Notes under the pieces: generated by a model
The model's database searches: none
Told to the model about the DNA's origin: nothing
Seen by the model: only the letters and a program-made list of their open reading frames with translations
Program-made: the position numbers and the translations under genes
DNA from: Microcella alkalica
GTDB lineage: Bacteria; Actinomycetota; Actinomycetes; Actinomycetales; Microbacteriaceae
NCBI RefSeq assembly: GCF_014137945.1
Contig: NZ_JACGWX010000006.1
Span: 124,001 to 188,000, forward strand
DNA: 64,000 nucleotides
Direction: 5' to 3'
Shown: positions 1 through 64,000 of the stretch, piece after piece
Position numbering within the stretch: the stretch's first letter is position 1
How the letters are laid out: every line of letters begins with the position of its first letter

Positions 1-2
1 AC

Positions 3-245
3 CTGCACCCGCGGCGCGATGCCGAGCTCGGCGAGCCGATCGTCGGCGAGTCGCACGCCTGGGTCGAGTGGTTCGACGGCGAGTGGCGGGGCTACGACCC
101 CACGAACGCGCTCGAGATCGCGGAGAGCCACGTCGTCGTCGGCCGCGGACGCGAATACGGCGACGTGCCTCCACTGCGCGGCGTCTACGCCGGCAGCTCC
201 GGCTCGGAGCTCTTCGTGCGCGTCGAGATCACCCGCGAGTCCTGA
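3..245 (+). CDS. Transglutaminase-like family protein, C-terminal part (cut by window edge)
   Basis: Only the last 80 codons are present; the start lies outside the window. The frame reads GESHAWVEWFDGEW, then YDPTN, then GREYGDVPPLRGVYAG, which is the His...Asp part of the transglutaminase-like fold (catalytic His in SHAWVEW, Asp in YDPTN) and the conserved tail of the bacterial transglutaminase-like family. The catalytic Cys would lie upstream. An alpha-E (DUF403) gene follows 81 bases later, the usual partner of this family together with a circularly permuted ATP-grasp protein, so this is probably the end of that three-gene set. The exact substrate is not known. Confidence 0.85.
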   Translation: MHPRRDAELGEPIVGESHAWVEWFDGEWRGYDPTNALEIAESHVVVGRGREYGDVPPLRGVYAGSSGSELFVRVEITRES

Positions 246-326
246 CGCATCCCGCCCGCGGGGGGCGTCGACGCCGGCCACGCGCGCGTAACACTCGCGC
301 AACACTCGCCGCTTAGGCTCCCCCGC

Positions 327-1262
327 ATGACGGGCATCGGCGAGCCCCTCCTGCGGGGCGCTGCGGGAGTCTCCGCGAGCGCGCACGCGCACCTTGTCGC
401 CCTCGGTCGAGGCATCGAGCGGGCTGACGCGACCGCGCGCATCCTGGAGGCGCATCTGCTGCTCGCGCAGGAGCATCCGCTGCCGGACATGGCCGACGCG
501 GGGGTCGTCCTTCGCGCCTGCGGAGTCGATCGCGCGGCCGATGACGGGCTCTCCCGGAGAGCCGCGATCGATCTGCTCACCGCCGACCGCGCGCATCCCG
601 CCTCGATCCCTCACGCGCTCGTCGAGGCCCGCGACGCCGCGCGACTCGCGCGCGACGCGCTTCCCGCTGAGCTCTACGACATGCTCGTCGCGACCCGCGC
701 TCGCCTGCCGCGCAAGGTCGTCGAGCCGCGCGTCGGCGACTTCCTCGCCTGGGTGCGCGAGCGATCAGCGCTCGCCGTCGGGCTCGTCGAGTCGGCGGTC
801 GCTCGCGACGGCGCGTTCGAGCTGATCGCCCTCGGCCGGCGGCTGGAGCGCGCTGCGGCGACCGCCCGTCTCCTGACGGCGCACGCCGACGACGCGGAGG
901 CGGGCCCAGGGTGGATGTTCGTGCTCCGCAGCGCCGGAGCGCACGAGGCGCACGTGCGCGCCCATCGCGGTGCGCCGACCGCTTCGGCCGCGATCGAGCT
1001 CCTCGCCCTCGACGAGCGGTTCCCGCGCTCGGTCGCGCACGGACTCGTCCACGCCGAGCAGAGTCTCCGCGCGCTCGGGGTGGAGGGCGGCGCGACGGGG
1101 CTCGCCGAGAGCCGCCGGGCGGCAGCCACGCTGAGCCGCCTCGTCGAGGCGGCCGCGGCCGCCGACGCCGACCGCGTCCTGCCGCGCCGGGCATCCGCCC
1201 TCCGCTCGCTGCACGGAGCCGTCGAGCAGGCGACGCGCGAGATCCTCCTCGTGCTCGACTAG
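327..1262 (+). CDS. Alpha-E domain (DUF403) protein
   Basis: 311 residues, normal family length. Two copies of the family helix motif are visible: GRGIERADATAR at residues 27-38 and GRRLERAAATAR near residue 170. The protein is predicted all-helical with no signal peptide or membrane segment. Families of this type co-occur with ATP-grasp and transglutaminase-like proteins and are thought to take part in making or modifying a peptide, but the reaction is not established. Downstream of the transglutaminase fragment on the same strand, probably one operon. The ATG at 327 is preceded by GCTCCCCCGC, so the ribosome site is weak. Confidence 0.8.
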   Translation: MTGIGEPLLRGAAGVSASAHAHLVALGRGIERADATARILEAHLLLAQEHPLPDMADAGVVLRACGVDRAADDGLSRRAAIDLLTADRAHPASIPHALVEARDAARLARDALPAELYDMLVATRARLPRKVVEPRVGDFLAWVRERSALAVGLVESAVARDGAFELIALGRRLERAAATARLLTAHADDAEAGPGWMFVLRSAGAHEAHVRAHRGAPTASAAIELLALDERFPRSVAHGLVHAEQSLRALGVEGGATGLAESRRAAATLSRLVEAAAAADADRVLPRRASALRSLHGAVEQATREILLVLD

Positions 1263-1269
1263 CCCGAGC

Positions 1270-1509
1270 TCAGACCGCGGCGGGCGGGCAGTGCAGTCGC
1301 GTGGCCGTCGTGCCGACGCCGCGCTCGATCACGTGGTCGGCCATCGGAGCCGCGCAGAGCGGGCACGTCGGGTCGAGCGGAGCGACGTACGGGTCCTCCG
1401 GCCGGCCGATGCCGACGGCGGCGGGCCCGGCGATCGGGTAGAAGAACCGGTTCACGGCGGCCCAGAACCCGGGCTGACCCGCCCACGGGTTCGGAAGCCT
1501 CGACACCAT
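1270..1509 (-). CDS. Small putative zinc-ribbon protein
   Basis: 79 residues, convergent with the alpha-E gene (7 bases between stops). It carries CPLC in the middle and a single later Cys in RLHCP, with His in ADHVI between them, so a metal-binding knuckle is possible, though only three Cys are seen. The N-terminus (MVSRLPNPWAGQPGFW) is hydrophobic and aromatic without being a clear membrane helix. I do not recognise a named family. Codon use fits its neighbours and the frame is open in a region where the other frames look like shadow, so I take it as real. Confidence 0.6.
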   Translation of the reverse strand: MVSRLPNPWAGQPGFWAAVNRFFYPIAGPAAVGIGRPEDPYVAPLDPTCPLCAAPMADHVIERGVGTTATRLHCPPAAV

Positions 1510-1581
1510 GCTCCGATCCTCCCACCCGTCCTGCGTGCCGCCAGCGGCCGAACAACCTGTGCTCGGCGCGAGCTGCGCGCA

Positions 1582-2907
1582 TCAGCCCTTGCGCGCCGAC
1601 GCCTCTATGATCGCGATCTCGCGCGTCGCGGTCTCGAGGTCGTAGTCGTCCCCGTCGTACCGCACGCGCACGCGCCACCACGGCCCGCCGTCGCGCCCGA
1701 GGCGCAGGTTGCGCGTCGAGCGCATCCACAGTGCGGCGACGGCCGCCGCAGCGAGCCCGGAGAGCGCGGCGACGCCGAGCGCCCAGCGCGGCCCCGCCTC
1801 GTTCGCGATGAAGCCGAGCAGCGGCGCGCCCAGGGGCGTCCCTCCCATGAAGATCGTGAGGTAGAGCGCCGTGACCCGCCCGCGGATCGCGGGCCTCGTG
1901 GTCGTCTGCACGTACGCGTTCGACGAGGTGATCATCGTGAGCGAGGTGAATCCGACGAGCACGAGAGCGACCGCGAAGGTTTCGAACGTCGGCATGAGGG
2001 CGGCGGCGGCCGCGCTGAACGAGAACCCGAGCGCGGCGAGCGCGATGACTCGCAGCCTCGGGCGCTCCCGCCTGGCCGACATGAGCGCGCCGGCCACCGA
2101 TCCGATCGCGAGGATGCTCGACAGCAGTCCGAACGCCGTGGCGTCTCGACCGAACTCGACCCTGGCCATCGTCGCGGTGAAGATGCCGAAGTTGAAGCCG
2201 AACGTGCCGACGAGGAAGACCATCGTGAAGACGACGACGAGGTCGCCGCGGCGGCGCACGTACAGGATGCCCGCCTTGAGCTGGCCTCGCCCCTTCTTCT
2301 CCTTCTTCAGCGGGTGCAGCTGATCGCCGCGCAGCAGCGCGAGCGCCAGCAGCGTCGCGGCGTAGGTCGCGCCGTTGATCGCGATGACCCAGCCCGCGCC
2401 GATCGTCGCGACGAGGAGGCCGGCGACGGCGGGGCCGACGAGCCTGGCCACGTTGAACGACGCCGAGTTGAGCGCGACCGCGTTCGGCAGCTGCGTCGGG
2501 CCCACGAGCTCGCCGACGAACGTCTGGCGCACGGGCGCGTCGAGCGCCGTCGCGATGCCGAGGCCGAGGGCGAAGAGGTAGACCATCCAGAGCTCGGCGA
2601 CATCGAGGATGACGATGAGCCCGAGGCCGAGCGCGAGCAGACCCTGCAGCGCCTGCGTCGCGGCGAGCAGCCTTCGCCCGGCGAAGCGGTCGGCGATGAT
2701 GCCCGCGTAGGGGCCGATGACCAGTGCGGGCCCGAACTGCAGCGCCATGGCGACCCCGACGGCGGCGGCGTCGTCGTTCGTGAGCTCGGTGAGGATGAGC
2801 CAGTCCTGTGCGGTGCGGTTCATCCAGGCGCCGATATTCGACACCATCGCCCCGACGAACCAGATCCGGTAGTTCAGGAGCCCGAGGCTGCGGAACATCG
2901 TCCTCAC
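1582..2907 (-). CDS. MFS transporter, EntS/DHA3-like drug or siderophore exporter
   Basis: 441 residues with about 12 hydrophobic segments. The N-terminus has the NYRIWFVGAMVSNIGAWM start typical of the MFS_3 (enterobactin exporter-like) group, and the cytoplasmic loop after TM2 reads GIIADRFAGRR, matching the MFS motif A pattern. A basic central loop (HPLKKEKKGRGQ) separates the two halves. The soluble C-terminal 50 residues are longer than usual. The gene overlaps the upstream MarR gene by 4 bases (ATGA), so the regulator and pump form one transcript, the standard layout for a MarR-controlled efflux pump. Substrate not predictable. Confidence 0.85.
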   Translation of the reverse strand: MRTMFRSLGLLNYRIWFVGAMVSNIGAWMNRTAQDWLILTELTNDDAAAVGVAMALQFGPALVIGPYAGIIADRFAGRRLLAATQALQGLLALGLGLIVILDVAELWMVYLFALGLGIATALDAPVRQTFVGELVGPTQLPNAVALNSASFNVARLVGPAVAGLLVATIGAGWVIAINGATYAATLLALALLRGDQLHPLKKEKKGRGQLKAGILYVRRRGDLVVVFTMVFLVGTFGFNFGIFTATMARVEFGRDATAFGLLSSILAIGSVAGALMSARRERPRLRVIALAALGFSFSAAAAALMPTFETFAVALVLVGFTSLTMITSSNAYVQTTTRPAIRGRVTALYLTIFMGGTPLGAPLLGFIANEAGPRWALGVAALSGLAAAAVAALWMRSTRNLRLGRDGGPWWRVRVRYDGDDYDLETATREIAIIEASARKG

Positions 2908-3326
2908 GAGTCGGCGAGCTTCCGCAGCACGGGGCGCACGGCCTCGAGCGCGGCGCGCTCGTCGGGCTCGAGCGCGTCCAGCTGGCGGTGGAACCAGGCG
3001 GTGCGCAGTCGTCGGGTCTCCGCGATCAGGTCGTCGCCCGCCGGGGTGAGGCTCACCCAGACCTGGCGCGCATCCGTCTCGCTCGGTTCACGGCGCACGA
3101 GGCCCGCGGCCTCGAGGGCGTTGATGGAGCGGTTCATCGACGGCGGACTCACGCGCTCGCGCTCGGCGAGCACGCCGGGGGAGGTGCGGCCGTGCGTCTC
3201 CAGCTGCCACAGCACCCCGAGCTGCGTGTCGGTGATGCCTTCGCCGCCGCGCTCGGCACGGATGCGCCGCGCCACCTTCTGGATGAGCACGCGCAGCTCT
3301 TCGTCGGGGTCGCTCGCAGTCGTCAT
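2904..3326 (-). CDS. MarR-family transcriptional regulator of the adjacent MFS pump
   Basis: 140 residues from the ATG at 3326 (MTTASDPDEELRV). An upstream in-frame ATG at 3437 would add 37 residues unlike the family, so I reject it; one at 3344 would add only six and cannot be excluded. The winged helix is clear: TDTQLGVLWQLETHGRTSPGVLAERERVSPPSMNRSINALEAAGLV, then RREPSETDARQVWVSLTPAG is the wing. Stop overlaps the MFS start. A near-palindromic site lies 21 bases upstream of the start, so autoregulation with the pump is likely. Confidence 0.85.
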   Translation of the reverse strand: MTTASDPDEELRVLIQKVARRIRAERGGEGITDTQLGVLWQLETHGRTSPGVLAERERVSPPSMNRSINALEAAGLVRREPSETDARQVWVSLTPAGDDLIAETRRLRTAWFHRQLDALEPDERAALEAVRPVLRKLADS

Positions 3327-3346
3327 ATCATCGTCAGCGTAGATCA

Positions 3347-3359
3347 TTACCCTGGCTAA
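3347..3359. promoter_or_regulatory. Candidate MarR operator (TTAgCCaGGgTAA on the minus strand)
   Basis: A 13-base imperfect inverted repeat with TTA/TAA ends and CC/GG inner pairs, located 21 bases upstream of the MarR start and overlapping a TAATGAT sequence that could serve as a -10 element. Position and shape suit a MarR dimer site controlling marR and the MFS gene. Inference from position only. Confidence 0.4.
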
Positions 3360-3439
3360 CGACTTCGGGTCGCGGAGCATTCCACCAGGCTCCGCGGAGG
3401 CCCCTTCGAGCTCTACGATGAACGCAGGGAGGCCCACCC

Positions 3440-4312
3440 ATGGTGAAGTTCATCGCCGAGCGCGACCACCGCACCTTCGTCGACGCCCAGGGGGTGACGA
3501 TCCACTACTTCGTGTGGGCGCCCGGCCGGCCCAAGGCCGTCGTGCAGCTCGCTCACGGCGTCGGCGAGCACGCGCTGCGCTACGAGGTCCTCGCGCAGGA
3601 GCTCGTCAACGCCGGCTACGCCGTCTACGCCGACGACCACCGCGGCCACGGCATCACGGGCGTCGAGATGACCGACGGCGACTCCTCGAAGATGGGCAAG
3701 CTCGGGCCGGGTGGGTTGCGCGCGACGATCCAGGATCTCCGCGACCTCAGCGCGATCATCCGCACTGACCACCCCGAGCTCCCGCTCGTCCTGCTCGGTC
3801 ACTCGTGGGGCTCGCTCATGGCGCAGATCATCCTCAACGACCACGCCGCCGACTACGACGCCGCGGTGCTCACGGGCACGAGCTACCGAATGCCCGGTTA
3901 CATGAACTCCGGCGACCTCAACGCCAAGCACGCGCACCTCGGCGACACGGGCGTCGAGTGGCTGAGCCGCGACCCGGAGGTGCACGCGCTCTTCCGGTCC
4001 GACCCGCTCACCTTCGACGCGAAGATCCTCCAGCTCTTCGGGGTGCGCGACGGGCTGCGGCTCTACGGCCGCCCGAAGCGGCTCGCGCGGGACATCCCCC
4101 TGCTCGTCATGGTCGGCGACGACGACCCGCTCGGCGGCGAGCCCAGCGCCGTGAAGCTCGTCGAGGAGTACGCGCGCCGCGGCGGCCTCACCGACATCGA
4201 GCTCGCCGTCTACGCCGAAGCGCGCCACGAGGTCTTCAACGAGCTCAATCAGGAGGATGTCCGGCGCGACCTCATCGAGTGGATGGACGACCGGCTCTTC
4301 CCGAGCGACTAG
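3440..4312 (+). CDS. Alpha/beta hydrolase, monoacylglycerol lipase-like (serine aminopeptidase S33 group)
   Basis: 290 residues. The nucleophile elbow GHSWGS places the catalytic Ser at 122; the acid is likely in VGDDDPLGG (about residue 234) and the base is His263 in ARHEVFNE. The oxyanion motif HGVGEHALRY at 39-48 is the signature of monoacylglycerol lipase/lysophospholipase relatives. No signal peptide, so cytoplasmic. A good ribosome site (GGGAGG) precedes the ATG. Its tail overlaps the convergent cupin gene by 4 bases. Probable role: ester hydrolysis of acylglycerols or similar lipids; substrate unproven. Confidence 0.85.
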   Translation: MVKFIAERDHRTFVDAQGVTIHYFVWAPGRPKAVVQLAHGVGEHALRYEVLAQELVNAGYAVYADDHRGHGITGVEMTDGDSSKMGKLGPGGLRATIQDLRDLSAIIRTDHPELPLVLLGHSWGSLMAQIILNDHAADYDAAVLTGTSYRMPGYMNSGDLNAKHAHLGDTGVEWLSRDPEVHALFRSDPLTFDAKILQLFGVRDGLRLYGRPKRLARDIPLLVMVGDDDPLGGEPSAVKLVEEYARRGGLTDIELAVYAEARHEVFNELNQEDVRRDLIEWMDDRLFPSD

Positions 4313-4572
4313 TGCGCGTGGCTGCCCGGCAGCGATACGGCGGTCAGCAGCATGACGCTCGGCTCGAGCGCTTCCACCCGGTGCTTCGCGTCGGGGATGC
4401 GCACCAGCATCCCGGGCAGCGCCTCGATCTCGTGGTCGCCCTTGTCGCTCGCCCACGACAGCCGCACCCGGCCGAGCTCGAGCTTCAGCGTCGCGCGCTT
4501 GTCGGGCGCGGCGAGCGCCTGCTCGAGCAGGTGGTCGGCGAGACGGTCGAGGTCGTGCGCGAGGGGGTCCAT
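4309..4572 (-). CDS. Small single-domain cupin protein
   Basis: 87 residues from the ATG at 4572. A longer frame exists upstream but the region before MDPLAHDL has no family-like sequence. The core reads VRLSWASDKGDHEIEALPGMLVRIPDAKHRVEALEPSVMLLTA, the pattern of cupin motifs 1 and 2 (GDHE, then G-x5-P-x4-H), so a small beta-barrel with a possible metal site. The N-terminal helix may serve in dimer contact. Convergent with the hydrolase (4-base overlap) and divergent from the sulfurtransferase. Function unknown. Confidence 0.65.
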   Translation of the reverse strand: MDPLAHDLDRLADHLLEQALAAPDKRATLKLELGRVRLSWASDKGDHEIEALPGMLVRIPDAKHRVEALEPSVMLLTAVSLPGSHAH

Positions 4573-4618
4573 GCCCCGCACCCTACGCCGCGCCGCATGC
4601 GCTGGGTAGCCTGGCCTG

Positions 4619-5509
4619 ATGCCGACGACCCTGCCTCCCTTCGTCTCCTCCGCCGACCTCGAGTCGCTCATCGCCGAGGCGGGGCGCCGCGAGCGCCGTC
4701 TCGTCATTGCCGACGTGCGCTGGTACCTCGACGGCCGCTCGGGGCGCGACGCCTACCACGCGGACCACATCGCGGGCGCGGTCTTCGTCGACCTCGACGA
4801 GTGGCTCGCGGGCCCGCCGAGCCCCACCGAGGGCCGCCACCCGCTGCCCGACCCCGAGCGCTTCGCCCGCGGCATGACCGAGGCCGGCGTCGGCGATGAC
4901 TCGACCGTCGTCGCCTACGACGACGCCGGCGGGGTGATCGCGGCGCGTCTGGCCTGGATGCTCCGCGTGCTCGGCCGCGACGCCGCCGTGCTCGACGGCG
5001 GCATCACGGCGTGGCAGGGCGAGCTCGGAGCCGGCGCGGCCGTCGCCGGGCGGCGAGCGGCGCCGCGCGCCGACGCGACCTTCACGGCGGCCGCGTGGCC
5101 GGCATCCGCGCTCGCCTCGATCGACGAGACCCAGGCCCGCGCCGCCGACGGCAGCGCCCTCGTGCTCGACGCCCGCACCGCCGATCGCTTCGCCGGCGAG
5201 ACCGAGCCGGTGGATGCCCGTGCGGGCCACATCCCGGGCGCGCGCAACCTCTCGGTGCGCGATCACATCGGCGGCGACGGCCGTCTGCGCGACCTCGACG
5301 AGCTGCGCGCCCGGTTCGCGCAGTTCGGTCTCGCCCCCGGCGGCGCCGCACCGGGCTCCGACGTCATCGCGTACTGCGGCTCGGGCGTCACGGCGTGCCA
5401 CGAGCTGCTCGTCCTCGAGCACGCGGGCCTCGGCCGCGGTCGGCTCTTCGCGGGCTCGTGGTCGCAGTACGCCGCCGACGCCCAGCGCCCCCTTGCGACG
5501 GGTGCCTAG
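4619..5509 (+). CDS. Thiosulfate/3-mercaptopyruvate sulfurtransferase (tandem rhodanese)
   Basis: 296 residues, the usual length for the two-domain family. Both rhodanese domains are visible: the first, inactive one carries DVRW...HIAGAVFVDLD and the Cys position is replaced by YDDAGG; the second has DARTADRF, HIPGARNL and the active loop CGSGVTA with catalytic Cys253. CGSGVTA is the form shared by 3-mercaptopyruvate and thiosulfate sulfurtransferases of actinobacteria. It transfers sulfane sulfur to cyanide or thiols in the cytoplasm. The lipoate ligase gene follows after 9 bases; sulfur supply and lipoylation are at least compatible roles. Confidence 0.9.
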   Translation: MPTTLPPFVSSADLESLIAEAGRRERRLVIADVRWYLDGRSGRDAYHADHIAGAVFVDLDEWLAGPPSPTEGRHPLPDPERFARGMTEAGVGDDSTVVAYDDAGGVIAARLAWMLRVLGRDAAVLDGGITAWQGELGAGAAVAGRRAAPRADATFTAAAWPASALASIDETQARAADGSALVLDARTADRFAGETEPVDARAGHIPGARNLSVRDHIGGDGRLRDLDELRARFAQFGLAPGGAAPGSDVIAYCGSGVTACHELLVLEHAGLGRGRLFAGSWSQYAADAQRPLATGA

Positions 5510-5518
5510 GCTGGGGCC

Positions 5519-6568
5519 ATGCATGGCGAATACAAGGTGCCAGGAGGCAAGCTCGTCGTCGTCGATCTCGAGGTCGACGGCGGCCTGATCGGCTCCTTCC
5601 GCCTCGCGGGCGACTTCTTCGTCGAGCCAGACGAAGCCATCCCCGCCATCGAGGCGGCCGTGATCGGGATGCCCGCCGACTCCGATCACGCCGCCTTCGC
5701 GCGCGCGATCTCCGCGGCGCTCCCTCCCGGCGCCGTGCTGCTCGGATTCAGCGCCGACGCCGTCGCGACGACCATCCGCCGCGCGCTCGCCGAGGCGACG
5801 GCGTTCACCGACTACGAGTGGAGCCTCGTCGTCGGCCCGCCGCTCACCCCGCAGCAGCAGATGGCCGCCGACCAGGTTCTCGCCGAGGAGGTCGGTGACG
5901 GCCGCCGCGGTCCGACCCTCCGCATCTGGGAGTGGGAGCGCCCCGCCGTCGTGATCGGCTCGTTCCAGTCGGTGAGGAACGAGGTCGACATCGACAACGC
6001 GCACCGCTACGGCTTCGAGGTCGTGCGCCGCATCTCGGGCGGCGGCGCGATGTTCATGGAGGCGGGGAGCGTCATCACCTACTCGCTCTACGCGCCCGTC
6101 GCCCTCGTGCAGGGCATGAGCTTCGCCGAGTCGTACGCCTTCCTCGACGAGTGGGTGATCGAGGGACTCAAGGGGCTTGGCATCGAGGCCAGCTACCAGC
6201 CGCTCAACGACATCACGAGCACGAAGGGGAAGATCGGCGGGGCCGCGCAGAAGCGGCTCGGCTCGGGCGCGGTGCTGCACCACGTGACGATGAGCTACGA
6301 CATGGACGGCGACCGCATGGTCGAGGTGCTGCGCATCGGCCGCGAGAAGCTCAGCGACAAGGGCGTGAAGAGCGCCAACAAGCGCGTCGACCCGCTGCGC
6401 AGCCAGACGGGCCTGCCGCGCGAGGAGATCATCGACCGCCTCGTCGCGACCTTCCGCGCCCGCAACGGCCTGGCCGAGAGCGCCATCACGCCCGAGGAGA
6501 TGGAGCGCATCGACGCCCTCGTGGCCGAGAAGTTCTCGACCGAGGAGTGGCTCTACCGCGTGCCCTGA
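5519..6568 (+). CDS. Lipoate-protein ligase A family protein with N-terminal accessory domain
   Basis: 349 residues. The catalytic domain (about 95-349) shows WEWERPAVVIGSFQS, then RRISGGGAMFMEAGSVITYSLY (the RR-x2-GGG-A motif of lipoate ligases) and NDITSTKGKIGGAAQKRLG with the Lys expected to bind lipoyl-AMP. The first 90 residues (GKLVVVDLEVDGGLIG...LAGDFFVEPDEA) resemble the lipoate-binding accessory domain placed at the N-terminus rather than the C-terminus. Likely role: attaching lipoate to E2 or GcvH proteins. Runs in the same direction as the sulfurtransferase with a 9-base gap. Confidence 0.85.
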   Translation: MHGEYKVPGGKLVVVDLEVDGGLIGSFRLAGDFFVEPDEAIPAIEAAVIGMPADSDHAAFARAISAALPPGAVLLGFSADAVATTIRRALAEATAFTDYEWSLVVGPPLTPQQQMAADQVLAEEVGDGRRGPTLRIWEWERPAVVIGSFQSVRNEVDIDNAHRYGFEVVRRISGGGAMFMEAGSVITYSLYAPVALVQGMSFAESYAFLDEWVIEGLKGLGIEASYQPLNDITSTKGKIGGAAQKRLGSGAVLHHVTMSYDMDGDRMVEVLRIGREKLSDKGVKSANKRVDPLRSQTGLPREEIIDRLVATFRARNGLAESAITPEEMERIDALVAEKFSTEEWLYRVP

Positions 6569-6673
6569 GCGGCACCCGCGGTGTCCTCCCGCCTCGCCGT
6601 TCGCGGCGCGCCCGCCTCCGCGTTCACCGAGCGTTCAGCGGCCCTCCCAGGCCACCCGGGTATCCTGACCCTC

Positions 6674-6982
6674 GTGCCGGTGTGGGGTTGGATTCTTCTC
6701 GTGGGCGCGGCCGTGGCCGTGGCCGTCCTCGCGCACGCCCGCGGATGGATCGATCTGAGCGACAAGTCGCGACGCGGCGGCTCCGGCCCCGGGGTGCTCG
6801 GCATCGGCGACGAGGTCTTCCACCCGACCCGTCACGAGGCGCAGGTCGAGCTCGATCGGCAGACCATCCTCCCCGCCCCCGCTCCGACCCCCGGCGACGG
6901 CCCCCTGGGCATCGTGGATGCTCCCGCCGACGCCACCGGATACGCGGGTCGCCTTCGCATCGACGTCCCCGCCGACCGCTAG
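6674..6982 (+). CDS. Small membrane-anchored hypothetical protein
   Basis: About 102 residues from the GTG at 6674 (VPVWGWILL); an upstream ATG at 6581 is in frame but the added residues look random. One N-terminal membrane helix (residues 4-20, WILLVGAAVAVAVLAHA) is followed by a soluble tail that includes GVLGIGDEVFHPTRHEAQ. This layout, a single helix and a short FHP-containing tail, is common in Microbacteriaceae small proteins but has no assigned job. A GTG six bases later could also be the start. Confidence 0.65.
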   Translation: MPVWGWILLVGAAVAVAVLAHARGWIDLSDKSRRGGSGPGVLGIGDEVFHPTRHEAQVELDRQTILPAPAPTPGDGPLGIVDAPADATGYAGRLRIDVPADR

Positions 6983-7018
6983 CGCGCCGGCCCGCGCGCG
7001 GTTATCCCACGCACGAGT

Positions 7019-7037
7019 GAGTGCGTTCGTCGCACTC
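7019..7037. terminator. Hairpin between convergent genes
   Basis: Arms GAGTGCG and CGCACTC around a five-base loop TTCGT. It sits between two convergent genes (ending at 6982 and 7104). No T tract follows on either strand, so termination is inferred from position. Confidence 0.45.
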
Positions 7038-7103
7038 GCGGCCGAACTTTCGACCTCTAACTGCGACGGATGGCCTCAACCGCGGCTGGGCGGGCGATGG
7101 GAG

Positions 7104-7391
7104 TCAGCGGGTCGTGAGGTCCGCATACTCGGGGTGGCGGCGCATCCACATGACCACGAACGGGCACGACGGCACGATCCGGTCGGTGCTCTCGGCGCGC
7201 AGGTGGTCGAGGATCGCCTGCACCATCTCACCGCCGACGCCCTTGCTGCGCAGGAACGGCGGCACCTCGGCGTGGATCAGCCGCAGCTGCCCGGGGGAGG
7301 AGTCGTAGACGATGAAGCCCTGGAGCTCGCCCGCGGCGTCGTGCACCACGTAGCGGTCGGCGTCGGGCTCGTGCGTGACGGTGAGACTCAT
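7104..7391 (-). CDS. GNAT-like N-acetyltransferase (NATD1/YjdJ type)
   Basis: 95 residues, the short single-domain type. The acetyl-CoA loop appears as VPPFLRSKGVGGEMVQAIL (R-x2-G-x-G-G pattern) preceded by GQLRLIHAEV, and the C-terminus carries CPFVVMWMRRHPEYADL, a tail characteristic of the small NATD1-like family. I chose the ATG at 7391 (MSLTV) over the one nine bases earlier. Substrate unknown. Transcribed away from the LacI gene's end, 46 bases apart. Confidence 0.85.
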   Translation of the reverse strand: MSLTVTHEPDADRYVVHDAAGELQGFIVYDSSPGQLRLIHAEVPPFLRSKGVGGEMVQAILDHLRAESTDRIVPSCPFVVMWMRRHPEYADLTTR

Positions 7392-7446
7392 GACGGGCAC
7401 CCTACCGAGGCTCGGTGAGCGGAGTCGGGGCGCGTGCAGGGGCCGC

Positions 7447-8469
7447 TCAGGCGCTCTGGCGCACCACGATGTCGGTCGGCATGATCGTGCGGCGCGCGGC
7501 GTCCTCGCCGCCCAGCAGCTGCAGGAGGGTGCGGGCGAGCAGGCGGCCCTGCTCCTCCGACGGCTGGCGCACCGTCGTCAGCGCGACCTCGCCCGTGAGG
7601 GCGGCGGGGCTGTCGTCGAACCCCATGACCTTGACGTCGTCGGGCACGCGGAGGCCGCGCTCGCGCAGGGCCGTCACGGCTCCGACCGCCATCAGGTCGC
7701 TCGCGACGAACAGGCCGTCGAAGCTCTCGCCTCGATCGAGCAGCTCGCGCGCCGCGCGGGCGCCGCCCGTCATCGTGAAGTCGCCGTCCGCCACGAGGTC
7801 GGCGGGCATCCCCGCCTCGGCGAGCGCGCGACGGAACCCCTCGAGGCGGTCGATGCCGGCGGGCATGTCGCCGGAGCCTGTGACCGTCGCGATGCGCGTG
7901 CAGCCGGCGTCGATGAGGTAGCGCGTGCCGTCGTAGGCGGCGGCGACGTTGTCGATGTCGATGTAGATGCTGTCGACGGCCTCGGGGTCGACCGGGCGGC
8001 CGCCGAACACGACGGGCAGGTGCCGGCCGAGGGTCGAGAGGAACTCGTCGCCGCTGTGGTGCGAGACCACGAGCGCCCCGTCGACGTTGCCGCCGGTGAG
8101 GTAGGCGAGCGTCTTCTGGGCCGACTCCGAGCGGGCGAGGTGCAGGTTGAGCACGTAGTCGGAGGCGTCGAGCTCGTCGGTGATGCCCTTCACGATCGCG
8201 GCGAAGTACGGGTCGCCGAACAGGCGCGTGGTGTCCTCCGGGACGACGAGCGCGATGACCATCGAGCGTCGGTTCGCGAGCGACCTCGCGGCGCGATTGG
8301 GGGTGTAGCCGAGTCGGAGGATGGCGGCCTGCACGGCCTCCACGACACACGGGCTGACCTTCGGCGAGGCGTTCACGACGCGCGACACCGTCGCGCGCGA
8401 GACGCCGGCCGCGGCGGCCACCATCTCGAGGGTCGGCGCCGAGCGTGCCTGACCCGCCTCGATCGTCAT
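7447..8469 (-). CDS. LacI-family transcriptional regulator
   Basis: 340 residues. The N-terminal DNA-binding domain is complete: TLEMVAAAAGVSRATVSRVVNASPKVS with the hinge-region YTPNRAARSLANRRS; the sugar-binding domain follows (LIVPED-type core, DGALVVSHHSGDE, GFDDSPAALTGEVALTTVRQP). ATG at 8469 is chosen because the extension upstream runs into the stump of another gene. It lies 32 bases behind that stump on the same strand, beneath two LacI-type palindromes, the remains of a self-regulated sugar uptake operon. The regulator itself looks intact and may now control only itself or distant targets. Confidence 0.9.
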   Translation of the reverse strand: MTIEAGQARSAPTLEMVAAAAGVSRATVSRVVNASPKVSPCVVEAVQAAILRLGYTPNRAARSLANRRSMVIALVVPEDTTRLFGDPYFAAIVKGITDELDASDYVLNLHLARSESAQKTLAYLTGGNVDGALVVSHHSGDEFLSTLGRHLPVVFGGRPVDPEAVDSIYIDIDNVAAAYDGTRYLIDAGCTRIATVTGSGDMPAGIDRLEGFRRALAEAGMPADLVADGDFTMTGGARAARELLDRGESFDGLFVASDLMAVGAVTALRERGLRVPDDVKVMGFDDSPAALTGEVALTTVRQPSEEQGRLLARTLLQLLGGEDAARRTIMPTDIVVRQSA

Positions 8470-8501
8470 GCTCCGCAGTCTATTGAGGCGCGCCGTCGCT
8501 C

Positions 8502-8654
8502 TCACGCACCCCGCGGGATCTCGCCGTCGCCCCCGCTGCCGGCGGGTGCGTCGTCGCCGGTGCTCGCGCAATCGGTGGCGAAGAGGGTCTGTGCGGTCGC
8601 GCCGGCGAGGGCGGCGGCTGCTGTGCTGCGGCGTCGTGAAAGCGTCACGGTCAC
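8502..8654 (-). pseudogene. 5' stump of a sugar-binding lipoprotein gene (ABC transporter)
   Basis: Reading the minus strand from GTG at 8654 (or 8648) gives VTVTLSRRRSTAAAALAGA, then TAQTLFATDCASTGDD, a twin-basic signal peptide with a lipobox-like end (FATDC where LATGC is normal) followed by the Ser/Gly/Asp-rich linker seen in extracellular sugar-binding proteins. The frame stops after about 50 codons and is followed 32 bases later by the lacI start. Everything else of the transporter is gone. The stump sits just downstream of the two operators, so promoter, operators, signal peptide and regulator remain while the structural genes were lost by deletion. A functional small secreted peptide is the less likely alternative. 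Confidence 0.6.
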
Positions 8655-8679
8655 TTCTTTGTGCGTGGGGGTCGGCTTG

Positions 8680-8718
8680 TGAGAGCGCGCTCAATCGCAA
8701 GGCATGAGAGTGCTCTCA
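8680..8718. promoter_or_regulatory. Two LacI-type operators (8680-8693 and 8705-8718)
   Basis: The second site is TGAGAG-TG-CTCTCA with perfect six-base arms; the first is TGAGAGCGCGCTCA, an imperfect copy. Centres are 25 bases apart, just over two helical turns. They match the general TGAGAGCGCTCTCA form of LacI-family sites in high-GC actinobacteria. They lie 26 bases upstream of the truncated binding-protein start and about 210 bases ahead of the surviving lacI. The rest of the 8470-8880 gap holds only the stump and the 5' region of the next gene. Confidence 0.7.
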
Positions 8719-8880
8719 CACTTGCGGCAACGGTAGGCGAGCTGCTGCCGCCTTGTCGACAACGGATCTGGTACGGATGTGAAACCGCAGGTCAGACGGC
8801 AGGTGCTGGACAGAATGCGTGCTTCGATCGAGCCCGGCGGGCCCCCGGCCGGAGCGCCGAGAGTCGCGTACCATGGGTCC

Positions 8881-9825
8881 ATGGCTCGAGACGGATTCCT
8901 CCCACGCTCGAGCGAGCGACGGCGGACGACCCTGACCGTCATCGTGATCACGGCTCTCGTGGGCGTGACGGTCGGCACCCTCGGCCTCGCGTCAGCGCGG
9001 CAGCAGATGCCCGCAGCCGGCGGGGTCTCGGCGCCTGCCGCCGCCCCCCAGCCGCCGACCGCCGACCCGGTCATCGCTGTCACAGGCCTGTCTGCGGCGG
9101 CGGGCTCGCTCGTCGGGGGAGAGCAGCAGACGATCACGGGCTCGGGCCTCAAGGCGGTCTCCGCGATCCGCATCGGCTCGATGCTCGTCGCCGACTTCAT
9201 CGCGACCGATACGTCGCTCACATTCGAGATGCCGCGCTCCGAGCGCTACCTCCCCGGCGCCGTCCCCGTCGAGATCGTCGCCTCCGAGGCCACGATCGAC
9301 ATGGCGAGTCCGCTCGAGTACACCTATGAGAGGCGCACCGCGGTCGACCGCCAGCTCGAGTACGCCTTCCGGTACTGGAAGGACTACAACCTCGCCGAAT
9401 GGGGCACGTTCAACCCCGTCGGCGGCGATTGCATGAACTTCGTGAGTCAAACGCTCATCGAGCGCGGCTGGGAGATGACTCCGGAGTGGCACAGCTACGA
9501 CGTGGGCGCCGACTACACGAGCCCGTGGATCTACGTCCCGTCGTTCGACGCGTTCCTGCGAGACAACCCGCAGCTCGGTGCCGTCCAGCTCGGCCTCGAC
9601 CAGCGAGACCAGGCGAAAGTCGGTGACCTCGTCGTCTTCGACTGGAACAACAACAACGCGCTCGATCACATCCAGATCGTCTCCGCCATCGAGCAGGTCG
9701 ACGGCCGCACCGTCGTCAAGATGGTCGGCCACAATCTCGACAGCGACCTCCGCGACCTCGACGAGACCATCACGGTCGACCACCCGGGGGCCACCGGCTA
9801 CTTCTGGAGCCTGCCGGCGGACTGA
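8881..9825 (+). CDS. Membrane-anchored amidase-domain protein with IPT/TIG-like domain
   Basis: 314 residues from the ATG at 8881. Order: basic N-terminus, membrane helix (17-38), Pro/Ala linker, an IPT/TIG-like beta domain (about 64-150: GGEQQTITGSGLKAVSAIRIGS, SLTFEMP, GAVPVEIV), then a putative amidase domain (Amidase_6) with RQLEYAFRYWKDYN and GGDCMNFVSQTL, catalytic Cys184; the His is probably in ALDHIQIVSAI. The catalytic domain faces outside, so a cell-wall peptidase/amidase or spore-coat-amidase relative is likely. An ATG at 8779 is in frame but would bury the signal. Confidence 0.8.
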   Translation: MARDGFLPRSSERRRTTLTVIVITALVGVTVGTLGLASARQQMPAAGGVSAPAAAPQPPTADPVIAVTGLSAAAGSLVGGEQQTITGSGLKAVSAIRIGSMLVADFIATDTSLTFEMPRSERYLPGAVPVEIVASEATIDMASPLEYTYERRTAVDRQLEYAFRYWKDYNLAEWGTFNPVGGDCMNFVSQTLIERGWEMTPEWHSYDVGADYTSPWIYVPSFDAFLRDNPQLGAVQLGLDQRDQAKVGDLVVFDWNNNNALDHIQIVSAIEQVDGRTVVKMVGHNLDSDLRDLDETITVDHPGATGYFWSLPAD

Positions 9826-9847
9826 GCCCCGCCTGGCGATCACGAAC

Positions 9848-11101
9848 TCAGCGCACGGCCCCAGCGATGCGCTCGACGATGAGCTCGACGATCGGGGTCG
9901 GCGTCGCGAGGATCATGCGCACATGGCCTGTGCCGGCCGCTCCGCACGCGCGGCCGTCGGTCAGGGCGATGCCCGCCCGGCCGCGCAGCCGAGTCGCCGG
10001 ATCCTCTCCGAGACCCAGCCCGCGCACGTCCAGCCACGCGATGTACGTGCCCTCGGGGGCGCGGTAGCCGACCTCGGGCAGGAGCGCGGCGAGGCGGTCG
10101 CCGAGCACGCGCCGGTTGCGGTCGTAGTAGGCGACGGTGTGGTCGAGCCAGTCGAGGCCGTCGCGGTAGGCCACCGTGTTCGCGATGACCCCGAGGGTGC
10201 TTGCTCCGTGGCTCGCGAGTGGGCCGAGGGCCTCCCACGTCTTCTCGGCGGCGTCGCTCGACGTGATGAGCTGAGCGGTCTTGAGGCCGGGGAGATTCCA
10301 TGCCTTCGATGCCGAGACCGCCGTGATGGCGTGCCCGGCGGCGACCTCCGAGATGCTCGCGTACGGCACGTGGCGCGCGGCATCGAAGACGATCGGCGCG
10401 TGGATCTCGTCGGCGAACACCGTCGCCCCGTGCCGCTCGACGACCTCGCTGAGCGCCTCGAGCTCGGCGCGGTCGAACACGCGACCGCCCGGGTTCAGCG
10501 GGTTGCACAGCACGACGACGCCCGCGCCCGCGGCGAGCGCCTCCTCGATGGCGACGAGGTCGAGCGTCTGCCGTCCGGCGTGCGTCGCGAGCGGCACCTC
10601 GACGACCTCGCGGCCCATCGCGACCGGCACCGTGAGGAACGGCATGTAGGCGGGAGTGGGCACGATGATCGCGGAGCCGGGCCGCGAGTAGTGCTCGATC
10701 GTGAGCTCGAGACCGCGGATGACGTCGGCGATCGGGTGCACGCGGCTCGACGGCACCGCCCAGTCGAAGCGCTCGCGCAGCAGTCTCGCCGTCTCGCGCG
10801 ACATCTCGCGGGCGATCGCGGGCGGCAGGTATCCGAGGTGGCCGGCGTCGATCGCGGCGTGCAGGGCGGATGCCACGGCCGGGGCCGTTCCGAGATCCGA
10901 CTCGGCGACCCACGCGCCGACCGTGCCGGGGTGCATCGTCCACTTGAGTCCGCCGCGCGCGGAGAGCTCGTCGGGCGTCAGGGCGTCCCACTGCGCGAAG
11001 AGCTCCGCGCGCTCGGCCGTGAGCCGAGGGTCGATCGCCGGCGGCTCGGGGGCCGACGCGCGGTCGACGCCCGCACCGGCCGGCTCAGCGGAGGGCGGCA
11101 T
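9848..11101 (-). CDS. MalY/PatB-type PLP aminotransferase (cystathionine beta-lyase)
   Basis: 417 residues. Fold-type I PLP signature: [15 protein letters not shown], then [11 protein letters not shown] (Asp pairs with the PLP nitrogen) and [15 protein letters not shown] with the Schiff-base Lys. The EIHAPI and KAWN-PGLK strings are diagnostic of the MalY/PatB subgroup, which cleaves cystathionine or similar C-S bonds. The first 30 residues (rich in Pro/Ala) look like a weak N-terminal extension, and the start overlaps the end of pgm by 17 bases, so the true start could be slightly downstream. Same strand as pgm, likely cotranscribed. Confidence 0.85.
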
Positions 11102-12695
11102 CCACGATCGCCTTCGCCTCGCTCTGCACCTGCCGCAGGTGGTCCCCGCCGCGGAACGACTCGGCGTAAATCTTGTAGACGTCCTCGGTGCCGCTCGGTC
11201 GGGCCGCGAACCACGCGTTCTCGGTCACGACCTTGACGCCGCCGATCGCGGCACCGTTGCCCGGGGCCTCCGACAGGCGGGCCGTGATGGGCTCACCGGC
11301 CAGCTCGTCGGCCGCGATCGCGTCGCCCGACAGCTTCGAGAGCTTCGCCTTCTGCTCGGGAGTAGCCGCGGCATCCACCCGCTGGTAGGCGGGCGCGCCG
11401 TACGTCGAGGTGAGCCCGGTGTAGAGCTGCGACGGCGTCGACCCGGTCACGGCGGTGATCTCGCTCGCGAGGAGGGCGAGCAGGATGCCGTCCTTGTCGG
11501 TCGTCCAGACGCTGCCGTCGCGGCGGACGAAGCTCGCCCCGGCGCTCTCCTCCCCGCCGAACGCGACGGAGCCGTCGATGAGGCCGGGCACGAACCACTT
11601 GAAGCCGACGGGAACCTCGTGCAGGCGACGGCCGAGACCCTCGGCGACGCGGTCGATCATCGAGCTCGACACGAGGGTCTTGCCGATGGCCGCGTCGGCG
11701 CGCCACTCTGGCCGGTGCGTGTAGAGGTAGTCGATCGCGACGGCGAGGTAGTGGTTCGGGTTCATGAGGCCGCCGTCGGGGGTGACGATGCCGTGACGGT
11801 CGGCGTCGGCGTCGTTGCCGGTGACCACGGCGTACTCGTGCTGGTGGGTCAGCACGCTCGCCATCGCGCTCGGGCTCGACGGGTCCATGCGGATCTTCTC
11901 GTCCCAGTCGAGCGTCATGAAGCTCCAGGCCGGATCGACGAACGGGTTCACGACCGTGAGATCGAGGCCGTAGTGCTCGGCGATGAACTGCCAGTACTCG
12001 ACGCTCGCGCCCCCGAGCGGGTCGGCGCCGATGTGCAGTCCGGCGTCGCGCACCGCCTCCATGTCGAGGATGTACGCCAGATCGGACACGTAGTGCAGCC
12101 GGTAGTCGTAGGCGTGCGTCTCGATCGCGGCACCGCGCTTCACTTCGGTCGACCCGCTGGCGATGATGTCGTTCGCGCGGTTCGCGATCCAGTTCGTCGC
12201 GTCGGAGTCGGCTGGGCCGCCGTGCGGAGGGTTGTACTTGAAGCCGCCGTCGCGGGGAGGGTTGTGGCTCGGGGTGATGACGATGCCGTCGGCGTCGGCG
12301 AGGCCGCTGCGGTTGTGGGTGATGATCGCGTGACTGAGGGCGGGCGTCGGCACGTAGCCGTCGTGCGCGTCGACGAAGGCGGCGACGCCGTTGGCGGTGA
12401 GCACCTCGAGAGCGGTGCGCTGGGCGGGGGAGGACAGCGCGTGCGTGTCGGCGCCGACGAAGATCGGGCCGGTCGTGCCCTGGCTCGCGCGGTACTCGAC
12501 GATCGCCTGCGTGATGGCGGCGATGTGCGTGTCGGTGAAGGCGCCGTCGAGGCTCGAGCCGCGGTGGCCGCTCGTGCCGAAGGCCACTCGCTGGGCCGGG
12601 TCGTCGAGGTCCGGAACGCGGTCGTGGTACGCGGCGATGAGTGCGTCCACGTCGATGAGGTCGGAGGACTGGGCGGGCGTTCCTGCGCGAGTCAT
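11085..12695 (-). CDS. pgm: Phosphoglucomutase (alpha-D-glucose phosphate-specific)
   Basis: 536 residues, close to the usual 546. Starts [20 protein letters not shown]. All four hallmark loops are present: the phosphoserine loop [21 protein letters not shown], the metal loop [10 protein letters not shown], the sugar loop [11 protein letters not shown] and the phosphate loop [15 protein letters not shown]. It interconverts glucose-1-phosphate and glucose-6-phosphate for glycogen and cell-wall sugar nucleotide synthesis. The frame remains open upstream of 12695 but without family sequence. An 81-base palindromic element lies 90 bases upstream. Confidence 0.95.
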
Positions 12696-12786
12696 GCGCC
12701 CATCCAACCACCGGGGGCGACGCGGGGCACAGTGTCTCGCGGGCTCCTCGCAGTCGGGGCCTCGGGCATCCGCGCCGCCCGTCGAC

Positions 12787-12867
12787 CGAATGAAGGGAGC
12801 GCGGCCCCTCCTCCCGGCGTGTCGATGTCGACACGCCGTTCCGGAGGCTCCAGCTCCCTTCATTTCG
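12787..12867. repeat. 81-base nested palindromic element
   Basis: Outer arms AATGAAGGGAGC (12789-12800) and GCTCCCTTCATT (12853-12864) are perfect complements; a middle stem pairs CCTCC with GGAGG; the core CGGCGTGTCGA (12815-12825) pairs with TCGACACGCCG (12828-12838) around two bases. It lies between divergent starts (pgm at 12695, pentapeptide gene at 12910), so it is not placed as a terminator. It looks like a small mobile palindrome (REP or MITE type) or a large operator. No second copy in the window. Confidence 0.65.
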
Positions 12868-12909
12868 TCGATTCCACGGCGGCGCTCGGGACTTCAGTAC
12901 CCTCGCCGG

Positions 12910-13569
12910 ATGGCCCGCGACGACCTGCGCCCTCCGCTCGAACCCGACCTGCGGCTCGATGACCTCGAGGCCGCTGACGGTGCCGCGCTCGTCGCCCGCG
13001 CCGACGTCGCCGGCGTGAGTGTGAGCGGCGTCGACCTCGCCGACCGCGACCTCACGGGCATCCAGCTCTCGGAGGTCGCTCTCGCCGACGTGCGCGCCGA
13101 CGGCGCCGTGCTCCGTGCGGCGGTGCTCTCCGAGGTGACGATCGAGCGACTGGATGCGCCTGTGCTCGATGCGGCCCGCAGCCGCTGGCGCACAGTCGTC
13201 GTCTCCGACTCGCGCGTGGGGTCGCTCGCGGCGTTCGACGCCGACCTCGACGTCGTCAGGTTCGAGCGATGTCGCATCGGCTTCGCGAACCTCCGAGGGG
13301 CCGCGCTCACCGACGTGGCGCTCGTCGACTGCACGATCGACGAGCTCGATGTCTCGGGGGCGACGATCGCGCGCCTCGCGGTGCCAGGATCGAGCATCCG
13401 CGCCCTGTCGGTGCGCGACGCGACCCTCGCCCACGTAGACCTCTCGGGAGCCGAGCTCGATGACGTCGACGACATCGCGAGCCTGCGCGGGGCGACGCTC
13501 GCCAGCGATCAGCTCGTCGCTCTGCGGGGCAGGGTCGCCGCGGCTCTCGGCCTCCGACTGGTCGACTGA
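12910..13569 (+). CDS. Pentapeptide-repeat protein
   Basis: 219 residues. The body is built of A(D/N)LXX-type fives: VDLADRDLTGIQLSEVALADVRADGAVLRAAVLSEVTIERL, then FANLRGAALTDVALVDCTIDELDVSGATIARLAVPGSSIRAL and HVDLSGAELDDV, forming a right-handed quadrilateral beta-helix. No signal peptide. The C-terminal helix (SLRGATLASDQLVALRGRVAAAL) is a familiar cap of actinobacterial members. Some pentapeptide proteins mimic DNA and block gyrase; nothing here shows that this one does. ATG at 12910 follows the palindrome by 42 bases. Confidence 0.85.
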   Translation: MARDDLRPPLEPDLRLDDLEAADGAALVARADVAGVSVSGVDLADRDLTGIQLSEVALADVRADGAVLRAAVLSEVTIERLDAPVLDAARSRWRTVVVSDSRVGSLAAFDADLDVVRFERCRIGFANLRGAALTDVALVDCTIDELDVSGATIARLAVPGSSIRALSVRDATLAHVDLSGAELDDVDDIASLRGATLASDQLVALRGRVAAALGLRLVD

Positions 13570-13664
13570 CGCGCCCCGCCAGCCCGGCGCACGCGCGCAT
13601 GCCACCCGCGCGGCATTCACCCGGCGGGCCGGTCGCGCCCCGCGCCGCCTCTAGACTGCGGAGC

Positions 13665-14615
13665 ATGAGCGCCGCCCCCGACAGCACGCCCGCCTACAGC
13701 TACCTGGGCCCCGTCGGCACCTTCACCTGGGAGGCCATGCGACAGGTGCCCGATGCCGAGGGCGCGGTGTGGCGCAGCGTCGCGAACGTCGGCGAGGCGC
13801 TCGACGACGTCATGACCGGGCGCAGCGTCGCGGCGATGATCGCGATCGAGAACTCGGTCGAGGGCGGGGTGAGCGCCACGCAGGACGCCCTCGCGACCAT
13901 CCCGGGCCTGCGCATCATCGGCGAGTTCCTGGTCCCCGTGAACTTCGTGCTGGTCGCCCGGCCGGGCACCCGCATCGAGGATGTCCGGGTCGTCTCCGCG
14001 CACCCGGTCGCCTACGCGCAGTGCCGCCGCTTCCTCGAATCGGCCATCCCCAGTCACGGGCACATCCCGGCGGCGTCGAACGTCGCCGCGGCCGCCGGCC
14101 TGCTGGAGTCGACGCTCGCCGAGGCCGCCGTCGCGCCGCCCGGCATCACCGATCACCACGAGCTGGAGGTGCTCGCTGAGGGCATCGGCGACAACCCGAA
14201 CGCGGTGACGCGCTTCGTGCTCGTGAGCCGAACGCTCGGGCTGCCCGAGCGCACGGGAGCCGACAAGACGAGCGTCATCGTCGAGCTGCCCGACAACGCG
14301 CCCGGCCGGCTGCTCGAGATGCTCGAGCAGTTCGCCACGCGCGGGGTCAACATGAGCCTCATCGAGTCGCGTCCCATCGGGGATGCTCTCGGCCGCTACC
14401 GCTTCGTCATCGACCTCGATGGGCACGTGCGCGACGAGCGCGTCGCCGACGCCCTGCTCGGCCTCAAGAGGTTCAGCCCGAACGTGATGTTCCTCGGCTC
14501 GTACCCGCGCGCGGACCAGCAGCAGATCGAGGTCGTCTCGCAGTACGGCGACGACGTCTTCACGGATGCCCGTGCTTGGCTGCGCGGCATCCTAGACGGC
14601 GGCGCGCCCGCGTAG
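13665..14615 (+). CDS. pheA: Prephenate dehydratase
   Basis: 316 residues from the ATG at 13665, monofunctional actinobacterial type. N-terminal PDT domain begins YLGPVGTFTWEAM and contains ENSVEGGV, SHPVAYAQCRRF-type text (VVSAHPVAYAQCRRFL) and the catalytic Thr-Arg-Phe in NPNAVTRFVLVS. The C-terminal ACT domain (about 210-290) carries LPDNAPGRLLEMLEQF and SLIESRPIG, the Phe-binding ESRP motif, so feedback inhibition by phenylalanine is expected. It makes phenylpyruvate for Phe synthesis. An in-frame ATG at 13599 gives a random-looking extension and is rejected. Confidence 0.95.
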   Translation: MSAAPDSTPAYSYLGPVGTFTWEAMRQVPDAEGAVWRSVANVGEALDDVMTGRSVAAMIAIENSVEGGVSATQDALATIPGLRIIGEFLVPVNFVLVARPGTRIEDVRVVSAHPVAYAQCRRFLESAIPSHGHIPAASNVAAAAGLLESTLAEAAVAPPGITDHHELEVLAEGIGDNPNAVTRFVLVSRTLGLPERTGADKTSVIVELPDNAPGRLLEMLEQFATRGVNMSLIESRPIGDALGRYRFVIDLDGHVRDERVADALLGLKRFSPNVMFLGSYPRADQQQIEVVSQYGDDVFTDARAWLRGILDGGAPA

Positions 14616-15213
14616 TCGAGACGGGCCGCGCCGCCGCGCGAGCCGTACGAGCCGCGCCGCCCCGCGCCCGCCGCCGACACCGCACCCTGGGCGCGCGACA
14701 ACGCGCCACTTCTGTGAGGCCGCCGCACTTCTAACCGGCGCGCTGTCACCGAACTGGCGCGCGGTCGGGCCAACCGGCTCGCGAAGGCGCGGGTTCGGTG
14801 TGAAGGCGCCGCATCGATGTGCCGCCTTCACGCCGAACTGGCGCCTCCGCCTGCGGCGCGCTCGCTTCGGGCGTGCCCACCTCCTCCGCCTCCGGCGCGC
14901 TCACCTCGGGCGTCCCCGCTGCGGCGGGCGCCACCGGCGTTGGCCCGGCATCGTGCTAGGGTGCGGCGGGCGTGCCCACCTGCAGCGCGTACCACCGGCG
15001 TCGGCCCGACAGTGCGCGCCCGTGCCGCGACCCAGCAGGGGTGGTCGGGCTCTCACGCCCCGAGCGGCGCAGACAGCACGAAACTTCGCGACAATGTTTC
15101 GATCATCGATTCGATGACAACCAGTTGTTCATCTCAACATATTCGTTGAGCAACCGCCGTCGACCTCCTTGCTGTGCGCGTGACTCCTCCATTCCCTCGC
15201 GCAAAGGAGCGCC
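14616..15213. repeat. 598-base intergenic region with a palindrome (14793-14838) and short direct repeats
   Basis: I see no convincing gene here. The stem GTTCGGTGTGAAGGCG (14793-14808) pairs with CGCCTTCACGCCGAAC (14823-14838) with one G-T wobble around a 14-base loop containing CATCGATG. CCGAACTGGCGC occurs at about 14750 and again at 14833-14844, and a GCGCGCTC-N-TCGGGCGT block is repeated between 14855 and 14915. CCACCGGCGT occurs twice further on (about 14932 and 14993). The 3' part from about 15080 turns AT-richer and holds the operator-like repeats before the xylanase. Confidence 0.55.
15104..15150. promoter_or_regulatory. Operator-like inverted repeats upstream of the xylanase pseudogene
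   Basis: Two perfect inverted repeats lie in an AT-richer island 64-110 bases before the start: CATCGA-T-TCGATG (15104-15116) and CTCAAC-N6-GTTGAG (15133-15150), with CAACCAGTTG between them. They have the size of repressor or activator sites for a regulated polysaccharidase. The regulator is not identified; no regulator gene adjoins. Confidence 0.45.
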
Positions 15214-18200
15214 ATGCGTCGGTTGCGACTAACCGAAACTTTCGCGACCTGGGGGGCCGTCGCGGCTCTCCTGCTCGCCCCTCTCACCGCAACCTCGGCT
15301 GCCGCCGCCGACACGGTCGTCGCGAGCGACGACTTATCCTCACCGCTCTGCGCGGCGTGGCAGCAGAGCGGCGGCCCGATGCTCGAGATCCTCGACGTCG
15401 AGGGCGACCCGGCCCTCCAGGTGCGGGATCGGGCGAACGACTTCGACGGCATCGAGACGGCGCCCGGCACGCTCGTCGCCGGCGAGACGTACACGGTGAG
15501 CGCGCGCATCCGCCTCGCCGCCGATGTCACCGGCACGCGCGAGGCGCGCTTCGTGCACGACTTCGGGGCGACCGCCGACCCGCGCTACGGCCACGTGGGC
15601 GACTCGAACCGCACGATCTCGGCGAGCGAGTGGACGACGATCACGGGCACGGTCGTCGTGCCCGAGGTCGCCACCGCGCCGAGAATCTACATCGGCACGG
15701 CGAACTCCGACCCGGCAGCGGCGTACGCCTACCTCGTCGACGACCTCGTCATCACGAGCCCCCAGCCCGCGCCGCCGACGGAGACGATCCTCGGCGATGA
15801 CGACTTCAGCACACCCCTCGGAGACGCGTGGCAGCAGAGCGGCGGCCCGACCCTGTCGATCGTCGACGTCGAGGGCGATCCCGCCCTCCAGGTCGCCGAC
15901 CGCGTGCAGAACTTCACGCAGGGCGGCGCGAGCCAGTTCGTCTGGGTCCCCGGCAGCACCACGGCCGTGAGCGCCGACGCCTGGACGACCGTGACGGGCA
16001 CCTTCACGCTGCCCGCCGGCGCGACCGCGCCGAAGATCTACCTCGGCACCGGCGCTCTCGACGGCGCGTACACGTACCTCGTGGACGACCTGCTCCTGAC
16101 GACGACCGCGAGCGGCGGCGGAGGCGGCGGCGGCGACGGAGGCGGCGAGACCCCGAGCGACCCCGGCACCCCGGGCGCCGTCGTGCTCGAGACGAGCTTC
16201 GAGGAGGGCCTGGACGGCTGGGTGCTACGGCGCTCGAGCCGGCTCGACGTCGCGCCGACCGTGTCGGTGACCACTGACCAGGCCCGCACGGGCATCCAGT
16301 CGGCGGTCGTGGAGAACCGCGGAAATCAGGGCGACGGCATCGGCTTCCCCGTCGTCGGCACGCTCCTGCCCGGCATCACGTACGACCTCTCGGCATGGGT
16401 GCGCTTGGCGGTCGGCCAGCCCGTCGGCGACATCTGGGTGACCCTGCAGGCCGACAGCCCGTTCCTCACGCAGGCGCAGGTCACGGGCCTGTCGAACGGC
16501 GAGTGGCGCGAGATCTCCGCCTCGATCACCATGCCCGCCGGCGAGCTCGAGACAGGACTGCTCTACTTCGAGACCGCCTACGACGGCGGCGCGACCGGCA
16601 ACACGAGCACCTTCTACCTCGACGACGTGTCGATCACGCAGGCCGAGCAGCTCGTCGTCCAGGACCTCACGCCGATCCAGGACACCGTGCCCTTCCCGAT
16701 GGGCGTCGCGATCGAACCGCGCGAGATGTCGGGAGCCCAGGCCGAGCTCGTGACTCGGCACTTCACGCAGCTGTCGAGCGAGAACTTCATGAAGCCGGAG
16801 GCGTTCTACGACGCAGCTCGTGAGTTCACGCCGAATGCCGGGGGCGACCTGCTCATGGACTTCGCCGCGGCGAACGACCTGCGCGTCTGGGGGCACATGC
16901 CCGTCTGGCACGCGCAGTCCCCCGCCTGGTTCTTCCAGAACGCCGAGGGCACCCCGCTCTCGACGTCGGAGGCCGACAAGGAGATCCTGCGCGACCGCAT
17001 GCGCCAGCACATCCTCGATGTCGCCGGCTACTACGCGGGCACGCACGGCCTGTAAGGCGCCGAGAACCCGATCGTCGCCTTTGACGTCGTCAGTGAGGTC
17101 GTCAACGACGGCGCGCAGTACGAGGACGGCCTGCGCCGCAGCGAGTGGTACCGCATCCTCGGCGAGGAGTTCATCGATCTCGCCTTCCTGTATGCGGACG
17201 AGGCGTTCAACGACGTCTACGCCGCCGAGGGCGCCGACCGCCCGGTGGCGCTGTTCATCAACGACTACAACACCGAGCAGGAGGGCAAGCAGAACCGCAT
17301 GCGCGCCCTGCTCGAGCGCATGATCGAGCGCGGTGTCGCGGTCGACGGCCTCGGGCACCAGTTCCACGTGAGCCTGTCGTTCCCCGTCGACGCGCTCGGA
17401 GCGGCGATCGACCGGTTCGCCGACCTGCTCATCACGCAGGCCGTCACCGAGCTCGATGTCACGATGGGCACGCCCGTGAGCGAGGCGCGCTTCGTCGACC
17501 AGGGCTATTACTACCGCGACGCGTTCCGCGACTTCCGCGAGCGCGCCGAGGAGCTCTACTCGGTCACGATCTGGGGCCTCACCGACAACCGCAGCTGGCG
17601 CTCCGACTGCAGGCGAAGCCCACCTGCTACGGCGTGATCGACGGCGAGCTCGACCGCGATCGTCGACGGCGGCTACGTCGTCGAGGCGTCGATCAGCCTC
17701 CTCGACAGCAGCGGTCTCGGCACCGTCCACGGTCTTGACTTCCAGGTCAACGATGCGAGCGGCCGTGACCGTACCTCGATCCGCACCGGGGCCGACCCTT
17801 CGGGTGCAGGCTTCCAGTCGACCGCGCGCTGGGGGGTGGGGCAGCTCGTCGCCGCTCCGACCGACGAGCCGGGCGAGGTCGCGGTCGAGCTCGCCGTACC
17901 CGCCGTGGCCGCCGGCGCGACCGTCCCGTTCTCCGTGAGGGGCTCGCAGCCGGGTCAGGAGCTCACGCTCACGCTCGAGTCCGCCGCCGCCCGTCTGCGC
18001 ACCGCCGCAGTCGTCGAGCTCGGCTCCTTCACCGCTGACGCCGACGGTCTCGTCGAGGGAGCCGTCCGGATCCCGGCGGCAACCGCTCCCGGCGCGTACA
18101 CGCTGAGCGTCGTGATCGACGGCGAGAGCGTGGCCTCTGCCCAGATCGCCGTCACCGCCGCCGCCGGCGATCCCCGCGAGGGGGCGCCCGGCGCCGGAGG

Positions 18201-18312
18201 GCTGCCGACCACAGGAGCCGCCTCGATGGGACCGCTCGCGGCGCTCGCGCTGCTCCTCCTCCTGGCGGGTGCGGCGATGCGCGCTCGACGGAACGGAGCG
18301 GGCGCGGCCTGA
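15214..18312 (+). pseudogene. Multidomain cell-wall-anchored GH10 endo-xylanase, disrupted
   Basis: The intact 5' frame (15214-17055) encodes a signal peptide ending SAAAA, two related carbohydrate-binding modules (about 36-183 and 192-300; the second lacks about 40 residues present in the first), a Gly-rich linker, a CBM22-like module (about 325-475) and the first half of a GH10 barrel (GVAIEPREM, SENFMKPEAF, VWGHMPVWH). It stops at TAA 17053-17055 where homologous proteins continue; the same frame goes on with NPIVAFDVVSEVVNDG and ELDVTMGT, the GH10 acid/base and nucleophile regions. A frameshift near 17605 precedes LQAKPTCYGVIDGELD, and another near 17655 leads into half of a CBM9-like domain, an Ala-rich linker and LPTTG plus a membrane helix and basic tail (sortase anchor, 18202-18300). 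Three lesions make function very unlikely. A ribosome site (AAGGAG) is still present. Confidence 0.9.
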
Positions 18313-18343
18313 CGCGGGCGCGCGGACTGCGCGACGCACGCGG

Positions 18344-18393
18344 GACGCATGACGCCCGCCGACCGGATTCCCGGTCGGCGGGCGTCATGCGTC
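18344..18393 (+). terminator. Long perfect hairpin after the xylanase remnant
   Basis: A 23-base stem (18344-18366 with 18371-18393) around ATTC, without mismatch, 31 bases past the LPXTG-frame stop. No T run follows, as is common for high-GC terminators. It remains intact although the gene is dead. Confidence 0.75.
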
Positions 18394-18413
18394 GTGCGTC
18401 AGCCCGTGAGCGC

Positions 18414-18960
18414 CTAGGGCGTGTCTCCTAAGCGTTTGAGCCAGAGTGTGATGGCTCGCAGGACCGCGCCGCCGCGGTAGGTGAGCGCGAGTTTGTCGTA
18501 TCTGGTGGCGAGCCCACGCCATTGCTTGTCTTCGTTGAAGCCGCGTTCGACAACGTTGCGACCCTTGTAGTCCTCGACGTCGTAGCTGACTGGTCGCCCG
18601 CCACGGGAGCCGCGACGCTGCCGGTGTCCCTGCTGGTCGGAGGGCTCGGGGATCACGGCGACGATCCCGCGTTCGCGCAGGCGGGTGCGGATGGCACGCG
18701 AGGAATACGCCTTGTCGCCGCGGACGCGGTCCGGTCTCGAGCGGGGCCTGCCCGGGCCACGCCGGCCAACTTTGAGGTGGTCCATGAGCACGGGGAACAT
18801 CGGGGCATCGCCGGCCTGCCCGGGGCCGACCAGCACGACCAGCGGTAGCCCGCGGCCGTCGACGAGGTGGTGGATCTTCGTGCTCAACCCTCCGCGTGAC
18901 CTGCCAATCGCGTGGTCAGGCGGCTCCTCCCGCAAATTCTTGTAACTCGATAGAGCCCCC
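18414..18960 (-). CDS. IS transposase, second frame (orfB)
   Basis: Carries the rest of the DDE domain: GRSRGGLSTKIHHLVDGRG, RGDKAYSSRAIR (second Asp), then ERGFNEDKQWRGLATRYDK (catalytic Glu with the K-x-R region). The frame lies one base forward of orfA, so joining them requires a +1 (or -2) shift in the 18920-18960 overlap; IS427 elements usually use -1, so either this copy is unusual or it has an indel. The stop TAG is completed by target DNA (TA of the duplication plus a host G). Start is not defined because it would be made by shifting. Confidence 0.75.
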
Positions 18961-19357
18961 TGTGTCGCGCGGGAGGTTCGTTGCGTGCTGATGCGCACGG
19001 TTGATGGTGGAGTCCACGCTGACGGCCCATTCGATCTCGCCCGCTGCGTCCGCGTCAGCGAGGATCTCGGCGTAGATACGATCCCAAGTGCCGTCTCCGC
19101 TGAACCGGCGATGACGCTTCCACGCGGTCTGCCACGGCCCGAACTCGGCGGGCAGATCACGCCACGGCGAACCCGTCCGATACCGCCACACGATCCCCTC
19201 CAGCACCCGACGATGCTCCTGAAACGGTCGCCCGCCCTTGCGGGAAGCGATCGGCATCAAAGGCTCGATCCGAGCCCAAGCAGAATCCGACAAAGTACGA
19301 GTACGCGTCACGCTCCCAGCCTGCCGCAACATCCCGCAGAGGTTACGAGACACGCCC
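18417..19357 (-). mobile_element. IS5-family (IS427-group-like) insertion sequence, 941 bp
   Basis: Ends carry an 11-base inverted repeat GGGCGTGTCTC (18417-18427) / GAGACACGCCC (19347-19357). Both sides are flanked by TA inside CTAG (18414-18417 and 19357-19360), so the target duplication is TA or CTAG depending on how the ends are drawn, as in this group. It carries a DDE transposase split in two frames. It inserted at the last codon of the diacylglycerol-kinase gene and rebuilt that stop codon. Identical ends and open frames indicate a recent insertion. Confidence 0.9.
18916..19353 (-). CDS. IS transposase, first frame (orfA)
   Basis: 145 residues. Contains the IS5-type N-terminal domain: SDSAWARIEPLMP, GGRPFQEHRRVLEGIVWRYRTGSPWRDLP, FGPWQTAWKRHRRFSGDGTWDRI, and the first catalytic Asp in WAVSVDSTINRAHQHA. 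It ends at TGA 18916-18918 shortly after GSIELQEFAGGAA. The rest of the DDE domain is in the second frame, so orfA alone would be inactive and needs frameshifting. Confidence 0.85.
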   Translation of the reverse strand: MSRNLCGMLRQAGSVTRTRTLSDSAWARIEPLMPIASRKGGRPFQEHRRVLEGIVWRYRTGSPWRDLPAEFGPWQTAWKRHRRFSGDGTWDRIYAEILADADAAGEIEWAVSVDSTINRAHQHATNLPRDTGGSIELQEFAGGAA

Positions 19358-20493
19358 TAGTCGTCCTCGCCGAGCGTCGCCGGCACGCCGGAGCCCGAGC
19401 GTTGCGGCTCGCCGATGTCGGCGGCGGCGACGCGGCCCTGCCGCTCGACCTCGATGCGCTTCGCCTCGGCCTCCGCCTGCGCGTCGGGCTTCACCGAGTG
19501 CACGTCGGCGTCGCGCGGCACCCGGACGATGAGCGAGGCGGCGTCGACGCGGACGGCGAGCTGGACGATGGTGCCCATCTCCTCGCCGTCGATCTCGAAC
19601 TCCTCCGGCCCGCGGAACCGCAGGTCGCCGCGGCGGCCCTGGAAGTAGCGCAGGGGGCGCACGCGCTTGTCTGCCGAGATCAGGCGTCGACCGAACCGGG
19701 TCTTGCGCAGGACGCCGTTCTCCCAGATCACGGTCGTACCGATGCGGATCCAGCCGAGCACGTTCTTCGGCCGCATCGCCACGATGTCGATGAGCCCGTC
19801 GTCGACCTTCGCGTCGGGGAGGATCGGCACGTTGCCCGGCAGGATGCCGCAGTTGCCGATGAGGATCGTGCTCACGGTGGTCGAGCGGCTCGACGCGCCG
19901 TCGAGCGAGTAGGTCACGCGCAGCGCGTTGACGTCCTTGAAGATGCGCGCCACGGCCTCGACGTAGGCGAGCCACCCGACCTTCTTCTTGAGCTCCGGGT
20001 TGGTCGCGGCGATCATCTTGGCGTCGAGCCCCACGCCGACCATGACGACGAAGACGTGAGTGGAGGCGGCGCCGCCCCCGTCGACGATGTCGGCGATGCC
20101 GACGTCGATGGCGCGGTCGGAGCCGGTGAAGGCCGCCTCCACCGAGCCGGGGATGTCGTTGAGCGTGAGATCGAGGTTGCGTGCGAGCAGGTTGCCCGTG
20201 CCGGCGGGCAGCAGCGTCAGTGGTGTTCCTGTGCCCCGCAGCCCCTCGGCCACGGCGCGCACGGTGCCGTCGCCGCCGGCGGCGAGCACGACGTCGACGC
20301 CCTCCTCCACGGCGGAGCGCGCCTGCCCCTCGCCCGGGTCCTCGACGGTCGTCTCGATCCACAGCGACTCGGCCCAGTCGTGCTCGACCTCGGCGGCGGC
20401 GACCGCCTCGCGCAGAGCATCCACATCGATCTTGATGGGGTTGTAGACGATCGCGGCGCGGGGGCGCGCGGAATCGGCGCGAGGGGTGCTCAT
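19357..20493 (-). CDS. Diacylglycerol kinase / lipid kinase family protein
   Basis: 378 residues from ATG 20493. The DAGK catalytic fold is clear: AAIVYNPIK near the start, then AAGGDGTVRAVAEGL (GGDGT nucleotide loop) and LLPAGTGNLLARNLDL (GTGN). The second domain has VGVGLDAKMI and a beta-rich half with PDAKVDDGLIDIVAM. The last 60 residues, charged and Glu/Ala rich, extend beyond the fold. It would phosphorylate diacylglycerol or a related lipid at the membrane. Its stop codon is rebuilt by the IS insertion, so the protein is unchanged, but its 3' UTR has been replaced by the IS end. Confidence 0.9.
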   Translation of the reverse strand: MSTPRADSARPRAAIVYNPIKIDVDALREAVAAAEVEHDWAESLWIETTVEDPGEGQARSAVEEGVDVVLAAGGDGTVRAVAEGLRGTGTPLTLLPAGTGNLLARNLDLTLNDIPGSVEAAFTGSDRAIDVGIADIVDGGGAASTHVFVVMVGVGLDAKMIAATNPELKKKVGWLAYVEAVARIFKDVNALRVTYSLDGASSRSTTVSTILIGNCGILPGNVPILPDAKVDDGLIDIVAMRPKNVLGWIRIGTTVIWENGVLRKTRFGRRLISADKRVRPLRYFQGRRGDLRFRGPEEFEIDGEEMGTIVQLAVRVDAASLIVRVPRDADVHSVKPDAQAEAEAKRIEVERQGRVAAADIGEPQRSGSGVPATLGEDD

Positions 20494-20565
20494 GGTCGTC
20501 AGGCTAGAGCATCGGGGCCCGCGAGCGGAGGGGGTCGCCACGCGAGCGCGTGACAGACTAGGGGA

Positions 20566-21831
20566 GTGATCGACCCCCAGCTGCTGCGTGAGAACCCCGA
20601 CGTCGTCTCGGCCTCCCAGCGGGCGAGACGGGCGTCGGTCGAGCTCGTGGACGAGGCCGTCGCCGCCGACCGCGCCCGCCGCGAGGCGATCACCGCCTTC
20701 GAGGCCCTCCGTGCCGAGCAGAACGCGCATGGCAAGCGCGTCGCGCAGACTCCGAAGGAGGAGAGGGCCGCGCTCGTCGCCGCCGCGCAGGAGCTCTCGG
20801 CGCGCGTCAAGGCCGCGCAGCTCGCCGCGACCGAGGCCGACGAGGCGTTCACGCGCATCGCCGGGTCCATCCCGAACGTCGTCCTGGCGGGCGTGCCCGA
20901 GGGCGGCGAGAGCGATTTCGTCACCCTCCGCGAGGTCGGCGAGAAGCCCTCCTTCGACTTCGAGCCGCGCGACCACCTCGCGCTCGGCGAGCTGCTCGAC
21001 GCGATCGACATCCCCCGCGGCGTCAAGGTCTCCGGGTCGCGCTTCTACTTCCTCAAGGGCGTGGGCGCGCGCCTCGAGATCGCCCTCATGACCATGGCTC
21101 TCGACCGCGCGCTCGAGGCCGGCTTCACCCCGCTCATCACTCCCACGCTCGTGAAGCCGGAGATCATGAGCGGCACCGGCTTCCTCGGCGCGCACTCCGA
21201 CGAGATCTACCACCTGCCCGACGACGACCTCTACCTCACCGGCACGAGCGAGGTCGCCCTCGCCGGCTATCACGCGGCCGAGATCATCGACGTCGCGAAC
21301 GGACCGCTGCGCTACGCAGGCTGGTCGACGTGCTACCGCCGCGAGGCCGGCAGCTACGGTCGCGACACCCGAGGCATCATCCGCGTGCACCAGTTCCAGA
21401 AGCTCGAGATGTTCACCTACATCGACCCTGCCGACGCCGAGGCCGAGCACGAGCGCCTGCTGGCGCTCCAAGAGGGGATGCTCCAATCGCTGGGTCTCGC
21501 CTATCGCGTCATCGACACCGCGGCCGGCGATCTCGGCACGAGCGCCGCACGCAAGTTCGACGTCGAGGCGTGGGTGCCGACGCAGGACGCGTTCCGCGAG
21601 CTCACGAGCACGAGCAACTGCACGACCTTCCAGGCCCGCCGCCTCGACACCCGCTTCCGCGGGGAGGACGGCCGCACCGCTCCCGTCGCGACGCTCAACG
21701 GCACGCTCGCCACCACGCGCTGGATCGTCGCCATCCTCGAGACGCATCAGCGCGCCGACGGCTCCGTCGCCGTGCCCGTGGCGCTGCAGCCGTACCTCGG
21801 CGGCCTCGCCGTGCTGGAGCCGACCGCGTGA
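20566..21831 (+). CDS. serS: Seryl-tRNA synthetase
   Basis: 421 residues, GTG start after AGGGGA. N-terminal coiled-coil arm (about 28-100) precedes the class II core: TXE motif [13 protein letters not shown], motif 2 [30 protein letters not shown], Ser-binding [14 protein letters not shown] and motif 3 [16 protein letters not shown]. It charges tRNA-Ser; two tRNA-Ser genes (UGA, GCU) lie within 5 kb downstream, a notable clustering. Overlaps the HAD gene by 4 bases (GTGA), implying coupling. Confidence 0.97.
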
Positions 21832-22718
21832 GCGCGGCGACGAGCGATCCGATGCCGAGCATCCCCGCCGGCGACCGCTGGCTCGTCGCGCTCGACATCG
21901 ACGGCACCGTCCTCCACGAGGACGGCACGCTGTCGGACGCCGTGCTGCGCGAGGTGCAGCGCGTCCGCGACGCGGGGCACGAGATCATGCTCGCGACCGG
22001 GCGCTCGGTCGCGATGACGCTGCCCGTGCTCGACCGGCTCGACATCGCGCCCCACTACCTCGTGTGCTCGAACGGGGCGATCACGCTGCGGCGCGATCCG
22101 GAGGCGCCCATGGGCTACCGGCGCCACCACGTCGAGACGTTCGATCCGACGGATGTGCTCACGCGCATCCGCCCGCATCTGACCCAGGCGAACTACGCCG
22201 TCGAGGACGAGACGGGCGTCTACCGCTACACCGGCTGGTTCCCGGACGGCGCTCTCGGCGCGATCAGCTACGAGGTGCCGTTCGAGGAGCTCTGCCGCGA
22301 GCCCGCGACGCGCGTCGTCGTGATCTCGCCCGGCCACGCGATGGAGGAGTTCCTCGCCGTCGTCGAGCTCATGGGCCTGCATCAGGTCAGCTACAACGTC
22401 GGGTGGACGGCCTGGCTCGACATCGCGCCCGACGGCGTGAACAAGTCGACGGCTCTCGAGCGGGTCCGGGATGCCCTCGGCATTCCCGGCGAGCGCGTCA
22501 TGGCCGTGGGCGACGGCCGCAACGACATCGAGATGCTCGCGTGGGCGACGAGTCTCGGCGGCCGCGGTGTCGCGATGGGTCAGGCGCCGCCCGAAGTGGT
22601 CGCCGCGTCGTCCGAGACGACGGAGCGAGACACGGCCGATGGGCTCGCCCTCGCCCTCGCCGGCCTGCGCACGGCGGGTGCCCCTCGTTCGGGAGCAGAC
22701 CGATCAGGCCGTTCTTAG
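21828..22718 (+). CDS. HAD-superfamily hydrolase, Cof type
   Basis: 296 residues from the GTG overlapping the serS stop. All HAD motifs are in place: [23 protein letters not shown] Lys in [26 protein letters not shown]. The large inserted cap (about 80-210) marks the Cof/C2B subgroup, which dephosphorylates sugar phosphates or flavin precursors. Translational coupling to serS is common in actinobacteria; the physiological substrate is unknown. Confidence 0.88.
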
Positions 22719-22730
22719 CCGATCTCGGGC

Positions 22731-22736
22731 TAGAAT
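22731..22736 (+). promoter_or_regulatory. -10 element TAGAAT of tRNA-Ser(UGA)
   Basis: TAGAAT lies 17 bases before the tRNA 5' end, a good match to the sigma-70 -10 consensus at the expected distance. The -35 box is not clear. Confidence 0.55.
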
Positions 22737-22753
22737 CGACCCTTGGTGTCCGA

Positions 22754-22838
22754 GGAGGGCTGTCCGAGCGGCCGATGGAGCTGGTCTTGAAAACCAGTGG
22801 GCAGAGATGTCTCGTGGGTTCGAATCCCACGCCCTCCG
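22754..22838 (+). tRNA. tRNA-Ser (UGA)
   Basis: 85 bases. Acceptor stem GGAGGGC pairs with GCCCTCC, discriminator G. Anticodon stem CTGGT/ACCAG holds loop CTTGAAA-type text with anticodon TGA. The long variable arm (TGGGCAGAGATGTCTC region) and TTCGAAT T-loop confirm a serine tRNA. CCA is not encoded. Confidence 0.97.
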
Positions 22839-22875
22839 CTGCGACGGCGGTCCCGCCGTGCCAGGAGGAGTGCGA

Positions 22876-24156
22876 ATGACGGAGCAGAAGCGCGATCGGT
22901 CGATCCGCTCCCTGCCGACCGCGCAGGTCCGTCACGGACGACTGCCCCGCGCATCGGCGTGGCGCACCGCGCTCTCCGTCATCTCCTCGGCGCTCGCCGT
23001 CGTGCTCGTGAGCGGCGCCTCAGTCGCGGCGATCACGCTCGGCCAGCTCGATGCCAACATCGACCAGGTCGTCCTCACGGGAGCCGACGGCGAGGCCCGC
23101 GAGATCCCGCAGGTCGGCCAGTGGGAGGGCGGCTTCAACGTCCTGCTCGTCGGCGTCGACAACGCCGAGGGGCAGCGGGACGCCGGGCAGCGGGAGGCGA
23201 CGCTCAACGACGTCAACATCCTCATCCACGTCGCGGAGGACCAGCAGTCGGCGGTCGCCGTGTCGATCCCGCGCGACCTGGTCGTGCCCATCCCCGAGTG
23301 CCCGTTGCCCGACGGCCGCACCTCGTTCGCGATGAGCGCCCAGCCCTTCAACTCGGCATTCGGCGTCGGCGGCCTCAACTGCGTCGTCCTGGCGGCCGAG
23401 GCGCTCACTGGGCTGGAGATCCCCTACGCAGGCACGATCTCCTTCGACGGCGTCGCGTTGATGTCGACCGCCGTCGGCGGCGTCGATGTCTGCATCGACG
23501 CGCCCATCCGCGACCCGTTCGCCGGACTCGACCTGCCGACCGCGGGCACGCACACGGTCGAGGGGTACACCGCCCTCGCGTTCCTGCGCACGCGCTTCGG
23601 GATCGGCGACGGCTCCGACCTCAGTCGCATCTCCAACCAGCAGGTGTACATGTCGTCGCTCATGCGCACGCTGCAGGCGGAGGGAACGCTCACCGATCCT
23701 TCGAAGCTCTACGGTCTCGCCCAGGTGGCGACCAAGGCGATGTCGCTCTCGTCGAGCCTCGCGAGCCTCGACACGATGGTCTCGATGGCGCTCGTGCTCA
23801 AGGACATCCCGACCGAGCGCATCACGTTCGTGCAGTACCCCGCGACGACGGGGCTCGGCGGGGTCTACGCGAGCAAGGCTGCACCGCTCGAGGATCTCGC
23901 CGACGCGCTGTTCGAGAAGATCCGCAACGACGAGCCGATCCTGCTCGCCGAGGGCTCGACCGGCACCGGGTCGACGATCGACCCGAACGCGCCGGCGCCC
24001 GTTCCCTCCCCGATCGAGACGGCGACGGCTGCCCCTGCGCCGAGCGCATCCCCCGCCGTCCCGCCCCCGCCCGGCGAGGAGCCCACCGAATCCGAGGTCC
24101 TCGACGGAGTCCTCGGTCAGACCGCCGCGCAGCAGACCTGCTCGGTCGCGAACTAG
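22876..24156 (+). CDS. LytR-CpsA-Psr (LCP) family cell-wall ligase, copy 1
   Basis: 426 residues after a strong ribosome site (AGGAGG). Basic N-terminus, one membrane helix (about 31-55), then the LCP domain outside: GFNVLLVGVDNAEG, TLNDVNILIHV, SIPRDLVVPIPEC, GVALMSTAVGGVDVCIDAPI, ALAFLRTRFG.IGDGSDLSRISNQQ. These Arg/Asp-rich loops bind the polyprenyl pyrophosphate of the glycopolymer donor. A Pro/Ala/Ser-rich tail (about 360-415) ends in a Cys-containing segment. Role: attaching wall glycopolymers to peptidoglycan. The next gene is a paralogue. Confidence 0.92.
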   Translation: MTEQKRDRSIRSLPTAQVRHGRLPRASAWRTALSVISSALAVVLVSGASVAAITLGQLDANIDQVVLTGADGEAREIPQVGQWEGGFNVLLVGVDNAEGQRDAGQREATLNDVNILIHVAEDQQSAVAVSIPRDLVVPIPECPLPDGRTSFAMSAQPFNSAFGVGGLNCVVLAAEALTGLEIPYAGTISFDGVALMSTAVGGVDVCIDAPIRDPFAGLDLPTAGTHTVEGYTALAFLRTRFGIGDGSDLSRISNQQVYMSSLMRTLQAEGTLTDPSKLYGLAQVATKAMSLSSSLASLDTMVSMALVLKDIPTERITFVQYPATTGLGGVYASKAAPLEDLADALFEKIRNDEPILLAEGSTGTGSTIDPNAPAPVPSPIETATAAPAPSASPAVPPPPGEEPTESEVLDGVLGQTAAQQTCSVAN

Positions 24157-24169
24157 GCGGCCTGCGACG

Positions 24170-25441
24170 ATGGCCGAGTCGAGACGTCGGAATCGCTCCG
24201 GGCTCCGCGCCGAGGCGGCGGAGGTGCGGCACGGCCGGCTGAAACGCTCATCGGGGTGGCGCACGGCCCTGTCGGCGGTGGCCGGGGTGCTCGCGGTCGT
24301 GCTCGTGAGCGGAGCATCCGTCGCCGCGATCGCGGCCTACCAGCTGGGCAGCGGCATCGACTCGGTCGACCTCGGCGGGGAGGTGCCCGCCGTCGGCGAC
24401 TGGGAGGGCGGCTTCAATGTCCTCATCGTCGGCATCGACAACGCCGAGGGCCAGGCCGACACGGCCGAGCGCGAGGCGACCCTCAACGATGTGAACATGC
24501 TGGTTCACGTCGCGGAGGATCAGCAGTCGGCCGTCGCGGTGTCGATCCCGCGCGACCTCATGGTGCCCATCCCCGATTGCGAGTCCGAGGATGGCACGAG
24601 TACCGAGGCGATCGAGCTCGCGCAGATCAACCAGGCCTACGACCTCGGCGGCCTGCCGTGCGTCGTCGACACGATCGAGCTCCTGACCGGGCTCGAGGTG
24701 CCGTACGCCGGCACGATCTCGTTCGACGGGGTCGCGCGGATGTCCTCCGCCGTCGGCGGCGTCGAGGTCTGCATCGACGCCCCCATCTCCGATCCGTTCA
24801 CCGGGCTGGACCTTCCGACGGCGGGCGCCCACACGGTCGAGGGGTATGAGGCCCTCGCGTTCCTCCGGACGCGCTACACGATCGGCGACGGCGGCGACCT
24901 CGGCCGCATCTCCAACCAGCAGGTCTACCTGTCGTCGATGATCAGGAAGGTGCAGAGCGAGGGCGTGCTCACCGATCTCGGCGCGCTCTACGGGCTCGCG
25001 AAGGTCACCACCGAGTCGATGCAGCTGTCGACGAGCCTCCAGCCCCTCGACACGATGGTGGCGATGGCGCGCGTGCTCGCCGACATGCCGACTGAGAACA
25101 TCGTCTTCGTGCAGTACCCGGGCGAGGTCGTGGTGTCCGGTCAGCTCGAGGGCCGCGTGCTGCCCCTCGAGGACGAGGCGACCGAGCTCATGCGCCTCAT
25201 CGAGAGCGACGAGCGCTTCATCCCCGACGAGCCCCAGAGCGGGACGGTCGCCGACCCGAGCGCGCCCGCTCCGGCGCCGAGCGCGCCCGGCGGGGCGACG
25301 GCCGAGCCTGCTCCGTCCGCGTCGACCGACCCGTCGGCGGCGCCCTCCGGCTCACCGAGCGCGGCCCCTGGCCCCGAGGTGCTCGAGAACGTGCCGGGTC
25401 AGACGGCAGCCGATCGGCGCTGCTCGGCCTCGAACGGCTGA
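24170..25441 (+). CDS. LytR-CpsA-Psr (LCP) family cell-wall ligase, copy 2
   Basis: 423 residues, 13 bases after copy 1. Same order: basic N-terminus, membrane helix (32-56, LAVVLVSGASVAAI shared word for word in part with copy 1), LCP domain (GFNVLIVGIDNAEG, SIPRDLMVPIPDC, GGVEVCIDAPI, LAFLRTRYTIGDGGDLGRISNQQ) and a low-complexity Pro/Ala/Ser tail ending GQTAADRRCSAS, like GQTAAQQTCSVA in copy 1. The shared tail shows a recent tandem duplication. The two may prefer different glycopolymers. Ribosome site is weak, suggesting coupled translation. Confidence 0.92.
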   Translation: MAESRRRNRSGLRAEAAEVRHGRLKRSSGWRTALSAVAGVLAVVLVSGASVAAIAAYQLGSGIDSVDLGGEVPAVGDWEGGFNVLIVGIDNAEGQADTAEREATLNDVNMLVHVAEDQQSAVAVSIPRDLMVPIPDCESEDGTSTEAIELAQINQAYDLGGLPCVVDTIELLTGLEVPYAGTISFDGVARMSSAVGGVEVCIDAPISDPFTGLDLPTAGAHTVEGYEALAFLRTRYTIGDGGDLGRISNQQVYLSSMIRKVQSEGVLTDLGALYGLAKVTTESMQLSTSLQPLDTMVAMARVLADMPTENIVFVQYPGEVVVSGQLEGRVLPLEDEATELMRLIESDERFIPDEPQSGTVADPSAPAPAPSAPGGATAEPAPSASTDPSAAPSGSPSAAPGPEVLENVPGQTAADRRCSASNG

Positions 25442-25466
25442 GCGCGAGCATCCGCCCCGCACCGGC

Positions 25467-25472
25467 TATAGT
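25467..25472 (+). promoter_or_regulatory. -10 element TATAGT of tRNA-Ser(GCU)
   Basis: TATAGT lies 17 bases before the tRNA, a strong -10 box for this GC-rich genome and at the same distance as at the other tRNA-Ser gene. Confidence 0.6.
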
Positions 25473-25489
25473 GGTGGAGGCTCACGCCA

Positions 25490-25579
25490 GGAGACGTCGC
25501 ATAGTCCGGCCGAGTGCACCACCCTGCTAAGGTGGAGTCCCCGTTTAGGGGACCGAGGGTTCAAATCCCTCCGTCTCCG
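25490..25579 (+). tRNA. tRNA-Ser (GCU)
   Basis: 90 bases. Acceptor GGAGACG pairs with CGTCTCC, discriminator G. Anticodon stem CCACC/GGTGG around CTGCTAA, anticodon GCT. Long variable arm formed by GTCCCC...GGGGAC and a TTCAAAT T-loop. No encoded CCA. Confidence 0.97.
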
Positions 25580-25783
25580 CTGCGTTTATTGGTTCCGCCG
25601 CCGCTTCTGCGGCGGAACGCCTCCCCTCGGGGCCGACCTTGTCGTCGGCGCTGCTCCGGCCTGACCTCTTCAACGGTGTTCCCGCCGCGTGGCGGCTCCT
25701 CCACATGAGCGCGGGTCATCCACCGCGCCCACTGTTCGCCGGTCATGGCTTTCGAGACGCGACGACGACGCCACGATCGCGTC

Positions 25784-26305
25784 ATGGGAATCCGCTACTA
25801 CGCCTACGCCTTCGATGCCGAGCTCGCACAGCAGGCGATCAACGATCCGCACAGCATCCTCTCCAGCGATCCGCTCGCCGACGCCTGGGGGTTGGAGCCG
25901 CACGCGAGATCGAGCGTCGCGGTGTTCGAGCAGGTCCCTCCGCGGTGCGACATGCTCTATCTCGACAAGGCGTGGTCGGCCCTTCAAGCACTCACGAGGC
26001 CGGGCCCTGGGGGGCTCGCATCCGAATCCGCGTACCGGATGTTCGAGGGCAATGTGACCATGCACGGGCTGGGCTGGGAACCGTGGGTGCGGGTGATCCT
26101 GCCGGAGGAGGTGCCCGGCATCCGCGACCAGCTGCGCGAGGTGGATGAGAAGCGGATCGACGATTGGGCTCGAGCGTGGCGTAGCCCTCACGGCGCGACC
26201 GACGAGGAGGAACGCCGCTACGTCCTCCACTATCTGGAGCGAGCACGGGAGTTCGTCGAGTCGCTCGCGGCTGAGGGCCGCGGGATGGTCTACCTCATCG
26301 GGTGA
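25784..26305 (+). CDS. DUF1877/YfbM-like protein
   Basis: 173 residues from the ATG at 25784 (MGIRYYAYAFDAELA); a start at 25745 is also in frame but adds a run of Arg residues. MGIRYYAY, LDKAWSALQALTRP and the acidic Glu-rich C-terminal half are the hallmarks of small YfbM-like domain proteins, which are found near toxins and polymorphic systems as possible immunity or binding proteins. No membrane part. It stands next to a toxin-antitoxin pair. Function unproven. Confidence 0.65.
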   Translation: MGIRYYAYAFDAELAQQAINDPHSILSSDPLADAWGLEPHARSSVAVFEQVPPRCDMLYLDKAWSALQALTRPGPGGLASESAYRMFEGNVTMHGLGWEPWVRVILPEEVPGIRDQLREVDEKRIDDWARAWRSPHGATDEEERRYVLHYLERAREFVESLAAEGRGMVYLIG

Positions 26306-26380
26306 TCGGGCGAAAATGCGGGGTTCGCGCGTGCACGTCTCCTCATATCGCAGTTGTGCGATGATCTCGCCAGTGCGATC

Positions 26381-26710
26381 ATGAACCCGACTGACGTCGA
26401 GTTGCACGACGAAATCGAAGCGTGGCTCAGCCGTCTGGGTCAACGCGACTGGGACCGGGTCGCGGTGATCATCGACAGGCTGGCGACCTCGGGTGCGGCA
26501 GTTCGCATGCCGTTATCTCGCTCGCTCGGCGATGGTCTGTTCGAACTCCGGTTCACGCTCCGGCAGACCGCGAGACGCATCACCTACCGGTTCACGAAAG
26601 ATGGGCGGATCGTCCTACTGACGACCTTCCGCAAGCAGCGTGGTAACGAGCGGCATGAGGTTGCTCGCGCGAAGCGCGTTGCCGCACAATGCGCAATCGA
26701 GTACCCGTGA
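26381..26710 (+). CDS. HigB/RelE-like toxin (phage Gp49-like domain)
   Basis: 109 residues from ATG 26381 (a TTG at 26354 is also open). The RelE-type fold is shown by AVRMPLSRSLGDGLFELRF, then RRITYRFTKDGRIVLLTTFRKQ, with the basic C-terminal stretch (RGNERHEVARAKRVAAQ) typical of ribosome-dependent mRNA interferases of the Gp49/HigB group. The toxin gene comes first and overlaps the potential antitoxin start (TGATG), the usual order for HigBA. Probable action: cleavage of mRNA in translating ribosomes when the antitoxin is degraded. Confidence 0.85.
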   Translation: MNPTDVELHDEIEAWLSRLGQRDWDRVAVIIDRLATSGAAVRMPLSRSLGDGLFELRFTLRQTARRITYRFTKDGRIVLLTTFRKQRGNERHEVARAKRVAAQCAIEYP

Positions 26711-26721
26711 TGGAGGGCATG

Positions 26722-27042
26722 ATGGCGAACTACTCCCGTTGGGAAGATGTGAAGCAGCGGCGGGGTGCGGTGGGCGACGAAGTCCGCGGCGAAGTCGAAC
26801 AGGATCTCGCGCTCGGGCAGTTGATCTACGACCTGCGAACCTCGGCCGGGCTCAGTCAGCGAGAGCTTGCCGCGCGCATGAAGACGACCCAGTCAGTGAT
26901 CTCGCGACTCGAGGAGGGCGGCGGAGCGCGAAACAGGATCGACACACTCGCCCGGCTCGCCACGGCACTCGGGCGTCACCTCGTCCTCTCGTTCCCGGAG
27001 AAGGTCTCCGCGCACACCGCCGACTCCGTCCAGGTCACCTGA
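26722..27042 (+). CDS. HigA-like XRE-family antitoxin
   Basis: 106 residues from ATG 26722, chosen because GGAGGG lies 4 bases ahead; ATGs at 26710 and 26719 are alternatives, the first overlapping the toxin stop. The Xre helix-turn-helix is clear: LGQLIYDLRTSAGLSQRELAARMKTTQSVISRLEEGGGARNRIDTLARLATALGRHLVLSF. It would bind the toxin and repress the shared promoter; no clear operator is visible in the 75 bases ahead of the toxin. Confidence 0.87.
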   Translation: MANYSRWEDVKQRRGAVGDEVRGEVEQDLALGQLIYDLRTSAGLSQRELAARMKTTQSVISRLEEGGGARNRIDTLARLATALGRHLVLSFPEKVSAHTADSVQVT

Positions 27043-27065
27043 GCGAGTCGCCCCGCTCCTGCGGG

Positions 27066-28784
27066 TCAAGCTGAGTGCGGGATGCAGACCGTCACGGTCG
27101 TGCCGCGGCCCGGCTCGCTCTCGAGGGCGACCTCGCCGCCGTGCGCGTCGACGATCGCCTTGACGATCGCGAGGCCGAGTCCGATGCCCCTGATGGCGGA
27201 TGCTCGGGCCTGGGCCGCGCGGAAGAACTGCTCGAACAGCCGCTCCTGATCCTCCGGGGCGATTCCGACACCCGTGTCGCTCACGACGAGGTGGAGGTGG
27301 TCGGCGTCACCGCTGACGGAGACGCTCACGCTCCCGCCCGCCGGCGTGTACCGCACGGCGTTGGTGACGAGATTCTCCGCGACCTGCGCCATCCTCAAGG
27401 GGTCGAATCGCCCCTCGACGGGCCCCCCGACGACGTCTAGCGAGACGCCTTTCTCCTCCGCCTCCGGTCGGAGGGCAGCCACAACATCTCGGGCGATCAT
27501 CCCCAGGTCTGTTCGTGAGCGCGAGACTGATAGTGACGTCGAACGGGTGCTGGCCGCCAGCAGGAGGTCGTGCACGAGGAGCTGCTGACGACGGATGTTG
27601 CGTTCCATCACCCCGAGCCAGCTGACCACCTCGGGGTCGAACTGGTCGGACCGCTCCATGATGATCTCGAGGAAGCCGGCGAGTGTCGTCAAGGGTGTTC
27701 TGAGCTCGTGCGAGACCGTCCCAATGAAGGCGTCCTTCGCGTCGATCGCCTCGATGAGGTCGGTCACATCGCTCACCAGGATGACGTTTGCGATGTGCTC
27801 GTCGGCTTTCGTTCTCACGGCACAGGACGACACGGAGATCGCGCGTTGCCTGGTACCGGGATCGCCGATCCAGATGAGCTGGTCCGTGGTGTACTCGCCT
27901 CGCGATACCCGGTTGAGCATCCGGTCTTCGACGCTGATCTCCGTGACTCGGTCCATCCCGAACGTGGGGACCGACTGGAACGTCTCCCAGGGGTCGCGTC
28001 CGCGCGACGTGAGTACCGGGCTGTCCCTCAGCGCGCGGTTCATCAAGAGAAGGTCTCCAGTCGGCGACATCACAACGATGCCCGCGTCGAGCGAGTCCAG
28101 AACTTCGCTGAGAAGCGTCCGGGCGCGTTCCGTCTCATGGGCCGCTTCCGAACGGCGGTGCTGCTCTTCGATGAGCGAAGCCTGGCGACTTCCGATGAGT
28201 TCTGCCATGGCGAGAGCGGCGGCTGCGGCGAAGAAGGCGACGGCGGGGAAGACGACGATCACAACTATCGTTCGCTCCGCCATCGTGTCGGTGAGACCTC
28301 CCGCGATGATGAGTGCGATGTCGGGCGTGACGACGGCGAGCACCGCGGGGACCATGAGCAGGAGGGTTCGACGTGATGCGGCTAAGCCGAACCACGCGGC
28401 GGGGATCATGAGCATCATGATCATCGGATTCGTCACGCCACCGGTTGCCTCGAGTCGAAGAGAGACAAACGCCAGGAAATCGGCGATTGGCATCGCGAGC
28501 ATCCACGGGCGATATGCGGTGTCGTCGAAGACGGGCAGGTAGGGAACGATCGTCGACAGCACGATGAGCGCGAATCCGACGCCGTAGGGCGCACTCATGA
28601 CGACTTCGGGTGAGATCGCGAGTAAGAGCAACGTTGCGATGAGGAAGAGCAGGAAGAACGTCGTCTGCAGCAGACGACCAGTGAATCGGGGGCTCAGCAA
28701 CGGGCGCATAGTGGTCGGCGGATCGACGGCGGTCGACAATGTCCCCCCTTGGTGAACGATCGGACCCAGCATAGGCACCGGCAT
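27066..28784 (-). CDS. Orphan sensor histidine kinase with PAS domain
   Basis: 572 residues. Order: about six membrane helices (35-200), a short coiled linker (IEEQHRRSEAAHETERARTLL), a PAS-like domain (LLSEVLDSLDAGIVVMSPTGDLLLMNRAL), HisKA with the phosphorylated His in FIGTVSHELRTPLTTLAG, and HATPase with NLVTNAVRYTPAGG (N box), DTGVGIAPEDQERLFEQFFRA (G1/F) and GIGLGLAIVKAIV (G2). Family members sense a membrane or periplasmic signal. No response regulator lies within 5 kb on either side, so its partner is elsewhere. Convergent with the antitoxin (23-base gap). Confidence 0.9.
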   Translation of the reverse strand: MPVPMLGPIVHQGGTLSTAVDPPTTMRPLLSPRFTGRLLQTTFFLLFLIATLLLLAISPEVVMSAPYGVGFALIVLSTIVPYLPVFDDTAYRPWMLAMPIADFLAFVSLRLEATGGVTNPMIMMLMIPAAWFGLAASRRTLLLMVPAVLAVVTPDIALIIAGGLTDTMAERTIVVIVVFPAVAFFAAAAALAMAELIGSRQASLIEEQHRRSEAAHETERARTLLSEVLDSLDAGIVVMSPTGDLLLMNRALRDSPVLTSRGRDPWETFQSVPTFGMDRVTEISVEDRMLNRVSRGEYTTDQLIWIGDPGTRQRAISVSSCAVRTKADEHIANVILVSDVTDLIEAIDAKDAFIGTVSHELRTPLTTLAGFLEIIMERSDQFDPEVVSWLGVMERNIRRQQLLVHDLLLAASTRSTSLSVSRSRTDLGMIARDVVAALRPEAEEKGVSLDVVGGPVEGRFDPLRMAQVAENLVTNAVRYTPAGGSVSVSVSGDADHLHLVVSDTGVGIAPEDQERLFEQFFRAAQARASAIRGIGLGLAIVKAIVDAHGGEVALESEPGRGTTVTVCIPHSA

Positions 28785-28864
28785 GGTCGCGAGCCGGTCG
28801 TGTTGCCGCGATTCGCGACCCTCTTGCGTCGCTGATATGCTCGCTCAGTCGCGAAAGTGACAGT

Positions 28865-28937
28865 GCGCCCGTAGCTCAATGGATAGAGCATCTGACTACG
28901 GATCAGAAGGTTAGGGGTTCGAGTCCCTTCGGGCGCG
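28865..28937 (+). tRNA. tRNA-Arg (ACG)
   Basis: 73 bases. Acceptor GCGCCCG pairs with CGGGCGC, discriminator G; D-arm GCTCAATGGATAGAGC; anticodon arm CTGAC TACGGAT with anticodon ACG; T-arm with GGTTCGAGT. No CCA. It decodes CGU/CGC after A-to-I editing. It marks the left border of the catabolic block. Confidence 0.97.
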
Positions 28938-28943
28938 CAGATA

Positions 28944-28975
28944 CCCCGGAGGATCGTTGATCTTCCGGGGTTTTT
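28944..28975 (+). terminator. Rho-independent terminator after tRNA-Arg
   Basis: Stem CCCCGGAGGATC (28944-28955) with GATCTTCCGGGG (28959-28970), one G-T pair, triloop GTT, followed by TTTTT. A textbook terminator 6 bases past the tRNA. Confidence 0.9.
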
Positions 28976-29166
28976 CGTTGCGGTTCTTTCCGCATGCGGC
29001 TGAGCATCTCGGTGGAGTCACGTCTACGCAACACTTTGGCCGCTCCAGCTTGTTGGGGAAACCCGAAAAATGCCCGTGCCTGCGTGCCTAAAGCGGTGCT
29101 CTTCGGACGATAACGGGTGGGCCCCCGCGAGCCTCACGCTCACCAATGCGCCCTCCTCACGGCGAC

Positions 29167-30693
29167 TTAGAGGTTGGGTGCTTGGCCGTTGAGTACTTGA
29201 GCGAGCAGGACGTGTTTCCGCACTTTCCCGGTTGCCGTCCGGGGGAGATCCTCGAGCACATCGACGGTCCGAGGAACTTTGTACCGGGCGAGAGTGGACG
29301 ATAGTTGCTCGACGAACCAGTCGCGATCGAGGCGCGCTCCCGGCTCGAGCGTGACCAAGGCGTGAGGGACCTCTCCCCATCGCTCGTGCGGTACGCCGAT
29401 GACAGCAGCGCCAGTCACGCCAGGGATAGTCAGGATCGCGTGCTCAACCTCGGCGCAGTAGATGTTCTCGCCTCCCGAGATGATCATGTCTTTCGAGCGC
29501 CCGACAATGGTCAGGAAGCCGGCCTCATCGATGATGCCGACATCTCCCGTACGCAGCCACCCGTCATCCGTGAACGCTGACGACGTCGCAATCGGGTCTT
29601 GCCAGTAGCCCGAGAACACATTCGGGCCCCGGACCTCGATCTCTCCCGCAGCATCGTGCGCGGATTCGCCAATGCGGACTTCGGTAAAGAAATGAGCCAA
29701 TCCGCTGCTCTGCCCGTGGGTAGAGGAGTACTGCGATGGCAGGCACGTCACCCCAGGCGAGCTCTCTGTCAGGCCGTAACCACTCGAGAACTGCAAACCT
29801 CGCCTCTCATATTCGTCTCGGACACGCGACGGCACGGCCGAACCCCCGCACGTCAGACTTTGAAGTGACGACAGATCGGTCGCATCCCACGTCGGGTCCT
29901 CCATGAGCAGCTGGAATGTGGTCGGCACCCCGCTGAGCGAAGTGACGCGGTGCTCTTCGATTGCGCGCAGCGCCTGGGAGGGATCGAATCGCTCCTCAAG
30001 GAGGAGGAGGCCGCCCTTCAGGAGAGTAGGGAGCGCCCCCATCCCCAGGGCCGCGGCATGAAAGAGAGGCGAGATCATCAGCGCGCGAGTCTTGGAGGTT
30101 ACGTCATAGTCGACGATGACGTTGAGCGCATTCCAAGTGAGGTTGCCGTGGGTGAGCACAGCACCCTTCGGGTGCCCGGTCGTGCCCGAGGTGTAGATGA
30201 TGACCGCAGGATCGTGGAGATCCACCTCGACGGGCGCTGGTGCACGTCCGTTGTGGAGGAGTCGCTCATACTCTTCCGCGAGAGGGACGACATCACGGAC
30301 GCCGGCAGTCTTCGCCGCCGCCTCGCCCGTTGCGCGATGTTCGGGGGACAGGATGAGCATCCGAGCACTGGAGTGCTCCAGCTGATAGCTGATCTCGATC
30401 TCCGTGAGCCGAGTGTTGAGCGGTACGAATACGGCGCCGAGAAGGGCCGAGGCGAGCATCGTCTCAATGAGCGAGGGGTGGTTGCTTCCGAGATACGCGA
30501 CGCGGTCCCCCTTGGCGATTCCCTGCGAGCTCAGACCGCTAGCAAGCCTGTCGATCCGGTCGGATAGCGCGTCGTATGTCTGGACTTCCCCAGAAAACAG
30601 GATCGCGGGTTGCCGGGCAGATTTGGTCCGGCGGTTACGGACCCAGGTCCCGATTCCCGAGGGCATCGTCGCGCCTGGTCGGAACTGGTTCAT
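29167..30693 (-). CDS. AMP-forming acyl-CoA synthetase (FadD-like)
   Basis: 508 residues. ANL-superfamily motifs: P-loop YTSGTTGHPKGAVLTHGN, A5-type GYGLTESSPGVTCLP, A7 GWLRTGDVGIIDEAGFLTIVGRSKDMIISGGENIY and the catalytic C-terminal Lys in LPRTATGKVRKHVL. It activates a carboxylic acid to its CoA ester in the cytoplasm; the substrate cannot be read off. Last gene of a five-gene run (SDR, amidohydrolase, acyl-CoA dehydrogenase, MaoC, this), overlapping maoC by one base (TGATG), so coupled. Confidence 0.93.
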   Translation of the reverse strand: MNQFRPGATMPSGIGTWVRNRRTKSARQPAILFSGEVQTYDALSDRIDRLASGLSSQGIAKGDRVAYLGSNHPSLIETMLASALLGAVFVPLNTRLTEIEISYQLEHSSARMLILSPEHRATGEAAAKTAGVRDVVPLAEEYERLLHNGRAPAPVEVDLHDPAVIIYTSGTTGHPKGAVLTHGNLTWNALNVIVDYDVTSKTRALMISPLFHAAALGMGALPTLLKGGLLLLEERFDPSQALRAIEEHRVTSLSGVPTTFQLLMEDPTWDATDLSSLQSLTCGGSAVPSRVRDEYERRGLQFSSGYGLTESSPGVTCLPSQYSSTHGQSSGLAHFFTEVRIGESAHDAAGEIEVRGPNVFSGYWQDPIATSSAFTDDGWLRTGDVGIIDEAGFLTIVGRSKDMIISGGENIYCAEVEHAILTIPGVTGAAVIGVPHERWGEVPHALVTLEPGARLDRDWFVEQLSSTLARYKVPRTVDVLEDLPRTATGKVRKHVLLAQVLNGQAPNL

Positions 30694-31154
30694 CAGACGT
30701 AGAAGCGAGCGAGGAACTCAGCGGCGACGGCGGGGCGCTCGCTGCCTTCGAGCTCGATAGTCATAGCAAGAGTGAGCTGCGCTCCTCCCTTCACCTCCTC
30801 GACGTCGGCAAGAACGAAGGACAGCCGGACCCGGGATCCGGCGGCGACCGGACTGACGAACCGCACGCGATTGAGCCCATAGTTCACCTTCGTGGTGACT
30901 CCGTCAACATCGAAAAGGCTGGTCCACAGAGGGATGAGCAGGGACAGGACGAGGAAACCGTGTGCAATCGGTGCGCCGAATGGCCCGGCAGCAGCGCGCT
31001 CCGGGTCAACGTGGATCCATTGGTGGTCGTCAGTTGCATCGGCAAACAGATCGATCCGGTCCTGGGGCACTGACATCCACTCGGAGGGCCCGAACTCCTC
31101 GCCAATCATCGCGGGGAGGTCGGCGAGCGCGACGGTCGTTTTCTGGATCATCAT
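30693..31154 (-). CDS. MaoC-like enoyl-CoA hydratase
   Basis: 153 residues, single hot-dog domain. FADATDDHQWIHVDPERAAAGPFGAPIAHGFLVLSL is the R-hydratase/MaoC signature with the Asp and His of the catalytic pair (Asp in TDDHQWIHVD, His in the same loop). It hydrates 2-enoyl-CoA to the (R)-3-hydroxyacyl-CoA. Coupled with the acyl-CoA dehydrogenase (4-base overlap) and ligase; with these and the SDR it completes oxidation to a 3-ketoacyl-CoA. A ribosome site GAAAGGA precedes the ATG. Confidence 0.9.
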   Translation of the reverse strand: MMIQKTTVALADLPAMIGEEFGPSEWMSVPQDRIDLFADATDDHQWIHVDPERAAAGPFGAPIAHGFLVLSLLIPLWTSLFDVDGVTTKVNYGLNRVRFVSPVAAGSRVRLSFVLADVEEVKGGAQLTLAMTIELEGSERPAVAAEFLARFYV

Positions 31155-32356
31155 CGATTCCTTTCAAGAGGTGAGGCGACGTCGTGAGGTGCGCCGCCGA
31201 ATGCGGAGTAGCCGGTAATCGCCCGACCGACGATGAGCGAGTTGATGTCGTACGTGCCTTCGTACGAGTAGATCCCCTCAGCGTCTGCGTGGAAACGAGC
31301 GACGCGAGATTCGAGGGTGATGCCATTTCCGCCGCACGTCTCGCGAGCAAGGGCCACCACCTCTCGAAGTCGAGCAGTGATCCAGGACTTCGCGAGTGCG
31401 GAGTCCTCGTCGAGAACCTTTCCGGAGGTCTGGCGCTGGGTAAGGCGAAGCATCAAAGCTAACGAGGCGGAGACGTGGCCGAGCATGGTCGTCAGCCTCT
31501 CCTGGACTAGCTGGAATGAAGTTAGTGGTCGACCGAACTGGGAGCGGCGGAGGGCGTACTCGAGCGCGGCCTCGTAGGCGCCGAGGGCAGTCCCGGTAGC
31601 GATCCATCCCACGTCAGCGCGCATTTCACGCAGACACCGGGCGATATCGCCGAACGAAGACACCTCGGCCAGGCGCCAATCGTCGCTCACGCGGACGTTC
31701 TCGAAGGTGATATCGAAGTTCTGCACGATTCGCAGCGAGGTCTTCCGCTCGATACGCCGTAACGTAACGCCGGGACTACGCGGGTCCACGAGGAGGCAGC
31801 GCACTTCGCCCGAGCGCTCCCGAGCGACGACGGCGATGCGATCGGCTCGATCGGCGCCGCCGATCCAGCGCTTCGCCCCGTTCAGGATCCAGTCCGATCC
31901 GTCACGGCGGACTTCGCTTCGAAGCCCCCGCGCAATGTCGGACCCGTGGTCCGGCTCCGTCAGAGCGAACGCGCCTGCCATGGCGAACGAGCGAATCATC
32001 GGATCCCAACGGGCAAACTGATCACCGCTGCCGCCTCGAGATACAACGGTGCGAAAAAGACCCGCCTGGAGGTTGTACACGGTCGCCACGGACGCGTCGA
32101 CGCGGGCAATCTCAAGGTTCCGGAAGCCCGAGTAAAGCGCGGAAAGAGTCCGGCCCTTGAGCTCGGGCGGATCCATCAGCCTCAATGGGATGAGCGAGGC
32201 GAGGACGGCGTCTGGCAGCTCCCCTTTCTCCCACGCGCCGTCGAGCACGGGCGCGATCCTCGTCATCAGTGTTTCCCGCAGACGCAACATGACCTGCTGC
32301 TCATCTGAGGGAAGCAGGGTCCACGACTCGAGCAGGTCGCCGAGAGGCGCTGTCAC
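31151..32356 (-). CDS. Acyl-CoA dehydrogenase, glutaryl-CoA dehydrogenase-like
   Basis: 401 residues, GTG start overlapping the amidohydrolase stop (GTGA). FAD-dependent family: FALTEPDHGSDIARGLRSEVRRDG (flavin loop), WILNGAKRWIGGADRADR, GVTLRRIERKTSLRIVQNFDITFENVRV, and the catalytic Glu region YSYEGTYDINSLIVGRAITGYSAF. This set matches glutaryl-CoA-type dehydrogenases, which oxidise and sometimes decarboxylate dicarboxylic acyl-CoAs, so a dicarboxylate or aromatic-derived substrate is possible. It sits mid-operon. Confidence 0.9.
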   Translation of the reverse strand: MTAPLGDLLESWTLLPSDEQQVMLRLRETLMTRIAPVLDGAWEKGELPDAVLASLIPLRLMDPPELKGRTLSALYSGFRNLEIARVDASVATVYNLQAGLFRTVVSRGGSGDQFARWDPMIRSFAMAGAFALTEPDHGSDIARGLRSEVRRDGSDWILNGAKRWIGGADRADRIAVVARERSGEVRCLLVDPRSPGVTLRRIERKTSLRIVQNFDITFENVRVSDDWRLAEVSSFGDIARCLREMRADVGWIATGTALGAYEAALEYALRRSQFGRPLTSFQLVQERLTTMLGHVSASLALMLRLTQRQTSGKVLDEDSALAKSWITARLREVVALARETCGGNGITLESRVARFHADAEGIYSYEGTYDINSLIVGRAITGYSAFGGAPHDVASPLERNR

Positions 32357-33240
32357 GCGATCTCTTCAAGTTTGAGCAGGCGCACTGCGTTCTGCTTCAT
32401 GATCTTCGCGCGCACTTCGCCCGGGATATCGAGAGCGTCGAAGTCCTCAATCCACCGTTCAGGGGTCAGGAGCGGGAAGTCAGTCCCGAACAGGACACGA
32501 TCCTGCAGATAGGTCTTCGCGGCCTGCACCAGTTGCGCGGGGAAGTACTTTGGCCTCCAGCCGGAGAGGTCGATCGACACATTCGACTTATGCGTGGCCA
32601 TCGAGATGGCCTCGTCCTGCCAGGGCACCGAAGGGTGAGCGAGCACGATCTTCAGGTCTGGAAAATCGGCAGCCACGTCGTCGAGAAGCATCGGGTTCGA
32701 GAATCGGAGCTTGAACCCCGAGCCGCCGGGAGTGCCTGCTCCGATACCGGTCTGTCCGCTATGCACAATCACGGGCACCCCGATGCCTTCGAGGGCTGCC
32801 CAGAGTGGCCGCACCTCCTCGCTGGACGGGTCGAAGCCCTGAACAGTGGGGTGCAGTTTGAAACCCTGCACCCCGTGGTCGGCGACTAGTGCGCGGGCCT
32901 CGTCGACGGCCGACTCGCCTCGCCGCGGGTCTACCGACCCGAACGGGATGAGCACATCGGCCTGGTCGGCCGCTTGCTCGGCGATGCTCGCGCTGGAGAG
33001 CGCCGGATGTCCGAGCTGTGTCGAGGCATCCACGCTGAAGACGACCGCCGCCATGTGCCGCCTCCGATATGACTCCGCTATGGACGCCAGGTCAGGGGTG
33101 ACGCCGTCGGTCCTGAAGTAACGGGCCGCGGCGGCAGCGAGATCAGTCGGCAGAGACGCGTTCCCGTGATCGTCCAGCTCGATGTGCACGTGCATGTCAA
33201 CTGCGTCGATGCGCGCGGTGTCGACTTCGGGGCGATACAT
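32353..33240 (-). CDS. Amidohydrolase 2 family protein
   Basis: 295 residues. TIM-barrel metal sites: DMHVHIE, KLHPTVQG, VIVHSGQTG, LAHPSVPW and FGTDFPLLTPERW, the HxH...H...H...D pattern of Amidohydro_2 (decarboxylases such as gamma-resorcylate decarboxylase, lactonases, hydrolases). Which reaction cannot be told. Placed between SDR (2-base gap) and acyl-CoA dehydrogenase (overlap), so it is an integral step, for example ring or lactone opening or decarboxylation. Confidence 0.85.
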   Translation of the reverse strand: MYRPEVDTARIDAVDMHVHIELDDHGNASLPTDLAAAAARYFRTDGVTPDLASIAESYRRRHMAAVVFSVDASTQLGHPALSSASIAEQAADQADVLIPFGSVDPRRGESAVDEARALVADHGVQGFKLHPTVQGFDPSSEEVRPLWAALEGIGVPVIVHSGQTGIGAGTPGGSGFKLRFSNPMLLDDVAADFPDLKIVLAHPSVPWQDEAISMATHKSNVSIDLSGWRPKYFPAQLVQAAKTYLQDRVLFGTDFPLLTPERWIEDFDALDIPGEVRAKIMKQNAVRLLKLEEIA

Positions 33241-33242
33241 GG

Positions 33243-34184
33243 TCAGTTGCTGGTGCGATCGAGGTCGGCGGGGAGTGACGGCAGGCGCTCTCCTACGGAC
33301 TGCAGTTTCTCCCTCAGTACTGGGGCGAGCTTGCTTGCGATATCGTCGGCGCCCCAGCCCCCTGCATGCAGCTCCGTGAGCACAGGTTCGGGGTGCGACC
33401 AGAGTTGCAGGCGGTCGCCTCCGACGCCGATTACCTGGCCGGAGATGCCTGCCGCTGCGTCGGATACGAGAAACGCCACGAGGCCCGCTACGTCATCCGC
33501 CGTACCAAATCCGAGCTGTTCGCGGAAGAACGGAGGCATTGGCCGACCCGCGTCCTCCGCCTCGATCGCGGCGGCGAAGTACGGAACCGTGCGTGTCATG
33601 GCGGTCGCCGCCACAGGCACGACCGCGTTCACCATCACGCCCGAGCGCGTCATCTCAAGCGCCCAGGTTCGAACCATTCCGACAATGCCTGCTTTCGCGG
33701 CGGCATAGTTGGTCTGCCCGAAGTTGCCTCGCTGGCCCGTCGGCGATCCGATCGCGACGATGCGTCCCGGCACTTCCCGGGACTTGAAGTGCGCGAAAGC
33801 GGCCCTCGCGCAGGTGAATGTTCCGCGAAGGTGCACTTCGATCACCTGGTCGAAGTCGTCATCGGTCATCTTCAAGAGTGAGCGATCACGCAGGATTCCT
33901 GCGTTCGTGACGAGTGCGTCCAGCCTCCCGAAGGAGTCGAGCGCAGCCGCGACTAACTGGTCCGCGGTCTCGGTGCTACCCACCGGCGATACGACCGCCA
34001 CCGCCCGCCCGCCGGCATCGATGATGGTTTGGCAGGCTGTTGCTGCGACCTTGTCATCCACATCATTGATGACAATCGCAGCGCCGCGGCGCGCGAGTTC
34101 CTGAGCGTAGGAGAGGCCGAGCCCCCGCCCCGAGCCTGTGACGATGACAGCGCGATCAGTGAGGTCGACGAGCGATGCATTCAT
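33243..34184 (-). CDS. Short-chain dehydrogenase/reductase
   Basis: 313 residues from the ATG at 34184 (MNASLVDLTDRAVIVTG); an ATG 36 bases earlier is also open. Rossmann motif TGSGRGLGLSY, NNAG-equivalent VTNAGIL, catalytic Ser in IGSPTGQRGNFG and YAAAKAG with Tyr/Lys. The extra 60-residue tail after GVGGDRLQLW recalls multifunctional beta-oxidation type 3-hydroxyacyl-CoA dehydrogenases. First gene of the minus-strand operon, facing marR across two repeated operators; it would oxidise the hydroxyacyl-CoA made by MaoC. Confidence 0.9.
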   Translation of the reverse strand: MNASLVDLTDRAVIVTGSGRGLGLSYAQELARRGAAIVINDVDDKVAATACQTIIDAGGRAVAVVSPVGSTETADQLVAAALDSFGRLDALVTNAGILRDRSLLKMTDDDFDQVIEVHLRGTFTCARAAFAHFKSREVPGRIVAIGSPTGQRGNFGQTNYAAAKAGIVGMVRTWALEMTRSGVMVNAVVPVAATAMTRTVPYFAAAIEAEDAGRPMPPFFREQLGFGTADDVAGLVAFLVSDAAAGISGQVIGVGGDRLQLWSHPEPVLTELHAGGWGADDIASKLAPVLREKLQSVGERLPSLPADLDRTSN

Positions 34185-34201
34185 AGTCTCATTGAAGAAC
34201 A

Positions 34202-34227
34202 CAATCATTGAACTTGTCAATCATTGA
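34202..34227. promoter_or_regulatory. Tandem operator between SDR operon and marR (two CAATCATTGA copies)
   Basis: CAATCATTGA occurs at 34202-34211 and 34218-34227, 16 bases apart, each extending to the near palindrome TCAATGATTGA. They lie between the SDR start (34184) and the marR start (34255), so both promoters could be repressed by the MarR protein. Confidence 0.65.
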
Positions 34228-34254
34228 TCCTCGGCATGACGATACGATTGGACC

Positions 34255-34692
34255 ATGACCGCCCCAACGCCGCTGGAAGAAGATACGAGCTTCCTCCTCG
34301 CTCGGGCCAGTGCGCTTGCGGTCCACGCGGCGAACGAGGCACTTGCGCCGCACGATCTTCGCGTCCGGCCATACGCGGTGCTTGCCCTGTCGGCGGGGGC
34401 AGAACCGCCAACACAGCGAGAGCTCGCCGATCACCTTCGCCTGGACCCGAGTCAAATCGTCGCGCTCGTGGACGAGCTGGAAAGCCGTGGCCTCGTGCGC
34501 AGGTCTCCTCACCCATCCGACCGGCGAACCCGCGTCGTCGGCATCACGGAGGCCGGAACGGAGCTTCTCAGCAGGGCGGAGCCCGACGTTCGTGACGCGG
34601 AGAAGCGCCGCACCGCAGGCTTGAGCGCAGAACAACGTCGTCAGCTGACCTCACTCTTGCGCGTGATCGCCTTCTCGGTTTCCAGCGACTGA
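34255..34692 (+). CDS. MarR-family regulator of the CoA-ligase operon
   Basis: 145 residues. Winged helix: RPYAVLALSAGAEPPTQRELADHLRLDPSQIVALVDELESRGLVRRSPHPSDRRTRVVGITEAG. Faces the SDR operon across the CAATCATTGA repeats, so it most probably represses that operon until a CoA thioester or free acid is present. Its last 42 bases overlap the convergent TetR gene. Confidence 0.88.
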   Translation: MTAPTPLEEDTSFLLARASALAVHAANEALAPHDLRVRPYAVLALSAGAEPPTQRELADHLRLDPSQIVALVDELESRGLVRRSPHPSDRRTRVVGITEAGTELLSRAEPDVRDAEKRRTAGLSAEQRRQLTSLLRVIAFSVSSD

Positions 34693-35295
34693 CGCCGCGA
34701 GCGCGGCGACGGCGACTTCCGCAGTGCGCCGGGCCTGTTCCGTGCGCTCCGGTGAGACCTCTACATCGGAGAGGAACACGTTGCCGAGTGCCATGGCCAG
34801 AAGGCTGTACGCGGTTCGGGCGATCTCATCTCGCGATGCGCTGGGCGCAGCGCGCGCTAGGAGCTCTTGGAGCTCCAGCTCGGAACTCCGGTAGGCGGCC
34901 ACGATCACGTCGCGCACGCTTTCGATCGTCCGTGCCGCATCCACGAAGGCCAGTGCAGCGATATTCTCCGGACCCGGTTCCGCGAACGCGCCAAACAGCC
35001 AGTCGAGCGCGGCATCGATGGTAGTCACGGCCGGCGGGAGGAACGAGCTGCTTCTATCCGCGGCGGCGGGCTGAGCCGTCGGTCCCGGAATCTCACCGAA
35101 ATACAGCAATCGCGCTGCGCCCGTGAGGATGTCCTCGCGATTGCCAGCAAAGTGTCGAACGTGTCCGCGCGCCATGCCAGCCTCCGCGGCTATGCCGTCG
35201 AGCGTTGCCCCTGTGAGTCCGCTCGAGGCGAGGCATCGGATCGTCGCCTCGAAAATCTGCCGCCGTCGAGCTTCGGCGACCGAGGGTCTTCCCAC
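34651..35295 (-). CDS. TetR-family regulator of the CocE-hydrolase operon
   Basis: 214 residues. N-terminal HTH: RRQIFEATIRCLASSGLTGATLDGIAAEAGMARGHVRHFAGNREDIL. The ligand domain is diverse. It lies divergent from the hydrolase operon with a palindrome (35315-35330) immediately upstream, the usual autoregulated arrangement. 3' end overlaps the convergent marR by 42 bases. Confidence 0.87.
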   Translation of the reverse strand: MGRPSVAEARRRQIFEATIRCLASSGLTGATLDGIAAEAGMARGHVRHFAGNREDILTGAARLLYFGEIPGPTAQPAAADRSSSFLPPAVTTIDAALDWLFGAFAEPGPENIAALAFVDAARTIESVRDVIVAAYRSSELELQELLARAAPSASRDEIARTAYSLLAMALGNVFLSDVEVSPERTEQARRTAEVAVAALAASVAGNREGDHAQE

Positions 35296-35314
35296 GTCTC
35301 GTCTCCCATTTTTA

Positions 35315-35330
35315 TAGTCAGTCTTGACTA
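35315..35330. promoter_or_regulatory. TetR operator TAGTCA-GTCT-TGACTA
   Basis: A perfect six-base inverted repeat with four-base spacer, 20 bases upstream of the tetR start and about 60 before the hydrolase start. The surrounding bases are AT-rich (TTTTTATAGTCA), so it overlaps a likely promoter. Confidence 0.7.
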
Positions 35331-35392
35331 AGAACCGTTCATCACTCTAGCGTGTGGCCATCTACCGGAACGCGCGTATCGAGAGGATCAAC

Positions 35393-37051
35393 GTGACGGA
35401 CATCGTAAGGGTCGGGCCCGCCCCGGTCAGCGAGCTCGCCCGCGAGCGCCGCGTTCGGATGCGTGACGGCGTGCAACTCGCTACTGACGTCTACCTGCCA
35501 GACGGCGACGAAAGCCCCGGCGACACGATCCTGATTCGGCTGCCTTATGACAAATGCGGCCCGTACACATTCATCCCGCTTGTGGCGGAGTACTTCATGG
35601 AGCACGGTTACCGGGTCGTCGCGCAGGACGTTCGGGGAAAGTTCCGCTCCGACGGAGAGGCGCTGCTCTTCGTCAACGAGGCGCGTGACGGGTACGACAC
35701 GATCGATTGGATTGTCCAGCAGGGTTGGTCCAACGGCAGTGTGGCGATGTGGGGCGACAGTTACTACGGATACACGCAGTGGGCGGCAGTCTCAACGCAG
35801 CACCCTGCTCTGAAGGCGATCGCGCCTCGGGTCACCGGCACTCAGCTCGGCGAGCCCGTGCGCGACCCCGGCGCGATACGACCCGTCGAGTGGGCAGTCA
35901 CCTACCTGTATCCGCTGACGTACTTCCACTCCCAGGATGGGTTTGCGTGGGAACTCGACTCGAGTCGGCGCCCCTACAGTGCGCAAGCGGAGGAGGTGAT
36001 GTCCGCGATCGGAGCCCGCTCGATCTCATATGACCAATGGTTCCCATCGGCCGTGCATCTTCCGCGATTCGTCGATGGAAGTCCTTTCGACGCGCGGCCG
36101 GTTCCTGTGCTGCACACCATTGGACTGTGGGACAACTGTGCGCCACTTTCGTGGGCTGACGTCGCGGAGCTCGAGTCCCGTCCGGCGTGGGCGCTGAATC
36201 ACTACCTCCGGATCGAAGCAATGGACCACGAGTCGTACTACTTCGAGGACGGACCCGAGCGGCGGACTGAGAGTCGCACCGACGATCAGATCCGTAGCGA
36301 GCTTCCTCGAATGCTCGACCCTTCAATCGCCTTTTTCGAAGTGTTCGTGCGTGGGAACGGCCGTCCTGACGACATCCCTCGCGTCGCGTGGTCTCTGGCT
36401 GGAACCCCGGGGATGCGCGTCGCGGAACGGTGGCCCCCGTCGGGCCTTCGCGAGTGGGTGGTGTACGCCGCCGCCGATGGTTCGCTCGGCGTGGCGCAGG
36501 CAGAGGAAAGCGTCGTGGAGTGGGTTCATGATCCAGATGACCTCGTACCGTCGAGCGCAGCGAACGCATTTGGATTCCTCATGGAGCGACCAGACGAAGC
36601 ACCGCTTGGGGAGCGCCATGACGTCGTCGTCTTTACAGCGGGAGCGCAGGCCACGCCTGTCGATCTCGTGGGTCCGGCACGCGCGCGGGTTGAAGTGCAG
36701 TCGGACGGGCCAGTCATGGATGTCTTCGTCCGGCTGCTCGACGTAGCTCCAGACGGCTCCGCGCTTCGGATCGCTCGAGGTCAGGCACAAGTGAACCGGC
36801 CCCCCATCGTCGGTCCCACCGAGGTGACGATCGATCTCGGCCAAGTCAGCTATCGACTCGCGCCCGGCCATCAGCTGCGGGTGCATGTCTCGAGCAGTGA
36901 CCACCCCGAATACCTCGCTCAGCCCGGCACGGGCGAGCACCCCTGGTCGGCCCGTGAAACCCGCGTCAACCGGCAGCGACTCACGGTGGGCGGCCCGCAC
37001 GGCTTGGAGCTGACACTGAGCGTGCTTGACACGAAAGGAACCGCATCATGA
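35393..37051 (+). CDS. CocE/NonD-type hydrolase (X-Pro dipeptidyl-peptidase family)
   Basis: 552 residues from the GTG at 35393, preferred because GAGAGGA stands 5 bases ahead; a GTG at 35354 would add 13 residues. S15-type alpha/beta hydrolase: RVRMRDGVQLATDVYLP, QDVRGKFRSDG, nucleophile GDSYYGYTQ (Ser123), and a C-terminal jelly-roll domain (about 380-545) as in cocaine esterase and acyl-amino-acid hydrolases. The His is likely in MDHESYY. Cytoplasmic. It would cut an ester or amide. Overlaps DUF3237 by 4 bases (ATGA). Confidence 0.9.
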   Translation: MTDIVRVGPAPVSELARERRVRMRDGVQLATDVYLPDGDESPGDTILIRLPYDKCGPYTFIPLVAEYFMEHGYRVVAQDVRGKFRSDGEALLFVNEARDGYDTIDWIVQQGWSNGSVAMWGDSYYGYTQWAAVSTQHPALKAIAPRVTGTQLGEPVRDPGAIRPVEWAVTYLYPLTYFHSQDGFAWELDSSRRPYSAQAEEVMSAIGARSISYDQWFPSAVHLPRFVDGSPFDARPVPVLHTIGLWDNCAPLSWADVAELESRPAWALNHYLRIEAMDHESYYFEDGPERRTESRTDDQIRSELPRMLDPSIAFFEVFVRGNGRPDDIPRVAWSLAGTPGMRVAERWPPSGLREWVVYAAADGSLGVAQAEESVVEWVHDPDDLVPSSAANAFGFLMERPDEAPLGERHDVVVFTAGAQATPVDLVGPARARVEVQSDGPVMDVFVRLLDVAPDGSALRIARGQAQVNRPPIVGPTEVTIDLGQVSYRLAPGHQLRVHVSSSDHPEYLAQPGTGEHPWSARETRVNRQRLTVGGPHGLELTLSVLDTKGTAS

Positions 37052-37503
37052 TGCAACCTCAACTGGAGTTCGCGTTCGAGATTCGTGTCGACATCGCCCC
37101 GCATCTGCCGATCGGTCGCGGCCCGGACGAAAACCTCTCTTTCACACCGGTGACTGGCGGCACCGTTGCAGGTCCCCTTCTTAGCGGGAAGGTGCTTCCG
37201 GGCGGAGGGGATTGGGCGGTCGAGCGCAGCGGTACCGCGCAACTAGAAGCCCGGTATCTACTGGAAGCCCAGGATGGTGTAGTCATCGACATCCTGAACC
37301 GTGGCTACTATCGCGCTACCGCGGATGTCATGGCTCGCGTGGAGAGTGGCGAGAACGTGCCGGAGGAGGAGTACTACTTCCGGACCGCGCCGGTCTTCCA
37401 GACCGATGCGCCCCAGCACCGGTGGCTCGCCGAGCACCAGTTCCTCGGTCTCGCGCGAGACGAGGACGGCCAGGTCTGCGTCCGAGTTTTCGTCGTGCGC
37501 TGA
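37048..37503 (+). CDS. DUF3237 protein, copy 1
   Basis: 151 residues. FEIRVDIAPHLPIGRGPDENLSFTPVTGGTVAGPLLSGKVLPGGGDW, LEARYLLEAQDGVVIDILNRGY and the C-terminal YYFRTAPVFQTDAPQHRWL are family hallmarks; it forms a small beta-barrel with no assigned activity. Start overlaps the hydrolase stop, so equal amounts of both proteins are likely. A second copy is coupled the same way to an amidase at 46434. A helper or ligand-handling role for the hydrolase is inference. Confidence 0.85.
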   Translation: MMQPQLEFAFEIRVDIAPHLPIGRGPDENLSFTPVTGGTVAGPLLSGKVLPGGGDWAVERSGTAQLEARYLLEAQDGVVIDILNRGYYRATADVMARVESGENVPEEEYYFRTAPVFQTDAPQHRWLAEHQFLGLARDEDGQVCVRVFVVR

Positions 37504-39152
37504 TGTACGACTCGATCTTCGTCGGCGGGCTCGCCTTCACGGCAGGCTGGCCGACGTCTCGCGCCGTCGGAGTCGGAGTCCTGAATGGCCGCATCGCCGC
37601 GGTCGAGCCCGACGACGTCCTGCGCAAGGCGGGCGCACGCGATGTCATAGAGCTAGAGGGCGGACTCATCATGCCTGCCTTCCATGACGCGCACGCCCAT
37701 CCGATTCCGGGGGCGATTGAGCTGATGCAGTGCGATCTCTCCCAGGCACTCGACGCCGATGACGCCCTCCGACGGATAGCCGCGTATGCGTCGTCACACC
37801 TTGAGGAGGAATGGATCCTAGGCGGCGGATGGTCAATGCCCCACTTCGCCGGCGGCACGCCAACGCGGAAGGCCCTCGACGAGATCGTTCCCGATCGCCC
37901 GGTCGCCCTACTCAATCGGGACCATCATGGGGTTTGGGTCAACTCCCGTGCGCTCGAACGTGCCGGCATAGATCGCCACACCCTCGACCCAACGGATGGT
38001 CGGATCGAGCGCGAGCCCGACGGGTCTCCCGCCGGAGTTCTCCACGAGGGAGCGATGCACCTTCTCGACACTGTGCGCCCACGCGTGGAGTCGGGGTTCG
38101 CGCTTCGCGCCCTCAGACGCGCACACGAAGAGTTCTTCGCGCTCGGCGTCGTCGGGTGGCAAGACGCTTACGTGGGAGCGACAGCCGGCCTGGATGATCT
38201 GCTCGATACCTACCAGAGTGCGCTGTCCGAAGGACAGCTGAGTGCTCGTGTGACGGCGGCACTCTGGTGGCAGCGGGGCGTCGGGATCGGCCAACTGGAA
38301 GACCTGCTTGATCGGCGGGCGCGGGTCGAATCGCTCGGTCGACCCGACGTGCTCCTCGCTGACACGGTCAAGATCATGGTGGACGGGGTGGCCGAGAACT
38401 TCAGCGCGGCGATGTCGCAGCCTTACACCGACCCGCATGGGCATGGCTCCCATGGCTGCGGCACGACATTCCTCGACGCTGCCGAGCTCACCGAGGCTGT
38501 GATCGCCTTAGACGCTGCGGACTTCTCGGTGCACATGCATGCGCTTGGCGACAGGGCGGTGACGATTGCGCTCGATGCGCTCGAAGCCGCCCGTGCCGCA
38601 AATGGCCCCTCCGCCCGACGCCATCAGCTTGCGCATCTCCAAGTCGTCCAGGGCTCGGATGTTGATCGATTCGCCCAGGTCGGCGCGTTCGCGAACCTCC
38701 AGCTTCTCTGGGGCGCTGTCGACGATCAGCTGGAGGAGCTCACATTCCCCTTCCTGTCTCCTTCCCTTATCGATCGCCACTACCCGTTCCGCGAGCTTCG
38801 CGACGCCGGAGCGTCCCTTGCAGCAGGATCTGACTGGCCAGTGTCTAGTGCGAATCCGTGGGAAGCGATCCACGTGGCCGTAAACCGTGCCCTGCCCGGT
38901 CGGCGTGCGGACTCCCGGATCAATCCGTCTCAAGCGATCGATCTGGCGACTGCGCTCAGTGCGTACACGGCTGGGTCAGCCGCAGCGGGCGGGCGGGCGG
39001 GCTTTAGCGGAGCTCTTCGTCGAGGACTAGCGGCCGATCTGGTGGTGCTCTCGACCGACCCGTTCGCCGCGCCTCCCGAGTTGCTCCACAAGGTGCAGGC
39101 TCGACGCACCTACCTCGAGGGCCGGTGCGTTTTCGGAGACGGGCCATCGTGA
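37503..39152 (+). CDS. YtcJ-like metal-dependent amidohydrolase
   Basis: 549 residues; ATG directly at the DUF3237 stop (overlap of one base). Amidohydrolase superfamily: N-terminal beta-sandwich, PAFHDAHAHP (HxH), HEGAMHLLDTV, HMHALGDRAV, HLQVVQ and AGSDWPVSSANPWEAI. YtcJ relatives deacylate N-substituted formamides or aryl amides and enamides. Third gene of the TetR-controlled operon, so it probably acts on a product or sibling of the CocE substrate. 3' end overlaps the convergent TetR gene by 43 bases. Confidence 0.87.
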   Translation: MYDSIFVGGLAFTAGWPTSRAVGVGVLNGRIAAVEPDDVLRKAGARDVIELEGGLIMPAFHDAHAHPIPGAIELMQCDLSQALDADDALRRIAAYASSHLEEEWILGGGWSMPHFAGGTPTRKALDEIVPDRPVALLNRDHHGVWVNSRALERAGIDRHTLDPTDGRIEREPDGSPAGVLHEGAMHLLDTVRPRVESGFALRALRRAHEEFFALGVVGWQDAYVGATAGLDDLLDTYQSALSEGQLSARVTAALWWQRGVGIGQLEDLLDRRARVESLGRPDVLLADTVKIMVDGVAENFSAAMSQPYTDPHGHGSHGCGTTFLDAAELTEAVIALDAADFSVHMHALGDRAVTIALDALEAARAANGPSARRHQLAHLQVVQGSDVDRFAQVGAFANLQLLWGAVDDQLEELTFPFLSPSLIDRHYPFRELRDAGASLAAGSDWPVSSANPWEAIHVAVNRALPGRRADSRINPSQAIDLATALSAYTAGSAAAGGRAGFSGALRRGLAADLVVLSTDPFAAPPELLHKVQARRTYLEGRCVFGDGPS

Positions 39153-39712
39153 GGCAAGGCGTCTACGGCTTCAAGCAGAATGCTTCTCAACCGCGCCTCC
39201 CCCCAGAGCGCTGGGTCCTCAGCGCTCGCGATGATCGAACCGCGGAGCGCGAGATAAAGGATGTCCGCGACCAACTGAGGATTGCGGTGACCGGAGCGCG
39301 TCGCTGCGTCCGCGAGCTCCACCTGGAAATCCTCCGATTCGCGGCGCATCCGGTCCCGGAGCTGAGGATCAAGAGTGGCGTCGGCGACGATCTCGAGGAT
39401 GAGTGTACGGAGGGCCGGGTCGTCCGCGTTGGAGGTGAGGACGGCGTCGAGCATCGCCTCGAGTGGCGTGCTGTCGGCGTTGCGGGCGGCACCCTCACGC
39501 TCGGTCTTCCACCGGTCCCGAGCCCTGTCGAGCGCGTTCATAATCAGCGCCGACCGCGTGGGCAGATAGTTCGTCACGAGTGTGGTGGAACCCCCGAGAG
39601 CTCGAGCGACAGACCGGACCGTTACGGCCTGCGCTCCGTTCTCGCGCGCCACTCGAACCGTCGCGTCCGCGATGTCAGCAAGGCGCTGATCGGAGTCAAC
39701 CGGGCGGGGCAT
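39110..39712 (-). CDS. TetR-family regulator of the ABC-transporter operon
   Basis: 200 residues. HTH: RLADIADATVRVARENGAQAVTVRSVARALGGSTTLVTNYLPTRSALI. C-terminal ligand domain of the BetI-like type (LRTLILEIVADATLDPQLRDRM). Divergent from the transporter operon with a 15-base palindrome between, and its 3' end overlaps the YtcJ gene by 43 bases. Proposed role: repressing uptake when substrate is absent. Confidence 0.87.
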   Translation of the reverse strand: MPRPVDSDQRLADIADATVRVARENGAQAVTVRSVARALGGSTTLVTNYLPTRSALIMNALDRARDRWKTEREGAARNADSTPLEAMLDAVLTSNADDPALRTLILEIVADATLDPQLRDRMRRESEDFQVELADAATRSGHRNPQLVADILYLALRGSIIASAEDPALWGEARLRSILLEAVDALPHDGPSPKTHRPSR

Positions 39713-39756
39713 GTCGCGAGCTTATCTGCGACCGTAACGCAAATGCAACATTGATG

Positions 39757-39771
39757 TACAACGCTGTTGTA
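39757..39771. promoter_or_regulatory. TetR operator TACAAC-GCT-GTTGTA
   Basis: Perfect six-base arms around three bases, 44 bases upstream of the tetR start and 62 bases before the binding-protein start. It lies in an AT-richer island (AACATTGATG...GTAGTACAG). Shape and place fit a TetR dimer. Confidence 0.7.
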
Positions 39772-39833
39772 GTACAGTCCTTTTCATCGTCACCGGTGAC
39801 GTGCCGGGACACCCGTACCCCTGGAGGAAACGC

Positions 39834-41492
39834 ATGAGAATCTCCGACGGCGACGTCGTCGCCCGGCGCTGGCGCAATGGCGCGCTTCTGAGCGCGGTCG
39901 CCGCGCTTCTTCTCACTGGATGCTCGGCTCCTGAAGCAGCTCCTACCGACGAGCCCGCGCCGATCACTGAGTTGACGTCTTCGCTTCCCGCGGCGACCAC
40001 TGCCGTCGACGAGGTCCGCTGGGGCCTCGTCGAGGGGGAGCCCCGCTCACTCGTGCCCGGCGCCGACTACAACTTCGTGTGGCCGAACATCTGCGACAGC
40101 CTGCTGCGCGTCTCGCCGGACTTCGGTATCGAGCCGGGTCTGGCCGAGCGCGCAGAGTTCGTCGACCCGGTCACGTTCGTCATCAATCTCCGACAGGGGG
40201 TGACGTTCTCGGACGGTAGCGCCGTGACCCCCGAGGATGTCGTCTTCAGTCTGGAGCGCAGCCGTCAGGATGTCATGTCGCCGTACTTTGGCGCGTTCGT
40301 CCTCGTCTCGACCATCGAGGTCACCGGCGAAAACCAGGTGACGGTGAACTTCACAGCACCTGACTCGATCTTCCGTGAGGCGATGACGGGCGGTCCTGGC
40401 GCCATCCTCAGCAAGACCTTCAGCGAACAGCAGGGTCCGGCACTCGGCACTTCCGCCGGAGAGATTCTCTGTGCCGGCCCGTACGCCCTGGAAAGTTGGA
40501 CCCCCGGCAGCGACATCACCCTCGTCGCGAATGATGGTTACTGGGACGGTGCCCCGCTGGTCCAGAAGCTGGTGTTCTCTTTCATTCCTGATGGAACGAC
40601 GCTCACGAATGCGCTTCTTGCAGGTGAGATCGACGGCGCCTTCAACGTGCCGCCGGCCAGCCGAGCCGCGTTCGAGGATTCGGATGAAGGCCGACTGATC
40701 GTGGGCCCATCGACCGCATCCTTCTCATTCGGGCCCACGCGGACTGACGGGCCGGGCGCAAACCCGAAGATCCGGCAGGCTCTCAGCATGGCGATCGATC
40801 GGGAGCAGTACATCCAGACCGTCCTCAACGGACTGGGCGAAGCGCAGAGCACCTTCGTCGCCCCCTTCACCTGGGAGGGTTCGGAGGCCGCGAGCGTGTA
40901 TCAGGCGGCATACGACGCGCTGCCGGAGCCTGCTTTCGATCTCGAAGCGGCCCGAGCCCTGGTCGAGGAATCCGGCGAAGATCCCTCCGTACCGATCCGC
41001 ATCGCGATTCCGGCCGGCAGCAAGGAGCTCTCCCAGACCGCGGCTATCGTGCAGGCGGCTGCGCAGCAGATCGGCCTGACCGTGGAGATCGACGAGCGAC
41101 AGGCCGCCGATTTCGCCTCCCTCTTCCTGCCCGATCCCGCCGCCAGAGAGAGCGTGGACTTCCTGGCGACCGCCGGCTACCAGGAGACGCCCGGGGTGCT
41201 GACCTATCCGCAGCTCTTCGTGCTTCCGCCTGAGATCGGCGGCATCTTCAACTGGACTGCGTACGCGGATCCCGAGGTGGTGGGCGCCGTGCAGGCCGCG
41301 CGGACCACTCCAGATCCTGTCGGCGCGGCCGAGGCCTACGTCGCCGCGCAGGAAATCTTCGCTCCCGAGCTCCTCCAGGTGACACTGGCCGGCGCTTACC
41401 ACACCACCTTCTTGAATAACCGTCTCACTGGCGTGGTGACGTCCGTCGCCTCGTACTCGAGCCCCTGGGCGCTGCACCTCGGCGGTCAGTGA
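39834..41492 (+). CDS. ABC transporter substrate-binding lipoprotein (peptide/opine family 5)
   Basis: 552 residues from ATG 39834 with GGAGG ahead. Lipoprotein signal with lipobox LLTGC, lipidated Cys30. SBP family 5 signature: VRWGLVEGEPRSLVPG, FVINLRQGVTFSDGSAVTPEDVVFSLERSR, GPYALESWTPGSDITLVAND, NPKIRQALSMAIDREQYI. Anchored outside, it delivers a peptide-sized or amide solute to the following permeases. An in-frame ATG 33 bases earlier is rejected because it would spoil the signal. Confidence 0.93.
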   Translation: MRISDGDVVARRWRNGALLSAVAALLLTGCSAPEAAPTDEPAPITELTSSLPAATTAVDEVRWGLVEGEPRSLVPGADYNFVWPNICDSLLRVSPDFGIEPGLAERAEFVDPVTFVINLRQGVTFSDGSAVTPEDVVFSLERSRQDVMSPYFGAFVLVSTIEVTGENQVTVNFTAPDSIFREAMTGGPGAILSKTFSEQQGPALGTSAGEILCAGPYALESWTPGSDITLVANDGYWDGAPLVQKLVFSFIPDGTTLTNALLAGEIDGAFNVPPASRAAFEDSDEGRLIVGPSTASFSFGPTRTDGPGANPKIRQALSMAIDREQYIQTVLNGLGEAQSTFVAPFTWEGSEAASVYQAAYDALPEPAFDLEAARALVEESGEDPSVPIRIAIPAGSKELSQTAAIVQAAAQQIGLTVEIDERQAADFASLFLPDPAARESVDFLATAGYQETPGVLTYPQLFVLPPEIGGIFNWTAYADPEVVGAVQAARTTPDPVGAAEAYVAAQEIFAPELLQVTLAGAYHTTFLNNRLTGVVTSVASYSSPWALHLGGQ

Positions 41493-41523
41493 TGCGCACG
41501 ACGCTGGACAGGGGAGAAGAGGG

Positions 41524-42486
41524 ATGATGGGCGCACGAACTGTGAGGCGACTGCTCTCGAAGATCGGCGCGCTACTCCTGACCCTCTTCCTGTCCAGCGT
41601 CGTGATCTTCTCCGCAGTGCTGTTGACCCCCGGGGACCCCGTAGTAGCACTCGCCGGCGGGGTGCGCCCGACTCCAGAAATGATCGACGCGATCCGCGAG
41701 CAGTACCAGCTCGATCAGCCCGTGTGGGTGCAGTACCTCTCGTGGGTCGGGTCGGTATTGACAGGAGACCTCGGCACCTCCTTCGTCTATAAGACCGAAG
41801 TCATTGACCTCATTGCTCCCCGGTTCGGCATCACTTTCCTGCTCGTTATTTACACGCTCGTGCTCATCGTCGTCTTCGGCGTCGGCTCGGGGATTCTGGC
41901 CGCAGTGCGACGTGGCCGGGTTGAGCAGGCTGTGCTCGTCGGGACGTCGCTGGGCGTCGCAATGCCAACATTCGTCGTCGCGATCGTTCTGATTTGGATC
42001 TTCGGGAGGGTGCTCGGTTGGTTCCCTGTCTACGGACCCGGGGAGGGCCTTCTCGACAACCTCTACCACCTGACCCTGCCCGCAGTCTCCCTCGCCGTTC
42101 TCTACATCGCATACATCAGCCGGATCACCCGAGGCGCCGTTGTCGCCCAGCTGAGTTCCGAGCACGTCGAGACTGCGCGCGTGCGGGGAATCCCGCCGAG
42201 CAGGATCTTCCGACGCCATGTTTTTCTCAATGCCTCACCACAGCTGCTCTCCGTCGCGGGCACGACCATCGCGAGCCTCTTCGCGGTCGCCGCTATTGCC
42301 GAGCACGCTTTCGGATTGGGTGGCATCGGTGTCCTCCTCACGGAGGCCGCAGCACGCAAGGACCTCCCTGTCGTGCAGACGCTGTCCCTGATGCTCGTCG
42401 CATTGTTCGTCGTCCTCAACGCAATGGTCGACGTGGTGATCGCCATCATCGATCCCGATTCAGCCCGCCCGAGGAGGGACGCATGA
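41524..42486 (+). CDS. ABC permease, DppB-type
   Basis: 320 residues; a second ATG at 41527 is equally possible. Six membrane helices, with the early LTPGDPVVALAGG segment and QYQLDQPVWVQYLSW characteristic of DppB/OppB, and the EAA loop EHVETARVRGIPPSRIFRRHVFLNA that docks the ATPase. Overlaps the next permease by 4 bases. Confidence 0.93.
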   Translation: MMGARTVRRLLSKIGALLLTLFLSSVVIFSAVLLTPGDPVVALAGGVRPTPEMIDAIREQYQLDQPVWVQYLSWVGSVLTGDLGTSFVYKTEVIDLIAPRFGITFLLVIYTLVLIVVFGVGSGILAAVRRGRVEQAVLVGTSLGVAMPTFVVAIVLIWIFGRVLGWFPVYGPGEGLLDNLYHLTLPAVSLAVLYIAYISRITRGAVVAQLSSEHVETARVRGIPPSRIFRRHVFLNASPQLLSVAGTTIASLFAVAAIAEHAFGLGGIGVLLTEAAARKDLPVVQTLSLMLVALFVVLNAMVDVVIAIIDPDSARPRRDA

Positions 42487-43346
42487 GTGTCGGTCAAATC
42501 GCCGCCGGCCGGGTGCCAGCGATCTCACGTAGGGCTGCCAAGCGCGATCCGCTACTCGTAGCCGCTCTGGTGACGCTCTGCGCCATAGCCCTGGTCGTCA
42601 TCGCAGGCCCATTGATCAGCGCATTTGATCCGAACCAGCTGTACGCGGGTCCTATCTCGGGCGGGCCCTCGCTTACGCACCCCCTGGGCACCGACGACCT
42701 CGGGCGTGACATCCTCGCGCGGGTCATCGCTGGGGGTCCCGCGAGTGTGATCGGCCCACTTGTTGTGGTCGCTCTGTCGACGACCCTCGGGTCGACGGTC
42801 GCTCTTCTCTCAGCGTGGTTCGGCGGTTGGGTCGATGGGATCCTGACCCGCGTCATCGAGGTGATCTTCGCGATCCCCGGCCTGGTACTCGCCGTCCTCG
42901 CAGTGTCGATGTTTGGCAAGGGACTGGTGGCGCCGGTCATCGCATTGTCGATCGCCTACTTGCCGGTCGTCTCGCGACTTGTGCGGGCAGGAGCGCGGGC
43001 CGAGCTCGGCAAGCCCTACATGGCAGCTCTACGCATCCAAGGCGTCAGCTCAACAGCCATACTCTTCCGACACCTCATCCCGGCGCTGCTACCCACGATC
43101 CTCGCGCAGGGAGCGCTGGGGTTCGGCTATGCGATGCTCGACCTTGCGGCCATCTCCTTCCTCGGACTGGGAGCGCCGCCGCCCTCCTCCGACTGGGGCG
43201 TCATGATTGCCTCTGGCCAACCGTCCCTTCTCAACGGTGCTCCCGAGCAGTCCCTGTTCCCGGCACTCCTGGTTGTGCTCACCGTACTGTCCGTAAACAT
43301 TGTCGGCGCCCGCGTCACCGTCTGGGCGGAGGCGAAGAGCTCATGA
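42483..43346 (+). CDS. ABC permease, DppC-type
   Basis: 287 residues from the ATG inside the previous stop. DppC-type: N-terminal soluble stretch, SAFDPNQLYAGP, HPLGTDDLGRDILARVI, six helices and the EAA loop YMAALRIQGVSSTAILFRHLIPA. Forms the channel with the DppB-type subunit. Overlaps the ATPase gene by 4 bases. Confidence 0.93.
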   Translation: MSVGQIAAGRVPAISRRAAKRDPLLVAALVTLCAIALVVIAGPLISAFDPNQLYAGPISGGPSLTHPLGTDDLGRDILARVIAGGPASVIGPLVVVALSTTLGSTVALLSAWFGGWVDGILTRVIEVIFAIPGLVLAVLAVSMFGKGLVAPVIALSIAYLPVVSRLVRAGARAELGKPYMAALRIQGVSSTAILFRHLIPALLPTILAQGALGFGYAMLDLAAISFLGLGAPPPSSDWGVMIASGQPSLLNGAPEQSLFPALLVVLTVLSVNIVGARVTVWAEAKSS

Positions 43347-45028
43347 CACGCACTGTTCTAGACATCGACAAGCTCGCCGTGACCGGGCCAGATGGCCAGG
43401 CGCTTGTCGCCGATCTCTCGCTGACAGTGTCGGCGGGCGAGGTCGTCGGGCTTGTCGGCGAGTCGGGCTCAGGCAAGACGCTCACCGTGCGGGCAGTCGC
43501 CGGGTTACTTTCCGACGGCCTCGTTGCCAGCGGCACGATCCGAGTCGACGGCGAGAACCTCGCCGAGCTCCCCGAGCAACACGCGCGCGCAGTGCGTGCT
43601 CGCCGTCTCGGCATGGTCTTCCAGACTCCGCGAGCTCACCTGAACCCGCTGCGCACGATCGGCGACTTCATGATCGAGGCACTCGTCGCGGTGGGCGGGG
43701 AGAAACCAGCGGCTGCGGAGAGTCGCGCGGCCGAGCTTCTCGCGGAGGTTGGTATCGCGGATCCGGAGCGTCGGCTTCGGCAACGGCCCAGCGAACTGTC
43801 TGGCGGGCTCCTCCAGCGCGTCATGATCGCGGCGACACTCGCTATGGACCCGCCGCTACTTCTCGCCGACGAGATCACCACGGCCCTCGACGTGACGACA
43901 CAGGAGGAGGTCATGGCCGTACTCGCCGACCTCAGGCGCAGTAGGGGCCTCGCGATGCTCTTCATCACGCACGATCTCGCGCTCGCGGGCGCAGTGTGCG
44001 ACCGGATTGCAGTCATGCAAGGCGGCCGCATCGTCGAGACGCTGCAGGCGGAGACAATGCGTGCTGACGCGCAGCACCCGTACACGCAGCGCCTCCTTTC
44101 CGCGACCCTGCCTCCGGATCTTATGCAGGGGGAGCCTGCGACCGAGCCGGTACTGGTTGTCGACGGGTTGCGCAAGACGTACTCCGTGAGATCGGCAAGC
44201 GGCGGACATCGCGAGGAGTTCGTCGCCGTTGACGAGGTTGGCTTCACGCTCGCACCTGGGGGGTCACTCGGCATCGTCGGCGAGTCCGGCTCTGGCAAGT
44301 CGACCACAGCCCGAATCATTTGCGGCCTCGAGCGCGCCGACTCCGGCATCATCCTGGTGAAGGGTGAGGACTGGACCCGCGTGCCACGCTCGACAACCGG
44401 GTGGCGCCGACGAGCTCGGATCGCGCAGATGGTCTTCCAGGATCCGTACCAGTCCCTCGACCGCAGACAGACAGCTCGGCAGTGCCTGCGCGAAGCGATT
44501 TCCGTCCACCGCCCACGCGAGTCGAGGCCTGCGCTCGATGCGCGCGTTGATGAGCTGTTGGAAGCTGTCCTACTCACTCCGGACCTCGCCGACCGGCGGC
44601 CCCGCTCGCTTTCGGGGGGTCAGCGTCAGCGTGTCGCAATAGCACGGGCGCTCGCGGCCGAGCCCGAGATTCTGGTGCTGGACGAAGCCGTCTCGGCCCT
44701 CGACGTCACCACCCAGGTCGAGATCCTCACGCTTCTCGACCGAATCCGACGGGAAACGGGGGTCGCGCTCCTCATGATCTCGCACGACCTCTCCGCTGTG
44801 CGTCGCGTCTGCGACCACGTCGTGGTGATGCGCGGTGGCCGGATCGAAGAATCGGGCCCTATTGCTGAGGTGCTCGATCGTCCGCGAGCCGATTACACCC
44901 GTTTGCTTCTTGCTTCCGTCCCACACGAAGGCTGGGTCCCGCAACGCCGGATTCCGACCAGGACCGCAGCGCTGCCGACGATCGCCACCTCGAACCTCCC
45001 CATCCTCGATCCTCAAGGAGAACGATGA
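43343..45028 (+). CDS. Fused two-domain ABC ATPase (DppD-DppF type)
   Basis: 561 residues, two complete nucleotide-binding domains in one chain. Domain 1: Walker A GESGSGKT (39-46), LSGGLLQR (152-159), Walker B LLLADEITTALD. Domain 2: Walker A GESGSGKST (313-321), LSGGQRQR, Walker B ILVLDEAVSALD. The signature of domain 1 (LLQR for the usual QRQR) is degenerate, so domain 1 may have the weaker site. Powers import by the two permeases. Overlaps amidase by 4 bases. Confidence 0.93.
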   Translation: MTRTVLDIDKLAVTGPDGQALVADLSLTVSAGEVVGLVGESGSGKTLTVRAVAGLLSDGLVASGTIRVDGENLAELPEQHARAVRARRLGMVFQTPRAHLNPLRTIGDFMIEALVAVGGEKPAAAESRAAELLAEVGIADPERRLRQRPSELSGGLLQRVMIAATLAMDPPLLLADEITTALDVTTQEEVMAVLADLRRSRGLAMLFITHDLALAGAVCDRIAVMQGGRIVETLQAETMRADAQHPYTQRLLSATLPPDLMQGEPATEPVLVVDGLRKTYSVRSASGGHREEFVAVDEVGFTLAPGGSLGIVGESGSGKSTTARIICGLERADSGIILVKGEDWTRVPRSTTGWRRRARIAQMVFQDPYQSLDRRQTARQCLREAISVHRPRESRPALDARVDELLEAVLLTPDLADRRPRSLSGGQRQRVAIARALAAEPEILVLDEAVSALDVTTQVEILTLLDRIRRETGVALLMISHDLSAVRRVCDHVVVMRGGRIEESGPIAEVLDRPRADYTRLLLASVPHEGWVPQRRIPTRTAALPTIATSNLPILDPQGER

Positions 45029-46437
45029 ACGCCACTCCGCTCTGGCAACTGAGCACTCTCGAGCTTGCCGAGTCGATCAGGCTCGGACGCACGTCCGCGC
45101 GCGAGGTCATCGACGCCCACCTCGATCGGATCGATGAGGTGAATCCTCACCTGAACGCTCTCACCGTCGTCTTCCACGATCGCGCTCGTGCACTCGCGGA
45201 CGAAGTGGATGCTGGTCGCGTCACCGGCACCTTCGCCGGCGTGCCATTCACCGTCAAGGAGAATATCGACCTCACGTGGTCCGCCAGCACCAGCGGGTGG
45301 ACCTTCCTCGCCGACGCGGTGCCTTCGGCGGACGCAACGATGGTGCGTCGCCTCCTTTCCGCCGGGGCTATTCCGATCGGTCGGGGAAACATGCCCGACT
45401 TCGGACTTCGATGGGACACCGTAAACGATCTATTCGGCCGCACACTCAATCCGTGGGATGAGGATCGGACAGCGGGAGGCTCGAGCGGCGGAGATGCAGT
45501 CGCAGTGGCGGCGGGCATGGCGCCGCTCGGACTCGGCAACGATTACGGGGGATCCCTTCGTTTGCCGGCGTACGCGGCGGGAGTGTGTGCGCTTCGTCCC
45601 TCGGAGGGCAGAATCCCTTCTCCAGTGGCGGTAAGCAATGAGCCGGTCCCGCTCACGCTCCAGCACTTCGCAGTCAACGGCCCGATCGCGCGCACCGTCG
45701 ACGACCTAGACGCAGCCTTCTCGATCATGCACGGAGCTGACGAGCGAGACCCACTGGCGGTAACGCTCCCGCATCCGAGGACGTACGAGGGTCCGCGCCG
45801 GGCGGCGGTCGTCCGGAACCCTCTCGGTTGGGGAGTCGAGTCCTCCGTGGCGCTCGGGATTGAACGCGCGGCCGAAGCGCTCGCCGAACGCGGGTGGCAG
45901 ATCGTTGACGCCGAACCGCCGATGCTTGAGGAGGCCGCCGTCCTCTGGCGCAGACTGTCGACCGCAGAAATGCTGGGTGCGTTTCTCCCAGGCGGTCTAC
46001 CCCAGCCGCTCAGCGACGGCGCTACTCAGTACTTTCTCGATGCAGCAAGCGAGACCGAACCGTTCGCGGCCGTCGAAGATTACGGCATGGCGTGGGCGCG
46101 GAGAATCACGGTTGCGGCGGCATGGCATGCGTTCCAGGTCGAGAACCCCGTCATTCTCGGGCCCGTATCCACGTCTCGGATGCCCGCGGTCGGCTTCGAT
46201 CTGGAAGGGCCGGCTGCCGCTACAACGCTATGGCGGTCGCACGCCTTGCTCGTCGCGGTCAACCTGCTGGGTCTACCGGCAGTCGCGGTCCCCGCTGGAC
46301 TGGACGTCGAGGGCCTTCCCACCGGAGTTCAACTGATCGGTCCGCGTAACGGGGACCACATCGCGCTCGCCGCCGCCCGCGATGTCGAAGCGGTTCTCGG
46401 CCACGTGCGACCCGAGCTCACAGCGGTCGCCCGATGA
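45025..46437 (+). CDS. Amidase (amidase-signature family)
   Basis: 470 residues. Catalytic triad visible: Lys78 in FTVKENID, Ser153/154 in TAGGSSGGD and nucleophile Ser177 in NDYGGSLRLPA (family usual form DIGGSIR). It hydrolyses an amide to acid and ammonia or amine in the cytoplasm. Translationally coupled to the transporter upstream and DUF3237 downstream, so it most likely acts on the imported compound. Confidence 0.92.
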   Translation: MNATPLWQLSTLELAESIRLGRTSAREVIDAHLDRIDEVNPHLNALTVVFHDRARALADEVDAGRVTGTFAGVPFTVKENIDLTWSASTSGWTFLADAVPSADATMVRRLLSAGAIPIGRGNMPDFGLRWDTVNDLFGRTLNPWDEDRTAGGSSGGDAVAVAAGMAPLGLGNDYGGSLRLPAYAAGVCALRPSEGRIPSPVAVSNEPVPLTLQHFAVNGPIARTVDDLDAAFSIMHGADERDPLAVTLPHPRTYEGPRRAAVVRNPLGWGVESSVALGIERAAEALAERGWQIVDAEPPMLEEAAVLWRRLSTAEMLGAFLPGGLPQPLSDGATQYFLDAASETEPFAAVEDYGMAWARRITVAAAWHAFQVENPVILGPVSTSRMPAVGFDLEGPAAATTLWRSHALLVAVNLLGLPAVAVPAGLDVEGLPTGVQLIGPRNGDHIALAAARDVEAVLGHVRPELTAVAR

Positions 46438-46895
46438 GCCTCCTCAAGCCCTCGCTCCAGTTCGTATTCGAGCTCAGAGTGGAAGTCGCGGCACCGGTAC
46501 GGGTCGGTCGTACGGAATCCGAGAGCCTCAACGTCACTCCGATTACCGGGGGCGTCGTGGAAGGCCCGCGACTGAATGGCCGGGTCCTGGGGGTCGGCGC
46601 CGATTGGTGGGTGACCCGAGGATCCACAACGCAACTCGATGCGCGTTATCTCATCGAGTCGGCGGATGGTGCCGCCATCGATGTCGTGAACAGAGGCTAT
46701 TGGCACGCCGGGCCCGAACTCGAGGAGCGGCTCCGTTCGGGGGAGCCGCTCGCCGAGGACGAGTTGTATTACCGGACAGCCTTCGTTTTCCAGACAGGCG
46801 CAGCCGACTATCGATGGCTAACCGAGGCTCAGTTTGTGGGGTACGCCCGACCCGAAGAGGGACTCGTCTGCATCCGCGTGTTCAGGCTGGATTGA
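46434..46895 (+). CDS. DUF3237 protein, copy 2
   Basis: 153 residues, clear paralogue of the protein at 37048: FELRVEVAAPVRVGRT, NVTPITGGVVEGPRLNGRV, LDARYLIESADGAAIDVVNRGYWHAG, YYRTAFVFQTGAADYRWL. It begins inside the amidase stop (ATGA). Identity is partial, so the two copies are diverged and probably specialised for their partner hydrolases. Last gene of the operon, convergent with pobA. Confidence 0.85.
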   Translation: MSLLKPSLQFVFELRVEVAAPVRVGRTESESLNVTPITGGVVEGPRLNGRVLGVGADWWVTRGSTTQLDARYLIESADGAAIDVVNRGYWHAGPELEERLRSGEPLAEDELYYRTAFVFQTGAADYRWLTEAQFVGYARPEEGLVCIRVFRLD

Positions 46896-46902
46896 TTCCG
46901 GG

Positions 46903-48078
46903 TCAGATCGGCCACCCCGTATACGCCTCGGCAAGATAGGTCTGGCCCGCCGTCGACTGCGCGATCGAGCGCAGTTCGCCGAGCTGGCGGCGGCGGTCGA
47001 AGTCGGACGCGTCGTCGGTGACATGCAGCATGGATGTCATCCACCAGGAAAAGTGCTGCGCCTTCCAGATGCGCTGCATTGCGCGCTGCTCGAACGTGTC
47101 GATGAGGCGCGAGTCGTTCTCCTGTAGAAGTGCTCGCAGAGCTTCGTGGAGCAAGGCGACATCGGCCACGGCGAGGTTCATGCCTTTGGCCCCCGTCGGC
47201 GGCACGGTGTGCGCGGCGTCACCGATGATCGCAATACGGTGCTTTCGCATGCCGTGCGACACGAAGCTGCGGAAACGCAGAACGTCGCGCTGAAAGATTG
47301 GCCCCTCGATCAAATCGGTGCCCGGCACCCGCTTCTGAATGTTTTCCCAGACCTCGGTCTCGCTGAGCGAGCTCGGATCGAGTTTCGGGTCGCACTGGAA
47401 ATACATCCGCTGCACGGTCTCGCTGCGCTGGCTGATGAGAGCGAAGCCGTCGGGGGAGTTGCTGTAGATGAGCTCGTTCGAACTCGGGGGCGCCTCGCAC
47501 AGGATGCCAAACCACGCAAACGGGTACTCGCGGAAGTAGCCGCCCTGCATCGACCCGACGACCGAGGGACGGACAACGCTACGAGAGCCATCGGCCCCGA
47601 CAACGAAATCGGCCTCGATGACGAGCTCTTTCCCGTCGGCGTCTACCGCGAGCACGCGGGGGTGCTCCTGGTCGGACTCATCGATCCCAGTGACGGTGAC
47701 GCCGAAGCGGAGGTCCTGCCCAGCGGCGACTCGCGCTGCGATGAGATCCTTGAGCACCTCATGCTGCGGGTAGAGCCAGGCGCTGCGGCCGGTGAGCGAG
47801 GGGAAGTCGATGCGGTGGCCCTCGCCGTCGAAGCGCAGCTCGATGCCGTCGTGGCGGTGGCCGACGATGCGGGCGCGGCTGTGCTCGCCGAGGCGGTCGA
47901 GCAGCTCGACGGTGCCCTGCTCGAGGATGCCCGCGCGGATGGTGCTCTCGATCTCACCTTGCGTGCGCAGATCGACGACGATCGAGTCGATGCCCGCCTC
48001 GTCCAGAAGGTGCGCGAGCAGCAAGCCGGCGGGGCCCGCGCCGACGATGGCGACGGGCGTGCGGAGGGTCGTGGTCAT
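46903..48078 (-). CDS. pobA: 4-Hydroxybenzoate 3-monooxygenase
   Basis: 391 residues (family about 394). FAD motif VAIVGAGPAGLLLAHLLDEAG, NADPH/FAD motif DFVVGADGSRSVVR, and GDAAHTVPPTGAKGMNLAVAD near the C-terminus; substrate-loop text STIRAGILEQGTVELL is specific to PobA. It converts 4-hydroxybenzoate to protocatechuate. The ATG 48078 follows GAAGGAG; a longer frame starts at 48159 without family sequence. Same strand as the IclR gene 126 bases upstream, so probably controlled by it. Confidence 0.95.
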   Translation of the reverse strand: MTTTLRTPVAIVGAGPAGLLLAHLLDEAGIDSIVVDLRTQGEIESTIRAGILEQGTVELLDRLGEHSRARIVGHRHDGIELRFDGEGHRIDFPSLTGRSAWLYPQHEVLKDLIAARVAAGQDLRFGVTVTGIDESDQEHPRVLAVDADGKELVIEADFVVGADGSRSVVRPSVVGSMQGGYFREYPFAWFGILCEAPPSSNELIYSNSPDGFALISQRSETVQRMYFQCDPKLDPSSLSETEVWENIQKRVPGTDLIEGPIFQRDVLRFRSFVSHGMRKHRIAIIGDAAHTVPPTGAKGMNLAVADVALLHEALRALLQENDSRLIDTFEQRAMQRIWKAQHFSWWMTSMLHVTDDASDFDRRRQLGELRSIAQSTAGQTYLAEAYTGWPI

Positions 48079-48204
48079 GGGGTCTCCTTCGACGGGGCCA
48101 CGGGAGCGGTCGCGCTCAGTGTGCGACGGCGCGCCGCTCGTGTAGCGCATCCGTCTCATTGATCGGGATGCCCGTCGACGAACTGTGCCGTCAGGGTCGA
48201 CGCG

Positions 48205-48957
48205 TCACGAGCGCACCCCGAGGGTCCGCTCGATCTCGCGCCGCCCGCGATGCAGCTCGTCGAGCGCGGCTGCAGTCGGGGCGTCGCGCGGCAGCACGAC
48301 CGAGAGCGCCGCGACGACCGTGCCCGTCTCGTCGCGCACGGGAACCGCGACCCCCGTCGACACGAGCTCGATGGAACCCTGTGCCACGGCGTGGCCGAGC
48401 GTGCGCACCTCGGCGAGCTTGCGCCGCAGGGCCGTCGGGTCGGCGATGGTCTCGGCCGTCAGGCGGGGCAGCCTGCCGGCGAGCATCCGCTCCTGCAGGT
48501 CGCGCGTGCCGTAGGCGAGCAGCACAAGGCCGGAGGACGAGGCGTGCAGCGGCAGGCGCCCGGCGATGCGCGTGACGTTCGAGCCCGACGTCGGGCCGCT
48601 GAGTCGTTCGAGGAAGAGCGCCTCATCCTGCTCGAGCACGGCGAGCTGGGTGTGCTCGCGAATGCGCGCCTGCACTCTCTCCATCGCGGGCAACGCGGCC
48701 TGCCGCAGACGCAGCGCCTGCGACGAGCGCGTGGCGAGCTCCCACAGCCGCATGCCGATGCGGATGCGGCGGTCATCGTCGCGCTCGAGCAACCCCGCAT
48801 CGATGAGTTCGCCGACGATGCGATGCGCCGACGAGCGCGGCAGCCCCGACCGGCGCCCGATCTCGGCGGCCGTCTGCACGGTGCGGCTCGGGGTGAAGGT
48901 CTCAAGGACCCGCACGAGGCGGTCGGTGACGGAATCGCCTGTGGGGGAGTTGGCCAT
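48205..48957 (-). CDS. IclR-family regulator of pobA/pca genes
   Basis: 250 residues from ATG 48957. N-terminal winged helix: LETFTPSRTVQTAAEIGRRSGLPRSSAHRIVGELIDAGLLERDDDRRIRIG; C-terminal effector domain with LPLHASSSGLVLLAYG and TGVAVPVRDETGTVVAALSVVLP. Divergent from pcaHG with a candidate operator (48977-48993), and upstream of pobA. It is smaller in homology to PcaR than the gene at 55785, so it may respond to 4-hydroxybenzoate or protocatechuate. Confidence 0.9.
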   Translation of the reverse strand: MANSPTGDSVTDRLVRVLETFTPSRTVQTAAEIGRRSGLPRSSAHRIVGELIDAGLLERDDDRRIRIGMRLWELATRSSQALRLRQAALPAMERVQARIREHTQLAVLEQDEALFLERLSGPTSGSNVTRIAGRLPLHASSSGLVLLAYGTRDLQERMLAGRLPRLTAETIADPTALRRKLAEVRTLGHAVAQGSIELVSTGVAVPVRDETGTVVAALSVVLPRDAPTAAALDELHRGRREIERTLGVRS

Positions 48958-48976
48958 GTACTGAGAATGACACTGA

Positions 48977-48993
48977 TTCCCATTGAGTGGGAA
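48977..48993. promoter_or_regulatory. Candidate IclR operator TTCCCA-N5-TGGGAA
   Basis: A perfect six-base inverted repeat 19 bases upstream of the iclR start and 71 before pcaH, so it can control both. Inference from symmetry and place. Confidence 0.55.
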
Positions 48994-49063
48994 AGCAGGG
49001 GCGAGCGCACTGTGCGCATGACGACAATCGCGACATCGCTCCAATGTCTTCCGAGGAGACCCC

Positions 49064-49891
49064 ATGACGACGCAGACGTCCCCGACCGCGGTCGCGCCCG
49101 CGCCCGAGTCGCTGCTCGCCGCGCCCGACCAGGCCCCGCAGTCGGATATCACCGCCGAGATCGTCGCGGCACACGCAGAGGCCGAGCGCCGCATCGCCGC
49201 CGGCGAGACGTTGCCGGCCACGCTCTACGACTTCCCTGCCTACCGCTCGAGCATCCTGCGCCACCCCACGAAGAACCCGCGCCTGGTTGACCCCGAAACG
49301 ATCGAGCTGCTCTCGCCGGCCTTCGGTCAGCGCGACGTCGCCGCAATCGAATCAGACCTCACTTTGCAGCACATGGGCGAGCCGATCGGCGAGCGCATGA
49401 CCGTCGAGGGCCGCCTGCTCGACTCGTGGGGCCGCCCGTTGCGCAATCAGCTCGTCGAGATCTGGCAGGCGAACTCCGCCGGCCGATACATCCACCAGCG
49501 CGACCAGCACCCCGCACCGCTCGACCCCAACTTCACGGGCGCGGGCCGCACGGTCACCGACGGCCAGGGACACTACCGCTTCACGACGATCAAGCCGGGG
49601 CCGTACCCGTGGCGCAACCACGTCAATGCGTGGCGGCCCGCGCACATCCACTTCTCGATCTTCGGCTCGTCGTTCACGCAGCGCATCATCACGCAGATGT
49701 ACTTCCCGGGCGATCCGCTCTTCGCGCTCGACCCGATCTACCAGTCGATCCGCAGCCAGAAGGATCGCGACCGACTCATCGGCGTCTACGACCACGACCT
49801 AACGAGCCCCGAGTTCTCGATGGGCTACCGCTTCGACATCGTCGTCGACGGCCCCGACGCCACCTGGTTCGAGCCCGAGGAGGAGAACTGA
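49064..49891 (+). CDS. pcaH: Protocatechuate 3,4-dioxygenase beta subunit
   Basis: 275 residues. Intradiol iron site is intact: Tyr in GRYIHQRDQH and GPYPWRNHVN, and His pair in WRPAHIHFSIFG. The Leu-Glu-Ile core LLDSWGRPLRNQLVEIWQANSAGRY and TVTDGQGHYRFTTIKPG complete the fold. With pcaG it cleaves protocatechuate to 3-carboxy-cis,cis-muconate. Ribosome site GAGGAGA. Head of pcaHGBDC. Confidence 0.96.
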   Translation: MTTQTSPTAVAPAPESLLAAPDQAPQSDITAEIVAAHAEAERRIAAGETLPATLYDFPAYRSSILRHPTKNPRLVDPETIELLSPAFGQRDVAAIESDLTLQHMGEPIGERMTVEGRLLDSWGRPLRNQLVEIWQANSAGRYIHQRDQHPAPLDPNFTGAGRTVTDGQGHYRFTTIKPGPYPWRNHVNAWRPAHIHFSIFGSSFTQRIITQMYFPGDPLFALDPIYQSIRSQKDRDRLIGVYDHDLTSPEFSMGYRFDIVVDGPDATWFEPEEEN

Positions 49892-50454
49892 TTACCGACG
49901 TTCCGCCGCGCACCCACACGCCGACCCCCGGCCAGACGGTCGGCCCGTTCTACGCCTTCGGCCTGCAGTACCCCGACATGAACCAGATCGTGCACCCGCA
50001 CTCGCCGGGCTCGCTCGTGCTCGGCGGCACCGTCACCGACGGCAACGGCGCGGCCATCCCCGACGCGCTCATCGAGATCTGGCAGGCCGACACCGACGGC
50101 ACGATCCCGCGCGCTCGCGGCGCCTGCCGCCGCGACGGCCACACCTTCACCGGGTTCGGCCGCGCGTTCACGACCGACGAGGGTCGATACGAGTTCTGGA
50201 CTCGCAACCCCGGCGCCGAGCCGGGCAAGGCGCCCTTCTTCGCCTTCGTCGTCTACGCGCGCGGCCTGCCCGACAAGCTCCATACTCGTGCGTACCTGCC
50301 GGAGGACGAGGCGGCGCTCGCCGCTGACCCGCTGCTGGCCGGTCTCGCGCCCGAGGAGCGCGCTACGCTCATCGCATCGCGGACCCCCGAGGGCGGACTC
50401 CACTTCGACGTCCGCCTGCAGGGCGAGAAGGAGACCGTGTTCTTTGCCTACTGA
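49891..50454 (+). CDS. pcaG: Protocatechuate 3,4-dioxygenase alpha subunit (ATT start)
   Basis: 187 residues: TPTPGQTVGPFYAFGLQYPD, IPDALIEIWQADTDG, FTGFGRAFTTDEGRYEFWT, the non-iron partner of pcaH. No ATG, GTG or TTG is available close to the conserved N-terminus. After GAGGAGGAGAAC the pcaH stop reads TGATTACC, one base different from TGATGACC, where ATG would overlap the stop. I therefore place the start at ATT 49891; CTG 49888 is the alternative. The first downstream ATG would delete the conserved TPGQTVGPFYAF. Confidence 0.88.
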   Translation: MTDVPPRTHTPTPGQTVGPFYAFGLQYPDMNQIVHPHSPGSLVLGGTVTDGNGAAIPDALIEIWQADTDGTIPRARGACRRDGHTFTGFGRAFTTDEGRYEFWTRNPGAEPGKAPFFAFVVYARGLPDKLHTRAYLPEDEAALAADPLLAGLAPEERATLIASRTPEGGLHFDVRLQGEKETVFFAY

Positions 50455-51820
50455 CGGGGCCGTCGACCGCGGTCTGCTCTCACCCGTATCGATCGGCGCG
50501 GCCGATGCCGTCGGCGATGACGTCGTGCTCGACGCGCTCGTCGCCGCCGAGATCGCGCTGACGCGCGCCTGGGCCACGCTCGACGTGGCCCCCTCGGCCG
50601 CGGCCGAGCGCGTCTCCGACCGCCTCGGGTGGCTCGGGGCGGGCCACCCCGCGAGCGGACACGGCATCGATGCCGACGACCTCGCCGAGGCTGCGGTCTC
50701 GGGCGGCAATCCCGTCATCCCCCTCGTCAGCCGACTGCGCGGCCTGCTCGACGAGTCCGACCGCGAGTGGCTGCACCGGGGCGCGACGAGTCAGGACATC
50801 GTCGACTCGGCGCTCATGCTCGTCGCCCGGCGCGCGGGCGGCCGCATCATCGTCGAGCTCGACGTAGTCGACGCGGCCCTCGCCGGCCTCGCGGGCACCG
50901 AGCGCGATCGCGTCGTCGTCGCCCGAACGCTCGGCCAGCACGCCGTGCCGACGACGATGGGGATGCGCGTCGCGACCTGGCTGGTCGGCGTGCGGCGGGC
51001 GCGGGGTCGTCTCGCCGTCGTGCTCGAGCAGCTCCCGGCCCAGCTCGGCGGCGCCGCCGGCACCCTCGCCGCGTTCGTGGAGCACGCCCGCGCCGCCCAC
51101 CCGGCCGACGCCGAGGCCGCCGCCCTGCGTCTCGTCGCCGCCTTCGCGGACGAGCTCGATCTCGCCGCGCCCGAGCTGCCCTGGCACACCGTTCGCTGGC
51201 CCATCACCGAGCTCGGCGACGCGCTCGTGCAGGCCGTCGACGCGCTCGGCGTCGTGGGCGCCGACATCGCGACTCTCACGCGCACCGAGATCGGCGAGCT
51301 CGCCGAGTCGTCGCCCGGCGGCTCGTCGGCGATGCCGCAGAAGCGCAATCCCGTCGGTGCAGTGCTGCTGCGCTCGGCGGCGATGCGCGCGCCCCAGCTG
51401 GGCGCGACGCTGCACTCCGCCTCGGCCCTCGCGGTCGACGAGCGCCCAGACGGCGCGTGGCACGCCGAGTGGTCGACGCTGCGCGAGCTGCTGCGACTCG
51501 CGCTCGGCGCGGCGAGCACCGCGCGCGCTCTGACGGCCGGGCTCGTCATCGACGGCGCCGCGATCGAGCGCACCCTCGCGCTCTCGGGCGGCATGCTCGT
51601 CGCCGAGCGCCTGGCGATCGCCCTCGCCCCGCACCTGGGCGACGACCGCGCCCGTGCCCTGCTCGGCCGCGCGACCGACGCCGCCGACCTCGAGCGCCTG
51701 CTGCGCGCCGAGCCGGCGCTCGCCGAGGTCGACATCGCCGCGCTCCTCGACCCGGGCGCGTATCTCGGCGCGACGGGCATCATGATCGACCGCGTGCTCG
51801 ACGGAGGCCAGCAGCGATGA
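50444..51820 (+). CDS. pcaB: 3-Carboxy-cis,cis-muconate cycloisomerase
   Basis: 458 residues, TTG start at 50444 overlapping pcaG by 11 bases. Fumarase/ASL superfamily: HRGATSQDIVDSALMLVAR, then the signature PGGSSAMPQKRNPVGAVLLRSAAM with the catalytic Ser loop. The C-terminus ends in PGAYLGATGIMIDRVL. It converts carboxymuconate to gamma-carboxymuconolactone. The unusual start is kept because no other in-frame start lies near. Confidence 0.92.
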   Translation: MPTDGAVDRGLLSPVSIGAADAVGDDVVLDALVAAEIALTRAWATLDVAPSAAAERVSDRLGWLGAGHPASGHGIDADDLAEAAVSGGNPVIPLVSRLRGLLDESDREWLHRGATSQDIVDSALMLVARRAGGRIIVELDVVDAALAGLAGTERDRVVVARTLGQHAVPTTMGMRVATWLVGVRRARGRLAVVLEQLPAQLGGAAGTLAAFVEHARAAHPADAEAAALRLVAAFADELDLAAPELPWHTVRWPITELGDALVQAVDALGVVGADIATLTRTEIGELAESSPGGSSAMPQKRNPVGAVLLRSAAMRAPQLGATLHSASALAVDERPDGAWHAEWSTLRELLRLALGAASTARALTAGLVIDGAAIERTLALSGGMLVAERLAIALAPHLGDDRARALLGRATDAADLERLLRAEPALAEVDIAALLDPGAYLGATGIMIDRVLDGGQQR

Positions 51821-52599
51821 CGACCCCGAGCATCCACCTCACCCCGGCCGTCGGGCCCGACGGCGCCCCGCTGCTCGTGCTCGGGCCGTCGCTCGGCACC
51901 TCGACCATCCTGTGGGAGACCGCGCTGCCGCTGCTCGCCGAGCGCTATCGCGTGTGCGCGTGGGATCTCCCCGGCCACGGCGCCGGCCACGCGACGACCG
52001 AGCCCTTCACGGTCGGCGAGCTCGCGGACGGTCTCGCCGGCGCGCTGCGCGACCGGGGCGAGCAGCGCATCCTCTATGCGGGCGTCTCGCTCGGCGGCGC
52101 GACGGGCCTCGAGCTCGCATTGCGCCACCCCGACCTCGTCGCCGCGGCCGCGATCGTCGCCTCGGGCGCTCAGCTCGGCACGCCCGAGGCCTGGCACGAG
52201 CGGGCAGCGACGGTACGCGCGCAGTCGACATCGGCGGTGATCATCCCCTCCGCGCAGCGCTGGTTCGCGCCCGGCTCGATGGAGCGCGCGCCCGACCTGA
52301 GCGGCCGCCTGCTGCACGTGCTGCAGGACGCCGACGACGAGAGCTATGCCCGCTGCTGCGAAGCGCTCGCCGCCTACGACGTGCGCGGCCGGCTCGGCGA
52401 GATCCGGATGCCCGTGCTCGCGCTCTGGGGTGAGCACGACGCCGTCGCGCCCGAGGCGAAGGCCGACGAGATCGCGCGGGGCGTCGCCGGAGGCCGAGCC
52501 GTCATGGTGCCCGGCGCGGCGCACCTGCCCCCCGCCGAGGACGCCGCCGCGACCGCGGCCGCGCTGCTCGACTTCTTCGGTTCCGTGCGGAAGGACTGA
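51817..52599 (+). CDS. pcaD: 3-Oxoadipate enol-lactonase
   Basis: 260 residues, ATG overlapping the pcaB stop. Alpha/beta hydrolase with LLVLGPSLGTSTILWE (oxyanion), AWDLPGHGAGH, nucleophile AGVSLGGATG, Asp in ALWGEHDAVAP and His in VPGAAHLPPAE. It opens the lactone to 3-oxoadipate. Here pcaD and pcaC are separate genes; in several actinobacteria they are fused as pcaL. Confidence 0.94.
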   Translation: MTTPSIHLTPAVGPDGAPLLVLGPSLGTSTILWETALPLLAERYRVCAWDLPGHGAGHATTEPFTVGELADGLAGALRDRGEQRILYAGVSLGGATGLELALRHPDLVAAAAIVASGAQLGTPEAWHERAATVRAQSTSAVIIPSAQRWFAPGSMERAPDLSGRLLHVLQDADDESYARCCEALAAYDVRGRLGEIRMPVLALWGEHDAVAPEAKADEIARGVAGGRAVMVPGAAHLPPAEDAAATAAALLDFFGSVRKD

Positions 52600-52600
52600 C

Positions 52601-53023
52601 ATGACGACCTCACCCCCGCGCCCCGCCGGCGACGGCCGGAGCGACGGCGAGCGCTACGACCAGGGCATGCGCGTGCGCCGCGAGGTGCTCTCCGACTCGC
52701 ACGTCGACCGCGCGATCGCCGGCACGACGCCGTCGACGGCCGACTTCCAGGACCTCATCACGCGCTACGCGTGGGGCGAGATCTGGACGCGCCCCGGCCT
52801 CGACCGTCGCTCGCGCTCGATCGCCGTGCTCAGCTCGATGATCGCCCTCGGCCACGAGGAGGAGTTCGAGATGCACGTGCACGCCGCCCTGCGCAACGGC
52901 CTCACTCCCGACGAGATCGTTGAGGTGATCCTGCAGAGCGCGATCTACGCGGGCGTACCGGCGGCCAACACCGCGTTCCGACTCGCGCGGCCGATCCTCG
53001 ATCAAGCGCGCGACTTCGATTGA
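52601..53023 (+). CDS. pcaC: 4-Carboxymuconolactone decarboxylase
   Basis: 140 residues, 1 base after pcaD. CMD fold: RYDQGMRVRREVLSDSHVDRAI, YAWGEIWTRPGLDRRSRS, ALGHEEEFEMHVHAALRNGLTPDEIVEVILQ, with the conserved EMHVHAA segment. It decarboxylates gamma-carboxymuconolactone to the enol-lactone. Last gene of the first transcript before a 158-base gap with an operator. Confidence 0.95.
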   Translation: MTTSPPRPAGDGRSDGERYDQGMRVRREVLSDSHVDRAIAGTTPSTADFQDLITRYAWGEIWTRPGLDRRSRSIAVLSSMIALGHEEEFEMHVHAALRNGLTPDEIVEVILQSAIYAGVPAANTAFRLARPILDQARDFD

Positions 53024-53135
53024 CGGCTCTCGGGGAGCGCTATCGGCCATGCGCGCTGTTGCAGGGCCACCTACCGGCTTCGCGCCCATTGATCCCTTCC
53101 GGCGTAGTGGCGGTACCGCTAGGATGTACGCATAA

Positions 53136-53159
53136 CGAACGACTGTTCGCAGAGCGAAC
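53136..53159. promoter_or_regulatory. Overlapping inverted repeats before pcaIJF (PcaR-type operator)
   Basis: GTTCGC-AGA-GCGAAC (53145-53159) is a perfect palindrome, and its left half also pairs with an upstream CGAAC (53136-53140) over four bases, giving three GTTCG half-sites. Adjacent AGGATG/CATAAC text could be -10. The sequence resembles GTTCG-type sites bound by IclR regulators of the beta-ketoadipate pathway; pcaR at the far end of the operon is the likely binder. Confidence 0.7.
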
Positions 53160-53181
53160 ACGCGAAAGGAGCGGCCGACTG

Positions 53182-53946
53182 ATGATTGATAAGACCGCCG
53201 CCGACATCCGCGACGCCGTCGCCTACATCACCCACGGAGCCACGGTGATGATCGGCGGCTTCGGCCGCGCCGGCCAGCCCGTGGAGCTCATCGACGCCCT
53301 CATCGACGTGGGGGCGAGCGAGCTCACGATCATCAGCAACAACGCGGGTGGCGGCGACCTCGGTCTCGCGCGACTCATCGCCGAGGGCCGCGTGCGCAAG
53401 GTCGTCTGCTCGTTCCCGCGCCAGACCGACTCGTGGCACTTCGACCGCGCCTACCGCGAGGGCCGCCTCGAGCTCGAGCTCGTGCCGCAGGGCAACCTCG
53501 CCGAGCGCATCCGCGCCGCGGGAGCCGGGATCGGCGCCTTCTACTCGCCCACCGCCGTCGGCACGCCCCTCGCCGAGGGCAAGGAGCATCGCGAGATCGA
53601 CGGCCGCACCTACCTGCTCGAGCACCCCCTCCGCGCCGACGTCGCCCTCATCGGCGGGCTGCGCGCCGACCGCTGGGGCAACGTGGTCTACCGCCGCACC
53701 GCGCGCAACTTCGGCCCCATCATGGCGACCGCCGCGCGCACCACGGTCGTGCAGGTCGATGAGATCGTGCCGCTCGGCACCCTCGACCCCGAGGCGATCG
53801 TGACGCCGGGAATCTTCGTCGATCGCGTCGTCGCAGTCGGCAATCGCCGCTGGCTGCGCGACGGAAGGTTCGTCGGCGGCGTCGACCTGCAGGGGGAGCC
53901 GCTCGTCGACTCCGCCGCCACCGACACCGTTGGAGGCCACCGATGA
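53182..53946 (+). CDS. pcaI: 3-Oxoadipate CoA-transferase subunit A
   Basis: 254 residues, with GAAAGGAG upstream. Family I CoA-transferase alpha subunit: VMIGGFGRAGQPVELIDAL, LTIISNNAGGGDLGLARLI, KVVCSFPR, GAGIGAFYSPTAVGTPLAEGKE. Works with pcaJ to make 3-oxoadipyl-CoA from succinyl-CoA. Overlaps pcaJ by 4 bases. Confidence 0.95.
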   Translation: MIDKTAADIRDAVAYITHGATVMIGGFGRAGQPVELIDALIDVGASELTIISNNAGGGDLGLARLIAEGRVRKVVCSFPRQTDSWHFDRAYREGRLELELVPQGNLAERIRAAGAGIGAFYSPTAVGTPLAEGKEHREIDGRTYLLEHPLRADVALIGGLRADRWGNVVYRRTARNFGPIMATAARTTVVQVDEIVPLGTLDPEAIVTPGIFVDRVVAVGNRRWLRDGRFVGGVDLQGEPLVDSAATDTVGGHR

Positions 53947-54614
53947 CCGATCGTCTCGATCGCGACGGCCTCGCTCGTCGCGTCGCCGCGGACATCCCCG
54001 ACGGCGCGTACGTCAACCTCGGCATCGGGGCGCCGACGCTCGTCGCCGACCACCTGCCGCTCGGCTCGGAGGTCATCCTCCACACCGAGAACGGGATGCT
54101 CGGCATGGGCCCCGCGCCGGCACCGGGCCACGTCGACCCCGACCTCATCAACGCCGGCAAGCTCGCCGTCACCGAGCTGCCGGGGGCGGCGTACTTCCAC
54201 CACGCCGACTCGTTCGGCATGATGCGCGGCGGGCACCTCGACCTCTGCATCCTCGGCGCCTTCCAGGTGTCGCAGACGGGCGACCTCGCCAACTGGTCGA
54301 CGGGTACGCCCGACGCGATCCCCGCGGTCGGCGGCGCGATGGATCTGGCGATCGGCGCGAAAGACGTCTACGTCATGACCGACCTCCTCACCAGGGGCGG
54401 CGAGTCAAAGCTCGTCGAGACCTGCACGTACCCGCTCACCGGGGTCGGCTGCGTCACGCGCGTGTACACCGACCGAGCCGTGTTCGACGTGACGCCCGAC
54501 GGCTTCGCCGTGCGGGAGCTGTTCTGCACGACGACGCTCGACGAGCTGCGCCAGCTGACCGGCCTGACCCTGACCATGGTCGACGAGGCCACCACCGACG
54601 AGGAGTCCCGATGA
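53943..54614 (+). CDS. pcaJ: 3-Oxoadipate CoA-transferase subunit B
   Basis: 223 residues. Contains the catalytic Glu in HTENGMLGMGP, YVNLGIGAPTLVADHL, and SFGMMRGGHLDLCILGAFQVS. Coupled both to pcaI and to pcaF (ATGA overlaps), so the three proteins are made together. Confidence 0.95.
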   Translation: MTDRLDRDGLARRVAADIPDGAYVNLGIGAPTLVADHLPLGSEVILHTENGMLGMGPAPAPGHVDPDLINAGKLAVTELPGAAYFHHADSFGMMRGGHLDLCILGAFQVSQTGDLANWSTGTPDAIPAVGGAMDLAIGAKDVYVMTDLLTRGGESKLVETCTYPLTGVGCVTRVYTDRAVFDVTPDGFAVRELFCTTTLDELRQLTGLTLTMVDEATTDEESR

Positions 54615-55780
54615 CCGCGAGCTTCGTGTACGACGCCGTACGCACCCCGTTCGGCCGGGCCGGAGGGGCGCTCGCCGACGTGCGCCCCGACGACCTCGCC
54701 GCGACCGTGATGCGCGCCTCCGTCGAGCGCACGGGCCTAGACCCCGCTCGCATCGACGACGTCGTCTTCGGCGACGCGAACCAGGCAGGCGAGGACAACC
54801 GAAACGTCGCACGCTTCGGCGCGCTGCTCGCGGGCTTCCCGACGTCCGTCACCGGCACGACGATCAACCGCCTGTGCGGCTCGTCGCTCGACGCGGTCAT
54901 CCAGGGCTCGCGCGCGATCGAGTCGGGTGACGCCGACGTGATTCTCGCCGGCGGCGTCGAGTCGATGAGCCGCGCGCCCTACGTGCTCGAGAAGTCGCCG
55001 AAGCCGTACCCCGCGATTGGCAATCCGACCCTCTGGAACACGGCCATCGGCTGGCGCATGATCAACCGTGCGCTGCCGAAGGAGTGGACCATCTCGAACG
55101 GCGAGTCCGCCGAGAAGCTCGCCACGATCTACGGCATCAGCCGCGACGACCAGGACGCCTTCGCCCTGCGCAGCCACGCCCTCGCAGCCGCGGCGTGGGA
55201 GACCGGCGCCTACGACGGCGAGACCGTGCAGGTGCCCGGCCACGAGCTGACGCGCGACGAGGGAATCCGCGCCGACACGACGCTCGAGCGCCTCGCGGGG
55301 CTCAAGGCCCTCTTCGCGGCCGATGGCACCGTGACGGCGGGCAACGCCTCATCGATCAACGACGGCGCGTCGGCCGTGCTGCTGGGCGGCGAGGGTGCGC
55401 TCGATGCCGAGCCCCTTGCGCGCATCGCCAGCCGCGCCGCGTTCGGCAACGACCCCGACGTGTTCGGCGTCGCCCCCGTCGAGGCCGCCAACCGGGCGCT
55501 CGCCCGGGCCGGTCGCACGTGGGCCGATGTCGACCTCGTCGAGCTCAACGAGGCCTTCTCGTCGCAGTCGCTCGCGTGCATCCGCCTTTGGCCCGAGCTC
55601 GACCCCGAGCGCGTGAACATCCACGGCGGCGCGATCGCCATCGGCCACCCGCTCGGAGCCTCGGGCGGCCGCATCATCGGCCACGCAGCCCATGAGCTGA
55701 AGCGTCGCGGCGGCGGCGTCGCGGTCATCGCCCTGTGTATCGGCGTCGGCCAGGGCCTCGCGGTCGTTCTGGAAAGATGA
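54611..55780 (+). CDS. pcaF: 3-Oxoadipyl-CoA thiolase
   Basis: 389 residues. Thiolase triad: nucleophile Cys in INRLCGSSLDAV, His in GGAIAIGHPLGASGGR and Cys in ALCIGVGQG. It splits 3-oxoadipyl-CoA to succinyl-CoA and acetyl-CoA, the last step. It is the only thiolase in the window and could also serve the neighbouring beta-oxidation operon, which lacks its own. Confidence 0.95.
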   Translation: MTASFVYDAVRTPFGRAGGALADVRPDDLAATVMRASVERTGLDPARIDDVVFGDANQAGEDNRNVARFGALLAGFPTSVTGTTINRLCGSSLDAVIQGSRAIESGDADVILAGGVESMSRAPYVLEKSPKPYPAIGNPTLWNTAIGWRMINRALPKEWTISNGESAEKLATIYGISRDDQDAFALRSHALAAAAWETGAYDGETVQVPGHELTRDEGIRADTTLERLAGLKALFAADGTVTAGNASSINDGASAVLLGGEGALDAEPLARIASRAAFGNDPDVFGVAPVEAANRALARAGRTWADVDLVELNEAFSSQSLACIRLWPELDPERVNIHGGAIAIGHPLGASGGRIIGHAAHELKRRGGGVAVIALCIGVGQGLAVVLER

Positions 55781-55784
55781 GCGC

Positions 55785-56603
55785 ATGACCGCCGAGCCCG
55801 CCGCCGCCGCTGACCCCTCAGACGCGGGCGGGGCGGCGGATGGCGAGCCTAGCGGCGACTTCGTCCAGTCGTTCGCTCGCGGCCTCGCGGTCATTCGCGC
55901 CTTCGACGCCGACCACGCCGAGCTCACGCTGAGCGAAGTCGCCGCGCGTGCCGACGTACCGCGCGCCGCCGCCCGCCGCTTCCTCATGACGCTCGTCTCG
56001 CTCGGCTACGTGCGGACGAGCGACCGCACATTCGCGCTTACGCCCCGCGTGCTCGAGCTCGGCTACAGCTACCTCTCGTCACTGTCGCTGCCCGCGATCG
56101 CGCAGCCGCACCTCGAACGGCTCTCGCGCGAGGTCGACGAGTCGACGTCGCTCGCGGTTCTCGACGGCACGAACGTCGTCTACGTCGCCCGGGTGCCCAC
56201 GCGCCGCATCATGAGCGTCAACATCACGATCGGCACGCGATTCCCCGCATGGGCGACATCACTGGGGCGCGTGCTGCTCGCCGCGCAGTCCGATGACGAC
56301 ATGTCCGCCGCTCTCGCCGGCACTCAGATTCGCGCATACACGCGCAGCACGATCATTGATCGCTCAGCGCTATTCGATGAGATCCGGAAGGTTCGCGCTG
56401 CCGACTATGCCGTCGTTGATGGCGAGTTGGAGGAGGGGCTTCGCTCCATTGCAGCACCCGTCCGAGACGCACACGGCACGGTTCTCGCTGCGGTCAACGT
56501 GTCGACGGCTCGAACCGACGACGTCGAGTCGGAGCTGGAGCGGGTCCTCCCCGCCTTGCGCCGCGCGACGGGCGCGATCGAGGCCGATCTCGTAGTGCGG
56601 TGA
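55785..56603 (+). CDS. pcaR: IclR-family beta-ketoadipate pathway regulator
   Basis: 272 residues, 4 bases after pcaF, so cotranscribed. SFARGLAVIRAFDADHAELTLSEVAARADVPRAAARRFLMTLVSLGYVRTSDRTFALTPRVLELGYSYLSSL is the PcaR/PcaU/PobR DNA-binding signature, followed by the effector domain ESTSLAVLDGTNVVYVARV, and INITIGTRFPAWATSLGRVLLA. Probably activates pcaIJF through the 53136 site in response to 3-oxoadipate or protocatechuate. The C-terminal end is the last chromosomal gene before the integrated element. Confidence 0.93.
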   Translation: MTAEPAAAADPSDAGGAADGEPSGDFVQSFARGLAVIRAFDADHAELTLSEVAARADVPRAAARRFLMTLVSLGYVRTSDRTFALTPRVLELGYSYLSSLSLPAIAQPHLERLSREVDESTSLAVLDGTNVVYVARVPTRRIMSVNITIGTRFPAWATSLGRVLLAAQSDDDMSAALAGTQIRAYTRSTIIDRSALFDEIRKVRAADYAVVDGELEEGLRSIAAPVRDAHGTVLAAVNVSTARTDDVESELERVLPALRRATGAIEADLVVR

Positions 56604-56693
56604 GCGCGGGCCATCCACGCAGGTGATGTTTGTCCGCGAACTGCGACCGTTGGTCTTGCCCGGGGAGTGCTCCTTTGGGATTCTCGCGCCAGT

Positions 56694-57869
56694 TCAGGAA
56701 GTGATTTCTGCCTGTGGCGCCGAGGGAGCGGAGCTCGGGCTCGGCAGGCCGCGGATGGGCGCCTGCCGAAAGTAGTGCGCGAACAGCACCGCCGTGCCGG
56801 CGTGCCCGAGGGCCCCCGCCGTCGTCTCGGCGGACCATCCGCCCTCCCGGATAGACAGGGTGGCGTAGGTTGCCCGCAGCTGGTGTGGGTGAACCTTCTC
56901 TGTCACCGGGCTCTGGGACCGTACGGCGCGCCAAGCACGTCGCCAGTTCCTCGGGCTCTTCACGACCCCGCCGCGGCCAGCGAACAGCAGCGCGGAAGGG
57001 TCGCTGCCGGCTCGGCTGACGAGCGCGAGCAGCGCCTCGGCTGCCACGCCGCCGACGTACAGCCGGCGCAGCGAAGAGTTCGACTTCGCACGACCATCGC
57101 GAAGCGTGACGGGCTCGCCGTCAGGCTCGATCACGGACCCGGCGACGGAAAGGACCAACCCGCCATCGACGAAGGCGACATCGCCGACTCGCAACGCGAG
57201 CGTCTCTCCGATGCGGAGCCCGGCACCCACCATCACGCGCACCCCAGCGGACACGTACCAAGGGCCGAGGTCTGCAACCCGCAGCAGTTCGGCGAGGTCG
57301 ACAGCTTCCACGATCTTGGCCGTAGTCGGGTCAGTGCGAGGCATCGCGACGCTCGCGACGGGGTTTGTGCCCGAGATCAGACCCTCATCCACCGCCCAGG
57401 CGAACGTCTGCCGCAGGATCGTTCGCATGCGGCGGCCCCGCGTCTTCGATTCAAGCGCCAGGTCGCGGATGAATGTGCGAATCGCTCGGGGGTTCGCGGA
57501 AGCTTCGGCGAGGCTGAGCCCCGCGACAGGTGAGAGCCCCGACTCGATCGCCCGGCGGTAGGTGCCGAGCGTTGTCGGCTGCCATCGACCGAGCTTCGCG
57601 GTAGCTTCCAGCCACTCACGCGCCGCAGCCTGCAACGTCATCGTCCTGGCCTCATTGCGAGCGCCAGCCGACTCCTCCAGGCGTGCAAGCAGTCGACGAC
57701 GCGCCTCGGCCTGCGTCGGTCCGGTGGCGGACCGCTGGGCGACGACGCCTGTCATCCCATCGCGGTGGCGCGCGGACGCCTTCCACTTCGTCGATGAACT
57801 GGCCGAGGAAGGGTTGAGACGGACGCTGATCGACCCGTGCTCGCCTGGTTGAAGTCGAGGTCGGGCCAT
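56694..57869 (-). CDS. Tyrosine-type site-specific integrase
   Basis: 391 residues from ATG 57869. N-terminal AP2-like/SAM-like region, core-binding TLQAAAREWLEATAKLGRW, then catalytic domain with Arg in AGLRIGETLALRVGD, HPHQLRATYATL (HxxR), LGHAG and nucleophile Tyr in FAHYFRQ. All active-site residues present. Points toward the pcaR end, with 90 bases between, where the attachment site should lie. Excisionase follows upstream in the same operon (2-base gap). It probably mobilises the element to the right. Confidence 0.93.
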   Translation of the reverse strand: MARPRLQPGEHGSISVRLNPSSASSSTKWKASARHRDGMTGVVAQRSATGPTQAEARRRLLARLEESAGARNEARTMTLQAAAREWLEATAKLGRWQPTTLGTYRRAIESGLSPVAGLSLAEASANPRAIRTFIRDLALESKTRGRRMRTILRQTFAWAVDEGLISGTNPVASVAMPRTDPTTAKIVEAVDLAELLRVADLGPWYVSAGVRVMVGAGLRIGETLALRVGDVAFVDGGLVLSVAGSVIEPDGEPVTLRDGRAKSNSSLRRLYVGGVAAEALLALVSRAGSDPSALLFAGRGGVVKSPRNWRRAWRAVRSQSPVTEKVHPHQLRATYATLSIREGGWSAETTAGALGHAGTAVLFAHYFRQAPIRGLPSPSSAPSAPQAEITS

Positions 57870-57871
57870 CG

Positions 57872-58078
57872 TCAGGCTCCCCTCTGGTCGATCTCGAACC
57901 GCTCCACGTCCTCGAGCGCGAAGCGCAGCCCGCCGGGAAGGCGCACGGCGACGGGCATCGGCCGACGGTCCGACAGGTGGTTGTGCAGGGTCTTCGGTGA
58001 GCATCTCCAGCGGTCCGCGAGGTCCTTCAGCTTGAGGAACTTCGGCGTCACCTCGGAGGTGATGGTCATGCTGGTCAT
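57872..58078 (-). CDS. Excisionase-like MerR/XRE-type small DNA-binding protein
   Basis: 68 residues. FLKLKDLADRWRCSPKTLHNHLSDRRPMPVAVRLPGGLRFALEDVERFE is the winged-helix of excisionases and AlpA-like proteins. A ribosome site (GGAAAGGA) precedes the ATG. Overlap of roles with integrase (adjacent, same strand) supports recombination-directionality factor. The shared element motif lies 23 bases upstream. Confidence 0.82.
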   Translation of the reverse strand: MTSMTITSEVTPKFLKLKDLADRWRCSPKTLHNHLSDRRPMPVAVRLPGGLRFALEDVERFEIDQRGA

Positions 58079-58101
58079 GGTGGGTCCTTTCCGGCTTCCC
58101 G

Positions 58102-58114
58102 TCTATGCGCGGCA
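58102..58114 (-). promoter_or_regulatory. Element promoter motif upstream of excisionase (TGCCGCGCATAGA)
   Basis: Reads TGCCGCGCATAGA on the minus strand, ending 23 bases before the excisionase ATG. The same sequence recurs at 58219, 63228 and 63267. Here there is room for a leader with ribosome site. A second, shorter variant TGCCCGCATAGA lies at 58162-58173. Confidence 0.5.
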
Positions 58115-58218
58115 CAGCTCGGGGCTGGCTTACGGCGGGCTGTTTCCGCCCGCACCAGCCCTCTATGCGGGCATCGGTCGGGCAGCCGGAGCGGCGGACG
58201 GGTCACTCCAATGGCTCT

Positions 58219-58230
58219 TGCCGCGCATAG
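58219..58230 (+). promoter_or_regulatory. Element promoter motif upstream of 58238 gene
   Basis: TGCCGCGCATAG (58219-58230), then GCGTGTC and ATG 58238. If CATAGG (58226-58231) is the -10 hexamer, the spacing of six bases to the ATG fits a leaderless transcript. Confidence 0.5.
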
Positions 58231-58237
58231 GCGTGTC

Positions 58238-58735
58238 ATGAAGAAGCCCGCCGCAGTCATCGAGGACTTCGCGTTGCAGTCCGGTGACCAGGAGGAACTT
58301 GTCTGGCTAGAGGACGGCAGCGAGATCGGGCTGCTCCGCTACTTCGCGGCGCGGGCCGGTCAACGAACGAGCCCGCACCTCTCTGGACACCTGGAGGCGT
58401 TCCGTCACGTCGCGATTGAGGCGGCGCGCTATCTCCGGGACAGCTGGGACGGTCGACCCGGCGCGCTGCCGTACCCGGATGAGGTGCCGCTCGCTGTTGG
58501 ATCGCTCGCCGAGGTACCTGAGTTGCCCTCTGAGCTGCCGGTGATCTTCGCCATCACCGACCCACCGCGTGGAGATGAGTTCGAGCGGCTGAGACGACTG
58601 GCGAGGCCGAGATATACGGACACAAGGGTGTTGCTCCCTGCAGCGTGCCCCGATCTTCTCCTACGCCTACTCCGCCGCGAGGGTCTCGCGACCTGGACGA
58701 CGTGGGAGGTGGGCGGGGATTGGTCCATGCCATGA
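58238..58735 (+). CDS. Unrecognised cargo protein 1 of the integrated element
   Basis: 165 residues from ATG 58238; an upstream start at 58211 is open but would precede the promoter motif. I do not recognise the family. N-terminal half has a charged stretch (SGDQEELVWLEDGSEIGLLRYFAARAG) and a helix FRHVAIEAARYLRDSW; the C-terminal part has ELPVIFAITDPPRGDEFERLRRL. The last three residues are encoded over the start of the next gene (ATGA overlap). Its C-terminal segment is shared with the next protein, so the pair look like related partners. No signal or membrane helix. Confidence 0.6.
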   Translation: MKKPAAVIEDFALQSGDQEELVWLEDGSEIGLLRYFAARAGQRTSPHLSGHLEAFRHVAIEAARYLRDSWDGRPGALPYPDEVPLAVGSLAEVPELPSELPVIFAITDPPRGDEFERLRRLARPRYTDTRVLLPAACPDLLLRLLRREGLATWTTWEVGGDWSMP

Positions 58736-59130
58736 GTGTCTTCGCGGTGGAGGTGCTGCTTCCCGGCGCCGATAGCGAACCGCGACTCGCGTCGACGCCG
58801 AGCGCCGTCGTGACGGCAGTCGCGGCAGCGGTCGGGCAGACGCGCGGGAGCATCCGCGATAAAGCTGTCGCGGTGGGCCTGTGCGCCGTGTTCCATCTTC
58901 GGATGCGTCACTGGCCGCTCCTTGCACGGTCAGGACTCTTGAGCTTGGACGTCTGGGCGCGATCGCCCTCGTCCCTGCCGGCGCTTCCTGACTCATTGCC
59001 GCCGATCTTCCTGGTCACGAGAGCACTCCGTGGCGATGAGCTCGACGCGCTCTTCGAGGTCAGTCCGACAAGATCGCACGAGTCGTCAGCGGCGTTCGTG
59101 GTTACCCCGCCCGCATCGACCACATGCTGA
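58732..59130 (+). CDS. Unrecognised cargo protein 2, partner of the preceding protein
   Basis: 132 residues, ATG inside the previous stop. Shows MSVFAVEVLLPGADSEPRLA, then IRDKAVAVGLCAVFHLRMRHWPLLARSGLL, then the common module LPDSLPPIFLVTRALRGDELDALFEV, aligning with ELPSELPVIFAITDPPRGDEFERL of protein 1. Slightly lower GC than the chromosome. No catalytic motif recognised. Coupled translation suggests a complex. Confidence 0.55.
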   Translation: MSVFAVEVLLPGADSEPRLASTPSAVVTAVAAAVGQTRGSIRDKAVAVGLCAVFHLRMRHWPLLARSGLLSLDVWARSPSSLPALPDSLPPIFLVTRALRGDELDALFEVSPTRSHESSAAFVVTPPASTTC

Positions 59131-59288
59131 GTTGCATGGTCCGAGTTGGGTTGCTCCGGTTGGTGGATCTCACACGTGGGGGCGAGCATGAGTGAAGAGC
59201 GGCCCGCGCGGGAGTCCGGCGGGGTATCTCTAGCTGAGCGTCCGCGCGTCTCGAGGTAAACCGCCGCGCACTCGGCCCGTGGTGGGGC

Positions 59289-59540
59289 TTAGGCAGGCTC
59301 GGTGAGAGAGCCGCCCTGCCAGACGTACGAGACGACGAGGTCGTCGTCCCAGAGGACGACGTCCGCAGGCATGCCTGGAGCGAGCGACCCGAGATCTCGG
59401 CGGCCGATGGCTCTCGCCGGTGCCGCGGTCGCCGCGAACACGGCATCAGCCAGAGGTATACCGAAAGCCACGCAGCGGCGCATCCCTTCGTCGAGCGTCA
59501 GCGTCGAGCCGGCAAGGGAGTCGGTCCCGAAGCAAGCCAA
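59289..59540 (-). pseudogene. C-terminal fragment of N-acetylglucosamine-6-phosphate deacetylase (nagA)
   Basis: The minus-strand frame ends SLAGSTLTLDEGMRRCVAFGIPLADAVFAATAAPARAIGRRDLGSLAPGMPADVVLWDDDLVVSYVWQGG, the last 80 or so residues of NagA (LAGSTLTLD and GSLAPGMPADVV being typical). The first three quarters, with the HxH and catalytic Asp, are missing; the junction is near 59527. No promoter or start of its own is clear. It marks an old rearrangement within or beside the element. Confidence 0.8.
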
Positions 59541-59598
59541 ACTTCGACCGATCGGCCCAGACCATCCGCTAGTGCATCCGCGCGGACACGGCGGACGC

Positions 59599-59626
59599 GG
59601 GGGCTCCTCGCGCCCGAGGAGCCCCC
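59599..59626 (-). terminator. GC hairpin after the 59637 gene
   Basis: GGGGGCTCCTCG and CGAGGAGCCCCC form a perfect 12-base stem with a CGCC loop, 11 bases past the stop of the minus-strand gene at 59637. No T tract on the minus strand after it (CCGCGTCC), so a weak call. Confidence 0.65.
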
Positions 59627-59636
59627 TCTATGGGCG

Positions 59637-60017
59637 CTAGGTCCAGTGAGGCACCGATCGGATCTCGACGGGCACGCCGAAGAAGCGGCTCAGCGTGACG
59701 GCGATCTTCACGGACGCGACGAACACGGCGTCGCGGAGCTCGACCGTCTTGCGCTGGTTGTCGGGGAGGAGCTCGAGCTTGATCGAGGTCACCGAGCTCG
59801 GCCCGCTCGCCCGGAGGTGCTTGAGGTCGAGCTCGAAGCCCTTGCCGTAGACCTCGATGACGTCGTCGCCCTCGATGGCCAGGCTCGACAGGCCGTTGGC
59901 GGTGAGGGTAGCGGCGAGGAGCTCGGTGAGCGCGTCCGCGCTCGACGTCCGCAGCATCGGCATGATCGAGGACTTGTCGCGGGTGGCGCCGTGAGCGGCG
60001 ATGGCGATGGTGTGCAT
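59637..60017 (-). CDS. Hypothetical protein of the integrated element
   Basis: 126 residues; I do not recognise it. MHTIAIAAHGATRDKSSIMPML..., SLAIEGDDVIEVYGKGFELDLKHLRASG, SVTSIKLELLPDNQRKTVELRDAVFVASVKIAVTLSRFFGV. Mixed alpha/beta, with two hydrophobic strands and no membrane segment. Upstream is the TGCCCGCATAGA variant (60094-60105), about 75 bases from the start, and the gene ends with a hairpin, so it is probably a single-gene unit. Confidence 0.55.
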   Translation of the reverse strand: MHTIAIAAHGATRDKSSIMPMLRTSSADALTELLAATLTANGLSSLAIEGDDVIEVYGKGFELDLKHLRASGPSSVTSIKLELLPDNQRKTVELRDAVFVASVKIAVTLSRFFGVPVEIRSVPHWT

Positions 60018-60058
60018 CTGTAGAGACCTTCCGGTTGTGAGGTGCCCCGCTTCCGCGG

Positions 60059-60373
60059 GTGCAAGGTGCGCCGTTTAGCGCGCCCACGTTGCCTCTATGC
60101 GGGCACTTCGGTTTTGGCCGGACTCTCGGACATGCCCCGCATTTGCTCAGCCTGCGGAGCGACACAACGGCGGAGATCTTCAGAGAGTCGAGGTGCTTGG
60201 AAAAGCGCGCCGTCGAGGACGTTCCTAGCTCGCAGTTGCGGCTCGTCGACAACGCGCTCCGCGTCGTCGCACTCGACTGGAAGGTCGACACCACCGATGT
60301 CGATGAGCACTTGGACGCCAATGTGTCCACTGGCGCTCCTGCCTCTCGGCTGCAGGCGTTCGAGGTGCACTGA
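60059..60373 (+). CDS. Doubtful small open frame
   Basis: About 104 codons. The second half (RCLEKRAVEDVPSSQLRLVDNALRVVALDWKVDTTDVDEHLDANVST) reads like true protein but the first half does not, and no start or ribosome site is convincing. It overlaps the motif at 60094. It could be the tail of a broken gene. The stretch 60018-60418 has no other candidate. Confidence 0.25.
   Translation: MQGAPFSAPTLPLCGHFGFGRTLGHAPHLLSLRSDTTAEIFRESRCLEKRAVEDVPSSQLRLVDNALRVVALDWKVDTTDVDEHLDANVSTGAPASRLQAFEVH
60094..60105 (-). promoter_or_regulatory. Element promoter motif variant (TGCCCGCATAGA)
   Basis: Minus strand TGCCCGCATAGAGGCAACG, 77 bases upstream of the 60017 start; one base shorter than the main motif. 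Confidence 0.4.
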
Positions 60374-60418
60374 GACTGGTAACGCGGCGGCGTCGGAACG
60401 GGCAGGCAGAATGAGCAA

Positions 60419-61111
60419 ATGAGCGAGCGCGACGATCGGCCAGACCACAGCGAAGACGACCTGGTCGACGACGCGCGCGTCATTGGCGGCGAAGTGAGCG
60501 ACACTGACGGCGAAGTGAGCGACGCCGAGAACGGAGACGTCGAAGACGCGCCGGAGGGCGACGCATCCACGATCATCATCGACGGCGAGGCCAAGCCAAG
60601 GCGCACCGACGCCGAGCGCGACGAGGTAATCAGGAATGCCTTCGCCGGGCTGTCGATGAAGTCCGGCGTGGAGGAAGTGCTCTCCAAGGCGATCGGCGCC
60701 GAAAAGCTGTTCAAGGACCTGATGCCGAAGAACGTTTTTGACCGGTCGTTGTTCTCCGATATTGCAGAGAAGAGTGCGGCGCTCGTGCCGCCGGTCGACC
60801 CTGCGCTTCAGCGGATGGCGGACCTTGACTTCGATCCAGCTTTGCCGCCCACTGCCGACCAACTCGCTGAACTCAACGACCGGGCGGAGACTCAGGCGGT
60901 TCACCTGAAGTCGATACTCGAGGTGATGGTCGAGTCGGTCGCGATCTCGCGGGAGGCCACGGAAGCCGCGAAGGCAACCGCCGCACAAGCTCGGGAGAGT
61001 CAGCGCACGGCGGAAAACAGCGCAAGGGCGGCCTGGGCCAGCGTCTGGCTCGTCATCGGCTTCAGCGCGCTACAGCTGATTATCGCGGTCATCGAGCTCG
61101 GGAAGTCTTGA
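60419..61111 (+). CDS. Acidic tail-anchored membrane protein, unknown
   Basis: 230 residues. N-terminal 60 residues are strongly acidic (EDDLVDDARVIGGEVSDTDGEVSDAEN...), the middle has VFDRSLFSDIAEKSAALVPPVDPALQRMADLD, a probable coiled coil follows (LNDRAETQAVHLKSILEVMVESVAISREATEAAKATAAQARESQRTAEN), and a single membrane helix closes the chain (about 206-227, WASVWLVIGFSALQLIIAVIEL). Tail-anchored with the bulk in the cytoplasm. This frame is preferred to the longer opposite frame (60095-60988). Family not known. Confidence 0.65.
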   Translation: MSERDDRPDHSEDDLVDDARVIGGEVSDTDGEVSDAENGDVEDAPEGDASTIIIDGEAKPRRTDAERDEVIRNAFAGLSMKSGVEEVLSKAIGAEKLFKDLMPKNVFDRSLFSDIAEKSAALVPPVDPALQRMADLDFDPALPPTADQLAELNDRAETQAVHLKSILEVMVESVAISREATEAAKATAAQARESQRTAENSARAAWASVWLVIGFSALQLIIAVIELGKS

Positions 61112-61130
61112 CGCCGCCCAAATCCTGGGC

Positions 61131-61691
61131 GTGGACTACCCATGCCCCCCTCCCTGCTCTACAAGCGCGATGTGTCCGTCGGCTGGCAGCCGGACGGTCG
61201 AGGTCGCCGCAGTACGCGACTCCGAACAGGTCACCTCAGCCGTAGTCGTTGACGTCGCCTTCGTCGAGGTGAACAGCCTGACCCGCGCAACGACAGTCCT
61301 CGATTTCACTGTTGCCGTCGGCGACGTAAGCGAAAAGGCGGTCACCTGCCCCAGTCTCGGCGACCGCGGCGACGGTCAAGGCCGGCTGACCTGCTTCCTC
61401 GACGACAGGTCCGGCACCGGCTACGTCTGGATCACCACAGTCAACCGGGAGACGGGCGCCTTCATCTACGGGCCGTCCCGCTATACCCGGGACACTGTCC
61501 GGGCGGGACATCTGTCTCGAGACATCGGCCTCGGACACCGGGACATTCCACGACGGGAAATGTCCGACCATCAAGTCCTGACGTGCGCCGCCGTCATGTC
61601 CGCCGCCGTGTGCCTGTCCCCGCGCGGTAGCGCCCGACGGACGTCGGCCCGCGCAGCGTCGGTCGCGGTAGCGACCTGCCCCCGGCGGTAG
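61131..61691 (+). CDS. Doubtful open frame over GGACA/TGTCC repeats
   Basis: 187 codons, with a protein-like first half (VVVDVAFVEVNSLTRATTVLDFTVAVGDVSEKAV, GTGYVWITTVNRETGAFIYGPSRYTRDTVRAG) and a repeat-derived second half (GHLSRDIGLGHRDIPRREMSDH). A real start is not seen. It could encode a short protein ending earlier in an ancestor, or nothing. Confidence 0.3.
   Translation: MDYPCPPPCSTSAMCPSAGSRTVEVAAVRDSEQVTSAVVVDVAFVEVNSLTRATTVLDFTVAVGDVSEKAVTCPSLGDRGDGQGRLTCFLDDRSGTGYVWITTVNRETGAFIYGPSRYTRDTVRAGHLSRDIGLGHRDIPRREMSDHQVLTCAAVMSAAVCLSPRGSARRTSARAASVAVATCPRR
61494..61567. repeat. Cluster of GGACA/TGTCC half-sites
   Basis: Within 74 bases: TGTCC (61496), GGGACAT, the perfect palindrome TGTCTCGAGACA (61513-61524), GGACA (61532), then GGGACATT and AATGTCC forming a 7-base inverted repeat (61541-61565). 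Half-sites in both directions, spaced irregularly, resemble a multi-site protein-binding region (replication, partition or promoter). Confidence 0.5.
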
Positions 61692-61739
61692 CCGCGAGCC
61701 GAGGTGGGGGTTGGCGGGCGTGGGCCATTAGAAGAGCTC

Positions 61740-62622
61740 GCGGCCCTTCGGGCCGCTCGCCGCCTGCGGCGCGCGCACGGTGTGTGATCTCGACGGTGTC
61801 TCCACGCCCTCCGGCCGCGCCCTGCGGTTGCGGCCGCGTCGTCGACGCGCGAGGCGGGACGGGAGCGTAGCGATGCCGGACCGCCGCTGCGCGGCGGCGT
61901 GCGCGAGGCGCGCTCTTCGTGGTGCCGATCCGTGTTCTCCCGTCTCCGCCTGCGGCGTCGACGGCGTCCCCTCCTCGTGTCCTGCACGCTCACGTTTCGC
62001 AGCCGTGATGCCCGCCGCTTCGCGGCGGCGTGGCCGGTGCGATGTCTCGAGGTGTCCGTCATGCTCACGTCCCGCGCTGCGCGCGGCGTGTCCGATGCGA
62101 TGTCTGCAGCGTCGCCGGGATGGTGTCCCGCCACCTGCGGTGGCGGCGCGCACGGATCGAAGCCGACCTGTAGGCGAAGCGCATCCGACGAGTGGTCCAC
62201 ACGCTGCGTCCCCGTCGATGACGGTGCCGCCCGAGCCGAAGCCGCCACGAAGGTCGTCACGTCTTCGACTCGGAAGTGGTGCGGTGTGCAGGCGAAGCTC
62301 GGTCATCGACGACACCCGCATGCACGCCGCGGGAACGCATCGCAGACGGTGCGGATTCGATGCGAGCTCGACGCGGCGGAGACACCCTGCGGGCACTGCG
62401 AAGCGTGACGGCTGAGGTGACGTCGTCGAGGACTGAGGCGGGCGGGCATCGCATCGCGATGGACGGCCGCCGGACCACGCGCGCGGCGGGCGACACCGTC
62501 GCACGCCGGCAGCCGGACAAGGACACCTCAAGTGGCCCCGGCTGCGCGACGCCCACACCTTGTGGGCGGAGCCCCTGAACGGCTGCACCGCAGACGTGAA
62601 GGGCTGAACGCGAAGCGTTCAG
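61740..62622. repeat. Hairpin-dense region of unknown function (at least 10 short stems)
   Basis: The 61692-62864 stretch has no convincing gene. It holds many perfect short hairpins, mostly with three-base loops: 61740-61756 (GCGGCCC/GGGCCGC), 61758-61771, 61812-61836, 61881-61897 (CCGCCGC-TGC-GCGGCGG), 61947-61957, 62012-62028 (same stem, TTC loop), 62072-62086, 62128-62146 (CCGCCACC-TGC-GGTGGCGG), 62551-62567 and 62604-62622 (CTGAACGC-GAA-GCGTTCAG). Flanks of several repeat loosely (GCTCACGT before, CGATGTCT after), so it is a degenerate repeat array or a structured RNA. After 62622 up to 62864 I see nothing further. Confidence 0.6.
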
Positions 62623-62864
62623 GAGAACGCAGGCACAACCAAGCCCCGACGGGGGTGAGGAATGTGACCAGTGAGATCGGAGCGCGGCCGGAACAGGGAT
62701 GGGCGATATTGGGCGCTGCCCCCAAGACGAGTCTCCACCCAGTCGAGTCTTTTCCGCGGGCCAGTTGGGCGCCACCGCCAGGCGCATACTGCGCCGCCAG
62801 ATGCCCGGAGCCGTGACCCTCGTTCCGACGCTTCGTGCGGGATGCGAACGCGCAAGTGATCACC

Positions 62865-63221
62865 TCACGCGGCGATCTGAAGCACCTCTTCCGCAGCCGA
62901 GGAAACAGCACCGTCCGAGCCGTCTAGTGCGTGATCCTCGAGCCCTTCTTCTTGCACGAACCATGCAGCCGATCGCGCGGTCCCCGGAGCCGCGATCGCG
63001 CTCCCCGCCAAGTGCATTTCGTAGCCGATGGAGGCTGCGATACGGCGCAGCGCTACCAGGTCGAGAACGCTGACTTTGGTACTCATCACGACGACCATCC
63101 GATCGACCTGTCCGGGCATCTGAGCGTGCCCGAAGCGAGCTCCCGGATCCATCGCAAATATCTGCTCGCGAGGCGTGGGGCAGGGCTCCGGCGTGCATTC
63201 GGTGAGGCAGTTGTTGTCCAT
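62865..63221 (-). CDS. Hypothetical protein of the integrated element
   Basis: 118 residues, not recognised. MDNNCLTECTPEPCPTP has three Cys in the first 15 residues, then MSTKVSVLDLVALRRIAASIGYEMHLAGSAIA and an Ala/Ser/Glu-rich helix (DGAVSSAAEEVLQIAA). The main support is the conserved promoter motif, TGCCGCGCATAGA, six bases before the ATG and shared with the divergent HNH gene. Confidence 0.6.
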   Translation of the reverse strand: MDNNCLTECTPEPCPTPREQIFAMDPGARFGHAQMPGQVDRMVVVMSTKVSVLDLVALRRIAASIGYEMHLAGSAIAAPGTARSAAWFVQEEGLEDHALDGSDGAVSSAAEEVLQIAA

Positions 63222-63227
63222 GCCTCT

Positions 63228-63279
63228 TCTATGCGCGGCACCGGCTCACTCCGCTCGCATCGAAGATGCCGCGCATAGA
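63228..63279. promoter_or_regulatory. Divergent element promoter with two inverted motif copies
   Basis: TCTATGCGCGGCA (63228-63240) and TGCCGCGCATAGA (63267-63279) are exact inverted copies. Each is followed by six bases and then the ATG of the gene it faces (63221 minus, 63286 plus), if CATAGA is taken as -10. The symmetric layout also suits a single regulator at both promoters. Confidence 0.6.
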
Positions 63280-63285
63280 GCCGGT

Positions 63286-63987
63286 ATGCAGAACTCCGCC
63301 TACCCCCACACGCCGGCCCGATGGTCGCCCTTGCGCCGCGCCATGGTCTCCCGGGACTTCGACCTGCTCATGGAAGCTGTGCACGGCCGCAGCACCCGAC
63401 TGTCCTCCGGCTGCCTTGTGTGGAACGGCGCTCGCTCTGAACTGGGGTACGGCAGGGCACTACGCGGACCGATCGTTTCCATCCATCGCCTGGTTGCGTG
63501 GGGCGCCGCGGACTTTCCAGGGGACCTCAGCGACTTCCCTGCAGTGCACCACAGATGCCAAAACCGCGCATGCGCCGAGCCATCCCATCTGGCGGGAATC
63601 GGCGCTCGAGCGAACGCTGTCGAAGCTTTCGTGCGGAACGGGTTGTACAAGCGGATCGGCGCCCTCGAAGCAGTCATCCGAGAGCTCGACCCCAGTCACC
63701 CGATCCTCCGGTTGTCGTCGCTGTTCGTCGAGGTCGATCCGGGCGACATACCCGACTCGACGTTCTCCGTCGACAGTTCACTCTCGGCTCAGGTGCGCCA
63801 GCGGAGCAGGTTCGCCGAAAGGGAGCGGAAGCGCCTGGCGCTCCAGTCGCGGCGATTCGGGGAGGTTCTCGAAGCTCGACGAATGATTTCGCGAGGGGCC
63901 ACTCGGTCCCAGGCGGCTCGAGCGCTCCACCTCGATCTGTCAACGCTTGCCTACTGGGAGCAACGGCTCGATGAGAACGTTGGGTGA
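63286..63987 (+). CDS. HNH endonuclease with C-terminal helix-turn-helix
   Basis: 233 residues from ATG 63286, complete before the window edge. Residues 40-70 (SGCLVWNGARSELGYGRALRG..VSIHRLVAWG) and VHHRCQNRACAEPSHLAGI (87-102) are the HNH_3-type nuclease motif with the Cys/His zinc knuckle. The tail has MISRGATRSQAARALHLDLSTLAYWEQRL, a helix-turn-helix as in resolvases. Homing-type or element-maintenance nuclease is likely. Leaderless-type promoter upstream. Confidence 0.8.
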   Translation: MQNSAYPHTPARWSPLRRAMVSRDFDLLMEAVHGRSTRLSSGCLVWNGARSELGYGRALRGPIVSIHRLVAWGAADFPGDLSDFPAVHHRCQNRACAEPSHLAGIGARANAVEAFVRNGLYKRIGALEAVIRELDPSHPILRLSSLFVEVDPGDIPDSTFSVDSSLSAQVRQRSRFAERERKRLALQSRRFGEVLEARRMISRGATRSQAARALHLDLSTLAYWEQRLDENVG

Positions 63988-64000
63988 GTACCGCCGCTCC

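Follow-up and report, generated by a model that had tools for sequence, protein, structure and literature searches.

Two DUF3237 paralogs adjoining hydrolase genes in an island probably used for breakdown of plant cinnamic-acid compounds in Microcella alkalica

DUF3237 proteins are widespread; structures have been solved for several that have no assigned function, and reactions are known for few of them. In a 64,000-nucleotide stretch of the Microcella alkalica genome (contig NZ_JACGWX010000006.1, positions 124,001 to 188,000; hereafter, the window), two DUF3237 genes each overlap the end of a hydrolase gene, which raises the question of what these small proteins do beside such enzymes. The initial annotation had suggested that DUF3237 is a dedicated hydrolase partner acting as a substrate carrier, a product isomerase, or a lactonizing enzyme.

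Two paralogs within one island

Both proteins matched PF11578 over 149 of 149 model positions and passed the Pfam gathering cut-off of 24, and they were the only PF11578 genes found in the 2.74-Mb genome (Table 1). As first noted, each start overlaps the upstream hydrolase gene by four bases, at 37048 (CocE) and at 46434 (amidase); the description of the pairs as "fused" holds for the overlapping genes, but there is no fusion protein. The placement in separate operons beside separate, divergent TetR-type genes was likewise confirmed, the second regulator scoring below the TetR Pfam cut-offs. Copy 1 is directly followed by the Amidohydro_3 gene with a 1-base overlap, and copy 2 is the last gene of a six-gene ABC transporter-amidase operon. 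Four-base overlaps are common in the window (11 of 43 co-directional pairs at -4). Junctions of this type were enriched between a preceding gene and DUF3237 (32 of 62, versus 137 of 610 other pairs less than 100 bp apart; Fisher 4e-6 with related loci left uncorrected), a statistic that depends on our own start calls. The nearest solved relatives of the CocE-type hydrolase were cocaine esterases, and the nearest solved structures for the amidase were 8xac and 5h6s.

The two DUF3237 copies are 52% identical and form sister clades in the sequence tree, indicating one duplicated, co-inherited pair within one conserved island. Since the copies are sister paralogs of one island, the two couplings in the window are not independent events. 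Both copies fall with L122_9105, which sits in a GMC-oxidoreductase/carotenoid-oxygenase operon, into one 56-row clade (support 99/87).

The order of genes in the window is a phd/cou-type operon, CocE-DUF3237-Amidohydro_3, ABC transporter-amidase-DUF3237, pobA, and pca. CoA ligase, hydratase, SDR, Amidohydro_2, and MarR types occur together at 29167-34692, where labels were taken from gene order and domains and several NCBIfam scores were below cut-off. We take the Amidohydro_2 protein to be a candidate PhdC/CouO-type ketohydrolase. In the literature consulted, the phd-type operon of C. glutamicum has corresponding gene types (CoA ligase, hydratase, dehydrogenase, a ketohydrolase whose counterpart here would be the Amidohydro_2 protein, and MarR), whereas the window operon differs from phd/cou-type operons in its MaoC-type hydratase and acyl-CoA dehydrogenase; DUF3237 or hydrolase neighbors are not mentioned in the portions consulted of the literature on phd/cou-type operons. 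Within the pca set, the pcaB, pcaD, and pcaF models matched below cut-off, and at 50444-51820 a nitrosuccinate lyase model scored higher, likewise below cut-off. The placement of the island in a hydroxycinnamate/pob/pca pathway is well supported, and the island probably serves uptake and breakdown of plant cinnamic-acid compounds.

Table 1. Features of the island, with positions in the window and the basis of each assignment
Feature	Position	Strand	Basis
Acyl-CoA ligase, PhdA/CouL-like position	29167..30693	-	best NCBIfam NF004837, 444 bits, below cut-off 476
MaoC-like dehydratase/hydratase	30693..31154	-	PF01575, 87.4 bits
Acyl-CoA dehydrogenase	31151..32356	-	NF052270, 406 bits, below cut-off 600
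Amidohydro_2 protein	32353..33240	-	PF04909, 178.5 bits; co-occurs with DUF3237
SDR dehydrogenase, PhdB-like position	33243..34208	-	PF13561, 157.7 bits
MarR-type regulator, PhdR/CouR-like position	34255..34692	+	NCBIfam MarR-type matches (Saro_0803, HpaR, others), all below cut-off
TetR-type regulator, divergent to CocE operon	34651..35295	-	PF00440, 26.7 bits, cut-off 24
CocE/NonD-type ester hydrolase	35354..37051	+	TIGR00976, 256.2 bits, cut-off 66.3
DUF3237 copy 1 (CocE-linked clade)	37048..37503	+	PF11578, 139.4 bits, cut-off 24; tree
Amidohydro_3 hydrolase	37503..39152	+	PF07969, 291 bits
TetR-type regulator, divergent to ABC-amidase operon	39110..39712	-	PF13977, 26 bits (cut-off 27), and PF00440, 19.3 bits (cut-off 24), both below cut-off
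Solute-binding lipoprotein, dipeptide-type ABC transporter	39834..41492 (start possibly 39801)	+	PF00496, 226 bits; lipobox-like LLLTGCS by eye
ABC permease	41524..42486	+	PF00528, 112.6 bits
ABC permease 2	42483..43346	+	called ORF; clusters with equivalently placed genes of other islands
Fused double ABC ATPase	43343..45028	+	PF00005, two stretches, 207 bits
Amidase-signature amidase	45025..46437	+	PF01425, 276.1 bits
DUF3237 copy 2 (amidase-linked clade)	46434..46895	+	PF11578, 136.6 bits; AF2 model pLDDT 85.6; Z 21.6 to 3c5o
4-Hydroxybenzoate 3-monooxygenase PobA	46903..48078	-	NF006091, 483 bits, cut-off 351 (scanned as 46903-48159)
PcaR/PobR-type regulator	48205..48957	-	TIGR02431, 123.7 bits, below cut-off 284.75
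Protocatechuate branch pcaH, G, B, D, C, I, J, F and pcaR-type regulator	49064..56603	+	TIGR02422, 02423, 02425, 02429, 02428, 02431 above cut-off

Genomic contexts of DUF3237 in other genomes

The class survey covered 393 genomes, 68 of which had DUF3237; in the phylum survey, from which no loci outside the class were taken further, 14 of 149 genomes had it. Long open frames (possible gene fusions) also turned up in the class survey. Neighbors were labeled by our own sequence clusters, single representatives of which were scanned against Pfam (control, 100 of 350 eligible genes), and were compared with genes at least four positions away in the same loci, a local rather than genome-wide background that includes the 64 kb of the window itself. 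Counts omitted L001, L002, and L004, which duplicate the window or L021, one identical protein (reducing 130 to 129), and four weak class-survey matches (G273, G277, G382, and G489); L003-L013 were picked as homologs of copy 2 and stand outside the 110-gene count given below.

CocE accounted for 14 of 98 operon neighbors and 0 of 875 more distant genes, compared with 5 and 2 for Amidohydro_3 and 3 and 1 for amidase. The gene caller took mirror-strand frames instead of CocE in L009, L010, L027, L083, and L086; thus, the CocE counts are lower bounds, and the background may share this fault. FAD monooxygenases were about as frequent as CocE (15 of 98) and likewise enriched over distant genes, with NF005720 as the match in the three members scanned. 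CocE adjoined DUF3237 from several separate clades of the tree, and in family f22 it lay downstream of DUF3237 in seven loci (L045-L047, L049, and L110-L112). Neighbors as a whole were varied, including SnoaL-like, glyoxalase-like, PLP decarboxylase, and sugar genes, and the DUF3237 neighborhoods of Klebsiella, Pantoea, Halostagnicola, and Roseateles showed no tie to phenolics. A CocE, amidase, or Amidohydro_3 neighbor was found by script for 20 of the 110 surveyed DUF3237 genes, leaving 90 without one; two missed CocE genes (L027 and L086) correct these values to 22 and 88. The initially proposed hydrolase link exceeds chance. As a count, most DUF3237 genes are without it, one of the outcomes named initially as refuting the proposal, but in the remaining clades it is far from random. 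No published link between hydrolases and DUF3237 was found in the sections consulted of PMC12607616, PMC12997858, PMC11323797, PMC8704240, PMC8262933, PMC3460631, PMC10765951, PMC7593625, and PMC5479773, and we do not claim its absence from print.

Hydroxycinnamate-type genes recurred around DUF3237, with the modules arranged in differing orders. The island is also carried by Microbacterium or Arthrobacter relatives (L005-L007, L012, and L013). Locus L083 carries amidase, MaoC, CoA ligase, Amidohydro_2, SDR, MarR, DUF3237, ABC transporter, and CocE genes inside 16.5 kb. L139 and L010 have CoA ligase-MaoC-Amidohydro_2 directly beside the amidase-DUF3237 pair, and CoA ligase-MaoC together with MarR lies one gene farther away in L011. 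In L018, CocE-DUF3237 is joined with CoA ligase, MaoC, SDR, MarR, and a PobA-cluster gene. L136 and L137 each have a further, third DUF3237 gene that ends a CoA ligase (phd/cou-type) operon with a 4-base overlap. The CoA ligase cluster of the window was also found near DUF3237 in L083, L056, L139, and L136-L138. The Amidohydro_2 protein occurred in 16 of 25 DUF3237-bearing genomes of the family versus 16 of 224 others (Fisher 1e-10, uncorrected for genome size and relatedness, with at most nine candidates scored per genome); in 17 of 25 genomes holding both an Amidohydro_2 homolog and DUF3237, the two were not within 10 kb of each other. Among 19 annotated plasmid stretches with DUF3237 (23 of 51 records examined, four of them without annotation in the stretch), five carried hydroxycinnamoyl-CoA genes, four a tannase/feruloyl esterase, and one a GMC oxidoreductase, a carotenoid oxygenase, dipeptide-type ABC genes, and two DUF3237 genes.

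Structural features and described relatives

The AF2 model of copy 2 (pLDDT 85.6) has the beta-barrel fold of solved DUF3237 members, superposing on 3c5o with a Z score of 21.6 and an rmsd of 2.2 over 148 residues. The UPF0311 structures 3c5o, 3g7g, and 4pux belong to this family and have the same fold (Z 20 to 22), but none of their titles states a function. In Acinetobacter, the DUF3237 protein of a hydroxycinnamate-type cluster matched 4pux with 351.8 bits over 159 residues. The Acinetobacter gene hcaF may be a DUF3237 gene. The model also matched PhnH (Z 18.0 over 129 residues, 23% identity in the structural alignment) and, more weakly, allene oxide cyclases, dirigent proteins, and Diels-Alderases (Z 8-10), where barrels without such function, designed ones included, scored nearly as high as dirigent proteins. 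An Arg residue present in approximately 75% of the DUF3237 family is replaced in the window clade by Leu (Leu32 in copy 2 and Leu30 in copy 1). We rejected Arg32 as a decarboxylase marker because L122_9105, in its oxidoreductase/dioxygenase operon, also has Leu at this position.

The family, described initially as unassigned, is largely but not wholly so. In the published accounts consulted in part, PinX contains a DUF3237 domain and is named as a lariciresinoate decarboxylase, 42% identical to PhcG and 38% to PhcF, and PhcF and PhcG are a homologous stereoselective pair of DCA-CC decarboxylases; all three are sphingomonad enzymes and are described as decarboxylating phenolic acids with ring opening. 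Their closeness to the window copies is presumed from these descriptions rather than from sequence comparison. PhnH of Penicillium herquei (PDB 6jjs and 6jjt), a fungal biosynthetic enzyme with the fold of copy 2, is described in the part consulted as an intramolecular hydroalkoxylase with a catalytic glutamate that closes a ring at a phenol without loss of CO2. These relatives are presented in the same accounts as acting alone, without a hydrolase partner. According to the sections consulted, oxidases (PhcC/PhcD and PinY) supply the acid in the PinX/PhcF/PhcG systems, whereas hydrolases take their place in the window island. A lignostilbene-type dioxygenase is reported there to cut the product in the Phc pathway, whereas a profile search over 249 genomes of the family gave no PF03055 (carotenoid oxygenase) match in the window genome (G000). 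PF03055 and DUF3237 showed no clear co-occurrence in these genomes (2 of 25 versus 4 of 224, p 0.11); hence, we do not claim a full Phc lignostilbene route for the window genome.

Proposed role of the DUF3237 pair

We tentatively favor, at somewhat below even confidence for the scheme as a whole, a reading in which both DUF3237 proteins act as small beta-barrel enzymes within a single catabolic island for conjugated hydroxycinnamate-type plant phenolics. The dipeptide-type ABC transporter would bring in a phenolic ester or amide, from which CocE (ester) or the amidase (amide) would release an aromatic acid in the cytosol. The adjacent DUF3237 protein would then perform lyase or isomerase chemistry on the freed acid, probably without a cofactor; by analogy with the decarboxylative ring opening of PhcF, PhcG, and PinX and the ring closure of PhnH, the likeliest reaction would be one in which a phenolic C-O ring bond is formed or broken with acid/base assistance, whether or not CO2 is lost. 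The product may pass through the CoA ligase, MaoC hydratase, SDR, and Amidohydro_2 protein to 4-hydroxybenzoate or a relative, and from there through PobA into the protocatechuate pathway. The two paralogs may divide two substrates or two stereoisomers between them, in the manner of PhcF and PhcG. Among the three roles offered initially, that of a product-modifying enzyme fits best, and that of a carrier does not.

A narrower version, which we consider unlikely, is a hydrolytic entry to neolignan-type conjugates. Esters or amides of 8-5'-linked hydroxycinnamate dimers, such as cell-wall diferulates and hordatine- or lignanamide-like phenolamides, would be imported whole; cleavage by CocE or the amidase would uncover the carboxylate of the dihydrobenzofuran ring, which a stereo-complementary DUF3237 pair would decarboxylate and open, leaving a cinnamate arm for the phd/cou operon. 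On such a route, PhcC/PhcD-type oxidases and a lignostilbene dioxygenase would both be dispensable. Hordatine was rejected as a published substrate: the single paper found, as far as consulted, concerns a fungal amidohydrolase whose knockout was reportedly as hordatine-sensitive as the wild type. Cereal bran and plant cell walls are rich in phenolic conjugates, and the dimer reading, if true, would show how bacteria consume them. The placement of DUF3237 in actinobacterial hydrolase and hydroxycinnamate islands, with parallels on some proteobacterial plasmids, yields a short substrate list, and the hydrolase next door is a natural upstream reaction to couple, making the family testable.

The same pathway could instead employ DUF3237 as an isomerase, cyclase, hydratase, or tautomerase rather than a decarboxylating or ring-opening lyase, with the freed acid or the corresponding CoA ester as substrate, which we regard as rather doubtful. 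The retention of CO2 in the ring closure described for PhnH, the resemblance of the fold to cyclases, dirigent proteins, and Diels-Alderases, and the lack of a carotenoid oxygenase in the window genome are consistent with this chemistry, as is the third gene of L136 and L137, which ends an apparent monomer pathway where a decarboxylase would compete; however, the bacterial DUF3237 members for which activity was found in the publications consulted are decarboxylases. The tight overlaps, the strong CocE enrichment, and the recurrence of CocE pairs across separate clades would suit a dedicated accessory of the upstream hydrolase (carrier, chaperone, or subunit), as initially proposed. Against this stand the 88 to 90 of 110 genes without such a neighbor, the about equally common FAD monooxygenase partners, DUF3237 genes behind a CoA ligase, the downstream position of CocE in f22, and the relatives described as lone enzymes, and we regard a dedicated hydrolase accessory as quite unlikely. 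A housekeeping or stress role against reactive phenolics, e.g., quinone methide quenching, with DUF3237 merely a passenger in catabolic operons, appears quite unlikely; the varied neighbors are compatible with it, but the DUF3237 pair is kept in one island in 15 genomes from three families, beyond what would be expected of a dispensable helper.

Arrangement and paralogy of the two DUF3237 genes

The initial annotation reported two DUF3237 (PF11578) genes, each overlapping a hydrolase gene, and our analysis confirmed this observation together with the coordinates and 4-base overlaps of both pairs. The operon closed by copy 2 also encodes a solute-binding protein, two permeases (the second identified from sequence clustering alone), and a fused ATPase, and both DUF3237 operons have a TetR-type gene in divergent orientation. 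Because 11 of the 43 co-directional gene pairs in the window showed −4 spacing, a 4-base overlap is by itself ordinary.

Positions and arrangement of features in the window
Feature	Position (strand)	Arrangement
DUF3237 copy 1	37048-37503 (+)	4-base overlap with CocE/NonD hydrolase gene; followed by Amidohydro_3 gene, 1-base overlap
DUF3237 copy 2	46434-46895 (+)	4-base overlap with amidase gene; last gene of transporter operon
Two short frames	18414-19206 (−)	by eye resembling a split IS5-type transposase

The two copies shared 52% identity. A tree of 152 DUF3237 domains, built from 148 columns and weakly supported at many forks, placed them in sister clades of 15 rows (clade 1, containing copy 1) and 16 rows (clade 2, containing copy 2), with joint support of 98/88. 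CocE was directly upstream in 13 of the 15 clade 1 rows (10 by cluster label and three by later re-inspection), and clade 2 rows had an amidase upstream (11 rows) and Amidohydro_3 downstream (three rows). Two DUF3237 genes on the same strand, 7.8–9.6 kb apart, were found in all 10 genomes behind loci L003 and L005–L013, which were selected as copy 2 relatives and are thus uninformative on frequency. The tree assigned one gene to each clade in eight of these genomes; in those of L003 and L008, clade assignment covered one gene of the pair. The window's genome and genomes G037, G235, G230, and G131 likewise carried one gene of each clade, 5.7–9.5 kb apart, bringing the pair to 15 genomes from three families. 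Copy 2 relatives elsewhere were found in Microbacteriaceae, Demequina, and Arthrobacter.

Sister clades and paired genes in 15 genomes indicate that the window's two pairs reflect one duplication within one island rather than two independent recruitments. Eight positions were fixed yet different between the two clades, as would be expected of two specificities, with drift as an alternative. Within the window's genus the island looks accessory, because four other members sampled (G068, G126, G171, and G213) yielded no hit for either DUF3237 or the Amidohydro_2 protein encoded upstream of the island. The window's genome is 2.74 Mb.

Hydrolases and other neighbors of DUF3237

Of 249 genomes sampled from the family, 25 carried PF11578, as did 68 of 393 sampled from the class; both samples were drawn evenly, and they overlap in part. 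The neighbor survey covered 99 stretches in addition to the window, with 110 distinct DUF3237 genes in all, and 75 of the 110 had a co-directional neighbor within 100 bp. Relative to background genes at least four positions from DUF3237 in the same loci, neighbor genes were enriched in CocE (14/98 vs. 0/875; Fisher 5e-15), FAD monooxygenase (15/98 vs. 3/875; 3e-13), Amidohydro_3 (5/98 vs. 2/875; 2e-4), and amidase (3/98 vs. 1/875; 4e-3), with significance overstated by these p-values because related loci are not independent. Pfam scans of neighbors, in sets including L003–L013, were consistent with this cluster-based enrichment, both upstream (n = 77; PepX_C 15, Amidase 11, and FAD_binding_3 11) and downstream (n = 39; Peptidase_S15 6, Amidohydro_3 5, FAD_binding_3 4, and Amidase 1). 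Among 100 control genes, Amidohydro_3 was found in two, and CocE and Amidase families were not among the 25 commonest families (each with at least two matches).

The proposed neighborhood link with hydrolases is therefore real, although it does not extend to all DUF3237 genes and is shared by partners other than hydrolases. CocE, amidase, or Amidohydro_3 adjoined 20 of the 110 DUF3237 genes by script (22 with two CocE genes found later), and other partners recurred, namely FAD_binding_3 monooxygenase (15), SnoaL-like protein (6), and glyoxalase-like protein (3). The suggestion that DUF3237 is a dedicated hydrolase partner was thus not supported.

CocE adjoined DUF3237 in several separate clades, including clade 1. 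One clade of families f22 and f24, which includes an Embleya plasmid gene, had CocE neighbors in L084, L087, and L088 (cluster label) and L086 (re-inspection). A second f22 clade had CocE downstream in seven loci (L045–L047, L049, and L110–L112) and a monooxygenase upstream in three (L049, L050, and L110), and a Microbacteriaceae clade had CocE neighbors in L014, L018, and L006. All three monooxygenases scanned, from different clades, exceeded the NF005720 cut-off. One FAD monooxygenase gene was flanked by two DUF3237 genes of distant clades in L062 (7570-9325), L069 (6954-8692), L072 (3731-5553), and L075 (8137-9877), which is a second recurrent DUF3237 pairing. In family f11 of the class (L078–L081, L085, and L096), a SnoaL-like gene, labeled from a scan of one cluster member, lay directly upstream of DUF3237 with a 4-base overlap. 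In L036 (6980-9834) and L037 (7013-9861), DUF3237 was located between genes for a PLP-dependent decarboxylase and a carbon-nitrogen hydrolase; the L036 hydrolase resembled N-carbamoylputrescine amidase with a score below the cut-off.

Pathway context of the island

The operon upstream of the island encodes a CoA ligase, a MaoC-like hydratase, an acyl-CoA dehydrogenase, an Amidohydro_2 protein, and an SDR, with a divergent MarR gene. These gene types match the C. glutamicum phd pathway as outlined in its published description (PhdA ligase, PhdE hydratase, PhdB dehydrogenase, PhdC ketohydrolase, and the MarR regulator PhdR). Downstream of the island are PobA and then a pcaHGBDCIJF set with pcaR-type regulators. 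Amidase, MaoC, CoA ligase, Amidohydro_2, SDR, MarR, DUF3237, ABC transporter genes, and CocE occurred together in L083, and these modules also met, in differing gene orders, in L056, L018, L010, L011, and L139. In L136 and L137, DUF3237 was the last gene of an operon, with a 4-base overlap with the preceding CoA ligase, and a PobA-cluster gene was nearby. No CocE, amidase, or Amidohydro_3 was seen in this operon, the middle of which is masked by a mirror frame in L137; a homologue position search located an Amidohydro_2 protein there.

The Amidohydro_2 protein, of the family to which PhdC and CouO presumably belong, was found in 16 of 25 family genomes with DUF3237 vs. 16 of 224 others (Fisher 1e-10), and in 12 of 25 vs. 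15 of 224 at ≥50% identity only (4e-7), as raw genome counts uncorrected for genome size and relatedness. The two genes were within 10 kb in four of 16 family genomes with both (the window's genome G000, G037, G206, and G180) and in four of nine such homologue genomes (G766, G768, G771, and G772), and were not within 10 kb in 17 of these 25.

Fold, candidate reaction, and plasmid relatives

DUF3237 is best seen as an enzyme in its own right, within a hydroxycinnamate-conjugate island. In the available accounts, the sphingomonad DUF3237 protein PinX is a lariciresinoate decarboxylase with furan ring opening (predicted in one source and listed in a review), PhcF and PhcG, which are homologous to PinX, decarboxylate DCA-CC stereoselectively, and fungal PhnH is a hydroalkoxylase. 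The predicted model of copy 2 (pLDDT 85.6) matched solved DUF3237 proteins, including PhnH, with Z of 16–22 in a structure search. Its likeness to Diels-Alderases, dirigent proteins, and allene oxide cyclases (Z 8–10) is weak evidence, since a designed barrel (8.8) and outer-membrane barrels (7–8) scored about as high. Polar residues conserved across the family included Asp57 (96%), Arg114 (81%), Tyr112 (80%), Asp78 (77%), and Tyr72 (73%) in copy 2 numbering, and a family Arg (75%) was replaced by Leu32. Published members, fold, and conserved polar residues together suggest that the hydrolase would set a phenolic acid free, on which DUF3237 would then perform acid/base chemistry, probably without a cofactor. 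DCA-CC is 8-5'-diferulate, and hordatines are 8-5' dimer amides; this chemistry bears solely on the more speculative reading of the island as a possible hydrolytic route into neolignan-type conjugates.

DUF3237 relatives occurred in 51 plasmid records; 23 were inspected, and the stretch around the gene was annotated in 19 of them. Of these 19 stretches, five (L115, L125, L129, L130, and L131) contained hydroxycinnamoyl-CoA genes, encoding feruloyl-CoA synthase or a hydroxycinnamoyl-CoA hydratase/lyase, and four (L127, L128, L130, and L131) contained tannase/feruloyl esterases. L126 had an alpha/beta hydrolase directly upstream of DUF3237. L122 encoded, in order, dipeptide-type ABC genes, DUF3237, carotenoid oxygenase, GMC oxidoreductase, DUF3237, and aldehyde dehydrogenase, gene types that match the Phc dimer pathway. 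No hydroxycinnamate-, esterase-, or Phc-like context was found in the stretches of L114, L132, L134, and L135. A 56-row clade (99/87) held the window copies together with L115, L119, L122_9105, both L117 genes, L121, L125, and L129. The Sagittula plasmid L119 (3319-6456) carried an ABC transporter, amidase, DUF3237, and agmatinase, an arrangement that may hint at phenolamides of the agmatine type as substrates; between its amidase and DUF3237, the annotation places a short stretch predicted as beta-lactamase. The solved structure 4pux, for which no function is given, matched the DUF3237 protein of Acinetobacter L131 (5914-6450) with 351.8 bits, and this gene lies in a feruloyl-CoA synthase/porin/tannase cluster.
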